A stretch of 64,000 nt of DNA. Source: Pseudomonadaceae bacterium SI-3. GTDB taxonomy: Bacteria > Pseudomonadota > Gammaproteobacteria > Pseudomonadales > Pseudomonadaceae. The stretch lies in the NCBI GenBank assembly GCA_004010935.1, contig CP026511.1, positions 4,092,001 to 4,156,000 on the forward strand, read 5' to 3'. Shown here in pieces: positions 1-64,000 of the stretch (position 1 is the stretch's first letter; each line of letters begins with the position of its first letter). Under the pieces are notes generated by a model. It was not told the origin of the DNA, did no database searches, and was given only the letters and a program-made list of their open reading frames with translations. Position numbers and translations under genes: made by a program.

Positions 1-2
1 AC

Positions 3-335
3 AAGATCATTGTCATCTCTGCTTGCTATTCCGGCGGGTTCATCGAGCCGCTGAAAAGCCCCAACACGCTCATCATTACCGCAGCTCGTGCCGACCGCGT
101 GTCGTTTGGCTGCTCCGAGGAGAGCGACTTCACCTACTTCGGCCGCGCTCTATTTGCCGAGGCCTTGCAGGAAACTCCGGATATTGTGCAGGCATTCACG
201 CTGGCACAGGCGAGGGTTGCCGAACGGGAACAAGCCGACCACTATCAAGCTTCGGAGCCGCAGATATGGGCGCCCGAGCAGGTTGTCGAACGCTGGCGAG
301 TGCTGAGCAGACAGCAACCAGCGCCATCTGACTGA
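3..335 (+). CDS. C13-family (legumain-like) peptidase, C-terminal part
   Basis: The reading frame is open from the left edge of the window, so only the C-terminal ~110 residues are present and the start lies outside. Near the left edge it reads [12 protein letters not shown]. The SACYSGG motif fits the catalytic-Cys loop of C13/caspase-like peptidases, preceded by a hydrophobic strand. The next strand ([10 protein letters not shown]) and the segment around [17 protein letters not shown] also fit bacterial C13 membrane-anchored peptidases of Pseudomonas. The catalytic His would lie upstream, out of view. The gene ends 20 bp before the next ORF on the same strand. The family call rests on the Cys motif and fold pattern only. 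Confidence 0.7.
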
Positions 336-355
336 TCGTTACAGGAAGCCAAACC

Positions 356-997
356 ATGTATCTGACGCCACAGCGTATTTTGCTTGCCGGCGCCACCGGG
401 CTAACCGGCGAGCACCTGCTCGACCGCCTGCTCAACGAACCCACAGTAGAGTGCGTGCTCGCCCCCAGCCGCAAGCAATTAGCCACACACCCGCGGCTTG
501 AGAACGCGATTGGCCCGCTGCAGACGCTGCTGCCGGAGCTGTCGGGTGACATCGACACCGCGTTTTGCTGCCTGGGTAGCACGCTGAAGGAAGCAGGCAG
601 CCAGGACGCCTTTCGCGCCATCGACCATGACCTGGTTGTCGCCTTCGCCAAACGCGCTCGGGAGATGGGCGCGCGACACCTACTGGTAATCAGCTCGCTG
701 GGAGCCGACCCCGCCAGTTCTATTTTTTACTGCCGTGTCAAAGGCGAGGTGGAGCAGGCGCTACGCGCCCAGAACTGGCCGCAACTGACCATCGTGCGAC
801 CTTCGCAGCTGCTCGGGCCACGCATGCAGGTCCGCCCAGTCGAACGGCTGACCGCCCCGCTCTCCTATCTGTTGCCCGGCAAATACAGGGGTATCTCTGC
901 CTGCTCTCTGGCGCGGGCGCTCTGGCGCCTGGCGCTGGAGGAAGGCGAAGGTACGCGGGTGGTTGAGTCAGACGAATTGCGAAGACTGGGCCGGTAA
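356..997 (+). CDS. NAD(P)-binding SDR-type oxidoreductase (TIP30/HTATIP2-like)
   Basis: A 213-residue atypical short-chain dehydrogenase. A GxxGxxG nucleotide-binding motif (GATGLTG, residues 12-18) follows the first strand, and a YxxxK pair (Y125, K129) sits where the catalytic Tyr/Lys of extended SDRs belong. Size and motifs match the NAD(P)H-binding HTATIP2/YbjT-like group, whose substrates in bacteria are mostly unknown. An AGGA sequence lies 11 bases before the ATG. It is close behind the C13 peptidase gene and may be co-transcribed with it. No substrate can be assigned from sequence. Confidence 0.8.
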
Positions 998-1075
998 CCG
1001 TTTCAAGCTGCGTTAATGCCGCGCGCAGCTTGTGTAAACCAGGCGTTTTTATGGTCTTGGCATGCTGCGGCGTGG

Positions 1076-1618
1076 TCAGTGCTTGATGAAGTGCTCGCGG
1101 TAATGGCGCAGCTCGGCAATCGACTCGCGGATGTCGTCCAGCGCCAGGTGCGTACCACCTTTCTTGAAACCAGCCAGTACCTCAGGCGCCCAGCGCGCGG
1201 CCAATTCTTTGAGCGTCGAAACGTCCAGGTTGCGGTAGTGAAAGTAGGCTTCCAGGCGCGGCATGCGGCGGTAAAGGAAACGCCGATCCTGGCAGATGCT
1301 GTTGCCGCAGATCGGCGACTTGCCCTTAGGCACCCACTGCTCAAGAAACGCCAGCGTCTGCGCCTCGGCGTCCTCGGTAGTGATCTGGCTGTCGCGCACC
1401 CGCTGAGTCAGGCCGGAACCGCCATGCTGGCGCGTATTCCACTCGTCCATACCGGCAAGGATTTCATCGCTCTGATGGATGGCAATCACCGGCCCTTCGG
1501 CCAGCACGTTGAGCTGACTGTCGGTAACGATGGTTGCCATTTCGATGATGACGTCGTTGTCAGGATCCAGACCGGTCATTTCCAGATCGATCCAGATGAG
1601 ATTTTGCGGGTTCTGCAT
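1076..1618 (-). CDS. orn: oligoribonuclease
   Basis: A 180-residue DEDDh 3'-5' exoribonuclease, the normal length for Orn. The first acidic pair is visible as D11 and E13 in WIDLEMTG. The later family blocks ([12 protein letters not shown] and [11 protein letters not shown]) are also present. Orn degrades 2-5 nt RNAs and pGpG, the breakdown product of c-di-GMP, so it finishes the signal destruction that supports the c-di-GMP proteins encoded nearby (fimX). The start has a good ribosome binding site (AGGAG, 6 bases before the ATG). As I recall, the PAO1 neighbourhood (orn, rsgA, motB, motA) is the same. Confidence 0.97.
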
Positions 1619-1646
1619 GGTGAACTCCTTGGCTGTGGCGCGCAGT

Positions 1647-2456
1647 TTAGCCGCTCGCGGAGCGGCCGTCAGGTTGCGGGGCCGCCCCGGGCCGCCAGAT
1701 CAGCAGGCGTGAACGCCGCCAGTCATCGATGGCCAGAGTTTCCTGCGCCTCAACGCCAGGCACCTCGAAGCTGTTACTGATCAACAGCGCATCCGGACTC
1801 ATCTCGGCCCGAGCCTTCTGCCACAACGCGGGCATGGGAGCAGGCGAGAGAAAGCAATAGACCACATCGTAGCCGGCCAGCGGTTCGCGCCAGAAGCTGC
1901 GAAAACGCACCCGGCAGTTGCGCTGGAACAAACAGCGCAACCAGCACAATGCAAAGGTGAGCGGCGCCGTCTCGACACCGACGAAACGTGCGGATGGATA
2001 AAGCCGCGCCAACCGCAGGAGAGTGCCGCCGAGCCCACTGCCCAGATCAACGAAACTGAATCCATCGGGCAGCGCCTGCAGCCGTTGCGCCAGCTGCTGC
2101 TCGGCTACCGAACCAGTGAGATACAGGGGAACCCGCTCGGTCAGGGCGTTCCAGTTCAACATCAGCAAGATTAGAAAGCCGACCAGCAACAACCAGGGTG
2201 GCAGCGCATGGTCTTGAAGAAGCACCAGCCCCGGCACGAAGCCAAGATTGATTGGCAGCCACCAGCGCGACAATCCGAGGCGCTGACCGGTCAATGCAGC
2301 AACCGCACCTTGCAGACAGGCAGCCCCTAAAAGGCTGAGGTGCCAGCCCAGCAGTCGCGCCAACGCAAGCAGCAACAGCCAGCACAGCAGCAGCGACAGC
2401 ACTTGACTGAGCAGCGCCAGCAAGGCGGGATAACGAGTAAGTGAGGAGACAGGCAT
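1647..2456 (-). CDS. membrane-anchored class I SAM-dependent methyltransferase
   Basis: About 269 residues from the chosen ATG. The N-terminal half is strongly hydrophobic (three to four predicted membrane segments). The C-terminal half carries SAM motif I ([10 protein letters not shown]), followed by FVGVETAP at the acidic end of strand 2 and [10 protein letters not shown]. This is the layout of a small methyltransferase group found next to orn/rsgA in pseudomonads; the substrate is unknown. An upstream in-frame ATG at 2543 would add 29 residues and has an AGAGGG sequence before it, so the start is uncertain. The gene diverges from rsgA. Confidence 0.7.
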
Positions 2457-2582
2457 GGGCGCTCGCCGCCAACCGTAGAGACTGCCTAGTCTACCGGCCA
2501 AAAGCCCAGCAAAAACAGGCCCGCAGCCTGCACTCACGGGCATGTTAGACTCGCCCTCTTTTCATACCTGGGCACCCACGCA

Positions 2583-3614
2583 ATGGCCAAACGCCAACTC
2601 AACCGCCGGCAAAGCTGGCGCATCGAGAAGATCCAGGAAGAACGCGCCACACGCGCGGCGCGGCGGGAATCGCGCACAGTGGAAGAGCTCGAGGGCGGCG
2701 ATCTCGGCCCGGAACAGACCGGCCTGGTCATCGCTCACTTCGGCGTGCAGGTTGAAGTTGAGGCTCAGGAAGGCGAGCACTGCGGTCAGGTGTTCCGCTG
2801 CCACCTGCGTGCAAACCTGCCAGCGCTGGTGACCGGCGATCGAGTGGTCTGGCGTCCAGGCAACCAGGGCATCGGTGTAATCGTTGCGCAACTGCCGCGT
2901 CAGTCCGAGCTCTGCCGGCCAGACACTCGCGGTCAGCTCAAGCCAGTGGCCGCCAACGTCGACCTGATCGTCATCGTTTTCGCCCCGTTGCCGGAGCCGC
3001 ACGCCAATCTCATCGACCGCTACCTGATCGCAGCCGAGCATGCCGGTATCACGCCGCTGTTGCTGCTGAACAAGGCAGACCTGATTGATGCCCAGAACGA
3101 AGGTGCGCTCAACGCCCTGCTGGCCGTCTACCGCACCCTGGGCTATCCCCTGATGGAGGTGTCCGCGCATGACGGCGCAGGCATGGAGGCGCTGCAAGCG
3201 CGCCTCGACGGGCACGTCAGCGTGTTCGTCGGCCAGTCCGGGGTGGGCAAATCGTCGCTGGTGAACAGCCTTTTGCCTGGCGTCGACACCCGGGTGGGTG
3301 CGCTGTCAGAGATGACCGGTAAGGGAACGCATACCACCACGACCGCGCGGCTGTTTCATTTCCCCGGCGGTGGTGAGCTAATCGACTCGCCGGGCATCCG
3401 CGAATTCGGCCTGGGCCACGTAAGCCGCTCTGATGTCGAGGCCGGCTTCATCGAGTTCCAGGACCTGCTGGGTCACTGCCGCTTTCGCGACTGCAAGCAT
3501 GACCGTGAGCCGGGCTGCGCGTTGCTCAAGGCACTGGAGCAGGGGCAAATCCAGCCACAACGCATGGCCAGTTACCGACATATCATCAGTAGCCTACCGG
3601 AAGCCGACTACTGA
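2583..3614 (+). CDS. rsgA: ribosome small-subunit-dependent GTPase A (RsgA/YjeQ)
   Basis: A 343-residue circularly permuted GTPase that acts in late 30S subunit maturation. The G motifs appear in permuted order: G4 (NKADL), then G1 ([10 protein letters not shown] at 217-226), then G3 (DSPG). An N-terminal OB-fold segment precedes them. A C-terminal zinc-knuckle segment ([16 protein letters not shown]) follows. Length and all motifs are normal. The gene converges with motB with only 35 bp between the stops; a TGAGCCG/CGGCTCA hairpin covers the junction. Confidence 0.97.
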
Positions 3615-3636
3615 CATTTGCTTGACCAGCCGCCGT

Positions 3637-3652
3637 TGAGCCGCCCGGCTCA
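3637..3652. repeat. hairpin at the rsgA/motB convergent junction
   Basis: A perfect inverted repeat, TGAGCCG-CC-CGGCTCA, lies between the convergent rsgA and motB genes and includes the motB stop codon. It could slow transcription from both sides, but neither side has a clear T-tract, so it is not a classical intrinsic terminator. Confidence 0.45.
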
Positions 3653-4660
3653 GTTACCGCCAGGCTGGTCGAATTGCAGCACGCCGTCCTCGAAGATGTT
3701 CAGCCGCTCGCGCAACTGCGGTGCTTGCAGCGGCGCGGTAGGCGCTGCCGAGGGCGCCGATGTATCGCCTGCGGAGGTGGGCTCTGACGCTGCGTCTTTC
3801 CCCGTCGCGTCCGACTGCTCACCCTCGATATCGCGCTGCGCTTTCTTGGTCAACACCAGGATATCGATGCGGCGATTGACGGGATTCAACGGGTCCTCCC
3901 GATCAAACAAGGCCGAAGAGGCATAGCCCACCACCCGGGCAATCTGTTCCTCTGGATAGCTACCCGCAACCAAGGCGCGCCGAGCTGCATTGGCCCGCCC
4001 TGCCGACAACTCCCAGTTACCGAATTCGCCGCGCCCAGAATAGGGCTTGGCATCGGTGTGCCCGCTAACGCTGATCTTGTTCGGCACCGCACGGATGGTA
4101 TCGGCCATCGCCAGCAGAATATCCTCGAAGTACGGCTGCAATTGGGCACTGCCTAGGGCAAACATAGGACGATTGGCCGCATCCATGATCTGAATGCGCA
4201 AGCCGTCCTGAGTGATCTCGAACAGGATCTGGTCCTTGAAGCGGGTCAGCTCCGGATTTTCGTCAACCTTGTTCTGAAGTTCCTGAAGCAACAGATCGAG
4301 ACGTTCGCGCTCCAACTGCTCGGCGAAGGTTTCCGCCTGATCGGCGTCCATCTTTGACTCGCTCTGCTGAACAGCCGGGTCGACCGTATCGTTCAAGGTG
4401 CGATCCGGCGCAGGCGTTGGGGTACCGCCCAGATCGATCACATGCGGACTGGCGCTTTCAGTGAAGCCAATCGGGTCCTGGAAATAGCCCGAAATCGCAC
4501 GTTTCTGTTCGGGCGTGGCCGAGGACATCAGCCACATCACCATAAAGAACGCCATCATGGCGGTCGCAAAGTCGGCGAAGGCAATCTTCCAAGCGCCACC
4601 GTGGTGGCCCGCGGCGACCTTCTTGACCCGCTTGACGATGATTGGTTGGGTATTGTCCAT
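3650..4660 (-). CDS. motB: flagellar motor stator protein MotB
   Basis: A 336-residue stator subunit. A single N-terminal membrane segment holds the proton-binding Asp (D30 in FADFATAM). A periplasmic plug and linker follow, then an OmpA-like peptidoglycan-binding domain (SVSGHTDAKPYSG and NRRIDILVL). The C-terminal ~60 residues are low-complexity and rich in Ala, Ser, Thr and Pro. It works with MotA to drive proton-powered flagellar rotation. motA lies 8 bp upstream on the same strand, so they form one operon. The order matches the PAO1 motAB pair as I recall it. Confidence 0.97.
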   Translation of the reverse strand: MDNTQPIIVKRVKKVAAGHHGGAWKIAFADFATAMMAFFMVMWLMSSATPEQKRAISGYFQDPIGFTESASPHVIDLGGTPTPAPDRTLNDTVDPAVQQSESKMDADQAETFAEQLERERLDLLLQELQNKVDENPELTRFKDQILFEITQDGLRIQIMDAANRPMFALGSAQLQPYFEDILLAMADTIRAVPNKISVSGHTDAKPYSGRGEFGNWELSAGRANAARRALVAGSYPEEQIARVVGYASSALFDREDPLNPVNRRIDILVLTKKAQRDIEGEQSDATGKDAASEPTSAGDTSAPSAAPTAPLQAPQLRERLNIFEDGVLQFDQPGGN

Positions 4661-4668
4661 GATTGCGC

Positions 4669-5520
4669 TTAGCTACCACGCATCGCTTGTTCAAGCTCAG
4701 CAAAACTTGGACGGTGCGCCGGCAGCAGCACCTTGCGACCAAACTCCACCGCCAGCGTCGGCGGCATCCCGGACGCCGAGGCCACCAGGGTCGCCTTGAT
4801 GCCCTCGTACAGATTCAGTTCTTCCTTGGCGTCGTGCTCGAGCGCCGCCGCCAGCGGGCCGAAGAAGCCGTAGGACGCCAGAATGCCGAGGAAGGTACCT
4901 ACCAGGGCCGTACCAACTTTCTCACCGATCTCCGCGTTGGTTGCCGAAGCGAGCACCGACATGGTGATCACGATACCCAGTACCGCAGCTACGATCCCCA
5001 TCGCTGGCAAGCCGTCTGCAATCTTCGCCACGGCGTGAGACGGATGTTCAAGCTCTTCCTTGAGGCCGTTGAGCTCCATGTCGAACAGGCCTTCCAGCTC
5101 ATGCGGGGCCATGTTGCCGGAAGACATGATGCGCAAGTAGTCACAGACGAAGGCTGTCATCCGTTCGTCCTTCAGGATCGCGGGGTACTTGCTGAAAATC
5201 GGGCTGGCGGCTGGATCTTCGATGTCGGCTTCGATCGCCATCATGCCCTCGCGGCGGCTCTTGTTGAGGATCTCGTAGAGCATCCCCAGCACTTCCAGGT
5301 AGTACTTGTGCGTAAAGCGATTGCCAAACATCTGCAGCGATTTCTTGAACACGATTTTGGTCGTGCTGCCAGGGTTGGCCTGCAGAAAGCCGCCAAGTGC
5401 GGCACCACCGATGATCATTACCTCGAACGGGTGAATGAGTGCGGCGACTTTGCCGCCGGACAGAATGAAACCGCCAAGGACGCTGGCGATTACCACGATG
5501 ATGCCGATTATTTTTGCCAT
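4669..5520 (-). CDS. motA: flagellar motor stator protein MotA
   Basis: A 283-residue MotA with four hydrophobic membrane segments: two near the N-terminus (IIGIIVVIASVLGGFIL and VMIIGGAALGGFL) and two at about 170-220 (GIVAAVLGIVITM and LVGTFLGILASYGFFG). A large charged cytoplasmic loop between them normally contacts the rotor protein FliG. It surrounds MotB and forms the proton channel. It is the first gene of the motAB operon and diverges from the HDOD gene across a 170 bp spacer that should hold both promoters. Confidence 0.97.
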   Translation of the reverse strand: MAKIIGIIVVIASVLGGFILSGGKVAALIHPFEVMIIGGAALGGFLQANPGSTTKIVFKKSLQMFGNRFTHKYYLEVLGMLYEILNKSRREGMMAIEADIEDPAASPIFSKYPAILKDERMTAFVCDYLRIMSSGNMAPHELEGLFDMELNGLKEELEHPSHAVAKIADGLPAMGIVAAVLGIVITMSVLASATNAEIGEKVGTALVGTFLGILASYGFFGPLAAALEHDAKEELNLYEGIKATLVASASGMPPTLAVEFGRKVLLPAHRPSFAELEQAMRGS

Positions 5521-5690
5521 AGGTAGGTACGTCTAAAACCTGATCTCAGGGCACCTGAAACAAGCCGCGCGATGTCGCACGATCTCGATTGGGGTCAGGC
5601 GGAAGGGCAGATGAAAAGAATTGTTCTGGTTATCGGAACTTTTGCGCCAGACTAAAGGCCATCCCGATGAAATGCTAGTTCGGCGGCGCC

Positions 5691-7205
5691 ATGACTACGA
5701 CACCACTCCCCCGCACGCTTGAAGCCTGGCTCAAGACGTTGGACGCCGTTGTCCTGCCGGCGGCTGCCGGTCCCTATGCCCGCGTGCAAAGGGCCTTGGG
5801 CGACAGCAGCCTTTCCATGCGCGAAATTTCAGACCTCATTCAGGAAAGCCCGGTCCTCGCACTTACCGTGATCCGCGAAGCCAACCGCAGCGCGGCATCA
5901 ACCAGCAAACCGGCCGAGAGCCTTGAGGTTGCACTGAGCCGCATCGGCTTGAAGCGCGCCGAAGCCCTGTTCGCGAAAGTGCCCGCCGCGCAGCCAACCG
6001 ATATTCCAGCGCCATTGCGGCAGTTGATGTTGATCAGCAGTCACGCCAGCCAGCAGGCAAACGGGTTGTTCGCCTCACGCCTCGCGCGGCTCTGGCAGGA
6101 GATCCACTGGAGCAGCCTGCTGTTCCTCTCGCCGGCATGGGCACTTGTCGCCGCGCACCCGCAGTTGCTGGAAGACTGGGAGCAGCGCGTTCTGGTCAAG
6201 CGCGAGCCCGCTCGCCAGGTCGAGCAGTCATTGCTCGGCGTCTCCTTGCTCGAGCTCTGCATTGCCACCGCCGAGCATTGGGGGCTGCCCGGCTGGATTG
6301 CCCAAGGCTACCGGCTCCTCAACGAACACCGGCGGATGCTGATCAAGGCACTGCATATCGCTCGCGATAATGAACACCCCTTGCACCAGCAACAAATGCT
6401 CGACGCCGACCCCGCACTGCGCCGCTGGCTCACCTTGCCGAGCAACACCATTATGCTCGCCAACGGCCTGGCGCTGTCGGCGCACCACAGCTGGAGCGGC
6501 ATTCACAGCCTGCGCTGGCAGCGGCTCGCCGGGCTCTACCTTCAGGTCCCGCTCGCCGAATTGCAGCAAATGGCGCATCAGCAGGCGGTGGCCAGCGCCC
6601 GCGTGATCGGCCCAACCGAACTGTGGCATCCGGCCCAGGGCCTGCTCTGGCCATGGGAAAGCCTATTCCAGGTGGAAGAAGCCGCGAAACTGCCAGACAC
6701 CGAAACCCTGGCCCAATGGCGCGAGCATTGCCGCGAGCTGCTCAGCGTCCCCTGCCCATTCGACAATGTGCTGCAACTCACTGCGACGGCCTGCAAAGCA
6801 CTGACGTGCGCCGGCATGGAACGCGTTCTGTTGCTGCTGGTAGATCGCAAGCAACAGCGCCTGGTCGGCCAGCAGGCCGGCGGACTGCCAAACGAAGCAG
6901 CCCGGCTGACGCTCGATCCCGAGCAAAGCCAGGTGTTGCGCAGATTGCTGGAAAAACCAGCGTTATTAAGGCTCAAGCCGGATAACCTCGCCCAATTCAC
7001 AGCGCTGTTGCCCGGCGCATTGAAAGCCCTGTTCCCCAGCGAACATGTCCTGTTGCGCTCCGTCGGCCTGGAAGACCGGGTGGTGATGCTGCTGGTGGTC
7101 GATCAGAACAATACCGCTTTCAGTGAGACGGGCGTGCAGGCCTTCACCAAGACGGTCCAGTGCATCGAGCGCGCCCTGGCGACGTTCAGCAAACGCGCCC
7201 GCTGA
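5691..7205 (+). CDS. HDOD-domain signalling protein
   Basis: A 504-residue cytoplasmic protein. The N-terminal ~280 residues fit an HDOD (HD-related output) domain, a non-catalytic relative of HD hydrolases (e.g. SMREISDLIQESPVLALTVIREAN). The C-terminal ~180 residues alternate hydrophobic strands and helices in a GAF-like pattern. Such proteins usually act as signalling scaffolds; no partner can be named here. As I recall, PAO1 has a similar gene between motA and rhdA. It diverges from motA. Confidence 0.8.
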   Translation: MTTTPLPRTLEAWLKTLDAVVLPAAAGPYARVQRALGDSSLSMREISDLIQESPVLALTVIREANRSAASTSKPAESLEVALSRIGLKRAEALFAKVPAAQPTDIPAPLRQLMLISSHASQQANGLFASRLARLWQEIHWSSLLFLSPAWALVAAHPQLLEDWEQRVLVKREPARQVEQSLLGVSLLELCIATAEHWGLPGWIAQGYRLLNEHRRMLIKALHIARDNEHPLHQQQMLDADPALRRWLTLPSNTIMLANGLALSAHHSWSGIHSLRWQRLAGLYLQVPLAELQQMAHQQAVASARVIGPTELWHPAQGLLWPWESLFQVEEAAKLPDTETLAQWREHCRELLSVPCPFDNVLQLTATACKALTCAGMERVLLLLVDRKQQRLVGQQAGGLPNEAARLTLDPEQSQVLRRLLEKPALLRLKPDNLAQFTALLPGALKALFPSEHVLLRSVGLEDRVVMLLVVDQNNTAFSETGVQAFTKTVQCIERALATFSKRAR

Positions 7206-7248
7206 TTTTTTCGCTAGACTGCTCCTTTCTGTCCGCTCGAGGCTTGCC

Positions 7249-8064
7249 GTGTCCGCCTTTTCCACCCTGCCGCTGGTAATCGAACCGGCCGATCTGGCCG
7301 AGCGCTTGAATGCTCCCGAGCTGATTCTGGTCGACTTGACCAGTGCGGCCCGCTACGCCGAGGGCCACGTGCCTGGCGCTCGCTTCGTCGATCCCAAGCA
7401 GACTCAGCTCGGCCAACCACCGGCGCCGGGGCAACTGCCCGGCAAACCTCAGCTGGAAGCACTATTTGGCGCGTTGGGGCATCGTGCCGACGCTGTCTAT
7501 GTGGTGTACGACGACGAAGGGGGCGGCTGGGCCGGCCGATTCATCTGGCTGCTTGATGTCATCGGCCATTCCAATTACCACTACCTGAACGGCGGGTTGC
7601 ACGCCTGGCTGGCAGAACAGCGCCCCCTGTCGCAAGACAGCCCTGTCGCTGCAGGCGGCCCGGTCCCCCTACAGTTGGACGAAACCCCTAGCGCGACCCG
7701 CGAGTATCTCGAAAGCCGGCTCGGTGCCGCCGACCTGGTGATCTGGGATGCGCGCTCGCCGGAAGAGTATCGCGGCGAGAAAGTGCTCGCAGCGCGCGCG
7801 GGGCATATCCCCGGCGCAATCAACTTCGAGTGGACCGCAGCCATGGACCCGGCACGCGCCATGCGCATCCGCGAAGACATCGCTGAACGGCTGGAAGCGC
7901 TCGGCATCACCGCCGACAAAGAAATTGTCACCCACTGCCAGACGCATCATCGCTCCGGCTTCACCTACCTGCTGGCCAAGGCATTGGGCTATCCGCGCGT
8001 CAAGGGATACCCTGGCTCCTGGGGCGAATGGGGCAATCTACCCGACACCCCGATCCAGCAATGA
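7249..8064 (+). CDS. rhdA: thiosulfate:cyanide sulfurtransferase (rhodanese)
   Basis: A 271-residue tandem-domain rhodanese. The active-site loop CQTHHR has its Cys at residue 230, the position I recall for the P. aeruginosa and A. vinelandii enzymes; the N-terminal rhodanese domain lacks a catalytic Cys. It transfers sulfane sulfur from thiosulfate to cyanide, forming thiocyanate. The GTG start at 7249 is chosen because it gives the family N-terminus ([12 protein letters not shown]) and has CGAGG just upstream; an earlier in-frame ATG would add a non-conserved tail. The stop abuts the psd reading frame, so the two are likely co-transcribed. Confidence 0.95.
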
Positions 8065-8075
8065 AAAGGTTATCC

Positions 8076-8978
8076 ATGAAAGATCGCTTGTTTGTATTAA
8101 GCCAGTATCTGCTGCCACATCATCTGATTTCGCGCCTCGCCGGCTGTCTCGCCGAGTGCCGCCTGCCCTGGGTGAAAAACACGTTCATCAAGGCGTTCAT
8201 TCGTCATTTTGGCGTGCCGATGCACGAAGCTCAGATCGAAGAGCCGACTGCTTTCGAACATTTCAATGCCTTCTTCACCCGCGCTTTGAAAGACGGCGCT
8301 CGCCCACTTGATCCGACACCCGCTGCGGTCCTCAACCCCTGCGATGGCGCCATCAGCCAGCTCGGCAAGATCGAGCAAGGGCGGATCTTTCAAGCCAAGG
8401 GTCACACCTACAGCGTGATGGAACTGCTCGGCGGCGATCACCAACGTGCCGCGCCCTTCATGGGTGGAGACTTCGCCACCGTATACCTATCGCCCAAGGA
8501 CTATCATCGGGTGCATATGCCGCTGACCGGCACCCTGCGGGAGATGGTTTACATACCGGGCCGCATCTTCTCGGTGAACACCGTCACCGCTGAAGGCGTC
8601 CCGGAGTTGTTCGCTCGCAATGAGCGGGTGGTCTGCCTGTTCGATACCGAACACGGGCCAATGGCCATGGTATTAGTCGGCGCCATGATCGTCGCCAGCA
8701 TCGAGACCGTGTGGGCCGGATTGGTTACGCCGCCCAAGCGCTCGCTCAAGACCTTTCACTATGACGAAGCAGCGCGGGCACCCATACGGCTGGAGAAAGG
8801 GGCGGAAATGGGCCGCTTCAAGCTCGGCTCCACTGTGATCCTGCTGTTTGGACCGGACCGGGTCAGCTGGGCTGAACACTTGGGGGCCTTGACGCCGGTC
8901 CGCATGGGGGAAGGGCTGGGCCAGGCGAAGTCGGAGGGTGACATCGTGGCGCCGCCACCGGTCTCACCTCAGGTCTGA
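8076..8978 (+). CDS. psd: phosphatidylserine decarboxylase proenzyme
   Basis: A 300-residue membrane-associated enzyme that makes phosphatidylethanolamine. It is a pyruvoyl enzyme: the proprotein cleaves itself in the GST motif ([11 protein letters not shown], Ser252), giving a large beta and a small alpha chain. Family blocks such as [13 protein letters not shown] and [10 protein letters not shown] are intact. ATG 8076 is preferred because AAGG lies 7 bases upstream and the product begins MKDRLF as in relatives. An in-frame ATG at 8061 overlaps the rhdA stop and would add five residues. Translational coupling to rhdA is likely. Confidence 0.96.
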
Positions 8979-9061
8979 CACCGCCAATGGTCGGCGGACG
9001 CTGGCCAATTGCTCCGGGTTCGCTATGATTGCTTGCAACGATTGCATATTGATATCACGGC

Positions 9062-10951
9062 GTGGCGGGCCTCCCCAGTTCACCACCGCCGTTGGTGGTA
9101 CGGCTGCAGGCATGCCACGGAGTTTATCGCTTGGATAACCAGAGCCAGCCATTACTGTTGCGTGTGTCGACGCCGAATTGCCAGGAGTTATCCTTCTGCG
9201 AACCCAACGTGCGCGGCGTCAAACGCTGGCTTTCCGGCCTGCCTAAGGCGAACCTCGGCGAGACCGCGCGACAGCTATACCAGGCCATGCGCGAGCTCAA
9301 TCAGCTTCGCACGACCGCGGCCAACCGATTGCAGCTGCTCGAGTTGCTGCGACCAGAGATCCATTTCGTCTGCCGGGAACTGGAACGCTACTTCATCAAC
9401 CAGCCTATCGTGCTCGGCGAACGCCCGCGCAAGGTGGCTAGCCTGTGCCAAGCACTGCACAACCATCTCGCGATTGGCTACAAATTGATCTCCGCCGAGC
9501 TGGCCCCACAGACTGGACGTGACCGCCTGCAGTTGCTCACCATTGCCCTGCAGCGGGCCATCCGCAGCCTTTGCGCAATGCTCGTGCGCTCCACCCAGCT
9601 CTACAGCCCGACGCCTGATGGCCTGTGGCTGGAGCTGCATCAGCTGTACGCAATAGCCGTCGCCCAAGGCATACACCGCACCCTCGTGCAGGACGAATTG
9701 TGCTATCAGGTTCCCGGCCTCAGTACGGAACAGAGCTACATCGTTGCGCTGATGCTGGGCAGCGCCCGCTGCAACCAGATGCGGCAGCAAGGTATCGGCC
9801 AACTCGCACAACTGCTCGAACCCTGGAGCGCCTTGGTCCAGCTGCAGGCTGGGTTGGGGCCGACCAGCCTGTTCGGCGTGTCCCCACGCATCGATGGTCC
9901 ACCGCGCTATCGATCGATGTTTCCCGCCAACGAACGCTCCGATCTGCTCGGCATTGACCCGCATGCTCTGGTCAAAGCCATCCAGTCGCACCTGCAGTTG
10001 CCAGCCACCGAGAATAAAACGCTCGCCATCCCCGAAGGGTTGAATCCGGACCTATTGCAGCATTTGATTGCCGCCTGGGGTGACATCTCCGAGCGCAGCT
10101 TTCAACGCGCCCCGACAAAAGGGTCGATGACCCTGTGCATCGGCATGAGCGCATTGCATTACTACCTGGCAGGCCAGCGCCCGTTCGGCGAGCTGCTGAA
10201 ACGCCCTGACGCGACTCGATCAGCTGTGTTCAAGCTGAACAATGCCGCACCTGACGTCTGGTCCGTGGCGTTCGACGCCCAGGTGGTCGTTGAAGAGGAG
10301 CGACTTCCAGAAGAGGACCACATTGAGTTCGTCCGCCCGGTTACCGCACCGTCCAAGGCGATCGAGGAAGACGAGGCCGCACAACCTAAAGCCGATAGCC
10401 CATTTTCAACATTCGAAGTGCAAAGGGTCGACCAGAGCCCAGGCGGTTACTGCCTGTCCTGGCCGGGCGAGGTCCCGGCCCAACTCCAGGCTGGCGAGCT
10501 GCTCGGCCTGCAGGACGCCACCAGCCAGACCTGGAGCGTCGCAGTGGTGCGCTGGGTCCGTCAGGTCCGCGGCAGCGGGCCGCAGATGGGCGTTGAACTC
10601 ATCGCGCCCCAAGCACAGCCTTGCGGGCTTCGCCTGCTGCGCAAAACCGATCAGGGCAGCGAATATCTGCGCGCCCTGCTCCTGCCGGAAATCAGCGTGG
10701 TCTCGCGTCCGGCTACGCTGATCGTCCCCCGTTTGCCCTTCCAAGAAGGCCAGAAAGTGCAGATCAACCAGAACGGTGACGAGCACCGCGCGATGCTCTG
10801 TCGCCGGCAGGCGGGCACCAGCAGCTATAACCAGTTCGAGTATCAGCTGGTGGGCCTCACCGCCTCCCCCCAGGAGACGCCGATCACAGCGCGGGGCACC
10901 CAGGCGACTTCACGGGGTGAAGATTTTGACTCGCTCTGGAACACGCTGTAG
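9062..10951 (+). CDS. PilZ-like domain protein upstream of fimX
   Basis: About 629 residues from a GTG start (start uncertain). The large N-terminal part (to ~390) is mostly helical and matches no named domain I can identify. An acidic linker (~395-440) leads to a C-terminal region resembling a PilZ barrel. The DxSxxG element is present (DQSPGG, D457-G462), followed by the WSVAVVRWV strand and MGVELI. The upstream RxxxR arginines that contact c-di-GMP are not evident, so binding may be weak or lost. As I recall, PAO1 also has a gene of this type immediately before fimX, which suggests a shared role in c-di-GMP signalling. Confidence 0.65.
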   Translation: MAGLPSSPPPLVVRLQACHGVYRLDNQSQPLLLRVSTPNCQELSFCEPNVRGVKRWLSGLPKANLGETARQLYQAMRELNQLRTTAANRLQLLELLRPEIHFVCRELERYFINQPIVLGERPRKVASLCQALHNHLAIGYKLISAELAPQTGRDRLQLLTIALQRAIRSLCAMLVRSTQLYSPTPDGLWLELHQLYAIAVAQGIHRTLVQDELCYQVPGLSTEQSYIVALMLGSARCNQMRQQGIGQLAQLLEPWSALVQLQAGLGPTSLFGVSPRIDGPPRYRSMFPANERSDLLGIDPHALVKAIQSHLQLPATENKTLAIPEGLNPDLLQHLIAAWGDISERSFQRAPTKGSMTLCIGMSALHYYLAGQRPFGELLKRPDATRSAVFKLNNAAPDVWSVAFDAQVVVEEERLPEEDHIEFVRPVTAPSKAIEEDEAAQPKADSPFSTFEVQRVDQSPGGYCLSWPGEVPAQLQAGELLGLQDATSQTWSVAVVRWVRQVRGSGPQMGVELIAPQAQPCGLRLLRKTDQGSEYLRALLLPEISVVSRPATLIVPRLPFQEGQKVQINQNGDEHRAMLCRRQAGTSSYNQFEYQLVGLTASPQETPITARGTQATSRGEDFDSLWNTL

Positions 10952-11012
10952 ATTGCCGATCACCGTTTTTTAGCCTTCACGCCCCTCTACGGCGCGTTCT
11001 AAAGCTGCAGCC

Positions 11013-13079
11013 ATGGCCCCGCAAAAGAAAACCATCCGCCTGCTGATCCTCGAGGATTCGCAGAATGAAGCTGAGCGACTGGTCAGCCTGTTTCGTAACG
11101 CGGGCCAGGCGACGCGCGTTCATCGCTTGACCTCCAGCGAAGACTTAGCCGATGCACTGCAGCAGACCTGGGATCTTCTGATCAATGCGCCGTCCAGCGT
11201 CAACCTCGATCCTAGCGAAACCATCACAGCCATCCGCAAGCAAGCCAAGGATATTCCGATCATTCAGCTGATAGAAGGCAACGACGCCGATGCAATCACT
11301 GAAGCACTCGCGCTGGGCGCTCATGGAGCGCTACCGCAGGGCGAAGATGAATGGCTGATACTTGTTGCCAATCGCGAATTGGGGAACCTTGAGGAGCGTC
11401 GCGCGCGTCGCTCCTCCGAGGTGGCGTTGCGCGAAGCCGAGAAGCGCTGCCAGCTTCTGTTGGATAGCTCCGTAGACGCTATCGCCTACGTCCACGACGG
11501 CATGCATATTTATGCGAACCGGGCTTATCTCGAACTCTTCGGCTATGAAGATGTAGAAGAACTGGAATGCGTGCCGATGATCGACCTGGTTGCCTCTGTC
11601 GATCAGGGCGCATTCAAGAATTTTCTGAAGAACTATCAAAGTCTCCACGGCAGTGCCGAGCTCGCTTGCGGCGGTGTTCGCGCCGACGGCAGCAGCTTCA
11701 AGGCAAGCATGCATTTCTCACCAGCCAGCTACGATGGTGAACCCTGCATTCAAGCAGTCATCCGTGCAGAAAGCGACAATGCGGAACTGGAAAAGCTACG
11801 AGAAATAAGCAGTCAGGATCTAGTGACGGGACTCTACAACCGCAACCATTTCCTTGAGTCGCTAGACGGCGCGGTCGAGCGCGCCGTAAACGCCGGAAAG
11901 AGTTCGAGCCTCGCCTACATCCGCATCGATCGTTTCGCCAGCCTGCAAGCCGAGATTGGCCTGGGCGATTCGGATCGCTTGCTGGCCGAATTGGCGCAGC
12001 TGCTTCGCGCGCAGTTTACGGAGCAGGCGGAACTGGCACGCTTCAGTGACGATGCGTTCGCGGTACTCATGGCAGAGGCCACGCCAAAGCAACTCGAACA
12101 GCCCCTGACCGAGTTGCTACGCAAGGTCGAAGGGCATCTTTTCGATGTCGGCGGCCGCACCATTCAGACCAGCCTGAGTATCGGGGTCGCCGCCCTCGAC
12201 GAACAGACTGCGAAAGCTCGGGACGTGATTGACCGCGCCCACCGCTGCGCCGAAGAGCTGACCGATGGCAACGCCCTGAGAACCTACGATCCGGCCCGCG
12301 AACTTGCAGCCGCCGCTAGCCGCGGCAACGTGCTCGCCATGCTGCAACAGGCGCTGGAAAAGAACAGCTTCCGCCTGCTGTTCCAACCGATCATCAGCCT
12401 CCGCGGCGATAGCCACGAACACTACGAAGTGTTATTGCGTCTGCTCGACCCAGAGGGCACCGAGGTTCCGCCGGGAGAGTTTCTCGATGCCGCTAAAGAG
12501 GCAGGATTGGCCACCAAGATTGATCGCTGGGTACTGCTTAACTCGATCAAACTGCTCGCCGAACACCGTAACAAGGGCCACAGCACGAGGCTGATGGTTC
12601 ACCTGTCAGGACCCAGCCTGCAGGACCCATCACTTCTTGGCTGGCTTGGCGTCGCACTCAAGGCTTCCAAGCTACCGCCCGATTCGCTGGTTTTCCAACT
12701 TGACGAAAACGACGCCGTCGCTTACCTGAGGCAGGCCAAGGCGCTCACCCAGGGGCTTGCCGGGCTCGGCTGCCGCGTCGCCTTGAACCAGTTCGGCTGT
12801 GTGCTGAATCCGCTCAATACGCTCAAGCACCTCAACGCCGATTTCGTGAAGATCGATGGCTCCTATACCCAGGACCTGAGCCGCCAGGAGAATCAGGAAG
12901 CGCTCAAACAGCTCCTGGCACAGCTCCATGAACAGGCCAAGCAGACCATTGTGCCCTTCGTAGACAGCGCCACCGTCCTGGCCACGCTCTGGCAGGCGGG
13001 TGTCGGCTATATCCAGGGCCAGTACCTGCAGGGCCCGAGCCAGTCGATGGATTACAACTTTTCCTCCGACGAAGATTGA
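11013..13079 (+). CDS. fimX: FimX-type c-di-GMP receptor for type IV pilus control
   Basis: 688 residues with the FimX order: degenerate receiver (1-~130; the expected phospho-acceptor Asp is not seen in DLLINAP), PAS (~145-255), GGDEF-like (~270-425) and EAL-like (~440-680). The GGDEF signature is degenerate (SDDAF) and the EAL signature is EVL (E472-L474), as in P. aeruginosa FimX. There the EAL domain binds c-di-GMP without hydrolysing it, and the protein acts at the pole to promote pilus assembly. It is therefore predicted to be a receptor, not an enzyme. It follows the PilZ-like gene after 61 bp. Confidence 0.93.
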   Translation: MAPQKKTIRLLILEDSQNEAERLVSLFRNAGQATRVHRLTSSEDLADALQQTWDLLINAPSSVNLDPSETITAIRKQAKDIPIIQLIEGNDADAITEALALGAHGALPQGEDEWLILVANRELGNLEERRARRSSEVALREAEKRCQLLLDSSVDAIAYVHDGMHIYANRAYLELFGYEDVEELECVPMIDLVASVDQGAFKNFLKNYQSLHGSAELACGGVRADGSSFKASMHFSPASYDGEPCIQAVIRAESDNAELEKLREISSQDLVTGLYNRNHFLESLDGAVERAVNAGKSSSLAYIRIDRFASLQAEIGLGDSDRLLAELAQLLRAQFTEQAELARFSDDAFAVLMAEATPKQLEQPLTELLRKVEGHLFDVGGRTIQTSLSIGVAALDEQTAKARDVIDRAHRCAEELTDGNALRTYDPARELAAAASRGNVLAMLQQALEKNSFRLLFQPIISLRGDSHEHYEVLLRLLDPEGTEVPPGEFLDAAKEAGLATKIDRWVLLNSIKLLAEHRNKGHSTRLMVHLSGPSLQDPSLLGWLGVALKASKLPPDSLVFQLDENDAVAYLRQAKALTQGLAGLGCRVALNQFGCVLNPLNTLKHLNADFVKIDGSYTQDLSRQENQEALKQLLAQLHEQAKQTIVPFVDSATVLATLWQAGVGYIQGQYLQGPSQSMDYNFSSDED

Positions 13080-13231
13080 TCCCCAGCAGCCGTGGCTCCA
13101 TCGGTCGGCCGAATCGCCACGGCGAAAAGACCACGTCGACACCCGCGCGGCGCCGCAGGCCTTGATCTCTGTCAGCTCCGACCGCCAGGGTTGGACTAGA
13201 GTGTTCTGACCTAGCCTGCGAGGGATGCGTC

Positions 13232-14305
13232 ATGACCATGATGAGAGCCGCCGCGTTCGTCGAACCCGGCCGAATCGAGCTTGTTGACAAACCTATCCCC
13301 GACGTCGGCCCCAACGACGCACTGGTGCGTATCACCACCACGACCATCTGCGGCACCGATGTGCATATTCTCAAGGGCGAGTATCCCGTTGCCGCCGGCC
13401 TGACCATCGGCCACGAACCCGTGGGCGTGATAGAGAAGCTAGGCAGCAACGTACAGGGCTACCGGGAAGGCCAGCGCGTCATCGCCGGTGCGATTTGTCC
13501 AAACTTCTCCTCCTATGCCAGCCAGGACGGCCTTTCCTCTCAGGACGGCGGCTGTGCTTGCCACGGCTACAAGCCGATGGGCGGCTGGCGATTCGGCAAT
13601 ACCATCGACGGCACCCAGGCCGAGTACGTACTGGTCCCGGATGCTCAGGGCAACCTGGCGCCGGTCCCCGACGGGCTAACCGACGAGCAGGTACTGATGT
13701 GCCCCGACATCATGTCCACCGGATTCGCCGGCGCCGAAGCCGCCAGGATCAAAATCGGCGACATAGTGGCCATCTTCGCCCAGGGACCGATCGGTCTCTG
13801 TGCCACCGCCGGGGCACGCCTGCGGGGTGCCGGGATGATCATCGCCGTCGACGGTGTCGATGCGCGCCTGGACATTGCACGGCAAATGGGTGCTGACGTG
13901 ACGTTGAATTTCAAACAAACGGATGTAGTCGAGGAAATTCTCCGGCTCACCGGTGGCAGGGGCGTAGACGCCTCCATCGAAGCACTAGGGCAACAGTCCA
14001 CCTTCGAGAGCGCCTTACGCGTGCTCAAGCCTGGCGGCACGTTGTCTAGCCTGGGCGTGTATTCGGCCGACCTCACCATTCCGCTTGGTGCCTTCCATGC
14101 CGGTCTCGGCGACCACAAGATCGTCACCTCGCTGTGTCCAGGAGGGAAGGAACGGATGCGGCGGTTGCTGAACGTGGTGGCCTCGGGACGGGTAGACCTT
14201 GCCCCTTTGGTGACCCATCACTATGCCCTCGACGACATCACCAGCGCCTATGAGCTGTTCGCCAATCAGCGCGACGGGGTGCTCAAAGTGGCGATAAAGC
14301 CATAA
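13232..14305 (+). CDS. zinc-dependent alcohol dehydrogenase (isopropanol dehydrogenase-like)
   Basis: A 357-residue medium-chain dehydrogenase. Catalytic-zinc ligand motifs are visible (TICGTDVH, GHEPVG and CPDIMSTG), an arrangement resembling the tetrameric secondary alcohol dehydrogenases (Cys/His/Asp). The four-Cys structural-zinc lobe is missing. The Rossmann half carries a degenerate glycine motif and AVDGVDARL. The substrate is unknown; a secondary alcohol or ketone is plausible. AGGGA lies a few bases before the ATG. I do not recall this gene between fimX and serB in PAO1, so it may be a local insertion. It converges with serB. Confidence 0.85.
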   Translation: MTMMRAAAFVEPGRIELVDKPIPDVGPNDALVRITTTTICGTDVHILKGEYPVAAGLTIGHEPVGVIEKLGSNVQGYREGQRVIAGAICPNFSSYASQDGLSSQDGGCACHGYKPMGGWRFGNTIDGTQAEYVLVPDAQGNLAPVPDGLTDEQVLMCPDIMSTGFAGAEAARIKIGDIVAIFAQGPIGLCATAGARLRGAGMIIAVDGVDARLDIARQMGADVTLNFKQTDVVEEILRLTGGRGVDASIEALGQQSTFESALRVLKPGGTLSSLGVYSADLTIPLGAFHAGLGDHKIVTSLCPGGKERMRRLLNVVASGRVDLAPLVTHHYALDDITSAYELFANQRDGVLKVAIKP

Positions 14306-14356
14306 GGCAAGCCTTAGCTGGAAGCTAAAGCCTCAACCGCTCAGCTTCCAGGCTGT

Positions 14357-15571
14357 TTATTCCGTTCCTTCACGGTCCCGGTAGCCAAGCAGGTAGAGAA
14401 TCCCGTCCAGCCCCAGTGTCGAGATCGCCTGCTTGGCCGACTGTTTGACCAGTGGTTTGGCGCGAAAGGCGACACCCAACCCCGCCAATCCAAGCATCGG
14501 CAGGTCATTGGCGCCGTCGCCAACGGCGATGGTCTGCTCCAGCCTCAAACCTTCCCGCTCAGCCAGCTCGCGGAGCAGATCGGCCTTGCGCTGTGCGTCG
14601 ACAATGGGCTCCTGAGCGACACCGGTGAGCTTGCCATCGACAATCTCCAGCTCATTGGCGTAGACGTAATCGATGCCCAGTCTGGCTTGCAGCTGTTTTG
14701 CAAAATAGGTGAAGCCACCTGACAGGATGGCTGTCTTGTAGCCGAGGCGTTTTAGCTCGGCGAAAAGCAGCTCAGCGCCTTCAGTGAGCCTGAGCCGGGC
14801 GCCCACCTCTGCCAATGCGCGCTCCTCTAGGCCTTCGAGCAATGCCAGGCGCTCCCGGAAGCTCGCGCGAAAGTCCAGCTCGCCGCGCATCGCGCGTTCG
14901 GTGATCTCCGAAACCTGATCGCCAACGCCTGCCACCTTGGCCAACTCGTCGATGACTTCCGCCTCGATCAGCGTCGAGTCCATGTCGAACACCGCCAGCC
15001 GGCGATTGCGACGGAAAACCGAGTCACGCTGAAAAGCGATGTCGACGTTGAGCTCCTGCGCCACGCTGAGAAACTCAGCGCGCAGCGCTGCGGTATCGGC
15101 AGGCTCGCCGCGAACCGAAAATTCGATGCAACCCTTGCCCAGCTCTTCCGGCATGTCCAGTGGCTGGCGGCCCGAAAGACGGTCTATGTGGTCGATGTTC
15201 AGGCCGTACTTGGCGGTGATCGAGCTGACTCGCTGCAACTGCTCGGCAGTCACCTTACGGGTCAAAAGGGTAACAATGTGCCGGGGCTTACCCTGCCCGG
15301 CCACCCACTGCTGGTAATCCGCCTCCGCGACGGGTGTGAAGCGCACCTGCTGATCATGTTTGTAACCCATGAACAGCACATCCTTGAGTACAGAAGAAGC
15401 ACGTTCGGTATCAGGTATTTCCACCAAAATGCCAAACGACAGGGTGTCGTGGATCACGGCCTGACCGATATCCAGGATATTCACACCACCTTGAGCGAGT
15501 ACGCCGGTGATTGCCGCGGTCAGCCCAGGGCGGTCTTCCCCAGTGATGTTAATCAGGACGATTTCGCGCAA
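14357..15571 (-). CDS. serB: phosphoserine phosphatase
   Basis: A 404-residue HAD phosphatase that performs the last step of serine synthesis. Two N-terminal ACT-like regulatory domains (REIVLINITGEDRPG onward, then a second from ~80) precede the HAD core with FDMDSTL (nucleophile D196, acid D198), AILSGGFTYF and GDGANDLPM. The TTG at 15571 is chosen because AGGAG lies 7 bases upstream and the family N-terminus begins there. Reading further upstream would add ~49 unrelated residues. It diverges from the ytjB-like gene, a pairing also seen in E. coli (smp-serB). Confidence 0.96.
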   Translation of the reverse strand: MREIVLINITGEDRPGLTAAITGVLAQGGVNILDIGQAVIHDTLSFGILVEIPDTERASSVLKDVLFMGYKHDQQVRFTPVAEADYQQWVAGQGKPRHIVTLLTRKVTAEQLQRVSSITAKYGLNIDHIDRLSGRQPLDMPEELGKGCIEFSVRGEPADTAALRAEFLSVAQELNVDIAFQRDSVFRRNRRLAVFDMDSTLIEAEVIDELAKVAGVGDQVSEITERAMRGELDFRASFRERLALLEGLEERALAEVGARLRLTEGAELLFAELKRLGYKTAILSGGFTYFAKQLQARLGIDYVYANELEIVDGKLTGVAQEPIVDAQRKADLLRELAEREGLRLEQTIAVGDGANDLPMLGLAGLGVAFRAKPLVKQSAKQAISTLGLDGILYLLGYRDREGTE

Positions 15572-15770
15572 GGCGTAGCTCCTATGCAAAGAAGACGGGC
15601 ATTCTATATCAGCATGACGGCCGCTGAACGCTGCAGCGACGCACCAGTCTCCAATCCACATTTGCTTTTGGCGCGTCTGCAATTCGTCTGCTTTGACCGA
15701 GCGACCTTTAGCCCCCACAGCGCTTTCCGTATACTGCGCGCCACTTTCCTAAAGAGTAGAGCCGCGCTCT

Positions 15771-17324
15771 GTGAACCGGCCCGCATCCGTCAAGCCCGAC
15801 AATTTCTTCCTGCTCATCTATCGTGCATTGCGCCAGCGTCGTGTTCCGCTGGTTCTGCGGGTAGCCAGCCACACACTGCTGCTCGTCGCGCTGGCCTTGA
15901 TCATCTACGCCTGGGTCATGGGCATGCAATTCAAGCATGCGATGGAACAGCAGGCCGATGCCCTTGGCCAAAGCCTGATAACCCAGACGGCCGCCTCGGC
16001 GACGGATCTGCTGGTGGCCAACGATATCCTTAGCCTCAATGTCCTGCTAAGCAACCTGGTGAAGAACCCGCTGGTGGCGCACGCGGCGATCTACAGTGTC
16101 GACAACCGCGTGCTGGCGGAGTCGGGTACCCGCCCGCAGCGAAGTCTGTTGGGCGACGAGGAAGGCCTCTATTCCACTCCCATCAGTTTTCAGGAGGTGA
16201 TCGCCGGACATCTGCGCATCAGCCTCGACATGCAGCAGTTCCAGCAGCCAATGACGATCAGCCTGCAAAGCATGGGGTTGCTCAGTCTAATCCTGCTAGC
16301 GCTAACCCTGACGCTCAGCATGCGCCTGGGCCGGCAGCTGTCCCTACCCCTGATGCAGTTGCGCCTGTGGTTGCGCGACCCCGATGACCCAGCGCCTGGC
16401 GCAGGCCGGCAAGATGAAATTGGTGAATTGGCGCGGCAGCTGCAGGCACGCCTGGTGCCAGAAAAGCCAGAGCCGGAAATCGAGCTGGACGACAGCATGC
16501 AGGATCTCTATTCGGCACATTTCGAGGTGCCTGCCCCGGCTGCGGTCAAAGAGTACGACCGTTCCGACGTGGATCTTCAGGACCATCTCGACGAATCGGC
16601 TGAGAGTCTGGCGACCGACGATCATGCTACCGATGAGTCGTTCGACGACGACTTCGACGACGACCCTCCATTCGATGAGCCCAAACCGCAGCCTGCGCCT
16701 GCCCAAGCTCCGGCAACGATCATTCCCGCAGCCCCAGCCATCTCAGGCAAAAGTGGCGTGCTGGCGATTCAGCTCGGCGCCCAAGAGCAATTGCGCCGTC
16801 TGCCACGCGCGCGGCTTACCGAGCTCCTGCAGCGCTATAGTGACTGCCTGCAGCAGGCAGCGACCTTGTATCAGGCCGAACTGCATACGCTCAACGATGG
16901 CAGCAGCCTGATGTTGTTTCACAGCCAGGACGATGAGCAGAACTACCTGACCCACGCGCTCTGCTGTGGCGAACTGATGCGCGCGCTTGGGCACGCGTTG
17001 CAGATCGAAGTGGCCGATAGCGGTATCACGCTACAGCTGCAGCTTGGATTGACCCAGGGTGAAGGACTGTACGACCTTAGCCAGGGCGACCTTCTTCTGA
17101 GCGAGCCCGCGCAAGCAGCGCTCGCCATGTCTCAACACAGCCGCAACCTGTTGTTGGTCGAACGAGGGATTGGCGAAGACAGCCTGATTCGCCAGCGTGC
17201 GCGTATCCGTCCCATTGCGAGCCCAGAAGGCGCCTGTTGCGTCGAGCGATTGCTCGAGCCTTACCCGTCACTATTGGAGCGCCAGCTCGCTCGCATGCAC
17301 GAGCTGCGCAACCGCATCAGCTGA
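15771..17324 (+). CDS. AhpA/YtjB (Smp) family inner-membrane protein
   Basis: 517 residues from a GTG start. The N-terminal region resembles the Smp/YtjB family: a membrane segment at ~30-48, a periplasmic sensor-like stretch to ~160, a second membrane segment (~165-185) and a HAMP-like tail. A long acidic, Asp/Pro-rich linker (~235-325) joins a C-terminal region (~330-510) that resembles a nucleotide-cyclase-like or HDOD-free sensing fold but carries no motif I can name. Function is unknown even in E. coli. It sits head-to-head with serB, as smp does in enterobacteria. Confidence 0.75.
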   Translation: MNRPASVKPDNFFLLIYRALRQRRVPLVLRVASHTLLLVALALIIYAWVMGMQFKHAMEQQADALGQSLITQTAASATDLLVANDILSLNVLLSNLVKNPLVAHAAIYSVDNRVLAESGTRPQRSLLGDEEGLYSTPISFQEVIAGHLRISLDMQQFQQPMTISLQSMGLLSLILLALTLTLSMRLGRQLSLPLMQLRLWLRDPDDPAPGAGRQDEIGELARQLQARLVPEKPEPEIELDDSMQDLYSAHFEVPAPAAVKEYDRSDVDLQDHLDESAESLATDDHATDESFDDDFDDDPPFDEPKPQPAPAQAPATIIPAAPAISGKSGVLAIQLGAQEQLRRLPRARLTELLQRYSDCLQQAATLYQAELHTLNDGSSLMLFHSQDDEQNYLTHALCCGELMRALGHALQIEVADSGITLQLQLGLTQGEGLYDLSQGDLLLSEPAQAALAMSQHSRNLLLVERGIGEDSLIRQRARIRPIASPEGACCVERLLEPYPSLLERQLARMHELRNRIS

Positions 17325-17605
17325 CACCAGCGATCACAATTCGGGCCCGCTTCGCGGCCGTGAGTCCGTATCTGACAGCAGTGGTCGGCACCCGCGTTGT
17401 GTCGGCGGGCCCATTGCCGGCCAGCTGCCCAGTGGCTCGAGGCAGCCGCGGTCAACGGACATGCAAGCTTCAGCCATGCCGGTCCGGCAATACGCATTAG
17501 CGGCCCTACCCGCGAAAGATCTTCGAATTGTGGGCACCGCGCGCTGCCACTAGGAAACGCCCCGGTCAGCGCAAGGGTGTGCAAACAGACGCTTTAGCAA
17601 ATCGT

Positions 17606-18298
17606 CTAGAAGCGAAACACTTCCAGATCGGTCCTGATCGGCTCCACCGCCGGGATTGCCGGTGCGGCGGGCTTGCTCGGCGCTTTGTTGACGCTGTGTT
17701 TGGTGCGCGCCTTGGCCACCGTCATCGGCTCAACCGCGCCTGCCATCATCTCGCTAAGTCGTCGCAGGAGCAGGCTCTGCGCCCGCACCTGATCGGTTGC
17801 GCTGCCTTGATGCACCTCTTGCAAGCGAACCAGCCGGCTGCTCTTGCGCTTACCCTGCCCGTCCAACAGGCGCCACTGAGCCTCCAGCACAGCAGGATGC
17901 TGAGGGCCGGAGTCCAGGCGGGTGATCTCGAGTTCGATCTGTACCTCAGGGGTGAAGCCCTTGCTGCCAGGGCTCAGCTCCAGGCTCTGAGTCTTCAAAC
18001 GCGAGGCCAACTGGCGCAACAGCAGTTGACTGATGTCGCCTTGTAAACTTCCAGCCCAGCGCGCCTGCTGGCCGTCTGCGGCCAGGCTGCCGTCCGGCAG
18101 CCGCTGCAGCAAGACATCGTGCTGCAGATAATCGGCCAACTTGATCGGCCCTAGCAGAACTGCCGCGCCATCTGCTGCTTGCGCTGGCATTTCCACGTTG
18201 CCGTTGTCAAGTCGATACATTGGCACAGGCTGGGTGACACAGCCGGCCAGGCTGGCACAGGCAAGTAGCAAAACAGTTGTGAAGCGTTGCACGTTCAT
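17606..18298 (-). CDS. PqiC-family ABC-transport auxiliary lipoprotein
   Basis: A 230-residue lipoprotein. A signal peptide ends in a lipobox (LASLAGC-type; Cys20). The following region (YRLDNGN, LLGPIKLADYL and RQLASRLKTQSL) fits the DUF330/PqiC fold of outer-membrane lipoproteins that work with MCE-type lipid transporters. No MCE or permease gene is nearby, so its partner must be elsewhere. The C-terminal ~40 residues are Lys/Pro/Ala-rich. It lies downstream of parC on the same strand with a 220 bp gap and probably has its own promoter. Confidence 0.78.
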   Translation of the reverse strand: MNVQRFTTVLLLACASLAGCVTQPVPMYRLDNGNVEMPAQAADGAAVLLGPIKLADYLQHDVLLQRLPDGSLAADGQQARWAGSLQGDISQLLLRQLASRLKTQSLELSPGSKGFTPEVQIELEITRLDSGPQHPAVLEAQWRLLDGQGKRKSSRLVRLQEVHQGSATDQVRAQSLLLRRLSEMMAGAVEPMTVAKARTKHSVNKAPSKPAAPAIPAVEPIRTDLEVFRF

Positions 18299-18518
18299 CT
18301 CTACCTTTGCACTGGGCTTGGGCGACGCGAAAGGCGGCTGGCGCCTGTCTGCGCCACTGCCATCGTTTACTGTCAGCCACCGTGCTGATTGTCTTTAGCT
18401 GGCGACGTGGTCGGAAATTGCCGGCGCCGCCTTGCAAAATCGGAGAAATCGGAAGGCCGCTATCTTCCGCGAAACGCCCAGCAGAAGCCAGCCTCTACGA
18501 CTTCTCCGGCCAAGCAAC

Positions 18519-20768
18519 TTACTCGACCAGCAGCGCGTCCACTCGCTGGAAGCCGCGCGGCAGCTTGTTGCCCCGCCGCCCGCGCTCGCCCTTATAGTGT
18601 TCCAGGTCATCACTCTTCAGTGAAAGGGTACGTTTGCCAGCCTGCAAGACCAGCGTGCCCCCTTCCGGCAGCACAGCGAGATCTGTCAGATACTCCTCGC
18701 GGCTGGCGACCCGATCACCCGGAATACCGATGATCTTGTTGCCTTTGCCCTTGCCCAGCTGTGGCAGGTCTCGAACCGGAAATACCAGCAAACGCCCTTC
18801 GGTCGTGACGGCGGCCAGCCAATCCTGGTCGCGGCTTTTCAACGGCCGCGGCGCGACGACTCGCGCACCGGCCGGTAGCGACACCAGTGCCTTGCCTGCC
18901 TTGTTCTTAGCTTGCAGATCCTCACCTTTAACCACGAAACCATAGCCAGCATCCGACGCGATCACGTACAGCGACTCGTCATCCGGCAACAGGACGCATT
19001 CGAAACCGGCTCCGGGTGGCGGCGTCAGGCGGCCTGTCAACGGCTCGCCCTGGCCGCGCGCCGAGGGCAGCGAATGGGCCGGGAGCGAATAGCTGCGCCC
19101 GGTCGAGTCGATGAACACAGCGTACTGATTGGAACGGCCTGCTGCGGCGGCCTTGAAGCCATCACCCGCCTTGTACGACAGCCCGGTGGCGTCGATATCG
19201 TGCCCCTTGGCGCAGCGTGCCCAACCCTTCTCCGAGATCACCACGGTGACGGGCTCGGCGGGCAGCAGTTCATTTTCCGACAGCGCGCGGGCTTCGGCTC
19301 GCGCAACAATGGGCGAGCGACGGTCATCGCCGTAGGTCTCGGCGTCGGCGATCAGCTCCTTGCGCACCAGCTTTTTCAGCTTGGCTTCGCTGCCGAGCAG
19401 TGCCAGCAGCTTCTCGCGCTCCTTGGCCAACTCGTCCTGCTCGCCGCGGATCTTCATTTCCTCCAGCCTAGCCAACTGGCGCAGGCGGGTGTCGAGGATG
19501 TAGTCGGCCTGTAGCTCGGACAGTTCGAAGCGTGCCATCAAGACAGGCTTGGGCTGATCCTCGGTCCGGATGATGTGGATCACCTCGTCGAGGTTGAGAA
19601 AGGCGACCAGCAAACCTTCCAACAGATGCAAGCGCCGTTCGACCTTGTCCAGGCGGAACTGCAGGCGACGGCGCACGGTACCGATGCGATAGGTCAGCCA
19701 CTCGCTGAGCAGCACCTTGAGATTTTTCACCTGCGGTCGGCCATCGAGGCCGATGACGTTGGTGTTGACCCGGTAGCTGGATTCCAGCTCGGTGGTGGCG
19801 AACAAATGCTGCATCAGCTCGTCGGCATCGACCCGATTGGAGCGTGGGATGATGACGATCCGGCACGGGTTCTCGTGATCCGATTCATCGCGCAGGTCGG
19901 CCACCATCGGCAGTTTCTTCGCCTGCATCTGTGCGGCAATCTGCTCCAGAACCTTGGAGCCGGACACCTGATGCGGCAGCGAGGTGACCACGATATCGCC
20001 GTCCTCGACGCGATAAACCGCTCGCATGCGCACCGAACCGCGGCCGGTTTCGTAAATTTTCAACAGGTCAGCACGCGGCGTGATGATCTCCGCCTCGGTC
20101 GGGTAGTCCGGCCCCTGCACATGTTCGCAGAGCTCTTCGACAGTGGTCTTCGGATCATCCAGCAAACGCACGCAGGCGGTGGCCACTTCGCGCAGGTTGT
20201 GCGGCGGTACGTCCGTCGCCATGCCGACGGCAATTCCTGTGGTGCCATTGAGCAGCAGGTTGGGCAGACGCGCAGGCAAGGTTGCCGGCTCGTTTAGGGT
20301 GCCGTCGAAATTAGGCACCCACTCCACGGTCCCCTGCCCGAGCTCGGTCAGCAACACTTCGGAGTAGCGGGACAGCCGTGCTTCGGTGTAACGCATGGCG
20401 GCAAACGACTTGGGATCGTCCGGCGCGCCCCAGTTACCCTGACCGTCGACCAGCGTGTAGCGATAGCTGAACGGCTGGGCCATCAGCACCATCGCCTCAT
20501 AGCATGCAGAGTCACCGTGAGGGTGGAACTTGCCGAGCACGTCACCCACAGTACGCGCCGACTTCTTGTGCTTCGAATCGGCGTTCAGCCCCAGCTCGCT
20601 CATCGCATAGATGATGCGCCGCTGCACCGGCTTGAGTCCGTCACCGATATGAGGCAGTGCGCGATCCATGATCACGTACATCGAATAATTCAGGTAGGCC
20701 TGCTCGGTGAAGTCGGCAAGGGAGCGACGCTCCACGCCGTCCAGGCTCAGGTCGATAGTTTCACTCAT
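18519..20768 (-). CDS. parC: DNA topoisomerase IV subunit A
   Basis: A 749-residue ParC that separates replicated chromosomes with ParE. The active-site Tyr is Y127 in [12 protein letters not shown]. The quinolone-resistance region shows unmutated S87 and E91 (GDSACYE), so no ParC resistance change is visible. A coiled-coil arm and a C-terminal beta-pinwheel region follow. The ATG overlaps the stop of the retropepsin gene (ATGA), so translation is coupled. The run parE, phytase-like, retropepsin, parC forms one minus-strand operon. Confidence 0.98.
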
Positions 20769-21288
20769 GGTCGATCCGTGGCGTGTTGGCGCAGCACCAG
20801 GGTGCCGGCGCGCTGGGTGAATTCGAGTTGTTTCAGGGCGCTCATGCCGAGCAATATCTGCTCACCGCCAAAGCCGGGCGCCACGATGGCACGTACGTCG
20901 TGCAGCCGGATGTCGCCAAGGGCCAGGCTGTCCAGCACGGTGCGGTAACCGGTGGTCTGCCCATTGGCGGTCTGCAGCATCACCGGAGCACCGCGAGGCA
21001 GGCCGAGGCGGTCGCCCACTTTGGCGGGAACTGCAACATCGGTGGCGCCGGTATCCAATAGAAAGGTCACTGTCTCGCCATTGATTCGGCCATCGGCCAC
21101 AAAATGCCCCTGCGGGTTGCTATCCAGGTGTACCTCGATCTGTTCGCCTTGGATGACCGACACCGGCTCGCGATTGGGGTTGAAACGGCTCAGCTCCCAA
21201 TCAGAGAAAAACTGCGTGGCCAGAAACAGCCCCGCCCCCCACGCCAAGACCAGCATGATGCGCCCGGCGCGACGCCCGGCAGGCTGGC

Positions 21289-21307
<19 letters not shown>
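20765..21307 (-). CDS. retropepsin-like aspartic protease, membrane-anchored
   Basis: 180 residues. One N-terminal membrane segment ([17 protein letters not shown]) is followed by a periplasmic retropepsin-like domain with the catalytic D-T-G triplet in [13 protein letters not shown]. Further blocks are [15 protein letters not shown] and [13 protein letters not shown]. Bacterial clan AA proteases of this type (TIGR02281-like) act as homodimers; targets are generally unknown. Its stop overlaps the parC start, and it overlaps the preceding phytase-like gene by 19 bp, so it belongs to the parE-parC operon. Confidence 0.85.
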
Positions 21308-24170
<2,863 letters not shown>

Positions 24171-24788
24171 TTATAGATCGGAAAAATCGACGTCTGCAAA
24201 CAGCACCGGATCGAAGCCGGCAAACGCCAGCAAGGCAGGAAGCCGCTCGGAGAATCCCTGGAAACCGTGATCACCGCCGGCTTGGATGCGCACGGCACAG
24301 CCCCTATAGAAATCGGCCGCATGGCGGTAATCCAGCGTCTCGTCGCCTGTCTGCAACCAGACCTGATAGCGTTCGGCATCTTGCGGCGACGGCACTTCCA
24401 GCTCAGCTAGCGCCGTGACATGGTCTTCAGTCAGCTCCCAGACCTCACCGCTATAGAGGTTGGTCTGAGGCCCGAGGTAGCCATCGAAACGGCAATGAGG
24501 CGTCACGGCCGGATTGATCAGCAGGGCCTTCAGCCCGTAGCGTTCGGCGAGATGGGTTGCATAGTATCCGCCGAGGGAGCTGCCGACCAGCAGGGGCCGC
24601 CCCAACTCGGCGATAGCCTTCTCGAGCTGCGCAATCGCCTGACGGGGGTGATGATGCAGCGCCGGCACCTGCAGCGAGGCGGTCAGGCCCAGGCGACTCA
24701 GCGCCGCCGTCAACTGGCTGGCCTTTTGCGACAGCGGTGAACTGTTGAGGCCATGCATATAGAGAATGGTGGGCTGGTCGCGGGTCAT
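24171..24788 (-). CDS. yqiA: YqiA-type alpha/beta-hydrolase esterase
   Basis: 205 residues from ATG 24788. It is a small alpha/beta hydrolase with an oxyanion segment (YMHGLNSSP) and a nucleophile elbow (GSSLGGYYATHLA), the pattern of the UPF0227/YqiA family. The E. coli enzyme cleaves short acyl esters; the natural substrate is unclear. A TTG at 24809 would add seven residues but lacks a ribosome binding site. It sits between cpdA and parE, as in other pseudomonads and in E. coli (cpdA-yqiA-parE). Confidence 0.92.
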   Translation of the reverse strand: MTRDQPTILYMHGLNSSPLSQKASQLTAALSRLGLTASLQVPALHHHPRQAIAQLEKAIAELGRPLLVGSSLGGYYATHLAERYGLKALLINPAVTPHCRFDGYLGPQTNLYSGEVWELTEDHVTALAELEVPSPQDAERYQVWLQTGDETLDYRHAADFYRGCAVRIQAGGDHGFQGFSERLPALLAFAGFDPVLFADVDFSDL

Positions 24789-24931
24789 GCTGATTCGCTG
24801 GGCTGACAAAGGATGGGAAGGCTACTAGGCGAGGCGCGCAAGCTGCAAGCTGCCAGGGAAGCGGGAGGCCGCCCGGCAAACAAATGAGTCTGGTGTTAAG
24901 TCAGCGCCAAATGACTTAGGGCTTTGAACTA

Positions 24932-25747
24932 TCAATACCCTTTGACGCTGTAGTCGACTACGAAGTCGGTGCCGACCACTCGCGACACACCTGTCTCGAG
25001 CTTGCCGTCGGCATACAGCCGCAGCCAACGGTAGCCTGGTGCGAGTGTATCGACTTGGAAGTCCTCGCTGCCGGGCGTGAACTGCACCCCTGTCGACGGC
25101 GTGGCTAGCAAGCGAACACCACGACGCTCGCTATCGAATGCCTGGTGAATATGCCCCCAGAGCAACGCTTTGACGCAGCTGAAACGGTCCAGCACTTCGA
25201 ACAGCGCCTCACGGTTGTGCAATCCAATGCTGTCCATCCAGCGACTGCCAATCGAAACGGGGTGATGATGCAGGCAGACTAGGTGAGGCCGTTCCGGTGA
25301 CTGCTGCAGGGTTCGCTCCAGCAAGTCCAATTGATCCTCACGCAGCATGCCGAAGACCGCGCCCGGCACCAGCGTATCGAGCATGACGACCCGCCATGCA
25401 CCGATATCAAGCACAGGCATCATCATTTCGCTGCCACGGACGGCCTCTTGCATCGAGGTCAATTCATCATGGTTGCCCGGGCACCAGCGCACCGGCGCAT
25501 CGATACGCTCGGACAACTGGCGAAACCGCTTATAGGAGGCAAGTGAGCCGTCCTGAGAAAGATCACCTGTCGCCAACATCAGGTCGATACGAGGCTGCTC
25601 ATCGAGAACCAGATCGACGACACGCTGCAGACTCTCAGCCGTATCCATGCCCAACAGCTTGCCGCCTGATTCGGCGAACAGGTGGCTATCGGTCAGTTGT
25701 ACGAGCAATACCGAGTCGTTTTCAACAGTGAGCGGCGCAGCAGCCAA
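24932..25747 (-). CDS. cpdA: 3',5'-cyclic-AMP phosphodiesterase
   Basis: A 271-residue metallophosphoesterase that hydrolyses cAMP and thereby lowers Vfr/Crp activity. The metal-ligand motifs are complete: LTDSHLF, GDLSQDG, GNHDE, HHHPV and GHIHQAF. The TTG start at 25747 is chosen because AGGAG lies 8 bases upstream and the product then has the length expected for CpdA. Upstream ATGs (25774, 25825) would add non-conserved residues. It heads the cpdA-yqiA-parE group. Confidence 0.95.
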   Translation of the reverse strand: MAAAPLTVENDSVLLVQLTDSHLFAESGGKLLGMDTAESLQRVVDLVLDEQPRIDLMLATGDLSQDGSLASYKRFRQLSERIDAPVRWCPGNHDELTSMQEAVRGSEMMMPVLDIGAWRVVMLDTLVPGAVFGMLREDQLDLLERTLQQSPERPHLVCLHHHPVSIGSRWMDSIGLHNREALFEVLDRFSCVKALLWGHIHQAFDSERRGVRLLATPSTGVQFTPGSEDFQVDTLAPGYRWLRLYADGKLETGVSRVVGTDFVVDYSVKGY

Positions 25748-25901
25748 GACCCGTCTCCTTTGGCGAAATCGCATAAGAATTATGGTGGCTGGGAGTTGCA
25801 GGGGTAAACCGCGCGATGCGGGCATGCATCACAGAACCGCTTGGGAGCATCATCGATGCATAGCACAACGCCAGCATCCATTCAGACGCGCACTGCTTCG
25901 C

Positions 25902-26348
25902 TTAAAGCACAGACTCCAGCTCATGGCCACAGGCCAGGCAGTGGCCGAGCCATTCTCCAAGGAACAGATTGAGCTGATTCTTCTCGTCAGGCTGATGCAT
26001 CTGCGCGTTGGGATAGCTGTAAATGCCGCGGAAGCGCCGAGCATTCTCGGCGCCGATCACCTCGGCCATACGCGCATCGTGATAGACCCGCACGTCCATC
26101 TGCGGCACTGGTAACCAAGGTAGACAGTCTTGCTGACTGATGTGGACGGTAGTGGTGTAGGGGCAGCTCTCGGTCACTGTCAACACCAGCACGCCAAGCA
26201 GCCGGTCGCCCTGACTCATGGCGATCCGACGTGTATCCGGGTGGCTGCGCATCGCAGGCAGCAAGCGCATCAGACGCATGTAGTTCGCCTCGCAGGCAGC
26301 CTGCAACTCCAACAGATCGACGCGGTATCGCTCGCGGGTTCGCCTCAT
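25902..26348 (-). CDS. DUF1249 family protein
   Basis: 148 residues of unknown function. The sequence matches the DUF1249 (YqiB) family: YMRLMRLLP, LLVLTVTESCPYTTTV and MDVRVYHDARMAEV, plus a Cys/His pair near the C-terminus (LGHCLACGHELE). ATG 26348 is supported by GGAGG 7 bases upstream. It overlaps the stop of the nudF-type gene by 4 bp. The trio nudF-yqiB-cpdA is conserved from E. coli to Pseudomonas, suggesting linked regulation. Confidence 0.9.
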   Translation of the reverse strand: MRRTRERYRVDLLELQAACEANYMRLMRLLPAMRSHPDTRRIAMSQGDRLLGVLVLTVTESCPYTTTVHISQQDCLPWLPVPQMDVRVYHDARMAEVIGAENARRFRGIYSYPNAQMHQPDEKNQLNLFLGEWLGHCLACGHELESVL

Positions 26349-26962
26349 ATCCACGCCTCCCTGATCTCGCCGCGGTTCAAGGCCAGCCACTGCAGGGCAA
26401 TGATCGTAGCCGCGTTATCAATCCGGCCGTCGCGCAGCGCCTCCAATGCACTATCAAGAGACCACACAGCGGCACGGATATCTTCCCCCTCTTCTTCCAG
26501 CCCGAATACACCGCCCGCACCGACACTGCTGCAGCGGCCAACGTAGAGATGGATGCGCTCGGTGCTGCCCCCTGGGGACGGATAGTAAACAGACACCGGC
26601 CAAAGCTCGCCGAGCTCCAGGCCTGCTTCCTCGATCGACTCTCGGCGCGCCACCTCTTCAGGCTGCTCGTCTTTATCAATCAGGCCGGCAACCGTCTCCA
26701 CCAGCCAGGGGTTGTCTCCATGGGCCATGGCGCCGACACGAAATTGCTCGACCAGTACCACCTCGTCGCGTTGCGGATCGTAAGGCAGCACGCAGACTGC
26801 ATCGTGCCTCACGAACAGCTCGCGCTCGATCTCAGCGCCCATGCCGCCTCGAAACAGACGATGGCGAAGACGAAACCGGTCAAGATTGTAGAACCCACTG
26901 AAGCAGCGCTCGCGCTGGATGATCTCGACATCGTCGGCGCCGGCTTTGAAAATATCGTTCAT
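26345..26962 (-). CDS. nudF: ADP-ribose diphosphatase (Nudix hydrolase)
   Basis: A 205-residue Nudix enzyme. The Nudix box Gx5Ex7REUxEExGU is complete: GLIDKDE, seven residues, then RESIEEAGL. The preceding LVEQFRVGAM and following GGSTERIHLYVG are typical of NudF/TrgB-type ADP-ribose pyrophosphatases, which split ADP-ribose into AMP and ribose-5-phosphate. ATG 26962 fits the family N-terminus; the longer frame adds 19 non-conserved residues. It is the first gene of a run continuing into DUF1249 and cpdA. Confidence 0.93.
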   Translation of the reverse strand: MNDIFKAGADDVEIIQRERCFSGFYNLDRFRLRHRLFRGGMGAEIERELFVRHDAVCVLPYDPQRDEVVLVEQFRVGAMAHGDNPWLVETVAGLIDKDEQPEEVARRESIEEAGLELGELWPVSVYYPSPGGSTERIHLYVGRCSSVGAGGVFGLEEEGEDIRAAVWSLDSALEALRDGRIDNAATIIALQWLALNRGEIREAWI

Positions 26963-27190
26963 GAACAACTCACATATCGGTTTATTCAAGCACCTACCGG
27001 TACCAGAAAAAGGCTGCAACCGTCACAGCGTGAGCGGTCTCTCTGCTGCCATCGTAGCGCGCCATTTGCTCAGACGCAGCCCTTAGCAGACCATTCGCAC
27101 GCCGGAAGATGCCCAGCTGGCAATTCTCGAACTTCGCTCTGCTTACGCACTCGAACCCGCACTGAAACCGCCGCAGGAGCCAACCCATTG

Positions 27191-27916
27191 ATGCCAATCC
27201 GCAATGCCATCGCGTTAATAGCATTCAGCCTGCTCATTGGAGGTTGCCAACACTTCGGTGGAGAACCGCCTGTGGAGGCTCGACAGACTCTCAGCGAGCA
27301 ACGTCCAGCCGGCTGTCCTGCACAAGACGATAGCTGCCCATTGGTGAACATAGATACTCAGCAGTTTGAAAACGAGCCCGCACTGAACGCGCTGATCGAC
27401 CAGCGGTTGCGCGAGATGACGGTAAACAGCCCGGATGCAGAAGTCCCGGCGTCGCTCGAGGGTTATCAACAGGCCTTCCTGCGAGACGCGGAACCAGGCT
27501 GGAGCAGCTATCTTCAAGCCAAGCTGCGCGAACAACATGCGCCGCTATTGGTGGTAGAGCTGTCGAGCTATATCCACACTGGCGGCGCTCACGGAATGCC
27601 CGGACGCGGCTTCATCAACTTCGACCGATCGCAGGACCGTGAGCTGGAGCTCGCCGATGTACTGCTGCCGGGCAAGGAAGGCGCCTTCTGGCGCGTTGCC
27701 GCGAAGGCGCATCAGCAATGGCTACTGGCCAACGAGCACGATGCCGCTTTCAGCCGTCAATGGCCGTTTCAGCAGACATCAAACATCGCGTTCCTGCGCG
27801 ACAAGGTCTTGCTCAAATACGACGTTTACAGCATCGCACCGTATTCGAGCGGCCATCCTGAACTGGAGATTCCACACGAGGTACTCACCGGCATAATACA
27901 ACCAGAATACCTTTAA
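27191..27916 (+). CDS. RsiV-like (DUF3298/DUF4163) lipoprotein
   Basis: 241 residues. A signal peptide ends in the lipobox LLIGGC. The mature part has a DUF4163-like stretch and a DUF3298-like segment (SYIHTGGAHGMPGRGFINFD), resembling the extracytoplasmic half of RsiV. No anti-sigma domain is present, so it is not an anti-sigma factor in this form. AGGAG lies 12 bases before the ATG, or 8 before a TTG at 27188 that would add one residue. It marks the left boundary of the accessory block: conserved genes end here. Confidence 0.82.
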   Translation: MPIRNAIALIAFSLLIGGCQHFGGEPPVEARQTLSEQRPAGCPAQDDSCPLVNIDTQQFENEPALNALIDQRLREMTVNSPDAEVPASLEGYQQAFLRDAEPGWSSYLQAKLREQHAPLLVVELSSYIHTGGAHGMPGRGFINFDRSQDRELELADVLLPGKEGAFWRVAAKAHQQWLLANEHDAAFSRQWPFQQTSNIAFLRDKVLLKYDVYSIAPYSSGHPELEIPHEVLTGIIQPEYL

Positions 27917-28009
27917 GGTCCGGCGCACTTCCGACCCGACTTGCAGCACAACGTTAGCGATGGTTGCGCCTGCAGGTCTATCAGATCCGCGAACTATCGG
28001 GAACGGCGC

Positions 28010-30004
28010 CTAAATGAGCGGCTTGCCTTCCCGTTGCCGATAAACCCAGTCGACAATCTCGTCACGTGGCAAATAGCCGTCCACGGTAGCGCGCATCACC
28101 AACCGGACCTGCTCGAAGTCATCGCGTTGTAAGCCGTGAATAAGCCTATCGAGCACATCGCAGAACTGGCCCCAAGGCAGGCAAGCTTCGTTGGCAGTCA
28201 GAATCATCGGATGCTGTGTCGGGGTGACATTATTGCCAATCAGCAATTCTTCATAGAGCTTCTCGCCCGGCCGCAGACCAGTGAACTGTATGGCGATGTC
28301 GCCTGCTGGATTCCTCTCAGTGCGAACGGAAAGCCCAGAGAGATGGATCATTTTCTCAGCAAGCTCAGCAATTTTTATGGGAGCCCCCATGTCCAGGACA
28401 AACACATCCCCGCCCAGCCCCATAGACCCTGCTTGCAAAACGAGCTGCGCGGCTTCTGGGATTGTCATGAAGTAGCGAGTGATCTGCGGATGCGTGACCG
28501 TTACGGGCCCGCCACGGCGGATCTGCTCCCGAAAAAGCGGTATTACCGAACCGGAAGAACCCAGCACATTTCCAAACCTGACCATCGTAAAACGGGTCCG
28601 GTTGACCTGATTGACGCCGGTCGGCTGCCCATACAACACCGGAGCTGCTTCCTGACTGAGCGCCTGTAAGGCCATTTCGGCAAGACGCTTGGTGCTGCCC
28701 ATGATGTTAGTCGGGCGCACCGCTTTATCGGTCGAGATCAGCACGAAATGTGACACGCCAGCCTGGATAGCCGCCTGCGCGCAATGCAGCGTCCCCATCA
28801 CGTTGTTCAAAACGCCTTCGGCAATGTTGTGTTCCACCATCGGTACATGCTTGTAGGCCGCAGCATGGTAAACGGTATCCACATTCCAGGTCCGCATGAC
28901 GTCTAGCAACCGATGCGGATTCCCAACCGAGCCCAGGATGGGTATCAGATCAAGCCGAAGCGCTTGCTCACTCACCTGCTGTGCCAATTCACGGTGGATG
29001 GCGTAAAGGCTGTATTCGCTGTGATCTAGCAGAATCAGTGTCGCTGGTGCTAGCTGCACGATCTGCCGGCTTAGTTCAGAGCCAATCGAGCCGCCGGCGC
29101 CAGTCACCAGTACCACCTTCCCCTGAATGCATCGCGCCAAAAGATCTTCATCGGGAGCCACACTGTCACGCCCCAACAGATCAGCGATATCCACTTCCTG
29201 CAGATCCTCGACCTTGACTCGGCCACTGGCTAGATCCATAAAGCCGGGCACCGACCTAACATGCAGCGGATGGGGTTCCAGGTCGGCCAGAACCTCGCGC
29301 CGCCGCGCCCGAGTCGCGGAGGGAATAGCCAGCAGTATTTCACTGGCGCCAGTATCGGAAATCATTTGAGCAATATGCTTGGGCTTGTAAACCTTGAGGC
29401 CGGCAATTACCCGATTGGTAATATCAGCATCGTCGTCGATAAAGGCGACAGGTCGCATCGCACGCCCCATCCGCAGCGCTGCAGCCAGTTGATTACCCGC
29501 CGCACCCGCACCATAGATGGCCACGCGGGGCAAGCCATCATCGCGACTGAATGGAGCAACCAGCATCCCTCGATACCAATCGCCCAATACATATTGACGC
29601 AACAGCAGGCGCAGACCGCCGAGCAACATCAGGCTGATCCACCAGTAGTTGAACACCAGCGACCGTGGCACCAGTGCCGGCGCATCGCGGTACCAGTAGA
29701 TTGCCAGAGCCAACAGCAACGAAGAGAGCGTGACTGCCCTAGCGATAGTCATCAGCGCATCGTTGCCCAGATAACGCATGACAGCGCGGTACATCCCTAT
29801 GCGGATAAACAGCGGGATCGCCAGCACCGGCGCGAGAGCAAACAACCAGGCGTGGCCACCGAACGGATCCACTTCCTCGAAAGACCCCAGGCGCACTACG
29901 AAAGCCAGCCACAATGACACCCAAACGAGGATAACGTCAGCGAAGACCTGTAATAGGCGCTTGTAGCGTCTCGGCAGCCTTAGTAGATAGTCACGCAGCA
30001 TCAA
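28010..30004 (-). CDS. wbpM: WbpM-type nucleotide-sugar 4,6-dehydratase
   Basis: 664 residues. The N-terminus carries four membrane segments (~15-140), then a Rossmann-like domain (~150-260) and a C-terminal SDR domain beginning at VLVTGAGGSIGSELSRQ. The usual catalytic Tyr of YxxxK is Met here (NIMGSTK), the hallmark of the WbpM branch, whose members make UDP-4-keto-6-deoxy-GlcNAc for O-antigen initiation sugars (QuiNAc/FucNAc). Length is normal. It is the last gene of a minus-strand run with the WbpL-type transferase and the epimerase. The product feeds the first sugar of the O-polysaccharide. Confidence 0.95.
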   Translation of the reverse strand: MMLRDYLLRLPRRYKRLLQVFADVILVWVSLWLAFVVRLGSFEEVDPFGGHAWLFALAPVLAIPLFIRIGMYRAVMRYLGNDALMTIARAVTLSSLLLALAIYWYRDAPALVPRSLVFNYWWISLMLLGGLRLLLRQYVLGDWYRGMLVAPFSRDDGLPRVAIYGAGAAGNQLAAALRMGRAMRPVAFIDDDADITNRVIAGLKVYKPKHIAQMISDTGASEILLAIPSATRARRREVLADLEPHPLHVRSVPGFMDLASGRVKVEDLQEVDIADLLGRDSVAPDEDLLARCIQGKVVLVTGAGGSIGSELSRQIVQLAPATLILLDHSEYSLYAIHRELAQQVSEQALRLDLIPILGSVGNPHRLLDVMRTWNVDTVYHAAAYKHVPMVEHNIAEGVLNNVMGTLHCAQAAIQAGVSHFVLISTDKAVRPTNIMGSTKRLAEMALQALSQEAAPVLYGQPTGVNQVNRTRFTMVRFGNVLGSSGSVIPLFREQIRRGGPVTVTHPQITRYFMTIPEAAQLVLQAGSMGLGGDVFVLDMGAPIKIAELAEKMIHLSGLSVRTERNPAGDIAIQFTGLRPGEKLYEELLIGNNVTPTQHPMILTANEACLPWGQFCDVLDRLIHGLQRDDFEQVRLVMRATVDGYLPRDEIVDWVYRQREGKPLI

Positions 30005-30053
30005 AGAACCTGCCTAATTGCAATTCGTAGGAGCAGGCGATGCCCCACCAATA

Positions 30054-31076
30054 TCACTCCGCAGAACCCGCACGAAGCCAAACGCAAAGTCCAACCAATG
30101 GCGAATAGGCAATGACTAACGCCACGGTCCCATCGACTAAGCCGGCAGCTACGCCAATGGCCCAGGGCAGAAGCCAACCCAGTGTGATAACCGCCACCGC
30201 GAAGGTTACCAAAACGTGTCCGCTCACCCGCCGAGCGGCAGACTGATACGCATGACTGCGATGCGCCTGATAGACCGGCTCGCCACGCAGCAGACGGTGT
30301 AACAGCGTGAAAGTTGCATCGACAATGAACACCCCCAGTAAAATCAGCCAGCTCCACAGCAATTGTGGCGCTACCCAGGCGGCGTTCAGCGCGAGAATCG
30401 CAACAATGATGCCCAAGAAGCCACTTCCCGCATCGCCCATGAAAATCCGAGCGCGAGGAAAATTCCAGCAGCCGAAACCGGCTACCGCCGCGATCAACAA
30501 CCATTCAACCTGGCCCAATGCACTCGGGGCTCTATCGGGCATAGCCACGGCATAACAAAGCAAAGCGCCAAGACAGGCGCATATCGCTTCGATACTGGCG
30601 ATACCGTCAATGCCATCCATGAAGTTATAGAGATTTAGCATCCACACTAGAAACAGCAGCGCCAGCAGGTGCCCCATCCAACCGAGATCCAGCGTTGCAC
30701 CGAAGACGGTTAGCGAAGGCAACCCGCCCAGCCAGAACAACGCCCAGCCCGAAGCCAGAAAATGCCCCAGCAACCGCCAACGAGCAGCGATATGCCCGTG
30801 GTCATCGGCGAAGCCAAGCGCTGCGACGCCCAGCCCCGCCCCAACAACGGCCCAGATCAGCGATTCGCTGGCTAGCCCTGCAAACGGCAGCGCGGACAAT
30901 CCAACGGCAACTACCGCAACGATCGCCACGCCGCCGCCCCGTGGGGTGGGCACCGAATGGGAACTGCGTGCGTTGGGCACGTCGATCAGACTTCGGCGCA
31001 GCGCATAACTCCGCAACCCAGCGGTGAGCACAAAGGACGCGACGAATGCCAGCGGCAATATCCACCAGGGCATCAC
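30054..31076 (-). CDS. wbpL: WbpL-type undecaprenyl-phosphate sugar-1-phosphate transferase
   Basis: A 340-residue polytopic protein of the MraY/WecA superfamily with about ten hydrophobic segments. Diagnostic blocks are FADDHGHIAARWRL (acidic Mg-binding), NLYNFMDGIDGIAS and MGDAGSGFLG. WbpL-type enzymes transfer a HexNAc-1-phosphate to undecaprenyl phosphate on the cytoplasmic face to start O-antigen assembly. The start overlaps the epimerase stop by 4 bp, so the two are translationally coupled. The donor is probably the sugar made by WbpM and the neighbouring epimerase. Confidence 0.92.
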   Translation of the reverse strand: MMPWWILPLAFVASFVLTAGLRSYALRRSLIDVPNARSSHSVPTPRGGGVAIVAVVAVGLSALPFAGLASESLIWAVVGAGLGVAALGFADDHGHIAARWRLLGHFLASGWALFWLGGLPSLTVFGATLDLGWMGHLLALLFLVWMLNLYNFMDGIDGIASIEAICACLGALLCYAVAMPDRAPSALGQVEWLLIAAVAGFGCWNFPRARIFMGDAGSGFLGIIVAILALNAAWVAPQLLWSWLILLGVFIVDATFTLLHRLLRGEPVYQAHRSHAYQSAARRVSGHVLVTFAVAVITLGWLLPWAIGVAAGLVDGTVALVIAYSPLVGLCVWLRAGSAE

Positions 31077-32047
31077 GACCTGCTCTGATATAGATAATCC
31101 CGAGCCGTTTCTCCCAAGGCATCGTCCACCCGTACAGGCGGCGCCCAGCCGAGCAGTTCCTGGGTCTTGCTCATGTCCACTTGCAACGATCCACAGAGCC
31201 GCGCATGGACATCCTCGCGCCCCAGCAACCGCGCCGCCATAGCCAGCCAGCCACCGGGTATCGCCAGCAGCCTTGCCGGACGTCCAAGGGCAGCAGCCAG
31301 GCGGCGCAATAGCTCGCTGATCGACAGATCTTCCCCGTCACATACCATCAATGTTTGATTGGCCGCTGCCGGATGAGCAATGCAGGTATCGATCAAATCG
31401 ACCAGATTGCCCAGCGCCACTAGGCTGCGCTTGTTGTTTAGACCACCCAGCGGCAAAGGTAGGCCGGTCGAAAGCCAGCGCATCATGCTACGGAAGTTGC
31501 CCTTCACACCCGGCCCGTAAACTAGCGGCACGCGAATAATGACGACTTCCAGCCCTGTGTCCTCTGCCAGGCTGCGCAGCTCCCTTTCCGCTTCGAGCTT
31601 GGAGACTGCATAGGGGTCCATCGGCTGTGGCGTATCACCGTCTTTGAAAGCGAGCCCCGGACCGGAAGATTCTCCGTTGACCTTGACCGTGCTAAGAAAA
31701 ATGAAGCGTTTGGCTCCGGCTGCAACCGCACCTCGCGCCAGCTCGAGTGTGAGGTCAACATTGACTTTGCGAAATTCGCCCAAGGGGTCAATGGCTGTAT
31801 CGCTCATCACGTGCACACGGGCCGCGCAATGAACTACAACGTCTAAGTTCTCGACCGGTGAACCCGCAGCGAAAATACGATTGAACGACGGGACGACAGG
31901 AACGACAGGAACGACGCCCACAGGAAGATTAGAGTCCACGCGACGAATCCAGGCCAAAACGTCTCTATCTCCCCGCGCGACAAGACGTGTCAACAAAGCG
32001 CCACCGACGAACCCTGTACCACCTGTCACGATGATCTTTCTTTTCAA
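31073..32047 (-). CDS. WbpV/WbpK-like nucleotide-sugar epimerase/reductase
   Basis: A 324-residue extended SDR. It has the NAD motif GGTGFVG and the catalytic YxxxK (YAVSK). The family position, beside a WbpL-type transferase and WbpM, matches the 4-keto reductases or epimerases (WbpV/WbpK) that complete UDP-D-QuiNAc or UDP-D-FucNAc. Which sugar is made cannot be decided from sequence. A nine-base tandem repeat gives VVPVVPVVP at about residues 44-52. It is the first gene of the epimerase-wbpL-wbpM transcript. Confidence 0.85.
   Translation of the reverse strand: MKRKIIVTGGTGFVGGALLTRLVARGDRDVLAWIRRVDSNLPVGVVPVVPVVPSFNRIFAAGSPVENLDVVVHCAARVHVMSDTAIDPLGEFRKVNVDLTLELARGAVAAGAKRFIFLSTVKVNGESSGPGLAFKDGDTPQPMDPYAVSKLEAERELRSLAEDTGLEVVIIRVPLVYGPGVKGNFRSMMRWLSTGLPLPLGGLNNKRSLVALGNLVDLIDTCIAHPAAANQTLMVCDGEDLSISELLRRLAAALGRPARLLAIPGGWLAMAARLLGREDVHARLCGSLQVDMSKTQELLGWAPPVRVDDALGETARDYLYQSRS
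31884..31917. repeat. 9-bp tandem repeat inside the epimerase gene
   Basis: About three copies of a nine-base unit (GTCGTTCCT on the coding strand) encode a Val-Val-Pro repeat. The unit is a multiple of three, so copy-number change would alter loop length without a frameshift. Confidence 0.75.
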
Positions 32048-32178
32048 ACTCAGCCTCTGGCTTTTGCAGCGATCCTCGCCGCGAAATACGGATTCTACGC
32101 AGTCTTTCGCTTAAAACCGCAGTTATCGCAAACGCGATATCACATGTAGAGCGCCGCAGCGTGCACAGCAAAAAGGAA

Positions 32179-32967
32179 TCAACCGACCAGCAACCTCAAC
32201 CCACTTGCTCCAAGCAGACAGCCGATCGCCATGTTGAGCCACTGAACCGCCAGTCGCCGACTCAGCCAGACACCGATCAGCACGCCCGGTATCGACCCGG
32301 TAAGCAAAGCGGCCAGAAGCGCCCAATCAACCGCCCCCGTCATCCAGTGCATTGCCCCGGCCACAAGCGCCAGCGGTATGGCATGCGCCATGTCTGTCGC
32401 CACCAACCGAGCACCCTGCAAACGAAAGGGATATAGATACAGCAAGACCACGGCTCCCAGGGCACCGGCGCCGACGGACGTCAGACTCACGGCGACTCCA
32501 ATGAAGGAGCCCGCGGCAACCGTAAGCCCTCCCTGCCAGCACTTGAACTGCTTGGCGCGCGCCAAGCGCAATGAAGTCCCCAGCCGGTGCAGCTGTTTAC
32601 GGCAGAGTACCCCTAACGCCGACAACAACAGCAGCCAGGCCATCGCGTCACGTATCAACTGGTCCAGCGCACCTGGCCCCTCCTCCCTCCAATAGCCCAG
32701 GCTCACTCCGACGAGCAGCGCCGCCGGCAAGCTTCCGATCAACAAACGGCGCAGCACCACGCGGTCGATCGTTCCGGCGCGGTAATGAACCGCGACGCCG
32801 CACGTCTTGGTCACAGCGGCAAACAACAGGTCGGTCGCCACGGCAACACCTGGGGCGTAGCCGAACAGCAGGACCAGCAGCGGTGTCATCATCGCCCCAC
32901 CGCCCACCCCGGTCAGCCCGACGAGAATGCCGACCCCCAGTCCTGCGAGTATCAAAGGATCAAGCAT
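32179..32967 (-). CDS. TauE/SafE-family permease
   Basis: A 262-residue membrane protein with about seven or eight hydrophobic segments. It has the family's two related halves: the N-terminal GILVGLTGVGGGAMMTPLL and the C-terminal GVAVSLTSVGAGALGAVVL. TauE/SafE proteins move sulfite, sulfoacetate or related organic anions; the substrate is not predictable from sequence. It follows cysC on the same strand after 38 bp, so co-transcription and a link to sulfur metabolism are plausible. Confidence 0.88.
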   Translation of the reverse strand: MLDPLILAGLGVGILVGLTGVGGGAMMTPLLVLLFGYAPGVAVATDLLFAAVTKTCGVAVHYRAGTIDRVVLRRLLIGSLPAALLVGVSLGYWREEGPGALDQLIRDAMAWLLLLSALGVLCRKQLHRLGTSLRLARAKQFKCWQGGLTVAAGSFIGVAVSLTSVGAGALGAVVLLYLYPFRLQGARLVATDMAHAIPLALVAGAMHWMTGAVDWALLAALLTGSIPGVLIGVWLSRRLAVQWLNMAIGCLLGASGLRLLVG

Positions 32968-33005
32968 TCACACCCACCGCTGCACGCGCAGAGACACACG
33001 CCACT

Positions 33006-33617
33006 TCAATGGCCGACGAAGCGATTGTCCAGATACTCCAGAATCTCGTTGACCACCTCCGGAAGGTTCCGGTCCAGGGTCTCCAACCGGATCTCCGGGC
33101 TCAGCGGCGCCTCGTAGGCGGAGTCGATCCCCGTGAAATTCTTGATCAGCCCCGCGCGCGCCTTGCCATACAGGCCCTTCGGGTCTCGACGCTCGCATTC
33201 GGCCAGTGGTGTATCGACGAATACTTCGATAAAGGCGTCACTACCAATGATGGTACGCGCCAAGTCTCGATCAGCTCGAAACGGCGATATGAACGCGGTG
33301 ATCACGATCAGCCCGGCATCCACAAACAGCCGTCCCAGCTCAGCGATCCGGCGGATATTCTCCTCCCGATCCGCATCGCTGAAGCCCAGGTCGCGACACA
33401 AGCCCATCCGCACGTTATCCCCATCGAGCAGATAGGTATGACGCCCGCGCTCGACAAGCGCGACCTCCAACGCGTTGGCAATGCTGGATTTACCTGCCGC
33501 ACTGAGCCCGGTGAGCCAGATGGCGGCGGGCGTCTGGCTTTTCAACCGCGCTCGTGTATTGGCGTCGACGTCTACCCGCTGCTGCACGACGTCCGAATTC
33601 CCGTTTTTCATGCTCAT
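33006..33617 (-). CDS. cysC: adenylylsulfate (APS) kinase
   Basis: A 203-residue stand-alone APS kinase that makes PAPS, the sulfate donor for sulfotransferases. The P-loop is GLSAAGKSS (37-45). Other family blocks are [36 protein letters not shown] and [12 protein letters not shown]. In pseudomonads APS kinase usually occurs as a CysN-CysC fusion, so a separate cysC beside polysaccharide genes suggests dedicated PAPS supply (inference). The ATG overlaps the gspE stop (ATGA) and has AGGA upstream, so it is translationally coupled to a secretion gene. Confidence 0.94.
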
Positions 33618-35272
33618 TCCATATCCTGCTCAACGTAAGCGACACGCATGACCTCTTCGATGCTGGTCAGGCCTCGGCTAGCCTTGATCAGTCCATCCTC
33701 AAGCAGGCCGCGATGGCCTTGCTTGCGGATCAAAGCCTTCATTTCCTGCAGCGGAGCCTGTCGGTTGACCAATTGCTGCAACGCACCAGTCAACGGAATC
33801 AACTCGTAGATCCCCATCCGGCCGCGATAACCTGTGTTATGGCAATGAGAGCAACCGACCGCACGCCTCCAGTCACCCTGCCCACCGCCGCCCAGCGCAT
33901 GCCACTCGGCCGGCAGCACTGGCGCCTCGTCCGGCTCTGCACAGTGCCGGCACAGCTTGCGCACCAGCCGCTGAGCCTGAACACCGCGAACCGAAGCGGC
34001 CACCAGAAACGGCTCGAGCCCCATGTCGACCAGACGAGTGAAGGCCGATGCTGCGTCGTTGGTGTGCAAGGTCGACAGAACCAAGTGACCAGTCAACGCT
34101 GACTGGATCGCGATTTGCGCCGTGTCCAGGTCACGAATCTCACCAATCATAATGGTGTCCGGATCCTGGCGGAGAATGGCGCGCAACGCCCGTGAAAAGG
34201 TATAGCCGATCTCGGCGTGGGCCTGGATCTGCGTCACGCCTGGCACCTGATACTCGACCGGGTCCTCGACCGTGATGATCTTGTTGCTACCGTCGCGCAT
34301 CTCGCCGAGTGCGGCATACAGAGTCGTGGACTTACCCGAACCAGTAGGGCCGGTCACCAGCACAATGCCGTTCGGAAAGCCCAGCCACTGCTTGAGCATC
34401 TCCAGATGATCGGTTTCGAACCCAAGCCCCCCCAGCGACAGCTCTTCCCGATTCTTGGGCAACAAACGCATCACGATCGACTCGCCAAAAATGCCCGGAG
34501 CGGTTGAGACACGAATGTCCATGTCCTTGCCGCTCAAGCGCAGCGTGATACGCCCGTCCTGAGGGAGGCGCTTTTCTGCAATGTCCAACCCAGCGATTAA
34601 CTTGATACGCGAGCCAACCGCGGGGTAACGCTCGAACGGCTGGACCATCCGCGTATGCAGCACGCCATCCACCCGCATGCGCACCGTGAAACGGATTTCC
34701 TCCGGCTCCACATGAATATCCGACGCGCCCGAATCCACCGCCTGCGCCAGCAGGTTGTTCACCAACTCGACGACCGGGGCCTCTTCGATAAGGCTCTTGA
34801 GTGTCTGGCTATCGTCACGAAACAGATCGGACACCGCACTCTCGCGACGGATCTGCCCGACCAGGTTATCGATGTCCTGAGCTCTTGCCAGGTGTTGCTT
34901 GTGGGATCGATCGGGAAAGGTATAGGTCACCAGATCGATGACGCGCGAATCAGCCAGGTCCCGGGCGATCATGTGCAGATCGCCCTCGGCCTCCCATAGC
35001 ACCAGATTGTTATCCAACAGCCAATCCAGCCGAACCGGAAGCTGAGCCATGAAGGCATAAGCATCACTGGGCGCAGGCATGGCGGCGGCGGCCATCAATG
35101 GCAGCCCGGACTGCTCGGCGAGTACGGCCAGCAGCGCATCTTCGGACAAGGCACCCATACGGATGAGAATCGAGCCCAGCCGGCCGCCAGTCTGCCGCTG
35201 CAAGTTCAGCGCTCGCTGCACGTCATCTTCACTGACCATGCCCGCCAGGACCAGACGCTCCCCCAACCTCAT
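33614..35272 (-). CDS. gspE: type II secretion ATPase GspE
   Basis: A 552-residue cytoplasmic ATPase that powers pseudopilus growth. An N-terminal GspE/XpsE-N domain (~1-120) leads to the hexameric ATPase core with Walker [10 protein letters not shown] (~308-316), Asp box TVEDPVEYQ, Walker [13 protein letters not shown] and the tetra-Cys zinc module (CRHC and CSHC, ~455-500). ATG 35272 is chosen because the product then starts [11 protein letters not shown] as in XpsE/PilB-like proteins. It diverges from gspF, unlike the usual co-directional arrangement. Its stop overlaps cysC. Confidence 0.95.
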
Positions 35273-35424
35273 CGCAACTCCTCGGATCGCCGGCGCAGCG
35301 CGCCGAACGATCAAACGTTCTCAGAGGGCGCATTCTAGCGACCATGCCAGTGCTTTCACACAAAAGCTCATGACCGGGTGAAAACAAATACGGACAGCCG
35401 GCACTGAAGAATGAAACGGCCGAG

Positions 35425-35453
35425 CCGACAACATCCGCATTAATCCCTACAAT
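35425..35453 (+). promoter_or_regulatory. candidate sigma-70 promoter for gspF-D
   Basis: CCGACA (-35) and TACAAT (-10) are separated by 17 bp in the divergent gspE/gspF spacer, about 40 bp before the gspF ATG. The match is good for the -10 and partial for the -35. The opposite strand has a TAGAAT hexamer (35332-35337) that could serve gspE, with no clear -35. Confidence 0.5.
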
Positions 35454-35492
35454 GCGCCGCTTGCCTGCACTAACTGAAACAGGTTTTACACG

Positions 35493-36695
35493 ATGAAATT
35501 CGCCTATGACGGTTTCGATGCTCAGGGTGAGCGCCAGACCGGCCTGCTGGAAGCCGCCAACAAGGTCGACGCCTTGCGCGAGCTGCAACGCAAGGCGATC
35601 ACGCCCATCGACCTCAAGGCAGATGAAGGCAAAAAGGCCCCCGGCCTGTTCACGCCTCGATTGACGCGACAGCACATCACCCAGGCGCTGCATGAACTGA
35701 CGCGCCTGATCGAATCCGATGTGTCGATTGCTGAATCGATCGAGGCCATGACCGACGCCGGTCATCACGAACGGATCGACCACGCGTTCGCAGGCATAGC
35801 GCGCGCTCTGCAACATGGCGAATCCTTTTCCGAAGCGCTTGCAGGCAGTGGCCTGCCACTGCCTGACTACCTTCTCCACTTGGTGCGTGCCGGAGAGCTC
35901 ACCGGCGATCTCGCCGGAGCGCTCAAGCGCGCCCAGGAAAAAATGGAATATGACGATCGCACGGCGAACGAGCTCCGCAACGCCTTGACCTACCCCATCA
36001 TTCTGGTGATCGCCGGCATCGCGGCGGTGCTCCTGATGTTCATTGTGGTGGTCCCGAAATTCAGCGGCATGCTGGACAAAAACAGCGCCACGGACATGCC
36101 ATGGCTGGCGACCGCCGTGCTGAGCAGCGGCACCTGGTTTAACGCCAACTGGGAGGTGCTCCTCGGCGGGATCGCCCTCGCCGTATTTGCGGGCCTTGCG
36201 GCGCTTCGCCAGCCAGCCATGCGCGCCAGCCTTACCAACTGGCTGACACGGCTGCCCGTGATCGGCAGCTGGCTCACTGAAACCGACATGGCGAGCTGGT
36301 CCTATACCCTGTCCGCCATGCTCGCCTGCAAGGTCGAGTTGCTCGCGGCGCTGAGCCTGTCTACCGCCTCGATGCGCATCCCCCGCCGGCGTGCCGCCAT
36401 GCAGGAGGTGATCCGCCAGGTGCGCGCAGGCAAGAGCGTCTCCTCTGCCCTGGAGGAAACGCACACCCTCAACCGCACCGGCATCAATTTGATAAAGGTC
36501 GGCGAGCGGACAGGCCGGGCGGCGGAGATGCTCGCATCGCTTGCCAACCTCTACGAAGAAAACAGCAAGAACCGGATGAAAAAGCTCATGGCGCTCATCG
36601 AGCCCGTGGCCATCCTGCTGATCGGCTCGGTGATCGGCGTTATCATCCTTGGCATCATCCTGGCCATTACCAGCGTCAACGACATGGCCATCTAA
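35493..36695 (+). CDS. gspF: type II secretion inner-membrane platform protein GspF
   Basis: A 400-residue polytopic protein with two related GspF/PilC halves (starting about 70 and 270) and three membrane segments (ILVIAGIAAVLLMFIVVV, GIALAVFAGLA, and the C-terminal IGSVIGVIILGIILAI). It couples the GspE ATPase to pseudopilin assembly. It is the first gene of the plus-strand run gspF-G-H-I-J-K-L-M-N-D, whose order matches the Xanthomonas xps operon apart from divergent gspE. Confidence 0.96.
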   Translation: MKFAYDGFDAQGERQTGLLEAANKVDALRELQRKAITPIDLKADEGKKAPGLFTPRLTRQHITQALHELTRLIESDVSIAESIEAMTDAGHHERIDHAFAGIARALQHGESFSEALAGSGLPLPDYLLHLVRAGELTGDLAGALKRAQEKMEYDDRTANELRNALTYPIILVIAGIAAVLLMFIVVVPKFSGMLDKNSATDMPWLATAVLSSGTWFNANWEVLLGGIALAVFAGLAALRQPAMRASLTNWLTRLPVIGSWLTETDMASWSYTLSAMLACKVELLAALSLSTASMRIPRRRAAMQEVIRQVRAGKSVSSALEETHTLNRTGINLIKVGERTGRAAEMLASLANLYEENSKNRMKKLMALIEPVAILLIGSVIGVIILGIILAITSVNDMAI

Positions 36696-36708
36696 CCTCG
36701 GAACCCCT

Positions 36709-37146
36709 ATGAAGCTGTCATCTTTCGCCACCCGCCGCAGCCGCGGATTTACCCTGATCGAACTGTTGGTCGTCCTGGTCATTCTCGGCATGCTCGCCGG
36801 CCTGGTCGGCCCCCGGCTGTTTTCCAACGTCGACAAATCCAAGGTCAAGACGGCCGACACCCAGGTCAAGATGTTGCGCGGCTCGCTTCAGACCTACCGT
36901 CTGGATGTGGGCAGCTACCCCAACACCGAACAAGGCCTCGCCGCGCTGATGCACAAACCTGCGGATGTTGCCAATTGGCAAGGCCCTTACCTCGAAGACG
37001 AGCTGCCCAAGGACCCGTGGAACAACCCCTACGTCTACAAGAGCCCGGTCGATAATCTTCAGGGCTTCGCGTTGTATTCCCAGGGAGCCGACGGCAAGCC
37101 AGGCGGGGACGGCCTGGATGCCGAAGTAGGCTATCTGGAAAAGTAG
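36709..37146 (+). CDS. gspG: major pseudopilin GspG
   Basis: 145 residues. The prepilin peptidase site is RSRG|FTLIELLVVLVILG with Glu at +5, followed by the hydrophobic helix and the GspG C-terminal region with a calcium-binding loop pattern (LPKDPWNNPYVY, YSQGADGKPGGDG). GspG polymerises into the pseudopilus. ATG 36709 is the only start giving a short, charged leader. No prepilin peptidase gene lies in the window, so processing presumably uses PilD encoded elsewhere. Confidence 0.97.
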   Translation: MKLSSFATRRSRGFTLIELLVVLVILGMLAGLVGPRLFSNVDKSKVKTADTQVKMLRGSLQTYRLDVGSYPNTEQGLAALMHKPADVANWQGPYLEDELPKDPWNNPYVYKSPVDNLQGFALYSQGADGKPGGDGLDAEVGYLEK

Positions 37147-37148
37147 CC

Positions 37149-37523
37149 ATGCGAATGCCGGTACGCGGCTTTACCCTGATTGAGTTGCTGGTGGTGATCA
37201 CCATCATCGGCCTGATTGCTGGCGTCGTTGCGCCTCGCTTCATCAACCTGGGCGACAAGCTGACTGTGAAGAACCAGCTGCAGGAGGTCCGACAGAGGGT
37301 CAATGGCCTTCCGCTTTTGGCCCTGCGCAACGGCACCCAGTTGCGCATCGGTGCAAAAGGCGCCCCACTGGATCTGCCAGACGGCTGGCGCGTCCTCGCC
37401 AAAACGCCGGTGATTTACCAGAGCAACGGCAGCTGCCTGGGCGGCGAGATCGAGATATGGCAAGGCGACAGCAAACGGGACAGCATCAGCCTTCAGGCAC
37501 CGCTCTGCCAGTGGCGCTCGTGA
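37149..37523 (+). CDS. gspH: minor pseudopilin GspH
   Basis: A 124-residue pseudopilin with a very short leader (MRMPVRG|FTLIELLVVITIIG, Glu at +5). The C-terminal half has a small GspH-like beta domain (LALRNGTQLRIG, GGEIEIWQGD). It sits 2 bp after gspG, so translation is tightly linked. It belongs to the pseudopilus tip or shaft-minor group; its position between G and I supports H. Confidence 0.88.
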   Translation: MRMPVRGFTLIELLVVITIIGLIAGVVAPRFINLGDKLTVKNQLQEVRQRVNGLPLLALRNGTQLRIGAKGAPLDLPDGWRVLAKTPVIYQSNGSCLGGEIEIWQGDSKRDSISLQAPLCQWRS

Positions 37524-37527
37524 CCGT

Positions 37528-37962
37528 ATGAAACCCATCTACATCCGACAACAGGGCTTCTCGCTGCTCGAAGCCATCGTCGCCCTGGTGATACTTGCTG
37601 GCAGCTGCATGGCGCTGTTCGCCTGGATCAACGGCAGTCTGGTGCAACTGCAGCGCGCCGAACTTTACGTAGAAGCCGGCCCGGCAATCGCCAGTGCCAG
37701 CCAGTACCTGAAAACCGTGGACCTGGCCCAGCGCCCCGAGGGTGCATTCAATTCCGGCAACATCACTGTCGACTGGCAGGCGAACGCCATTGAGCTTGAC
37801 GTATCCCGAACCGCATCCTATGGCGGCAGCAATTTCCTGCTGTCGCTGTACGCGGTCACACTGACCCCGCACACAGCCAACCGCTCCCTACCCCCGCTGC
37901 ATACCCGCATCGTCAACTACCGGCTCAAGCCAGGCCTGCCCGAGCCTACCGATGGCTTTTGA
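37528..37962 (+). CDS. gspI: minor pseudopilin GspI
   Basis: 144 residues. The leader is MKPIYIRQQG with cleavage before FSLLEAIVALVILAG (Glu at +5). The following strand-rich domain (NITVDWQANAIEL, LYAVTLTPH) fits GspI, which forms the pseudopilus tip complex with J and K. It overlaps gspJ by 11 bp. Confidence 0.88.
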   Translation: MKPIYIRQQGFSLLEAIVALVILAGSCMALFAWINGSLVQLQRAELYVEAGPAIASASQYLKTVDLAQRPEGAFNSGNITVDWQANAIELDVSRTASYGGSNFLLSLYAVTLTPHTANRSLPPLHTRIVNYRLKPGLPEPTDGF

Positions 37963-38572
37963 ACGACGGCATCGCAACCAGCGAGGCATGACCCTGCTTG
38001 AGCTGCTGGTCGTTATGACGATACTTGCGCTGGTGACCAGCCTGCTGATGCAGGGCTTTGGCACCGCGCTGAGTACCTATGAGCGCGTGCAGCGTCGCCA
38101 GAGCGAGGGCATGCCGCTCGAACTGGGCTATCGCTGGTTCTCCGAAACGCTAGCCGGCACTCAGGCCGAACTTGACGCTCCGCGCCATTTCAGTGGCGAT
38201 GCGCAACGACTCGGCGGCGTCACGCACCAGCCGTTGCAAGGGAATAATGGCCGGGTGAGCTTTTTCAGCTGGCAACTGAGCGAGGCAGAAACCGGCGAAT
38301 TGAAGCTGTCCTACAGCCAGCCAAATGGCATCGACTGGGAGATCGTACGTTGGCCGGCAGGCAGCCGAGGCCGCTTCATCTATCGCGCCCCAAATGGCTC
38401 GGCCGCGGAGCGGTGGCCGTTGCCATCGGACAATGCCATGCAAACTGCAGACGACGGCAGCATTCCGGACGCCATCGCATTGGAAGTAACACCTGCCGAC
38501 GGCCCGACCCTGCGCTGGTATGCCAACCTGCCCGGGCGCACCTATCCTCGCCTCGACTATCGCGACTTCTGA
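37952..38572 (+). CDS. gspJ: minor pseudopilin GspJ
   Basis: 206 residues. The prepilin site is RNQRG|MTLLELLVVMTILAL (Glu at +5), with Met rather than Phe at +1, which is tolerated in J-type pseudopilins. The C-terminal domain includes ELGYRWFSETLAG and DAIALEVTPADGP. It overlaps gspI upstream, and its stop overlaps the gspK ATG (ATGA). Confidence 0.87.
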   Translation: MAFERRHRNQRGMTLLELLVVMTILALVTSLLMQGFGTALSTYERVQRRQSEGMPLELGYRWFSETLAGTQAELDAPRHFSGDAQRLGGVTHQPLQGNNGRVSFFSWQLSEAETGELKLSYSQPNGIDWEIVRWPAGSRGRFIYRAPNGSAAERWPLPSDNAMQTADDGSIPDAIALEVTPADGPTLRWYANLPGRTYPRLDYRDF

Positions 38573-39738
38573 TGATTCTCCCCCCCCCTTCAACAGAAGC
38601 AGGCTATGCCTGCGAATCGCTCCCTCAGAGTGAGCCGATGCTGCGCGGCGGGGCTGCCACCTCGAGTTCGCGGGCATGGCCCGTCCATGCAGCGGGGAAG
38701 CGCAGCCAGGGCTTTGCACTGATCGCCGTGCTGGGTCTGTTGATGGTGCTGTCGCTGGTCGCCGCGTTCATCTCCAGTTATGCGGAACAACGCCTGGAGC
38801 AGACCTTCCAGCTGCGACAGCAGCTGCAGGGCCGCTTGGACCAGGATGCCACGCTCGCCACGTTGCTGCATGTGGTCGCTACACGCCCCCTGGTCCAGAA
38901 CGCCTATCTGCTGCGCAGCCCACCACCTGCAGAAAGCAGCTATGACCCTTTTTCCAATACGGCAGCCGACGTTGATATCAGCGCCTACCCGCATCTGTTC
39001 GTCGATGGCCGACGCTATCAGGGCATCGGCAACAGCAGCTTCGCCCTTCAGGACGAAGGCTCGCTGTTAAGCCTGCTCGACCCGGATCGCGAACGCTGGA
39101 CAGCGCTGTTCAGGCAGAACGGTCTGACGCCGCAGCAGGCCGAACGCTTTCTCGACCAGCTCCAGGATTACACCGACCAGGACGATCTGCGTCGCCTCAA
39201 TGGCGCCACCTCGAGCGACTACCTCAATCAGGGACTGGCGCCGCCTCCGCAGCGCCTGATGATCAGCCCCGGCCAAGTGTTCAACCTGCTCGACAGTACC
39301 GCCCTGCATGGCCCGCTGCTGGCGATGCTCCCCTTCGCGACCACACGTAGCGGCCAACTGCACAACCTCAACACCGCGCCCGCCGCGGTGTTGCAGACTA
39401 TCCCCGGGATCGATGAAAACCTGGCCGAAGCCCTTGTCCAGGCACGGCAAATCAAGCCCTTCGCAGACCTGGCGGATGCCAACGAGCGCCTTGGCCGGAT
39501 CATTCCGCTCGACCCTCTCGCAACCCCCAGCCAGGCCTCGCCGTACCTGAGAATTAAGCTATGGGCGGTCATGGCCGATTGCAGACAGCCGACATGGCTT
39601 GGGCTATCATCCACGCCCACTTCCAGAACCACCCCTTGGGAAATAGATTATCTCTTCTCGCTTGACCACGAGCAGCCTTGCCGCACGCCTCAGCCAGTGG
39701 CTTTCCCGCCGCTGCTCGAGCCAGCAATGGACGGTTGA
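38572..39738 (+). CDS. gspK: GspK, minor pseudopilin with an unusual N-terminal extension
   Basis: 388 residues from the ATG overlapping the gspJ stop. The pseudopilin helix (SQG|FALIAVLGLLMVLSLVAAF) starts only at about residue 48 and lacks Glu at +5, as is normal for GspK tips. The large globular domain contains LLSLLDPDRERW, LQDYTDQDDLRRLNG and LHNLNTAPAAVLQTIPGI, all typical of GspK. The leader is abnormally long and contains a C9 tract and a REP-like palindrome read through in frame. ATG 38638, with GAGTGAG upstream, would give a leader of ~25 residues. The start is therefore uncertain. Confidence 0.88.
   Translation: MILPPPSTEAGYACESLPQSEPMLRGGAATSSSRAWPVHAAGKRSQGFALIAVLGLLMVLSLVAAFISSYAEQRLEQTFQLRQQLQGRLDQDATLATLLHVVATRPLVQNAYLLRSPPPAESSYDPFSNTAADVDISAYPHLFVDGRRYQGIGNSSFALQDEGSLLSLLDPDRERWTALFRQNGLTPQQAERFLDQLQDYTDQDDLRRLNGATSSDYLNQGLAPPPQRLMISPGQVFNLLDSTALHGPLLAMLPFATTRSGQLHNLNTAPAAVLQTIPGIDENLAEALVQARQIKPFADLADANERLGRIIPLDPLATPSQASPYLRIKLWAVMADCRQPTWLGLSSTPTSRTTPWEIDYLFSLDHEQPCRTPQPVAFPPLLEPAMDG
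38580..38588. repeat. C9 homopolymer tract at the start of gspK
   Basis: Nine consecutive C residues begin three codons after the ATG at 38572 (ATG ATT CTC then C-rich codons). A slip by one base would shift the frame of the long gspK form. If ATG 38638 is the true start, the tract is upstream and has no coding effect. Confidence 0.8.
38666..38690 (-). repeat. REP-like palindrome within the gspK leader
   Basis: The stretch beginning TTCGCGGGCATGGCCCG closely matches the reverse complement of the Pseudomonas REP consensus seen just downstream of gspD (GTAGGAGCGGGCC...GCGAA type). It is read in frame within the gspK leader, just before the pseudopilin helix. Confidence 0.65.
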
Positions 39739-40666
39739 CCGACACGAAATCCGGCAACAAGCGTACGCTGGCTTGCGGCCTCGCGTTCTGCTGTCGAGAG
39801 AGTTAAGCCTTTTTTTCAACCTTGATTTCAGCAAGATTCCAGCAAGCAAACGCCCCCAGGCGCTCCAGCAACAATTGCTGCTGCTCTCTCCCTTCAGCGA
39901 GCCTGGCCATTACGCGAACTGGCAGGACGGGCGTGCTCAGCTGTGGATCTGGGACCAGGCTGCGCTGCTGCAGCGCGTGCCGCAAGCCGCGCGCTACAGC
40001 ATCCTGCCGGATTCCGCGCTGAGCCTGACCAACTCGCTCACCGACGGCGAACGCATGGTGTCAGGCATCAATGGGCTTGAATGGCAGCGCTGGCGAGACG
40101 GCCAGCTGATCGACAGCCGCTGGACCACCAACGCCACATCCGAGCTGCCGCAACTCGACCTCGACCTGACCCAACGCAGCCCGCTGCAGGCAGCCGATCG
40201 CCAGCTCGTGCAACGCATGGCCCTGGCGGGCGTCGCCGCCATTCTGTTCGCGGCCCTGCTGATCCAGTCAGGCGCCTGGCTGGACTTGAGCCGGCAGCAG
40301 GAGCAGCTCGCTATCCAACTGTCGGAACTCGAGGAAGGCAGCCAACTCCAGGCGCAAGCGCGACGGCGCGTCCTGCAAAGCCGGGACCGCTGGCTCACCC
40401 GTCAGGCACTGTTCAGCCACCGCCAGGGCGAATTGATTGCGCGTATTGGCGAAGCATTACCATCCAGCGCCAGCCTCTGGCAGCGCTACGACTACCAGCC
40501 CGGCCGCCTGCAGATTTTCCTCCTCGACCCGAGCCCGGACCCGCGCGACTACGTCCGCCGCCTGGATGAAACCGGGCTGGTCGATAGCGTCCAGGTACAA
40601 CCCGAGCCGCGTAACAACATGGTGACGCTGCAGGCCGTCCCCTTTGCCGCCGGAGCCAATCGATGA
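39662..40666 (+). CDS. gspL: GspL-type inner-membrane secretion protein
   Basis: 334 residues from a TTG start that overlaps gspK by 77 bp (start uncertain). An N-terminal cytoplasmic region (~1-175) is followed by one membrane segment (~180-205, ALAGVAAILFAALLIQSGAW) and a periplasmic part with a coiled coil and ferredoxin-like fold. This matches the PilN-like/XpsL layout; GspL ties the GspE ATPase to the platform. Position K-L-M supports the call; the protein is short relative to canonical GspL. Confidence 0.8.
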   Translation: MTTSSLAARLSQWLSRRCSSQQWTVDRHEIRQQAYAGLRPRVLLSRELSLFFNLDFSKIPASKRPQALQQQLLLLSPFSEPGHYANWQDGRAQLWIWDQAALLQRVPQAARYSILPDSALSLTNSLTDGERMVSGINGLEWQRWRDGQLIDSRWTTNATSELPQLDLDLTQRSPLQAADRQLVQRMALAGVAAILFAALLIQSGAWLDLSRQQEQLAIQLSELEEGSQLQAQARRRVLQSRDRWLTRQALFSHRQGELIARIGEALPSSASLWQRYDYQPGRLQIFLLDPSPDPRDYVRRLDETGLVDSVQVQPEPRNNMVTLQAVPFAAGANR

Positions 40667-41256
40667 GCGCCTGGCTGCGGCGTGAATGGGCGCAGGCCCG
40701 CGAGCAACTCGACGCCAACCCACGGCTGCGCCTGGGCGTGTTGGCGATCCCACTGATCGCCCTGCTGTATCTGAACCTGCTGCTGGGCGATGCGCGCAGC
40801 GAGCAACAGCAGGCCATTCGCGATATCCAGGAACAACTTCTTGATGCCGGCCAGCTGGCCGGGCAGGACGAATGGGTCGAGCGCCTTGACCAGGCGCGTG
40901 CCCGACTCGACGATCAGGCCAAGCGCCATTTCGGCAGTGCCGACAGTGAAGCCTTTGCCCGCGCCGACATACAGGCCAGCGCCCAGGCGCTACTTGCCGA
41001 ACAGAACCTCGAACAGATCCGCATCGAGGTTTCGACCGCGGGCAAGGCCGACCCCGCAACCGGACTGATTCCGCTGCAACTGCGCCTGGCGGGCAATGCA
41101 CAGGGCGAACAGCTCTATGCACTGATCACTGCCATGGAGACTGCCAAACCCACCTATCGCATCGACAACCTGAACGTGCAGGCACAGCGCGACAGCCACT
41201 TGGTCTTCTCGTTAATCGGCACCGCTTGGTACCGCCCTTGGAGCAGCGCCGAATGA
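40663..41256 (+). CDS. gspM: GspM-type inner-membrane secretion protein
   Basis: 197 residues. One membrane segment (residues ~25-42, LGVLAIPLIALLYLNLLL) is followed by a periplasmic coiled coil and a PilO-like ferredoxin fold (QLRLAGNAQGEQLYALITAME). It partners with GspL in the inner-membrane platform. The start overlaps the gspL stop (ATGA), and its stop overlaps gspN the same way. Confidence 0.83.
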   Translation: MSAWLRREWAQAREQLDANPRLRLGVLAIPLIALLYLNLLLGDARSEQQQAIRDIQEQLLDAGQLAGQDEWVERLDQARARLDDQAKRHFGSADSEAFARADIQASAQALLAEQNLEQIRIEVSTAGKADPATGLIPLQLRLAGNAQGEQLYALITAMETAKPTYRIDNLNVQAQRDSHLVFSLIGTAWYRPWSSAE

Positions 41257-41717
41257 ATGCGCGACTGATCCTGGCTGCACTGACACTGGTGCTCGGCCTG
41301 CCGCTGATCGGCTACCTCTGGCCACAGCCGACGCCCAGCGCCCTGCAGGATACCGAAGAAGGCTGGGCTTGGCCTGAGGCCGCCAGCGAGACGCCACGCG
41401 CCGAGCTGCCGGAAAACCTTGCCAACTATTGGCCGGGCAAAAAGCCGACCAACAGCACTGAAGCGGACCCGGCGTCAGCCGATAGCCAGCGTGGGGCGAC
41501 ACAGCATGACTGGAAGCTGATCGGCGTGATTCGCCAGGGCAGCAGCCTCAGCGCCCTGGTGCAGGATCCGCAGCAGAACATCCTTACGCTCAGACCCGGT
41601 GACCGGCTGGATGAGCAACGCCGCGTAAGCGAATTGAAGCCGACGTCCCTGCTCTGGCGGGATGACGAAGGCGGCACTGGCGAGTTGCCGCTCTATCCCG
41701 AGCCAGCCGCAGAATAG
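41253..41717 (+). CDS. gspN: GspN/XpsN-type protein with GspC-like HR domain
   Basis: 154 residues. A short N-terminal membrane segment (LILAALTLVLGLPLIGYL) precedes a linker and an HR-like domain (WKLIGVIRQGSSLSALVQD, LTLRPGDRL) resembling the part of GspC that touches the secretin N0 domain. In Xanthomonas the gene at this position is xpsN. It is much smaller than enterobacterial GspN and probably replaces GspC, as no other gspC is present. The start overlaps gspM. Confidence 0.75.
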   Translation: MNARLILAALTLVLGLPLIGYLWPQPTPSALQDTEEGWAWPEAASETPRAELPENLANYWPGKKPTNSTEADPASADSQRGATQHDWKLIGVIRQGSSLSALVQDPQQNILTLRPGDRLDEQRRVSELKPTSLLWRDDEGGTGELPLYPEPAAE

Positions 41718-41740
41718 AAAAACCCCGGAACATACCGGGG
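41718..41740 (-). terminator. hairpin with T-tract in antisense orientation, between gspN and gspD
   Basis: CCCCGG-AACATA-CCGGGG forms a six-pair stem. Read on the minus strand it is followed by TTTTT, the form of an intrinsic terminator. On the plus strand, the direction of the gsp genes, no U-tract follows. It might block antisense transcription or pause sense polymerase before gspD. Confidence 0.5.
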
Positions 41741-41763
41741 CCGCCGACATTACGAGAATCTAC

Positions 41764-43995
41764 ATGACCTCCAACGCTCAGCCCGGCCAGCTCCGCTGCC
41801 GCCTCTCGCGCTTCCCTCTCAGTTTGCTCACGCTGGCCGTTATGCTGAGCGGCTGCGCCATCGATCCCAGCCCTACGCCACTGCCCGAGCCGATTCGCCC
41901 GCCGCAGCAGCAGGAAGCCTACGATGCCAACCTGCAGCAGGGCTCGGTGCGTGACGAACAGACGCTCAAGGCGCAGCGCTTTCAGACCACGCCCGGCCGG
42001 GTGCGCAGCGGCCCGACCTATGTCGAGGCCAGCGCCGATGCCCTGGGCCAGGACCTCACCGGCCCGGCAATTAGCCTGAACCTGAACAACTTCCCGCTGC
42101 CGGCTTTCATCAACGAAGTGTTCGGCAACCGCCTTGGCCTGTCTTTCAGCATCGCCCCCGCGCTTCAGAGCAAGAGCGACCTGGTATCGCTGCGCCTGAA
42201 CGAGCCCCAACCCCCGGCCGACATCTTCGCCACGGCTCGCTTCGTATTGAATGATTATGGCGTTGCCATCGCCGAGCGCGAGGGCGTGCTGTATTTCCAG
42301 GTCGCCGACAACACCGCCAATGACAGCCTGCCGCTGTTGGTCAGCGGCAGCGCCCTTCCCGATGTGCCCATGTCGCACCGCCCGGTGTTTCAGCAGATCC
42401 CCATGCGCGTAGTACGCGCTGACTCGATGGTCAGCTGGCTTAACGAAATGTTCGCCGGAAGCAGCTTGCAGGTCAGCAGCGATGCCATCACGAATTCCGT
42501 ACTGTTGCGCGGCCCTATCGACCTCATACGCCAAGCCAGCCAAGCCATAGAAGTGTTCGATAAGCCGGCACTCAAGGGTAGCCACAGCATGGCCATCAGC
42601 CCGGTTTATTCGGACGCAGATGCCCTCGGGAATGCCTTGATTAGCGTCTTGCGAGCAGAAGGATACGACGTGTCTGAAAGCCCGCCGCTTGGTGGTGTTA
42701 CCGTCTTGAGACTCAAGGACCTGCAGCGCTTGATCATATTTGCCGCAGACCCTGAAGTTCTCAATACAGCCAGGCACTGGGTGGAACTGCTCGATCGCCA
42801 GAGCCAGGAGCAGGTCGAAAGCGGCCTGTTTGTCTATCAGGTGCGCAACACTCAGGCTGCCGGCATTGCGACGATGCTTGGCGCGCTCGGCTACAGCGCC
42901 AGCATCCCAGATACAGGGCTGAACAACAGCAATACCAGCAGCGCAACGGGCAATAGCGCAAGCAGCCTGACCGGAAGCTCAGGCTTTGGCAGCACCTCAG
43001 GCAGCCGCGGTGCAAATAACAGTGTCAGCAGCGGGCCTACGACAATCCAAGGCAACCCCGAGCAAGGCAATGTCGTGGTAGACGCCAACCGCAACGCCAT
43101 TATTTACAAGGGCAGCGGCCAGCAGTGGCTACAGCTGCGTCCACTACTCGAAGAACTGGACCGCCCCGTGCCCTCGGTGATGATCGATGTGCTCTTGGCG
43201 GAGGTAAACATCAACGACCGCGAGGGCCTGGGTATCGACTGGCGTAACATCACCGCCAGCATCGGCGCTACAGACCTGATCCTCGGCACCGCGAATGGCA
43301 TCGGTGCCAGCGGTCTGAATATCAGCGCACTGAACAGCGCCGGCCAGACCAAAGCGGCGCTCAACGCCTTCTATGAAAACAAGCAGGCCGTGATCCGCTC
43401 CAGCCCCAAGCTGATGGTTCGCAGCGGCGAGGAAGCCCATATCGAAGTGGGTAATGAGATCCCAGTTGTAACCGGTACCACGCAGTCTACTGACACAACC
43501 AATGCCCCAATCACCCAGACAGTGCAATACCGGAAGACCGGAGTATTGCTCAGTATAAAGCCCACGGTGCAGGCCAGCGGCGTGGTCGACCTGCAAGTCA
43601 GCCAGGAACTATCGGAGAGCACCGATACCGGGACCGGCGCAAGCCTCACACCCATCATCAACAACCGCAAGGTAGAAACCACCCTGACGCTGCGTGACGG
43701 CGGCTCCGTGATGCTGGCTGGCCTGATCTCCAGCAGCAAGGGCCGCGGTGATACCGGTGTGCCGCTACTGGGCGATATTCCCTGGGTGGGCAACCTGTTC
43801 AAATCCCAGAGCGCCAGCGAGAACCGCACCGAGCTGATCGTGATGATCATCCCCTACATCATTCGCGACTTCGACGAGGCACAGAGCCTCACGAGCAGCT
43901 ATCAGGAACGTCTGCCTCTGAACAGCGCACCAGACCTGGACCGTCGCGGCTTCAACAGGCTCCCCGAAGCCAATCCCACACCACCCACCCTGTAG
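41764..43995 (+). CDS. gspD: type II secretion outer-membrane secretin GspD (lipoprotein)
   Basis: 743 residues from ATG 41764. A signal peptide ends in a lipobox (LAVMLSGC, Cys31), so the secretin is itself lipidated, as I recall for Xanthomonas XpsD; no separate pilotin gene is seen. N0-N3 domains occupy ~100-470, with a Ser/Gly/Asn-rich loop at ~395-440. The secretin core follows, with VPSVMIDVLLAEV and GVLLSIKPTV. The C-terminal gate-type motif GDTGVPLLGDIPWVGNLFK is present. It is the last gene of the gsp run; a REP element overlaps its stop codon. Confidence 0.96.
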   Translation: MTSNAQPGQLRCRLSRFPLSLLTLAVMLSGCAIDPSPTPLPEPIRPPQQQEAYDANLQQGSVRDEQTLKAQRFQTTPGRVRSGPTYVEASADALGQDLTGPAISLNLNNFPLPAFINEVFGNRLGLSFSIAPALQSKSDLVSLRLNEPQPPADIFATARFVLNDYGVAIAEREGVLYFQVADNTANDSLPLLVSGSALPDVPMSHRPVFQQIPMRVVRADSMVSWLNEMFAGSSLQVSSDAITNSVLLRGPIDLIRQASQAIEVFDKPALKGSHSMAISPVYSDADALGNALISVLRAEGYDVSESPPLGGVTVLRLKDLQRLIIFAADPEVLNTARHWVELLDRQSQEQVESGLFVYQVRNTQAAGIATMLGALGYSASIPDTGLNNSNTSSATGNSASSLTGSSGFGSTSGSRGANNSVSSGPTTIQGNPEQGNVVVDANRNAIIYKGSGQQWLQLRPLLEELDRPVPSVMIDVLLAEVNINDREGLGIDWRNITASIGATDLILGTANGIGASGLNISALNSAGQTKAALNAFYENKQAVIRSSPKLMVRSGEEAHIEVGNEIPVVTGTTQSTDTTNAPITQTVQYRKTGVLLSIKPTVQASGVVDLQVSQELSESTDTGTGASLTPIINNRKVETTLTLRDGGSVMLAGLISSSKGRGDTGVPLLGDIPWVGNLFKSQSASENRTELIVMIIPYIIRDFDEAQSLTSSYQERLPLNSAPDLDRRGFNRLPEANPTPPTL

Positions 43996-44016
43996 GAGCG
44001 GGCCACGCCCGCGAAC
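43991..44016. repeat. REP element overlapping the gspD stop
   Basis: TGTAGGAGCGGGCCACGCCCGCGAA is a textbook Pseudomonas REP: GTAGGAGC head, GC-rich palindrome, GCGAA tail. Its first bases include the gspD TAG stop. Such elements can stabilise the 3' end of the upstream message. Confidence 0.85.
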
Positions 44017-44149
44017 CGGTGCCACACCACAACCGGGGCCATCCCGCACACCTTGCACGGCCCCGCCACACTGCCCTCGCCACCAGCCCGCCACACCTCA
44101 GCGCCCTAACCTCGCTTCAACGCCATTCCACCCCCTGCAATCGCCCCGC

Positions 44150-44177
44150 CTGCAGGAGCAGCCCATGGCCGCGAACC
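44150..44177. repeat. REP element, second copy
   Basis: CTGCAGGAGCAGCCCATGGC followed by CGCGAA is a diverged copy of the REP at the gspD stop, in the same orientation. Confidence 0.75.
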
Positions 44178-44261
44178 GCCCCCACCAAACCAAAGCCATG
44201 CCTTACACAACCCCACAGGCGCATACGACACCCGCACCACAACCGCACACCCACCCCTCCC

Positions 44262-44286
44262 CGTAGGAGCGGCCCATGGCCGTGAA
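44262..44286. repeat. REP element, third copy
   Basis: CGTAGGAGCGGCCCATGGCC followed by GTGAA is a third same-orientation REP copy. The spacing between copies is about 160 and 112 bp. Confidence 0.78.
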
Positions 44287-44601
44287 CCTGCACTGCTTCC
44301 AGAACACCGCCCCTACCGCGCCACCATCAGCCCCCACTAACCCAGCCCACATTTCCAAAAGCAGAGTGTGCGCCTCGGCACCACTAGCAACACCCCCAAA
44401 CCAGGTGATGACACAGGAATTAAACCACCACCCTCATCGCCAGCCATACGGCGCCATCTATCTGTCGGCATATCCGCACAAAGCCGACAAACGGCTCAAT
44501 TCCCCGCTAAACCCGCACCAACTCTAGGCCTTACCGCTTAACAGCCGTGATATTGACGGCAATATTTGGTCGTATAAGCCATCAGAGCTAATCCTTTATA
44601 C

Positions 44602-44629
44602 TTGCACTTTGATACCGGATCGATATCAT
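44602..44629 (+). promoter_or_regulatory. candidate sigma-70 promoter of the S-layer-like gene
   Basis: TTGCAC (-35) and TATCAT (-10) are separated by 16 bp. Transcription would begin near 44636 and give a leader of about 140 nt, which contains the inverted repeats described separately. Another pair, TTGACG/TATAAG (44553-44578), has too short a spacer (14 bp). Confidence 0.5.
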
Positions 44630-44670
44630 CCACCTCGGCCAACCCCTGGGGGGGAGACCCACCCGCCGAA

Positions 44671-44747
44671 TGCCGCTCGTTCCCTTCCGGAAGAGAGCGA
44701 GCACCCGTAAACGGCAGGTGAAAGGACGGTTCGAAGGACTTCGAACC
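44671..44747 (+). promoter_or_regulatory. structured 5' leader of the S-layer-like gene
   Basis: Nested complementary segments: TGCCG (44671-44675) with CGGCA (44712-44716); GCTCG (44675-44679) with CGAGC (44698-44702), enclosing TTCCGGAA. Then comes a perfect 9-bp stem GGTTCGAAG-GA-CTTCGAACC (44728-44747), 28 bp before the ATG. It could be an mRNA-stabilising leader or an operator-like palindrome. I do not recognise a known riboswitch. Confidence 0.6.
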
Positions 44748-44775
44748 AACACAACATTTGGAGTGACTCCGCATC

Positions 44776-46191
44776 ATGAAAAAGACACTACTCGCCCTGG
44801 CAGTTTCTGCCCTGAGCATCAACGCATTCGCAGCTAACGTTGACTTCACCGCTGCCTCGCCAGCCGTAAATACCATCGCAACCGAGCTGTCCCTGCCGGC
44901 AAGCAACCTTGTCACCACTGCGGACACCTTGACTTGGGATCTGGGCTTCTCGGTTACCACCGCGACCCAGCGTTACATCAAAGTTTCCCTGACAAATGGT
45001 GCTAAGTTCACGAACGCCCCAGGCGTCACAGCTGGCGCTGCTGCTGGCGCGCTCTCCCAAGGCGGCGCAGGCCAGAGCTTCGTTATCATGGAAGTCACTC
45101 CAGCCGCAAACTTGGCACCGACTGATGATGTCGTCCTAACCCTGAATAACCTAACCCTGACTGGCAAAAACGAAGTCGGCGTTAGCTACCAGCTTTTCGA
45201 GACCGCTGTTGATGCCGTCAATGGCACCAACGCACTGGTTAACGTAGCTGCCAAGCCTTACATCAAATTCGGCACTGGCCTGGTTGCTACCTTCCAGCCT
45301 TTCAGCGTTCAGCGCGTAATCGATGTTGCGGCTAACCCCACGTCCACCGCTTTCACTGGCGCCCTGGATGCCAACAGCGCCAAGATCGGCGCGGTCGCGA
45401 TCGACGCAGTTCCAAGCTTGGTCAACTACAGCATGGCGCCCGTTACTCTTGCCAGCCTCGTAGGTGCAGGCACCGCGCTGGAAGTCGAAGGCGACTTCTC
45501 TGCAGGCCTGAAAACTGCTGGCGCGCTGGTCCCAGCTGCTGTGAAGCTTGCCGGTGATGCAACTGACGCTACTGGCACTCCGGCCAGCTCGCTGACTTCG
45601 ACCAAGGCCACATTCGTAATCGACGCAACAGTGCTAGGCAACCCGGCCACTCCAGCTTATGTTGACGTTGTTTACCACGTTGCCGGCGGCGCAGCCAACA
45701 CCATCGCACCGTCCAGCTACACCGCTAACTACAAGGTCGTTCCGGCTGCTAACACTACTACTGCTGGCGTGAACATCGGCAAGATTGGTGAGCTGGCCAA
45801 GAACGGCGCTTCCCAGTACGTTGACCTCGCTCTGAAGCCGGGCGGCGCTTACGAGAACTTCGTTCGTATCTCCAACAAGACCAACGTTGCCGGTAATGTT
45901 TACATCACCGTCATCGCTGACAATGGTGCCCAGCAGACCATCAACCTGAGCGACATCGCTGGTCAGTCCGCGTCCCTGGCTGCCCGTTCCTCCACCACTC
46001 AGATCAGCGTCAAGCAGATCTTCGACGCTGCCGCCGCCAAAGGGCTGGTATTGGCCGGTGAGGGCAAGCTGCGCCTACTGGTTGATGGTGAGTTCCCGGC
46101 TACCGGCACCACCACCAATGCCAACGATTACGGCCTGAGCGTTCAGAGCTACACCGTTGCCAAAGACGGCAACAGCTTCGCCACTTTCTAA
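44776..46191 (+). CDS. abundant secreted protein, S-layer-like composition
   Basis: 471 residues. A Sec signal peptide (MKKTLLALAVSALSINAFA) is followed by an Ala/Thr/Val/Asn-rich, strand-rich mature protein with no Cys, a single Trp and very few His or Met. The sequence ends in Phe (SFATF). Codons are strongly biased toward those of highly expressed genes. The ribosome binding site is strong (GGAGTGA), and a strong terminator follows. I recognise no named domain. Composition, expression signals and position directly after the secretion operon suggest a surface or S-layer-like substrate of that system (inference). An outer-membrane barrel is the main alternative because of the terminal Phe. 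Confidence 0.65.
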   Translation: MKKTLLALAVSALSINAFAANVDFTAASPAVNTIATELSLPASNLVTTADTLTWDLGFSVTTATQRYIKVSLTNGAKFTNAPGVTAGAAAGALSQGGAGQSFVIMEVTPAANLAPTDDVVLTLNNLTLTGKNEVGVSYQLFETAVDAVNGTNALVNVAAKPYIKFGTGLVATFQPFSVQRVIDVAANPTSTAFTGALDANSAKIGAVAIDAVPSLVNYSMAPVTLASLVGAGTALEVEGDFSAGLKTAGALVPAAVKLAGDATDATGTPASSLTSTKATFVIDATVLGNPATPAYVDVVYHVAGGAANTIAPSSYTANYKVVPAANTTTAGVNIGKIGELAKNGASQYVDLALKPGGAYENFVRISNKTNVAGNVYITVIADNGAQQTINLSDIAGQSASLAARSSTTQISVKQIFDAAAAKGLVLAGEGKLRLLVDGEFPATGTTTNANDYGLSVQSYTVAKDGNSFATF

Positions 46192-46220
46192 GCTTTATTT
46201 GAAAGCGGTTTAGCTGGATG

Positions 46221-46251
46221 AAAGGGCAGCCCACGGGCTGCCCTTTTCTTT
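46221..46251 (+). terminator. intrinsic terminator of the S-layer-like gene
   Basis: A 12-bp stem, AAAGGGCAGCCC-AC-GGGCTGCCCTTT, is followed by TCTTTG, 30 bp after the stop. This is a strong rho-independent terminator and makes the secreted-protein gene a single-gene unit. Confidence 0.92.
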
Positions 46252-46383
46252 GTCTGTAACCGACAGCTATCGCACCAACGACTCATATCGTAACGTCCCG
46301 TACACCGCTGCTGATGCGCACCATGGTTTAATAGTTTCCGACCAAGCCTGATACTACGGCGCCCGTACCAGATCGAAACGCAG

Positions 46384-47451
46384 ATGACGACTCCTTCATC
46401 ACCGACTGCTCGTAAGCTTCCCGCTGCCGACGGAATACGCGGCGCTGCCTGTCTTATAGTGCTGGTCATGCATGGCCTGAGCTTTTGCTGGCCGCAAATA
46501 TTTCCTGAGCTTAGGGGCGGTGGTAAGTATGGCGTCTGGCTGTTCTTCGTGCTCAGCGCCTTTCTGCTTACCCTGCGCTTGCAACAAAAAGGGTTCGGCG
46601 TCGGCAATCTTGTCGATTACGCCCTGGGCCGCAGCCTGCGCATCCTGCCCCTCTATGCACTGGCGTGCCTGTTCTATTTCGCAGTTGGCCACGGCATTCA
46701 GACCACCGAGCAACTGTGGTCAGCCCTGACTTTCCAGCAAGGCTTTATCCACCTCTGGACCATTCCGGTGGAGTTCAAGTTTTATCTGTTATTGCCACCG
46801 CTTGCGTGGGCCGGACTGGCGCTGCAACGGCGCCTCGGCAGCGCAGGCTCGCTGATCGGGGCGGTCGCTTTGCTAGTTGCGCAACAAGCACTCTGGCCCT
46901 ATTGGGCGACGCCTGAGAGTTCAGCCAATACGCGCTGGTACATTCCGTCCTTTCTTTTTGGCATCCTGGCAGCTCTACTGCTGCCGGCAATGCGCAGTCT
47001 GCCCCGACATAGGCTGGCTACGCCCTCTGCGCTGTTTACCCTGGGCGTATTGTGCTTGGCACTTCCCGGCGCTCGGCTATGGCTGTTCGGGACGCCCCTA
47101 AGCGGTGACCTTCTGGACAAGCATCTGTACCTCAGCCTGCTCTGGGCTGTTTTCGTCCTGCTGCTGGTAGACGGCGACGGAATCGTGGGGCGATGGCTGT
47201 GTAGCCGTCCGATGGCGTTTCTCGGCGCCATCAGCTATTCAGCCTACCTATTCCACTTGCTTGTCATGCTGCCCATAACCACACGCTGGCCAGAGCAACC
47301 AGCAGCGTTTGCCGCGTCCATCATTCTTTCCGTTGCGGCCGGAGCATTGGGCTACTACCTGGCCGAACGCCCGCTTGAACAGGCGCGCAAGCGAATGGCA
47401 GGGTCATTCCAGCGGGCAAGCCGGAGTGAGTCACAATCGCCATCCAATTAA
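46384..47451 (+). CDS. acyltransferase 3 family membrane protein
   Basis: 355 residues with about ten membrane segments. The acyltransferase-3 start is visible (ADGIRGAACLIVLVMHG, with the family's conserved Arg and His), as is KYGVWLFFVLSAFLL. Such proteins O-acetylate cell-surface sugars, often O-antigen (OafA-like), but the C-terminal SGNH domain is absent. The neighbouring O-polysaccharide genes make an O-acetyltransferase role likely (inference). It faces the end of the giant glycosyltransferase gene. Confidence 0.85.
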   Translation: MTTPSSPTARKLPAADGIRGAACLIVLVMHGLSFCWPQIFPELRGGGKYGVWLFFVLSAFLLTLRLQQKGFGVGNLVDYALGRSLRILPLYALACLFYFAVGHGIQTTEQLWSALTFQQGFIHLWTIPVEFKFYLLLPPLAWAGLALQRRLGSAGSLIGAVALLVAQQALWPYWATPESSANTRWYIPSFLFGILAALLLPAMRSLPRHRLATPSALFTLGVLCLALPGARLWLFGTPLSGDLLDKHLYLSLLWAVFVLLLVDGDGIVGRWLCSRPMAFLGAISYSAYLFHLLVMLPITTRWPEQPAAFAASIILSVAAGALGYYLAERPLEQARKRMAGSFQRASRSESQSPSN

Positions 47452-47796
47452 CCAGGCCCTTCGAGAACAATAAAAGGAGACTCCGCAGCCTGCGCCGCGC
47501 TGATTTCAGCAAACCGCTACCAAGCTTCGTCAGATTCTCAAGCGCAGCGTGCCGTACCTAAGCTCAAAGCCAATAAGGCCGGCGCAGGATTAGCGGTTGA
47601 CGGCCACGCACGCACCGCTGCCCACCCGAGTGCTTCACTCGTGTCAGGCGCCAGCGTCGAACGCATAACCTGCTGGACTAGTGGGAGCAGCCATGTACTG
47701 CGGCAAGCCCGCCGCTGGGGCTGGTGGCCCGAGCGGCAAGACTCTGACTCTGCTTCGGCGGCTTCGGCGCGCCGGGGTGCGCCGGGGTGCGCCTCT
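47452..47796. other. intergenic region between the acyltransferase and the giant gene
   Basis: 345 bp between two convergent genes with no credible ORF. It contains a degenerate REP-like stretch (GTGGGAGCAGCCATG, from 47681) and a 10-bp direct repeat GCCGGGGTGC (47771-47790). No classical terminator with a T-tract is evident. Confidence 0.7.
47771..47790. repeat. 10-bp tandem direct repeat
   Basis: GCCGGGGTGC occurs twice in a row just past the stop of the giant glycosyltransferase gene, flanked by further GCGCC partial units. Confidence 0.85.
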
Positions 47797-50700
47797 TCAA
47801 CTGGGCAAGGTGCTTCGTAGCCTGGTAATACGCTCCTCACAGACTACATAGTGATCGCTTTGAAGCAGCGTCTGCCGCTGTTGTTCGTCATGTATTGCCA
47901 GCGTATGGGCATCACTGCCGCCGACCCGATGAATATAGTCGCCAATGAACTCGCAGTTACGTAACGAAGCCCAGTCGGTATCGTGGCGGTTGAACAACTG
48001 CAATGTCAGGTAGTAGTCCTCCATGAACTTCATGTCTTCGTGATAGTGAAGCCGGCCAAGATCTATCTTGTCCAGATTCAGCATGAAGCTATGGAGCGGC
48101 GCATGGTTAAGCCGAATGAACTCTTCGTACGAAAACCCGTATTCATAGGTTCGATCCCGTTTGAGGATCATGCCGGTCAGTGCGTCCACGCTGGTGGCAT
48201 ACACCCGCCCAAAGGTCGCGTTCTTGCCACTGGTTTGCAGTCTGCCAAGCAAGCTTCGATACGCCTCGGGAAACAACAGGTCGTCATAATCCAGAAATGC
48301 TGCATACCCTTTTCCCACCGACTTGAGCGACTCGTTAAGCATCAACGAGCGCAGGTCTGGGTTACTTTCACTCGAGTAGTAAGGGCGAATGATCGGCTCG
48401 CAGCCTGCAGCCCATGGTACCCGCGACAGTTCCTCACCAAGCCGGCTCAGATCGTCCTCATCCAGATCCTGCACCGCAAGGTGCAATTTGACCTTGCAGT
48501 CGACCTGAGTCACAAGCGACAGCATTGCATTGGCAAGCAGATCCAGGCTGGCATTCCGATGGAAACGGATCACCGTCGAAACCGTAGGCAGGACTTCACC
48601 TGACGCTGCTTCGCCTGGCAAGAGGCGGAAGCAGGCGGCTTTGCATGCAACCTTGTAACCCTTGAGGTTGTTGAAGTCCTTTGCAACCTCCATCCCGGCA
48701 CGCTTCCAGAAGCCAACATCAAAATTGGTCGACGTCGGATCGTGAAGAAAAGCAGGATCGTTGAGCACGCTGGGAGATACGGCAAAGCCGGGATGACGTA
48801 GCGCCATCAGCAGCAGCGACTCGATGCACGTCGCGGGGAACAGGTACAGCTGATTGAAACGCAGCGTGTAGGCGGCTGGCGCTTGAGCCTCGTCGATACA
48901 GCGTATGCCTTTTTCACCTAGGGCAGCGGCAAGCGATGCGTCGCTTGTAGCGACACCACATCTCTGGAACAGCGCTGACGAGGCCAGACAGTGAATGAAT
49001 TTGCGCCGCGCCTCGCCATCTTCAGCGAGCTGTCGACCTACCTCATCCGCCAGGTCGATGCGAACCAGCATATCCGAGCGAAGTTGAGGCTCGAGATAGT
49101 GGGTGTCGTTGAAGCCATAATTACTCAGTGCCCGACCGATCGAGTTCAGATAACCGTAGCCGAAGCGGGTATCCGGCTCGAGATGCGCGCCCTCGGCCCA
49201 CTCGTTCCAAGCGTTCACCACCACGAAACGACGATCCGCAGGCAACTCCTTCACGGAGTACTGTATCAAGTGCTCAAGCCATTCCTGGAACTTACCGGTG
49301 GTGAAGCGATGCAACAGTATCGCCTCGGTGCCATAACGAGCGGTGTTGTCCCAGGTCGGAACCAGCGAACGGAACAGGACGTAATCGTTGTCCAGCTGCT
49401 TGTGCATATAGTGGTCGGCGACCTCCGAGTAATCCAGCACACTGCCGTTGATCGGGCCGTAAGGATTCAACTCATGACGGATATCGGCTACCGCACCACC
49501 TGTCCAATCATGAAGGACACGCTCTACGGCTGCATCCATGCCGTAATGGGCCGGCGATACGGCACCGCGGGTCAGCGTCGCGACCACGTACGGCGCAGGC
49601 ACGTCGTTTCGCTCGCACTCTTCCCGCCAGATTCGTAAATAATCTTCCACATGCTCCATGGCCGATGGACGATAGACAAACAGTACTGGCCGACCCTCGA
49701 CCTTGATGTATCGCCGGTCCTTGAAGAACGGGACCATATAGCGGATGAAGGCGAGTGCGTCTTCAGGGGAGTAAACCTGACCGAGCAGGATTTCCTTCTC
49801 GTTACCGTCCCAGCGACGTGTCCAGTTCTCGTTGGCCCAGCAGAAGCTGAAGGGCATATCGATGTCCGGGTTATCCAGCAGCATCTGTGCCGGCTTTTCC
49901 AGGATCAGTTTTCCGGAGAACCAGTAATGGTAGAAGATCAGTCCATTGACCCCCGCCTGGCGCATCATGTCAGCCTGTAAAGCGAGCTGCTGGGGCGAAT
50001 CCAGATGGTAATAGCCTAGATCCGGGTGAGGAATATGCTGCTGATAGTGCCCTTCGAATAGAGGGTTCGCTGCCGCGACTTTGTGCCACTCGGTGAAGCC
50101 TTTCCCGTGCCACGCGTCATTCTCTGGCGTCGGGTGGAACTGCGGCAGGTAGTAGGCCAGCACCTTGATGCTGTCATGCACCAACTCAGCCGAAAAGTCG
50201 TGCTGATCTTCGTAATACTGTTGTGGCTCACGAGAGAGCGCCTGGGATTCGATACGGTAGTTGCGCCCTTCGTGCAAGGTGCTAAATACCAATATCAGCC
50301 GCTCCAGGGCATGCGCCAGCGTCGCATCCGCCGCGATCGGCTCTTCCGCAAAGTCGTTGTAGTCAAGCGGCAACGACAGAAATTCGCGCAGAGCGGCGCC
50401 TTTACCCCAGAACATGCTGCCTTGGGGAAATTCCGTCTTGTCGAAGTCGGCCATGTCCAACTTGGTGTGCCGACGCAAAAGTGCTTTTGCAATGTCCTGA
50501 TTGTCACTCCAACCACTGCTGTCCCAATGAGCGACGTGATCGCCTGCTGGATAAACGACCTTCGCGTCGCCACCGAACAGATTCAATATCTGCGAAACGC
50601 CCGAACGGCTTCCACATAGCGAACTCATGATTTCGCCGAACCAGCCTTCCAAACTTTCTCTATGAGGGCTTTTTTTCGTATGGAAATGTGCGATTACATC

Positions 50701-52815
50701 GTAATCGGCAAGCGTTTTTCCAAACTGAATCACGAGCGGGGCAAGGTCACGCCCACGATTGGGCACACGCTCCACGACAACCTGGCGAACCTGAGGGAGT
50801 TTCGACTTGAAGGTTGATTCCCAGTCATGGCTCGCCTGATGTTCAGGTATGGAGATATACAGGTCGAAAGATAAAGGGATATTTCCCAGATACTCCAGGC
50901 ACTCGTCCGCCATGTCTTCATAGAACAGGTGCAGGTGAATGCCGACACTCAATGTCGGGAGCAAAATATCATCTTGCTGGTAGGGGTTCAGGTAGTACGG
51001 AACGACCTTGTAAAGGCTGTACTCCTCTGAGCTCGACGGCACTAAGCCGCTGCTGACTGTGTATTCGGAAGCCGGCGCAACCGGCTGATGTGTCTTCGAG
51101 CGAACCAGCCCGATAGCATGGCGAACCCCTCCCCGACGAGCCTCGACGACGAACTTGCCAGCAAGCCTTGGTTCGTCCATCAGTAGCCGAGCCAGGCGGA
51201 CCCCTTTTTCGGCGGCAGTACGGCGAGGCACTGGCCGAGCACTTCCCCCGGCTACGGTAGGCACCATGCGGCCTTCCCGGTAACCGTGGCGCAGGTAATG
51301 CACCAGCGGATTGATATCTAACAGCCGCACGTCCGGATATCGCTCCAGATAACCGTTTACAGAGAATGACGCGGCAGGGTTTCGCCCCTCTTTCCATCCA
51401 AACTCGACGAAATGGTCAAACGGGTCCATTCCCGCTTCGACCACATCCGGGTAGGCCTGCCGATAGTAGCTAGCGTCAAACAGGCCACTCTGCATGAGCT
51501 GACGGCGAAGATGCTTGTTGCGAAGCTCAGCCAGGCCAGCCCGGTTGGCCAATGCACGTATGAGATGTTTGAGCGCCACGCGTCCGGAACGGGATACGTT
51601 CAAGGCATGTTCTAAACGCTGGATGTTCTCAAGCTTGTCACTCAACGAGGAATCCAGTCTTTGTATTTCCGCGTAGCTAGAATGCTGAACCCGCTGAAGT
51701 TCGTCCGCTTGTTCGGATAGCGATTGTTTCAGGCGATATACCTGCGACTGCTGCTCATCTTTCTCCTCGGCCAGTCGCATGATCTCGGCCTCGCTCTTGC
51801 GAGACAACTCAGTCAACTGCCCCGCAAGCGCGGTGGCCTCCTGCTGCGCCGCCGAGAGAGCGGCCCTCGCCTCATTGGCCTGCGCAGCCAGATTGGCCGA
51901 GATGGTTTCGGCTTCGTCCAGCCTCAAGGCCAGGTTGCGGCCTTTATCTTCAAGCGAATAGAGCAGCCGATAGGCAGGGTAACGCCCCATCATTGCCGTA
52001 TAGAGCGCCTCGATCCGCGCAACGACTTCGTCGCCATCCTCGCGCCTGCCATCGGTTAGCTCACACAGCAGCTCATGAAGCTGTTGTGCATCTGCGGTCA
52101 CAGCGGCATCCAGGCGCAAATCTTCCGGGCCGAAGGCGGTATGGCGCAGAGAACGCTCAAGGAATTCGTGCTGGTATTCGATGCAGTCCTGGCTTTGCGT
52201 AGAAAACGGCAAACCAAGCGAAGTGGAGATACGCTCAAGCTGAACCAAGGGTTCACCGAGTAGCTGATCGTAGTCGACGAATACGCGCCGGCCATTCGCG
52301 GTGTGCTTGATGGAAAGCAGCATGTGTTCGAGCCACAGGAGATAGCTCTTCTCCAGCGCGAAACCGTTTCTTCTGGCCAACGAGTGGGCGACGCTCATCG
52401 GGTTGCGACAGGCGATTACGAAACTGACGTCTAGCTTGAGATGAGCAAACACGTCAACCCAGAACGGCATGAGGCGACACATGCGAGGGTCTTTCAAGCC
52501 GAAGATTGTGGTGTCGGCCAGTTTGTCACGTAGCAGCTGAACAGCTCGTAACTTGAGTGCTTCAACTTCCGGACGCTCGAATTCCTGCGGCGTCAGGGGG
52601 GCCAGCGTATGCCAGTCGTGCCCCATTTCCGCCAGAAGATCGACATCGAAAGCAGTGATATCGATATCTTCCCAGAAGCCTTTCTCGTTATTGCCCGTCT
52701 CAGCTTGCAAGAGGCGGTTGCCAAGATCGACGCCCAGCACCTGCAAACCTCTGGTTATGGCGCTTGTCCCACTGCGGTGCATCCCCAGCACGACGACTAT
52801 ACGTTTCTGCTCCAT
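47797..52815 (-). CDS. giant multidomain surface-polysaccharide protein: sulfotransferase + RgpF + WbsX + GT-A
   Basis: 1672 residues from ATG 52815. (1) ~1-270 is sulfotransferase-like: GMHRSGTSA (11-19) fits the 5' PAPS loop and CRNPMSVAHS (136-145) the 3'-phosphate motif. (2) ~287-415 is a coiled coil. (3) ~445-520 has two repeats of the FDxxYYxxxYPDV...HYLRHGYREGR type. (4) ~617-870 resembles rhamnan-synthesis protein F (RgpF; NRGRDLAPLV, AHFHTKKS). (5) ~881-1235 resembles WbsX (AYYLPQFHPTPEND, FCWANENW). (6) ~1407-1672 is a GT2/GT-A domain with FLDYDDLLFPE. It starts 3 bp past the wzt stop and closes the O-polysaccharide operon. An in-frame ATG at 52920 would place the start inside wzt. 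Confidence 0.85.
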   Translation of the reverse strand: MEQKRIVVVLGMHRSGTSAITRGLQVLGVDLGNRLLQAETGNNEKGFWEDIDITAFDVDLLAEMGHDWHTLAPLTPQEFERPEVEALKLRAVQLLRDKLADTTIFGLKDPRMCRLMPFWVDVFAHLKLDVSFVIACRNPMSVAHSLARRNGFALEKSYLLWLEHMLLSIKHTANGRRVFVDYDQLLGEPLVQLERISTSLGLPFSTQSQDCIEYQHEFLERSLRHTAFGPEDLRLDAAVTADAQQLHELLCELTDGRREDGDEVVARIEALYTAMMGRYPAYRLLYSLEDKGRNLALRLDEAETISANLAAQANEARAALSAAQQEATALAGQLTELSRKSEAEIMRLAEEKDEQQSQVYRLKQSLSEQADELQRVQHSSYAEIQRLDSSLSDKLENIQRLEHALNVSRSGRVALKHLIRALANRAGLAELRNKHLRRQLMQSGLFDASYYRQAYPDVVEAGMDPFDHFVEFGWKEGRNPAASFSVNGYLERYPDVRLLDINPLVHYLRHGYREGRMVPTVAGGSARPVPRRTAAEKGVRLARLLMDEPRLAGKFVVEARRGGVRHAIGLVRSKTHQPVAPASEYTVSSGLVPSSSEEYSLYKVVPYYLNPYQQDDILLPTLSVGIHLHLFYEDMADECLEYLGNIPLSFDLYISIPEHQASHDWESTFKSKLPQVRQVVVERVPNRGRDLAPLVIQFGKTLADYDVIAHFHTKKSPHRESLEGWFGEIMSSLCGSRSGVSQILNLFGGDAKVVYPAGDHVAHWDSSGWSDNQDIAKALLRRHTKLDMADFDKTEFPQGSMFWGKGAALREFLSLPLDYNDFAEEPIAADATLAHALERLILVFSTLHEGRNYRIESQALSREPQQYYEDQHDFSAELVHDSIKVLAYYLPQFHPTPENDAWHGKGFTEWHKVAAANPLFEGHYQQHIPHPDLGYYHLDSPQQLALQADMMRQAGVNGLIFYHYWFSGKLILEKPAQMLLDNPDIDMPFSFCWANENWTRRWDGNEKEILLGQVYSPEDALAFIRYMVPFFKDRRYIKVEGRPVLFVYRPSAMEHVEDYLRIWREECERNDVPAPYVVATLTRGAVSPAHYGMDAAVERVLHDWTGGAVADIRHELNPYGPINGSVLDYSEVADHYMHKQLDNDYVLFRSLVPTWDNTARYGTEAILLHRFTTGKFQEWLEHLIQYSVKELPADRRFVVVNAWNEWAEGAHLEPDTRFGYGYLNSIGRALSNYGFNDTHYLEPQLRSDMLVRIDLADEVGRQLAEDGEARRKFIHCLASSALFQRCGVATSDASLAAALGEKGIRCIDEAQAPAAYTLRFNQLYLFPATCIESLLLMALRHPGFAVSPSVLNDPAFLHDPTSTNFDVGFWKRAGMEVAKDFNNLKGYKVACKAACFRLLPGEAASGEVLPTVSTVIRFHRNASLDLLANAMLSLVTQVDCKVKLHLAVQDLDEDDLSRLGEELSRVPWAAGCEPIIRPYYSSESNPDLRSLMLNESLKSVGKGYAAFLDYDDLLFPEAYRSLLGRLQTSGKNATFGRVYATSVDALTGMILKRDRTYEYGFSYEEFIRLNHAPLHSFMLNLDKIDLGRLHYHEDMKFMEDYYLTLQLFNRHDTDWASLRNCEFIGDYIHRVGGSDAHTLAIHDEQQRQTLLQSDHYVVCEERITRLRSTLPS

Positions 52816-52817
52816 AT

Positions 52818-54185
52818 TCAATCTTCTTCGATGTTCTTGAGTGTAAGGTCCGACACGCAGTTGAAATCTACTGTCCCAGTCGCCATGTTGTCGCCGATAG
52901 GCAAGACACGGAAAAGGCATGCGTCCAGCAGCCGGTGAAGATATGTTTCACTTTCTCCTACCGTGCCGGTAACGCCTGCGTTTAAAAAGTAGGTGCCGGG
53001 GTTCAGCCGGCATTGGAAACTGAACTCGACCTGGGCAACAGATCCTTTCCTGACAAGACCGACAGCACCCTGAAGATTCGCCGCGCTTACCGAACCACCC
53101 AGTTCGACGCCACCAGGCGTTTTGATCATCATCCCGAATCGAACCGCGGTGGCGCCCTTCTCGAACCGCACCTGGTAGGTATAACGGTACGTGTCGCCGC
53201 GCTTGAGACAATTTACGGGCTCGCCTGTGCGGTCGACGAGCTGCGGTCGCTCGATCCATGCCCCATGCGACTCGTAAGACAGCACGCTTTGAGAGATGAG
53301 GTGGGGATCATAAAAAGCATCCATGTCCTCTGAATCGAGGTCCTGTGTCGCTCTGGACACATTCGAAATTGCAACTTCGGACCCGCCTGCATCTTTGACT
53401 TCTCCGCCAGAAATGATCTCTTGCCTGATACTCGCAACCTTTTCTCGCGGGGCATAGAGCAACTTCTGATACTTGCCGATAATGCTTTTAGGAGCGCCTT
53501 CAATAAGCTTCTCGCCACTGTCAAGCAGCATGGCCCTATCGCATAACTCCACCACCGCACTTCCCGAATGCGATACAAACAGGATGGTGGCGCCGCTTTC
53601 CTTGATTGCTTCGATCCGAGCGAAACATTTCCTTTGGAACAATTCATCGCCGACCGAAAGGGCCTCGTCGACAATGAGTATCTGCGGCTCGACATTGATT
53701 GCCACAGCGAATGCAAGGCGGACCATCATTCCACTGGAATAGGTTTTTACTGCCTGATCGATGAATTCGCCGATTTCTGCAAACGCCTCGATCTCACTGA
53801 AACGCGCATCGGTTTCCTCGCGACTCAAGCCGAGAACGGCTGCGTTCATATAGACGTTTTCACGCCCGCTGAACTCTGGGTTGAACCCAGACCCAAGCTC
53901 GAGTAGTGCGGCGATCCGTCCATTAGTGGTAATGGTCCCATGGGTAGGGTTAAGCGTGCCGCAGACCAACTGAAGCAGTGTTGATTTACCGCTCCCGTTG
54001 CGCCCAACGATCCCGACCGTCTCGCCTTTGCGTATATCAAAGGAAACGGCGTTCAGCGCCCAGAACTCTCTGAAATACTGCTTTCGATCTCGCGCCAGCA
54101 TCTGAAAAAGGCGATCGCGAGGCTTGTCATAGATATGGAAACACTTGCTCAGGTCATGCACGGAAATAGCAAGTTCAGAGGACAT
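52818..54185 (-). CDS. wzt: O-polysaccharide ABC exporter ATPase Wzt
   Basis: 455 residues. An ABC ATPase domain (~1-245) has Walker A GRNGSGKST, signature YSSGMMVRLAFA and Walker B ILIVDEAL, plus SHSG at the H-loop. A C-terminal beta-sandwich (~300-455) resembles Wzt carbohydrate-binding domains, which recognise the chain-end cap of the finished polymer. ATG 54185 is preferred; it overlaps wzm by 11 bp. Presence of the binding domain implies a modified terminal sugar, and the next gene's sulfotransferase module could supply it (inference). Confidence 0.93.
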   Translation of the reverse strand: MSSELAISVHDLSKCFHIYDKPRDRLFQMLARDRKQYFREFWALNAVSFDIRKGETVGIVGRNGSGKSTLLQLVCGTLNPTHGTITTNGRIAALLELGSGFNPEFSGRENVYMNAAVLGLSREETDARFSEIEAFAEIGEFIDQAVKTYSSGMMVRLAFAVAINVEPQILIVDEALSVGDELFQRKCFARIEAIKESGATILFVSHSGSAVVELCDRAMLLDSGEKLIEGAPKSIIGKYQKLLYAPREKVASIRQEIISGGEVKDAGGSEVAISNVSRATQDLDSEDMDAFYDPHLISQSVLSYESHGAWIERPQLVDRTGEPVNCLKRGDTYRYTYQVRFEKGATAVRFGMMIKTPGGVELGGSVSAANLQGAVGLVRKGSVAQVEFSFQCRLNPGTYFLNAGVTGTVGESETYLHRLLDACLFRVLPIGDNMATGTVDFNCVSDLTLKNIEED

Positions 54186-54993
54186 CGGCGAAGCCCTTAC
54201 GTGTCTTTTGAAACCACGCGAAACCCATATAAAAGAATAACAAGGCAGCGGCGTAGTGTTTTGCCATTCCCAACCAATTGGGCGTCTCTCCGAGAAAAAG
54301 AAGCCCTCGAACCGCTTCAATAGCAGGCGTCAGAGGATTGATAGAGAGCAGGTGCCGGTATTCTTCTGGCAAAGCTGTTATCGGATAGAAGATCGGAGAG
54401 AGAAACATCAGCACCGATGTAAGCAACCCGATGAACTGCCCAACATCACGAAGAAAAACACCTATCGAAGCGAGAAACCAGACAAGCCCAAGTATGAATA
54501 ACATCAGAGGCAACAAGACGACAGGCAGCAGAAGCGCGGTTGCATGGATGTCACTGAAAAGTACGGCGTAAACAAGCAACCAGACACTAAGACTTACCAG
54601 AAAATGAAAAAGCGCAGATCCCATCACCACAAATGGCAATATCTCCAACGGAAACACGACCTTTTTTACATAATTAGTATTGGCAATGATGAGGTTAGGC
54701 GCACGCGTTACACAGTCGGCGAACAGATTGAATACGATCAGCCCTGCGAACAGCATCAAGGCAAATTCTGTTTTTGACTCGTTTGCTACGCTCCAGCGTG
54801 CCTGGAATACGACGCTGAACACGAACGTATAGACAGCCAGCATAAAAAGGGGGTTAAAGAACGACCACAACAATCCCATGATGGATCCGTGGTAACGCCC
54901 TATGACCTCCCGCTTGGAAAGCGCCAATATGAGCGAGCGGTTGCGGTAGAAACTGGCAGCCGCCTCACGTGGAGACAGTGAGAAGTGCTGCAT
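54175..54993 (-). CDS. wzm: O-polysaccharide ABC exporter permease Wzm
   Basis: A 272-residue ABC-2 type permease with six hydrophobic segments. The family segment SIMGLLWSFFNPLFMLAVYTFVF is near the N-terminus (split here as IMGLLWSFFNPLFML). It moves undecaprenyl-linked O-polysaccharide across the inner membrane with Wzt. Its stop overlaps wzt and its start overlaps the rfbC stop, so the four genes are translationally coupled. Confidence 0.94.
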   Translation of the reverse strand: MQHFSLSPREAAASFYRNRSLILALSKREVIGRYHGSIMGLLWSFFNPLFMLAVYTFVFSVVFQARWSVANESKTEFALMLFAGLIVFNLFADCVTRAPNLIIANTNYVKKVVFPLEILPFVVMGSALFHFLVSLSVWLLVYAVLFSDIHATALLLPVVLLPLMLFILGLVWFLASIGVFLRDVGQFIGLLTSVLMFLSPIFYPITALPEEYRHLLSINPLTPAIEAVRGLLFLGETPNWLGMAKHYAAALLFFYMGFAWFQKTRKGFADVL

Positions 54994-55538
54994 CAGTCGA
55001 ACACCTCGGCGTCGCGAAAGGCATCCCCGGCGCTGTCTTTTGCTGAAAGGGACGGTGTGAGGTCAACAGGCCAGTCGATTGCCAGATCCCCGTCGCTCCA
55101 GATGATGGAGCGTTCATACTCAGGTGCGTAGTAATTCGTAGTCTTGTAGAGAAACTCGGCGGTTTCCGAAAGCACAACGAAGCCATGGGCAAAGCCTTCC
55201 GGCACCCAAAGTTGGTGCTTGTTCTCGGCACTGAGAATGACGCCTACCCACTGACCAAAGGTCGACGAGCTGCGGCGGATATCCACGGCCACATCGAATA
55301 CTTCGCCCTGGACGACACGCACCAGCTTGCCCTGCGGCTGTTGTACCTGGTAATGCAGCCCGCGCAGCACGTTTTTCACTGAGCGGGAGTGGTTGTCCTG
55401 AACAAAGGAGACGGCCCGACCCACCGCCTCCTCGAACTGGCGCTGATTGAAGCTCTCGAAGAAAAAGCCGCGCTCGTCCCCGAACACACGCGGTTCCAGC
55501 AGAAGTACCTCGGGGATCGCCTGGGGGATCGCCTTCAT
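54993..55538 (-). CDS. rfbC: dTDP-4-dehydrorhamnose 3,5-epimerase
   Basis: A 181-residue cupin enzyme, third step of dTDP-L-rhamnose synthesis. LRGLHYQ holds the catalytic His, and WVPEGFAHGFVVLS and EVFDVAVDIRRSS are standard. ATG 55538 gives the normal length; the longer frame would add 43 unrelated residues and would overlap rfbA. The start abuts the rfbA stop. Confidence 0.97.
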   Translation of the reverse strand: MKAIPQAIPEVLLLEPRVFGDERGFFFESFNQRQFEEAVGRAVSFVQDNHSRSVKNVLRGLHYQVQQPQGKLVRVVQGEVFDVAVDIRRSSSTFGQWVGVILSAENKHQLWVPEGFAHGFVVLSETAEFLYKTTNYYAPEYERSIIWSDGDLAIDWPVDLTPSLSAKDSAGDAFRDAEVFD

Positions 55539-56419
55539 CAATACACCCGCTCCGTCAGCAAACGCTTGAGGTACTTGCCATAGCCGTTCTTCGACAGCGG
55601 CTCGGCAAGCCGCTCGAGCTGCTGAGCATCGATCCACTGATTGCGGTAGGCAATCTCTTCCGGACAAGCGACCTTGAGCCCCTGACGTCGTTCCAGCGTT
55701 TCGATGAACTGTCCAGCCTCAAGTAGGGATTCGTGCGTGCCGGTGTCGAGCCAGGCGTAGCCACGCCCCATGATCTCCACGCTGAGCGTGCCCTGTTCCA
55801 GATAGGCCCGGTTCACATCGGTGATTTCCAGTTCGCCGCGCGCGGAAGGCTTGATGCGCTTGGCAATTTCGACCACCTGGTTGTCATAGAAATACAGCCC
55901 GGTAACGGCGTAGCTGGACTTGGGCTGCACCGGTTTTTCTTCGAGGCTGACCGCACGGGCCTGATCATCGAACTCGACCACGCCGTAACGCTCAGGGTCA
56001 TGCACGTGATAGGCGAAAACGCTCGCACCCTGTTCCCGCAGCGTGGCGTTGTGCAGCAGGTCGGCGAAATCATGCCCGTGGAAGATATTGTCACCCAGCA
56101 CCAGCGCGCAGTGATGCCCATCGAGGAACGTCTCTCCGATAAGGAAGGCTTGCGCGAGGCCGTCCGGCGAGTCCTGCACGGCATATGAGAGCTCCAGCCC
56201 CCACTGCGTGCCATCACCCAGTAGCTGCTGGAAGCGTGGCGTGTCCTGTGGGGTGGAGATGATCAGGATTTCCCTGATACCGGCAAGCATCAACGTGCTC
56301 AACGGGTAATAAACCATCGGCTTGTCGAACACGGGCAGTAGCTGCTTGGAAACCGCGAGGGTCGCAGGGTGCAGACGGGTGCCGGAGCCACCGGCCAGAA
56401 TGATGCCTTTGCGCTTCAT
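55538..56419 (-). CDS. rfbA: glucose-1-phosphate thymidylyltransferase
   Basis: A 293-residue nucleotidyltransferase, first step of dTDP-L-rhamnose synthesis (dTTP + Glc-1-P). The signature [20 protein letters not shown] (nucleotide and metal binding) and VLGDNIFHG are intact; length is normal. It sits 6 bp after rfbD and abuts rfbC. Together rfbB, D, A and C provide a complete rhamnose donor pathway in one transcript. Confidence 0.97.
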
Positions 56420-56425
56420 AAGTCC

Positions 56426-57415
56426 TCAAGGCCGTCGGGTGGCCAGTGCAATATGGGAAGGGGATTCGGAACGCTGTAGCGCCTGGTCGAGATGCTCGTT
56501 CGCCACTCTGGCGGCCACCTCCACCGGTACGACTTCATGCAGCATGCGCTCGGCATGCTCCTGCCAATGGGGCAGTTGAAGATCAAAGGTGGATCGCAGC
56601 TTGCGTGTGTCCAGTAACGAACTGGCCGGACGCGCCGCAGCCGCCGGGAACTCGGCGGCACGGATCGGCAGAATGCGCGCATCCTCGACCCTGAACTTCA
56701 TACCCAGGCCTCGCGCCGTGCGAATGATGAAACGGGTGAACTCATGCCAGCTGGTCTGCCCGCCCGCCACCAGGTGATAGGTGCCATAGGCCTGTACTGC
56801 GAAGTCGGGATCATGCCGCAGGCGCTGGATCATCAGTGCGCTGACGTCAGCAATCAGCTCGGCGCTGGTGGGCGCACCGACCTGATCGACCACGACGTTC
56901 AGCTCGTCGCGCTCGCAGGCAAGGCGCAGCATGGTCTTGGCGAAGTTGCGTCCACGGCAGGCGTATACCCAACTGGTCCGCAATATCAGATGGCGGCATC
57001 CCGAGGCCTTGATCAGCCGCTCGCCCTGCAGCTTGGTTCTGCCGTATACATTCAAAGGCGCGGTTGGCCCGTCCTCACGCTGAAACCCAATCGCGGTGCC
57101 ATCGAATACATAGTCAGTCGAGTAATGGACCAGCAGTGCATCCAGTTCCTTGGCGAGTGCGGCCAGCTCGCCAGCGGACGTGGCGTTGACCAACGCTGCA
57201 CCCGCCTCGTCGGTTTCCGCCTTGTCCACGGCCGTGTAGGCTGCGGCATTGACGATGACATCAGGTCGGCACTGGCGCAGCAGCGGTGCCAGGGTTTCCG
57301 GTCGTGACAGATCGGCTCGCTGGCGATCGCAGGCAATGACTTCACCCAGCGGCGCCAGCGCACGTCGTAGCTCCCAGCCCACCTGGCCGTTTGCGCCAAG
57401 CAAAAGGATCTTCAT
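56426..57415 (-). CDS. rfbD: dTDP-4-dehydrorhamnose reductase
   Basis: 329 residues from ATG 57415. An SDR with GANGQVGWELRR at the N-terminus and the catalytic YxxxK (YGRTK) in NVYGRTKLQGERL. It reduces the final keto intermediate to dTDP-L-rhamnose. The C-terminal ~27 residues (after HWQEHAERMLHE) extend beyond the usual ~300-residue family length and are of unknown meaning. It overlaps rfbB by 4 bp. Confidence 0.95.
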   Translation of the reverse strand: MKILLLGANGQVGWELRRALAPLGEVIACDRQRADLSRPETLAPLLRQCRPDVIVNAAAYTAVDKAETDEAGAALVNATSAGELAALAKELDALLVHYSTDYVFDGTAIGFQREDGPTAPLNVYGRTKLQGERLIKASGCRHLILRTSWVYACRGRNFAKTMLRLACERDELNVVVDQVGAPTSAELIADVSALMIQRLRHDPDFAVQAYGTYHLVAGGQTSWHEFTRFIIRTARGLGMKFRVEDARILPIRAAEFPAAAARPASSLLDTRKLRSTFDLQLPHWQEHAERMLHEVVPVEVAARVANEHLDQALQRSESPSHIALATRRP

Positions 57416-58470
57416 TGGTACTGCCTGCTGACCCACTCTCGGTAGGCGCCACTAGTGATGTGAGTGACCCAGTCCTGGTTGTCCAGGTACCAACGCACGG
57501 TTTTGCGGATGCCGCTCTCGAAGGTTTCAGCCGGCGACCAACCCAGTTCCCTGCAGATCTTGCTCGCGTCCACTGCGTAGCGGCGGTCATGCCCGGGCCG
57601 GTCCTTGATGAACACGATGGCATCACGATAACTCTGTCCGTCAGCTCGCGGACTTTCCTGGTCGAGGATGTCACACAGGGTGGTCACCACTTGCAGGTTC
57701 GTTTTCTCGTTGCAGCCACCCACGTTGTAAGTTTCGCCCGGTGTGCCTGCTTCGAGCACGCGGCGAATGGCCGCGCAGTGATCCTTGACATAGAGCCAGT
57801 CCCGCACTTGCTGGCCGTCTCCATAAATTGGCAGCGGTTTGCCGGAGAGCGCGTTATGGATGACGAGTGGAATAAGCTTTTCGGGGAAATGATAAGGGCC
57901 GTAATTATTCGAGCAGTTGGTGGTCAGCACTGGCAGCCCGTAGGTGTGGTGATAGGCACGGACGAAATGGTCCGACGCGGCCTTCGAGGCCGAATAGGGG
58001 CTGTTCGGCTCGTACTTTTTTTCTTCGCAGAATGCTGGGTCGGTGGGCTCGAGCGAGCCATAGACCTCATCGGTCGAGACGTGCAGGAAGCGAAAGGCGC
58101 TTGCCTGGTCTTCCGACAGGGATCGGTAGTACCCAAGCGCGGCTTCCAACAGGCGGAAAGTGCCGACGACGTTGGTCTGCACGAATTCCTCCGGGCCGTC
58201 GATCGACCGGTCTACATGGGATTCGGCAGCGAAGTTGATGATCGCGCGGGGCCTGTGCTCCTGCAGGAGATCAGCAAGCTGCTGCTTGTCCGTGATATCA
58301 CCCTGGACGAACTGATGGCGACTGTCGCTTTCGAGGCCCTTCAGGTTTGCCAGGTTACCGGCATAGGTCAGCTTGTCGAGGCTGATGACAGGCTCATCGC
58401 CAACAGCCAGCCAGTCCAGGACAAAATTCGCCCCGATGAAACCGGCGCTGCCGGTCACAAGAATGGTCAT
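57412..58470 (-). CDS. rfbB: dTDP-glucose 4,6-dehydratase
   Basis: A 352-residue SDR, second step of dTDP-rhamnose synthesis. It has NAD motif GSAGFIGANF, catalytic YSASK, and TDEVYGSL; length and blocks are normal. It follows the GT2 gene by 3 bp, so the whole operon from 59445 to 47797 is probably one transcript. Confidence 0.97.
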   Translation of the reverse strand: MTILVTGSAGFIGANFVLDWLAVGDEPVISLDKLTYAGNLANLKGLESDSRHQFVQGDITDKQQLADLLQEHRPRAIINFAAESHVDRSIDGPEEFVQTNVVGTFRLLEAALGYYRSLSEDQASAFRFLHVSTDEVYGSLEPTDPAFCEEKKYEPNSPYSASKAASDHFVRAYHHTYGLPVLTTNCSNNYGPYHFPEKLIPLVIHNALSGKPLPIYGDGQQVRDWLYVKDHCAAIRRVLEAGTPGETYNVGGCNEKTNLQVVTTLCDILDQESPRADGQSYRDAIVFIKDRPGHDRRYAVDASKICRELGWSPAETFESGIRKTVRWYLDNQDWVTHITSGAYREWVSRQYQ

Positions 58471-58473
58471 GAA

Positions 58474-59445
58474 TCAGATTCTCCGGATGCTGGCAGCGAT
58501 GATCAGGCCAACGGTACCAAAGCCCGTCTGGCGATAAACTCCAGCTTTCTTGAGCAAATAGAGGCGCCGCAACAGGTTTGCGTCTCGCGCCGCCTCGAAA
58601 CGGGCGAGCGCAACCCCGCTGCGTTCGTCAAGCAGCCCTGCGCAAGTGCGCAACGCCGTAAGATTTTTCTCAGTCCATTCGCGAAACGTTCCGCCGAACA
58701 TCATGCGTACCCGGGTAAGCCGATCGCGCATGGAGTTGTTCGAGCCAATCAGGTTTCCACCATGCTGGCGATAGTTCAGCGTCGGCTCAGCATCGTAGAA
58801 CACGTGACCACCGCAGCCGCTAACCAGCAAGTAGCAAAGCCAGTCATGGGATACGACCGGAGCTGTCGGCGGGACCCTGGCCAACAGAGTACGGGCCGCC
58901 TTGTTCAGCACCATGGTGTTAGCGCCGGCCAGGCTTTGAACAAGCGCGTTCTTGAAGCTAGGTGCCCGTGCGAACAGCGGCGAATGGCCAATAAAGCTAC
59001 CCCCTTCGTCGATCAGCCGCGTTCTGGAGCAATAAACTGCTGGACTTTTTGCACTCGTGCAGGCAATCCGAGTGATCGCCCTTTGAAGCTTGTCCGGGAA
59101 CCAGACATCGTCTTGGTCGCAGAAGGAGAAGAAATCCGCTTCGATCTCGGGGTTGCGCACCAGTGAGAGGAAGTTCTGTGCAAAACCGATACGAGGCCCG
59201 TGAAGCAAGCGCACCCGATCCGACCCCAGGCGTTGCTGAAACCGCTTGATTATGACCAGCGTGGAATCCGACGATCCATCGTCCGAAATATAAAGCGTCC
59301 ACTGGCGATGAGTCTGTTGGGCGATCGAGCTCAGCTGCTCGTCGAGGAAGCGCGCACCGTTATAAGTGGTGAGCAGGATCGCCACATGCAGGCCGGCCTC
59401 ACCTGCGGCCAGGGAGCTCGGCGGACTGACATTGGTGGAACTCAT
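58474..59445 (-). CDS. GT2-family glycosyltransferase (rhamnosyltransferase-like)
   Basis: 323 residues from ATG 59445. GT-A fold: ILLTTYNGARFLDEQLSSI and the DDG/DxD region (ISDDGSSD), with FCDQDDVWFPDKL. Similar to O-antigen rhamnosyltransferases, but the acceptor cannot be predicted. A TTG at 59466 would add seven residues. It is the first gene of the O-polysaccharide operon; its promoter must lie in the 59446-60309 spacer. Confidence 0.88.
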   Translation of the reverse strand: MSSTNVSPPSSLAAGEAGLHVAILLTTYNGARFLDEQLSSIAQQTHRQWTLYISDDGSSDSTLVIIKRFQQRLGSDRVRLLHGPRIGFAQNFLSLVRNPEIEADFFSFCDQDDVWFPDKLQRAITRIACTSAKSPAVYCSRTRLIDEGGSFIGHSPLFARAPSFKNALVQSLAGANTMVLNKAARTLLARVPPTAPVVSHDWLCYLLVSGCGGHVFYDAEPTLNYRQHGGNLIGSNNSMRDRLTRVRMMFGGTFREWTEKNLTALRTCAGLLDERSGVALARFEAARDANLLRRLYLLKKAGVYRQTGFGTVGLIIAASIRRI

Positions 59446-60309
59446 TAAAGGAAAGCTACCTCGCAAACATCCGTGTTGTTAGTCATAGGCAATGCATCGC
59501 ACCGATCGAATCGACTCAAGCCAGCATCGACACGTGCCTTGCAGGCTTGGCCTACCCCGAGGCTCTCGGACTATCGAAAGCTGTCTGATGCCATCTCCAA
59601 CCCATACAGGCTGCCCGCTAAAGGAGTAGAAGCGCACCACCCGAAAGCCCTTAGGCTAAGGGCGGCTATTAGAGGGCGCGTATTCTACAAAAGTTTCTGC
59701 AAATTGCTGCGCTTTATCGTGGGTGAGGTATATATCCGACGGGCGACAACTGGGGCCTGGCTTCGACAGACAGCAAGTAGCTGCTTTGTGCTCGGCAGCC
59801 CGGCTTGGCCAGGAAAACTCGATGTGGGCGTCAACACCCTTACGCAGGTATGGGGGTTCCAACACTCGACGCGATTACCCTTTGGAATGGGCCTTCGCCA
59901 CGTATCAAGCGAATCTTGCCACCCATCCTGGTCGGCATATACCGAGTAGCCTCCTAACGAGTTGGCTTTCGTCCGCATTTAATAGCGTCGACCGGCAAGC
60001 TCAACGTAACCTCCCGCACGGCCTGTGTTGCTGAATCTATGCGCATGGTTTGCATCGCACCACCATACGACCGCATCAGGCGTAACTGGCGATGAATCGC
60101 CATCGCTACAGCGACGAGACGATGCCCTGGAGTCTGTAAAGCAGTCCTGGGATCGATCGATGCTGAAGGCCCAGATCAGAACCGTGCCTTATCCTGCAAC
60201 GCGCCTACGATAAGTTTCTGCCGACCCTGGCGGCTGTTGGTGCGACTCGGATGATTAGGCTCGCCGTACAAGGCGCGCAAGACCGCGAACAGAGCGCAGA
60301 ATCATCGGG
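59446..60309. other. intergenic spacer upstream of the O-polysaccharide operon
   Basis: 864 bp with no supported gene. It should contain the promoter for the minus-strand operon. One TAGAAT hexamer (minus strand, about 59689-59694) is a possible -10, with no good -35. A perfect 7-bp stem, TGGCGAT-GA-ATCGCCA, lies at 60087-60102. No ops/JUMPstart (GGCGGTAGC) was found. A short open stretch at ~60188-60315 on the plus strand (LQRAYDKFLPTLAAVG...) may be a gene remnant, but I cannot name it. Confidence 0.6.
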
Positions 60310-61611
60310 TTAACGGGATGCTGATGACAGCGTATCTACCTTAGCGCGTGCAAAGCGGCTCAATATCAGCAGCAGCCCGCCGGAGAGGAACAGCGCCGGC
60401 AGGCTGGCGCCAACCTCGGGCCAGGCATTTGCCAACAAATGGTAGACAGCCGCACCGCAGCCCCACGCCAACAACGTTTCCCAGCGCAACATCGTGCCGG
60501 CCATTTGCAGCCGGCCACGCCTCCTGAGCAGGTAGTGATCCACCAGCACAACACCAAACAGTGGGGCGAATACCGAGCCGATCAGCAGCAGGAAGTTCTG
60601 GTATTCCGCCAGTGGTGCGAACCAGGCGATCACGGTGCACAGCGCACCGATGACCAAAGCCAGCCGCTCGACCTTGAACGGCAGCAGAATGCCAACCGAG
60701 ACTGCAGCCGAATGGATATCGGCAAAAGCATTCTCGGACTCGTCCAGCAGGATCAGCAGCAACGGGATGCCAAGTCCAGCACCCGCCAGCGCCAACAACA
60801 GCGCGTTCACTTCGCCGCTATCGGCAAAGGCCAGGGTATAGGCGACACCAAGGCTCATCAGCCAGACGTTGCCGATGAAGAAGCCCAGCACCGTGCCGCC
60901 GAAAACACGCCGCGCCGCCTTGCCGAAGCGCGAGTAGTCTGCGATCAGCGGTAACCAGGACAACGGCATGGCGATGGCGATATCGAAGCCCAGCGCAAAT
61001 GGCAGCGAGCCGTCGCCCTGACGTGCCCATAGGGCCCGGAGATCGGCCTTGTCGAACAGGTTCCAGGTCAGCCAGATGCAGGCGCCGAGCAGCAGCCAGA
61101 TGCCCCACCGGCGCAAGATCCGACGGACGAAAGTCAGCGGGCCGGTGATCGCCAGCAACGTCGCCAGCGCACCGAAGAACAACGTCCAGAGCGCGGGGCT
61201 GACCCATCCGCTCTGCTCGCCAAACGCACGCGTCGCCAGCAAGCTTGCCGCGTCGCGCATGATAATGATCTCGAAGGCGCCCCAGCCGACTAACTGGACC
61301 AGATTCAACAGCGCCGGCAACACCGCGCCGCGGTCGCCCAGCGTGCGCTTCAGATTCGCCATTGACGACAAGCCGGTGTCGCTGCCTATCACCGCGACCG
61401 CACCGAGCAGTATCACGCCTACTGCGGTGCCGCTGACGATGGCCAACAAGGCACCGCTCATGCCCAGGCCCGGCGCCAGCAAGGCGCCAAGCTGCAATAC
61501 CATCAGGCCGACGCCGAGGGAGAACCACAGAGAAAACAGATCACGCCCACCGAATACACGGTGCTCAGCGGCGATCATCTGATGCGGAGAATAGCGACCT
61601 GCATTGTTCAC
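60310..61611 (-). CDS. cytX: CytX-type permease (cytosine/hydroxymethylpyrimidine family)
   Basis: About 433 residues from a GTG start (61611; TTG 61662 and ATG 61578 are alternatives, and no start has a strong ribosome binding site). An NCS1-type transporter with about eleven to twelve membrane segments (e.g. LFSLWFSLGVGLMVLQLGALLAPG, AIAMPLSWLPLIADYSRFG). The neighbour thiC makes the pyrimidine half of thiamine, so import of hydroxymethylpyrimidine is the likely role. I found no TPP riboswitch upstream. An insertion sequence now separates cytX from thiC. Confidence 0.8.
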   Translation of the reverse strand: MNNAGRYSPHQMIAAEHRVFGGRDLFSLWFSLGVGLMVLQLGALLAPGLGMSGALLAIVSGTAVGVILLGAVAVIGSDTGLSSMANLKRTLGDRGAVLPALLNLVQLVGWGAFEIIIMRDAASLLATRAFGEQSGWVSPALWTLFFGALATLLAITGPLTFVRRILRRWGIWLLLGACIWLTWNLFDKADLRALWARQGDGSLPFALGFDIAIAMPLSWLPLIADYSRFGKAARRVFGGTVLGFFIGNVWLMSLGVAYTLAFADSGEVNALLLALAGAGLGIPLLLILLDESENAFADIHSAAVSVGILLPFKVERLALVIGALCTVIAWFAPLAEYQNFLLLIGSVFAPLFGVVLVDHYLLRRRGRLQMAGTMLRWETLLAWGCGAAVYHLLANAWPEVGASLPALFLSGGLLLILSRFARAKVDTLSSASR

Positions 61612-62188
61612 GTTGTTTTTTCTCGAAGAAGCCGGTTGCCCGGCGCATAGCCGTAAGCGCAAGGGGTTGCCTCACGAAAGAAAGATCAGCGAAACAGTAG
61701 GGCAGATAAAGCCAGAGCCTTATCCACCCGTTCGCACTGCTCCGATTGGCCGCCGAATCGTTTCGCAAGCCTGTTGGACTCGACGCGTAAGAAGGCGCCG
61801 TTTTTCACCCTGTACATCGGGTCAAGCAGCCGGCCTAGCGTGACTCGCTGCGTTAAGCGGCTCGGCGCAGACCTGCTGTGGTGTAGATGGATCACGCTGG
61901 ATCGATCCACCAAACGGCGGAACGGTGGATGTAAAAAGCGACATCCACCCTTGTATCTCGACTACCACGCTATGTTGGGGTGATAGTTCCCGACTGATCA
62001 TCGGGGGAAGGTCAGAAAGCCGTATCCACCCTTAGGCTTTGAGCCTGCGACGTAGATAGCGCTGCGGCCTTCCATACTCACTCTTACAGCTCGAACGGTA
62101 TCCAGAGCCCGCCTCCGGCGAGAGCTCGCATCAGCAAGGTAGAGCTGAGTGAAGTGTTGATCTTTCTGAACCAGCAGGAGGAGTTCTT
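61612..62188. other. spacer with REP-like palindromes and the left end of an IS element
   Basis: 577 bp without a gene. It contains three TATCCACCC-type half-sites and one perfect palindrome (61924-61949), then the left part of the IS110/IS1111-type element from about 62048. No TPP aptamer core (CTGAGA/ACCUUUG) was seen on the cytX strand. Confidence 0.7.
61924..61949. repeat. REP-like palindrome
   Basis: GGTGGATGT-8 nt-ACATCCACC is a perfect 9-bp inverted repeat. Related half-sites TATCCACCC occur at 61721-61729 and 62023-62031. I associate this GGTGGAT/ATCCACC pattern with REP elements of the stutzeri group. Confidence 0.65.
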
Positions 62189-63183
62189 ATGCCCAGCGTC
62201 ATCGGCATCGATATCGCCAAACGCACGTTCGACATCGCCACCCAGCAACCCAATGGCAAGTACCGCACCAAGGCCAAATTGCCAAACGAGGTGGCCGGTT
62301 TCGAAGCGCTCCAGCAGTGGCTGCTCAAGCACGCCAATGCCCAAGCCTGGATCGTGATGGAAGCGACCGGCGCTTACCATGAAGCGCTCGCGACCTGGTT
62401 TCACGATAAAGGCTATCAGGTCTGCGTGCTCAATCCTGCACAGGTCGCCTATTACGCCCGAAGCCAGCTCCAGCGCGTAAAGACCGACAAAGTCGACGCC
62501 AAACTCATCGCTGAGTATGGCGAGCGGCACCAGAGCGATCTGCGGGCCTGGCAGCCTGAGCCTCCCGCCGTCCGGCGCTTGAAAGCATTAGTGCGGCGCT
62601 TGGAGGATCTGCAGGAGATCCAACAAATGGAACGCAACCGCCTGGATCTGGCCGACGCTAGTGTGCAGGCTTCAATCTACTCAGTGCTGCACCATGTCGA
62701 GCGGCAGATCGGAGAGACGCTCCGTGCGATCCGAGACCACATCGATGATGACCCGGACCTGCGCAACAAACGCGACCTGCTGACCAGCATTGATGGCATC
62801 GGCGAGCGTTCCGCAGCCCTGTTGCTGGCTGAGCTGGGCGATCCGTTACGCTTCGCCAGCTCACGCGCGATAACCGCTTATGCCGGGCTGAACCCCCGCC
62901 TTCAGGAGTCTGGCTCCTACAAAGGCCAGACGCGCATATCCCGCACAGGATCGTCTCGCTTGAGGGCTGGGCTCTACATGCCGGCGGTCTGCTCGCTCAC
63001 ACACAACCCGGCCATTAGTGCTCTACGCGAGCGTCTGAGTGCAAAAGGAAAATCCGGAAAACAAATCGTCTGTGCAGCGATGCGCAAGCTGCTGCACATC
63101 GCCTATGGGGTACTTAAATCGGGCCAGCGTTTCGACCCTCAACTGGCCCTTGCTCGGTAATGGGGAAGACGGTATCTACGACG
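62048..63183 (+). mobile_element. IS110/IS1111-type insertion sequence (core extent)
   Basis: Bounded by a subterminal inverted repeat: left CGACGTAGATAGC (62048-62060) and right, as reverse complement, CGTCGTAGATACC (63171-63183), matching at 11 of 13 positions. Between them lie 128 bp and then an intact DEDD transposase. The right flank is very short because the thiC stop is only 41 bp past the transposase stop. Subterminal repeats favour the IS1111 subgroup. The exact outer ends and target site cannot be fixed from one copy. Confidence 0.75.
62189..63160 (+). CDS. IS110/IS1111-family DEDD transposase
   Basis: 323 residues, apparently intact. The N-terminal RuvC-like DEDD domain shows IGIDIAKRTFDIA (D), IVMEATGAYHEAL (E) and KTDKVDAKLIAEYGE (D...D). 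The C-terminal transposase-20 domain shows GIGERSAALLLAELGD and the catalytic-Ser segment ISRTGSSRLRAG. A strong ribosome binding site (AGGAGGAG) precedes the ATG. IS110-family enzymes use a bridge RNA from the element's noncoding ends to recognise target and donor; here only the left flank is long enough to host one. Confidence 0.92.
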   Translation: MPSVIGIDIAKRTFDIATQQPNGKYRTKAKLPNEVAGFEALQQWLLKHANAQAWIVMEATGAYHEALATWFHDKGYQVCVLNPAQVAYYARSQLQRVKTDKVDAKLIAEYGERHQSDLRAWQPEPPAVRRLKALVRRLEDLQEIQQMERNRLDLADASVQASIYSVLHHVERQIGETLRAIRDHIDDDPDLRNKRDLLTSIDGIGERSAALLLAELGDPLRFASSRAITAYAGLNPRLQESGSYKGQTRISRTGSSRLRAGLYMPAVCSLTHNPAISALRERLSAKGKSGKQIVCAAMRKLLHIAYGVLKSGQRFDPQLALAR

Positions 63184-63201
63184 TAGTGGCCGACCCGGCC
63201 G

Positions 63202-64000
<799 letters not shown>

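What the first reader, a model, noticed from the sequence alone, without database searches (positions are those of the whole stretch)
47797..52815. Giant fusion: sulfotransferase, coiled coil, RgpF, WbsX and GT-A in one 1672-residue protein
One ORF joins a PAPS-type sulfotransferase module to a ~130-residue coiled coil, a repeat module, a RgpF-like domain, a WbsX-like domain and a GT2 domain. It immediately follows wzt, whose C-terminal domain should recognise a chain-end modification. The coiled coil could act as a molecular ruler that sets chain length between the capping module and the polymerising modules, as described for WbdA/WbdD-type systems. The architecture suggests one polypeptide that extends, measures and caps an ABC-exported polymer.
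Basis: partly seen in the sequence, partly recalled or inferred. Interest (0 to 1): 0.72.

Follow-up and report, generated by a model that had tools for sequence, protein, structure and literature searches.

The report
Sulfate-capping sugar-chain polymerase with ruler
One large bacterial protein appears to build a surface sugar chain, measure it with a coiled coil and finish its tip with a sulfate that the chain's exporter recognises; sulfate would be a new finishing mark for this known kind of machine, and a neighbouring protein coat may hold on to that tip.

Summary
The ORF is real: 1672 codons, unbroken, minus strand 52815-47797, two bases after wzt. Domains by profile or fold: sulfotransferase (1-257), one continuous helix (279-405), repeat module, RgpF, WbsX, GT-A. 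This is the known polymerase-terminator plan (WbdD, WbbB, Klebsiella O7), but with a sulfotransferase as cap enzyme instead of methyl, methylphosphate or Kdo. New evidence: (1) related fusions swap the cap between sulfotransferase and methyltransferases on one core, and the Wzt C-terminal domain follows the cap (5 of 5 independent pairs); (2) in a tree of 53 labelled Wzt C-domains one supported branch unites the 41 from loci with a sulfotransferase (several families, fused or separate) apart from 12 with methyltransferases; (3) APS kinase (PAPS supply) lies in 11 of 16 sulfotransferase loci, 0 of 22 others, and in this window; (4) cap-to-repeat spacing varies in steps of seven. So sulfate is most likely the chain-end export signal and the coil a ruler; nothing was assayed, and some loci break the rule. 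An S-layer gene with its own secretion system shares the island: the sulfated tip may anchor the S-layer (speculative). New variant of a known kind.

The parts
47797..52815 (-). the fusion gene, 1672 codons plus stop
   Evidence: single contig
52045..52815 (-). residues 1-257: PAPS-type sulfotransferase (cap) module; GMHRSGTS 11-18, KDPR 108-111, R137 and S145
   Evidence: AF2 model and PDB alignment; conserved columns; residues checked
51601..51981 (-). residues 279-405: one continuous helix, coiled-coil spacer (putative ruler)
   Evidence: heptad-step length variation
51241..51498 (-). residues 440-525: repeat module of two YPDV-type units
   Evidence: sequence; present in many homologues
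50290..51006 (-). residues 604-842: RgpF domain (PF05045, profile positions 253-495)
49138..50163 (-). residues 885-1226: WbsX domain (PF14307)
48616..49128 (-). residues 1230-1400: extra N-terminal part of the C-terminal module, fold not assigned
   Evidence: modelled; hardly covered by the alignments
47800..48591 (-). residues 1409-1672: GT-A (GT2-like) glycosyltransferase; DYDD 1509-1512, ED 1599-1600
52818..54185 (-). wzt, ATP-binding subunit of the exporter; Wzt_C about 52866-53279
   Evidence: start codon chosen by me
54175..54993 (-). wzm, permease (ABC2_membrane)
54993..55667 (-). rmlC (ORF as listed)
55538..56419 (-). rmlA
56426..57436 (-). rmlD (ORF as listed)
57412..58470 (-). rmlB
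58474..59466 (-). GT2 glycosyltransferase
33006..33617 (-). APS kinase (PAPS supply), overlapping the end of the type II secretion ATPase gene by 4 bases
   Evidence: PF01583 225 bits
33614..46191 (.). type II secretion genes (E 33614-35314 -, K 38350-39738 +, M 40663-41256 +, D 41662-43995 +) and Slr4-like S-layer protein 44776-46191 +
   Evidence: same set around G508
46384..47451 (+). acyltransferase family 3, between the S-layer gene and the fusion
   Evidence: conserved in L022 and G508

Best explanation
It is a single-chain polymerase-terminator for an O-polysaccharide exported by the Wzm-Wzt ABC transporter. The C-terminal modules (RgpF, WbsX, GT-A) extend a rhamnose-containing chain on its lipid carrier at the membrane; the ~19 nm coiled coil holds the N-terminal sulfotransferase away from them, so that only chains long enough reach it; the sulfotransferase moves sulfate from PAPS (supplied by the APS kinase in the same island) to the non-reducing end, which stops growth and makes the export tag; the C-terminal domain of Wzt binds that tag and admits the finished chain. 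Shown here by computation: module identities and order, exchange of cap modules on one core, Wzt_C type following cap type, linkage of PAPS supply, heptad-step spacer. Inferred: activity, end-specificity, the ruler function, the division of labour among the polymerising modules, and that the product is lipopolysaccharide.
Against: No assay; no chemical structure of this O-chain. The Pfam sulfotransferase score is below cut-off. The ATPase part of Wzt also follows the cap (4 label changes on its tree against 3 for the C-domain), so joint transfer of neighbouring genes explains part of the association. Sulfotransferase-cap loci L027, L032, L123 and L125 have, in reach, only Wzt-like proteins without a C-domain; methyltransferase-cap loci L043, L052, L053 and L055 have no Wzt with a C-domain in reach either. 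L173 and L197 have a close Wzt_C (125, 175 bits) but no sulfotransferase was found, in L197 on the whole 28.8-kb contig. In L167 and L169 the sulfotransferase is a match to my profile only (190, 180 bits), 5.5 and 2.3 kb from wzt, without a Pfam hit at 1e-5. An APS kinase also lies beside a remote-core fusion without a detected sulfotransferase, L122. Heptad periodicity of the window's own helix is modest (shuffle p 0.07 over 290-430, 0.006 over 360-425). WbsX chemistry is unsettled.
Confidence: 0.73

Rival explanations
1. The sulfotransferase decorates sugars along the chain or a side branch, not the end; the fusion only brings it close, and Wzt_C reads something else.
For: Repeat-unit sulfation of bacterial polysaccharides exists (recalled). 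In Aeromonas salmonicida a sulfotransferase-domain gene beside wzt had no matching sulfate in the known O-chain structure (PMC4483657, passages), so its role there is open.
Against: Its place is that of known terminators: far end of the coil, exchangeable for methyltransferases, beside a Wzt with a C-domain. Wzt_C, which in tested systems reads the chain end, follows it.
Confidence: 0.13
2. The cap module and Wzt agree only because neighbouring genes are inherited as a block; there is no recognition.
For: wzt lies directly beside the fusion in most sulfotransferase loci and the Wzt ATPase domain follows the cap almost as well as the C-domain (4 against 3 changes).
Against: The rule also holds where the sulfotransferase is a separate gene or some way off (L167, L169, L170, the first two by profile only), and for different sulfotransferase families and cores. 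At matched ATPase similarity (334-364 bits, all 14 such loci) Wzt_C scores 51-170 in 9 with sulfotransferases and 31-38 in 5 with methyltransferases.
Confidence: 0.1
3. The coil is an oligomerisation stalk without a measuring role.
For: Coiled coils oligomerise glycosyltransferases, e.g. LARGE1 (PMC9746966, passages); the ruler role is not tested here; spacer length varies widely (162-427 residues).
Against: Same topology as WbdD and WbbB, where coil length is reported to set chain length (PMC11231755, passages); spacers vary in whole heptads, though a mere stalk would show that too.
Confidence: 0.25
4. The sulfotransferase module is a degenerate remnant with no activity.
For: Low Pfam score.
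Against: Cofactor-site residues invariant among 25 sequences; simple patterns for KDPR and R-x-P-x5-S found in the first 330 residues of 94 of 94 homologues with an ST match above 100 bits, the loop pattern in 87 of 94; linked APS kinase.
Confidence: 0.04

Closest known systems
Klebsiella pneumoniae O7 ORF6 (PMC11231755)
   Same: N-terminal cap enzyme, coiled coil and polymerising GT modules in one chain, in a cluster with wzm-wzt; rhamnose-containing product
   Different: cap is a methyltransferase-kinase with a CBM; two GT2 modules; here a sulfotransferase, a YPDV repeat module, RgpF and WbsX
Klebsiella O12 WbbB and Aeromonas WbbB
   Same: polymerase and terminator in one polypeptide with a coiled coil (O12); Wzt C-domain reads the end (reported for O12)
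   Different: cap is a beta-Kdo transferase (GT99) in O12; polymerising modules are of other families
E. coli O9a/O8 WbdD-WbdA (PMC3482155, PMC11231755)
   Same: terminator, coil as ruler, end mark read by Wzt
   Different: methylphosphate or methyl cap; polymerase is a separate protein
Human LARGE1 with HNK-1ST (PMC9746966)
   Same: sulfation by a sulfotransferase ends growth of a linear polysaccharide
   Different: separate Golgi enzymes; no ABC export (recalled); the LARGE1 coil is a dimerisation stem
Aeromonas salmonicida wbsalmo / A-layer locus (PMC4483657)
   Same: rml genes, ABC exporter, S-layer gene with type II secretion genes, acetyltransferase family 3, sulfotransferase-domain gene right after wzt, giant multi-GT protein
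   Different: sulfotransferase is a separate 216-aa gene whose role was left open; WbbB-type polymerase. Sequences not compared here

Membership tests
ABC-dependent polymerase-terminator (WbdD/WbbB/O7 type) | cap enzyme at the far (N-terminal) end of a coiled coil, polymerising modules at the other end | tested here: met
   (module identities; activities not tested)
ABC-dependent polymerase-terminator (WbdD/WbbB/O7 type) | long coiled coil between cap and polymerase | tested here: met
   127-residue predicted helix; spacer lengths in heptad steps; oligomeric state unknown
ABC-dependent polymerase-terminator (WbdD/WbbB/O7 type) | Wzm-Wzt exporter with a C-terminal Wzt domain beside it | tested here: met
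   PF14524 103 bits
ABC-dependent polymerase-terminator (WbdD/WbbB/O7 type) | terminal modification is required for export and bound by Wzt_C | not testable with these tools
   indirect only: Wzt_C type follows cap type
ABC-dependent polymerase-terminator (WbdD/WbbB/O7 type) | coil length sets chain length | not testable with these tools
   -
ABC-dependent polymerase-terminator (WbdD/WbbB/O7 type) | cap chemistry is one of those described (methyl, methylphosphate, Kdo) | tested here: not met
   cap module has a sulfotransferase fold; hence a variant, not a plain member
PAPS-dependent sulfotransferases | sulfotransferase fold | tested here: met
PAPS-dependent sulfotransferases | 5'-phosphosulfate loop and 3'-phosphate Arg...Ser | tested here: met
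   GMHRSGTS 11-18, R137, S145; motif names recalled
PAPS-dependent sulfotransferases | Pfam Sulfotransfer_3 above curated cut-off | tested here: not met
   23.8 against 27 bits; a number of the listed homologues carry the precomputed PF13469
PAPS-dependent sulfotransferases | sulfate transfer from PAPS | not testable with these tools
   -
GT-A / GT2 glycosyltransferase (C-terminal module) | GT-A fold with DxD-like and catalytic acid residues | tested here: met
   in DYDD the three acids and in ED both residues are invariant in 22 sequences; roles of the motifs recalled

The most novel reading that the evidence does not exclude
Sulfate is a widespread but unrecognised end cap and export passport of ABC-exported polysaccharides: a whole clade of Wzt C-domains is specialised for sulfated chain ends, several sulfotransferase families serve as terminators, and in some S-layer bacteria (this one, Pseudomonas-family G508 and, by layout, Aeromonas salmonicida) the sulfated, possibly acylated tip is also the anchor to which the S-layer protein binds.
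Probability: 0.28. Interest if true: 0.86.

Novelty: new variant of a known kind. Interest (0 to 1): 0.72.

Why it matters
It would add sulfate to the short list of chain-end marks that tell a bacterium its surface polysaccharide is finished, and it gives a sequence rule (type of Wzt C-domain predicts type of cap) that can be tested in many genomes and would help predict O-chain ends, which are easily missed by chemical analysis because there is one per chain. It could explain sulfotransferase genes in O-antigen loci whose repeat units carry no sulfate. The shared island of S-layer gene, its secretion system, APS kinase and sulfate-capped polymer makes the open question of how Gram-negative S-layers are anchored directly testable in environmental strains.

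Tried and rejected
Looked for sequence relatives of WbsX and RgpF in the PDB: none up to E 1. The profile search of the N-terminal alignment in the PDB was swamped by coiled coils (one sulfotransferase among the rows shown, E 0.03); the fold search settled it. Considered an assembly or annotation fusion: rejected (near-identical full-length proteins in other collections). Considered that the agreement of cap and Wzt_C is only descent with the core: rejected by L120/L121 and by the tree.

Corrected on the way: in the Wzt_C tree L200 and L201 were first labelled methyltransferase and sat among the sulfotransferase rows (39 + 2); Pfam of the following genes then showed a Sulfotransfer_2 and a Sulfotransfer_3 gene there, so all 41 rows have one. 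Because that extra look was made at exceptions, I repeated it evenly with one set of cap profiles over the loci: no sulfotransferase profile hit in the 13 methyltransferase loci (the 12 of the tree plus L196). Those profiles for the less common sulfotransferases were built from members of the same set, and L040 matched no profile at all (its methyltransferase is). 13 Wzt rows without a clear label were left out of the tree (among them L173 and L197, with close Wzt_C and no sulfotransferase). The extra stretch fetched for L197 was not printed; one search shows no hit in it.

S-layer association: the Slr protein was found in 2 of 45 chosen genomes and only in the window's own genome among 274, so the sample is too small for a test. 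Against the anchor idea: the Aeromonas hydrophila O11 cluster, with the same kind of S-layer and secretion genes, lists no sulfotransferase gene (PMC4413209, passages). Other moduli for the spacer gave weak signals (6 and 4 in the full set, 10 in the smallest set); only 7 held in all three. REP-to-RgpF spacing gave signals at several moduli at once, and cap-to-RgpF spacing, over all forms, at most a weak one at 7 (p 0.03 below 65% identity).

Literature: ten searches. None of the listings and passages I saw describes a sulfate cap for an ABC-exported O-chain. Most hits were seen as listings only; the library lacks most subscription papers, and two that matter (the 2020 review on O-antigen length, the WbbB paper) are not held, so absence in print is not claimed.

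Full report
WHAT IS THERE. The gene is on the minus strand, 52815 to 47797, 1672 codons and a stop, in one open frame. Its ATG lies two bases after the stop of wzt, and upstream run wzm, rmlC, rmlA, rmlD, rmlB and a GT2 gene, all on the minus strand. The genome is one contig of 4.84 Mb with one match. Protein clusters 91-98% identical over the whole length from other collections exclude an assembly artefact. The gene is rare: none of the 55 other genomes of the genus searched had a full-length match, and of 398 genomes of the family (own included) 3 others matched at E 1e-120, one of them over the full length. The closest named relatives are Pseudomonadaceae, Stutzerimonas and Pseudomonas proteins mostly called 'glycoside hydrolase family 99-like'.

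THE COIL. The distance from a conserved position at the end of the cap (His in 60 of 65) to the repeat module runs from 162 to 427 residues, but clusters modulo 7: R 0.48 (n 65), 0.49 (n 41 below 80% identity), 0.56 (n 17 below 65%) with Rayleigh p 4e-7, 6e-5, 0.005; no other modulus tried holds in all three sets. A rerun with slightly different anchors (range 162-388) gave R 0.49, 0.51, 0.61. REP-to-RgpF and WbsX-to-GT-A intervals show no seven-specific signal, and RgpF-to-WbsX is fixed at 47-48 residues in 120 proteins. The sequences are related, so p values are optimistic. The window's own hydrophobic pattern is only moderately heptad-like.

CAP SWAPS AND Wzt_C. A scan of bacterial genomes found 137 relatives and kept 80 loci; I mapped 37 of them (L022-L058) gene by gene, and listed fusion and Wzt for all 80 and for 11 more regions. 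Ten N-termini without the sulfotransferase went through Pfam: nine are methyltransferases (five Methyltransf_24, four of the Methyltransf_11/12 group) and one is a GT2; L049 and L118 are methyltransferases too. On a tree of the core (39 rows: 17 with the sulfotransferase, 22 without) the cap changes 7 times, 5 of them forced by starred branches. 24 loci besides the window have a Wzt with a long C-terminal tail: against the window's C-domain the 14 with sulfotransferase caps score 133-228 bits, the 10 others 0-32. In 5 of 5 independent pairs Wzt_C goes with the cap (with five pairs the sign test cannot go below 0.0625). Left out of that count: L027 and L032 (sulfotransferase cap, Wzt without C-domain), L043, L052 and L053 (Wzt without C-domain), nine loci without a Wzt in reach, and L057 (broken core). 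L120 and L121 are telling: their cores are remote (WbsX 331 and 306 bits; no RgpF or GT-A match), yet they have the sulfotransferase cap and Wzt_C of 218 and 180 bits.

CONVERSE TEST. I searched the window's Wzt_C alone in 369 genomes of the class and 398 of the family and fetched all 38 places not yet held (L203 turned out to be the L024 locus). Of these 38, 13 have 100 bits or more: 11 have a sulfotransferase in the locus, L173 and L197 do not; in L167 and L169 it is a profile match without Pfam hit at 1e-5. 18 have 50-99 bits: 13 have one by Pfam or profile, four (L186, L187, L188, L199) have a shared unclassified protein that begins FIHSLFRxGSTxxF, which looks like a sulfotransferase loop but was not confirmed, and L189 is cut off after wzt. 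7 have less than 50: L201 has one, five have methyltransferases (L196 by similarity to L193), and L192 has the unclassified protein. In a tree of 53 labelled C-domains (13 unlabelled rows left out, L203 not included) one starred branch unites 41, all with a sulfotransferase in the locus after the correction told under Tried and rejected, and parts them from 12 with methyltransferases. The ATPase domain tree does almost as well (4 changes against 3), so block inheritance contributes; at matched ATPase similarity Wzt_C still differs (51-170 in 9 loci, 31-38 in 5, p 0.003).

PAPS SUPPLY. APS kinase (alone or as part of a longer protein) lies in 11 of 16 sulfotransferase-cap loci and 0 of 22 others with a similar core (Fisher 3.6e-6); with loci of at least 19 kb only, 11 of 16 against 0 of 15 (7e-5). 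Near-copies among Pseudomonas inflate this; in independent pairs it went with the cap in 3.9 of 5 on average, never against. In the Pseudomonas loci it is the next gene or the next but one. Among loci outside that comparison it is not confined to sulfotransferase caps: L122 and L173 have it without a detected sulfotransferase, and L199 beside the unclassified cap. In this window it lies at 33006-33617, at the end of the type II secretion ATPase gene; the genome has a second, longer copy elsewhere.

S-LAYER. Between the APS kinase and the fusion lie type II secretion genes, an Slr4-like S-layer protein and an acyltransferase. G508, whose Wzt_C is the closest found in the survey (245 bits), has the same set in a like arrangement: rml, wzm, wzt, a sulfotransferase fusion with another polymerase core, acyltransferase (527 bits), Slr homologue (170), secretion genes and APS kinase beside the ATPase gene. 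L022 has it up to its contig end, without the part where the APS kinase would be. Type II secretion genes also lie near the fusion in L027, L032 and L033, so in 4 of 16 sulfotransferase loci and 0 of 22 others. The Slr4 and NpdA papers describe the linked secretion genes; the term O-antigen occurs in neither text (PMC7821379, PMC10765051, passages). [quoted passage not shown] The A. hydrophila O11 S-layer cluster lists no sulfotransferase (PMC4413209, passages), which speaks against a general rule. A sulfated tip as anchor is my speculation.

KNOWN FRAME. PMC11231755 (outline and passages) sets out the polymerase-terminator model, the coil as ruler, the carbohydrate-binding module of Wzt that reads the end, and caps of methyl, methylphosphate and Kdo; the word sulfotransferase does not occur in its text. 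In mammals, matriglycan growth is ended by the sulfotransferase HNK-1ST (PMC9746966, passages), so sulfation can act as a stop. A phage-resistance study in Burkholderia gladioli reports mutations in a 'wbsX' O-antigen protein of at least 1346 residues and in Wzt (PMC13391952, passages); it may be a relative, which I did not test.

VERDICT. New variant of a known kind.

Noticed in passing
window 28010-47451: O-antigen and S-layer island: Polysacc_synt_2 (WbpM-like), Glycos_transf_4, SDR epimerase, TauE, APS kinase, type II secretion genes, Slr4-like S-layer protein, acyltransferase; the set from APS kinase to acyltransferase recurs in G508 beside a different polymerase core.
   Followed up: partly
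L186:10007-11890, L187:10111-11640, L188:10212-11543, L192:10366-12018, L199:10476-11699: Gene after wzt encodes one family without Pfam match (four scanned, L188 by similarity) that begins FIHSLFRxGSTxxF; possibly an undescribed sulfotransferase-type cap.
   Followed up: partly
L027, L032, L043, L052, L053, L123, L125: Cap-plus-core fusions (sulfotransferase or methyltransferase) whose only nearby Wzt lacks a C-domain: a cap without an obvious reader.
   Followed up: no
L047:8405-13186: A fusion in which the N-terminal module is a GT2 domain instead of a sulfotransferase or methyltransferase, with a long-tailed Wzt whose C-domain does not match the window's.
   Followed up: no
L200:6847-9767, L201:2765-4957: wzt followed by both a methyltransferase and a sulfotransferase gene, a possible two-step cap.
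   Followed up: no
window 35229-36869: ORF of 546 aa without Pfam match next to the secretion ATPase gene; parts conserved at the same place in G508 (165 and 223 bits).
   Followed up: no
window 62189-63160: IS110-type transposase beyond the rml end of the island.
   Followed up: no
fusion residues 440-525 and homologues: YPDV-type repeat module between coil and RgpF, absent in one branch of homologues and multiplied in P0075; function unknown.
   Followed up: no
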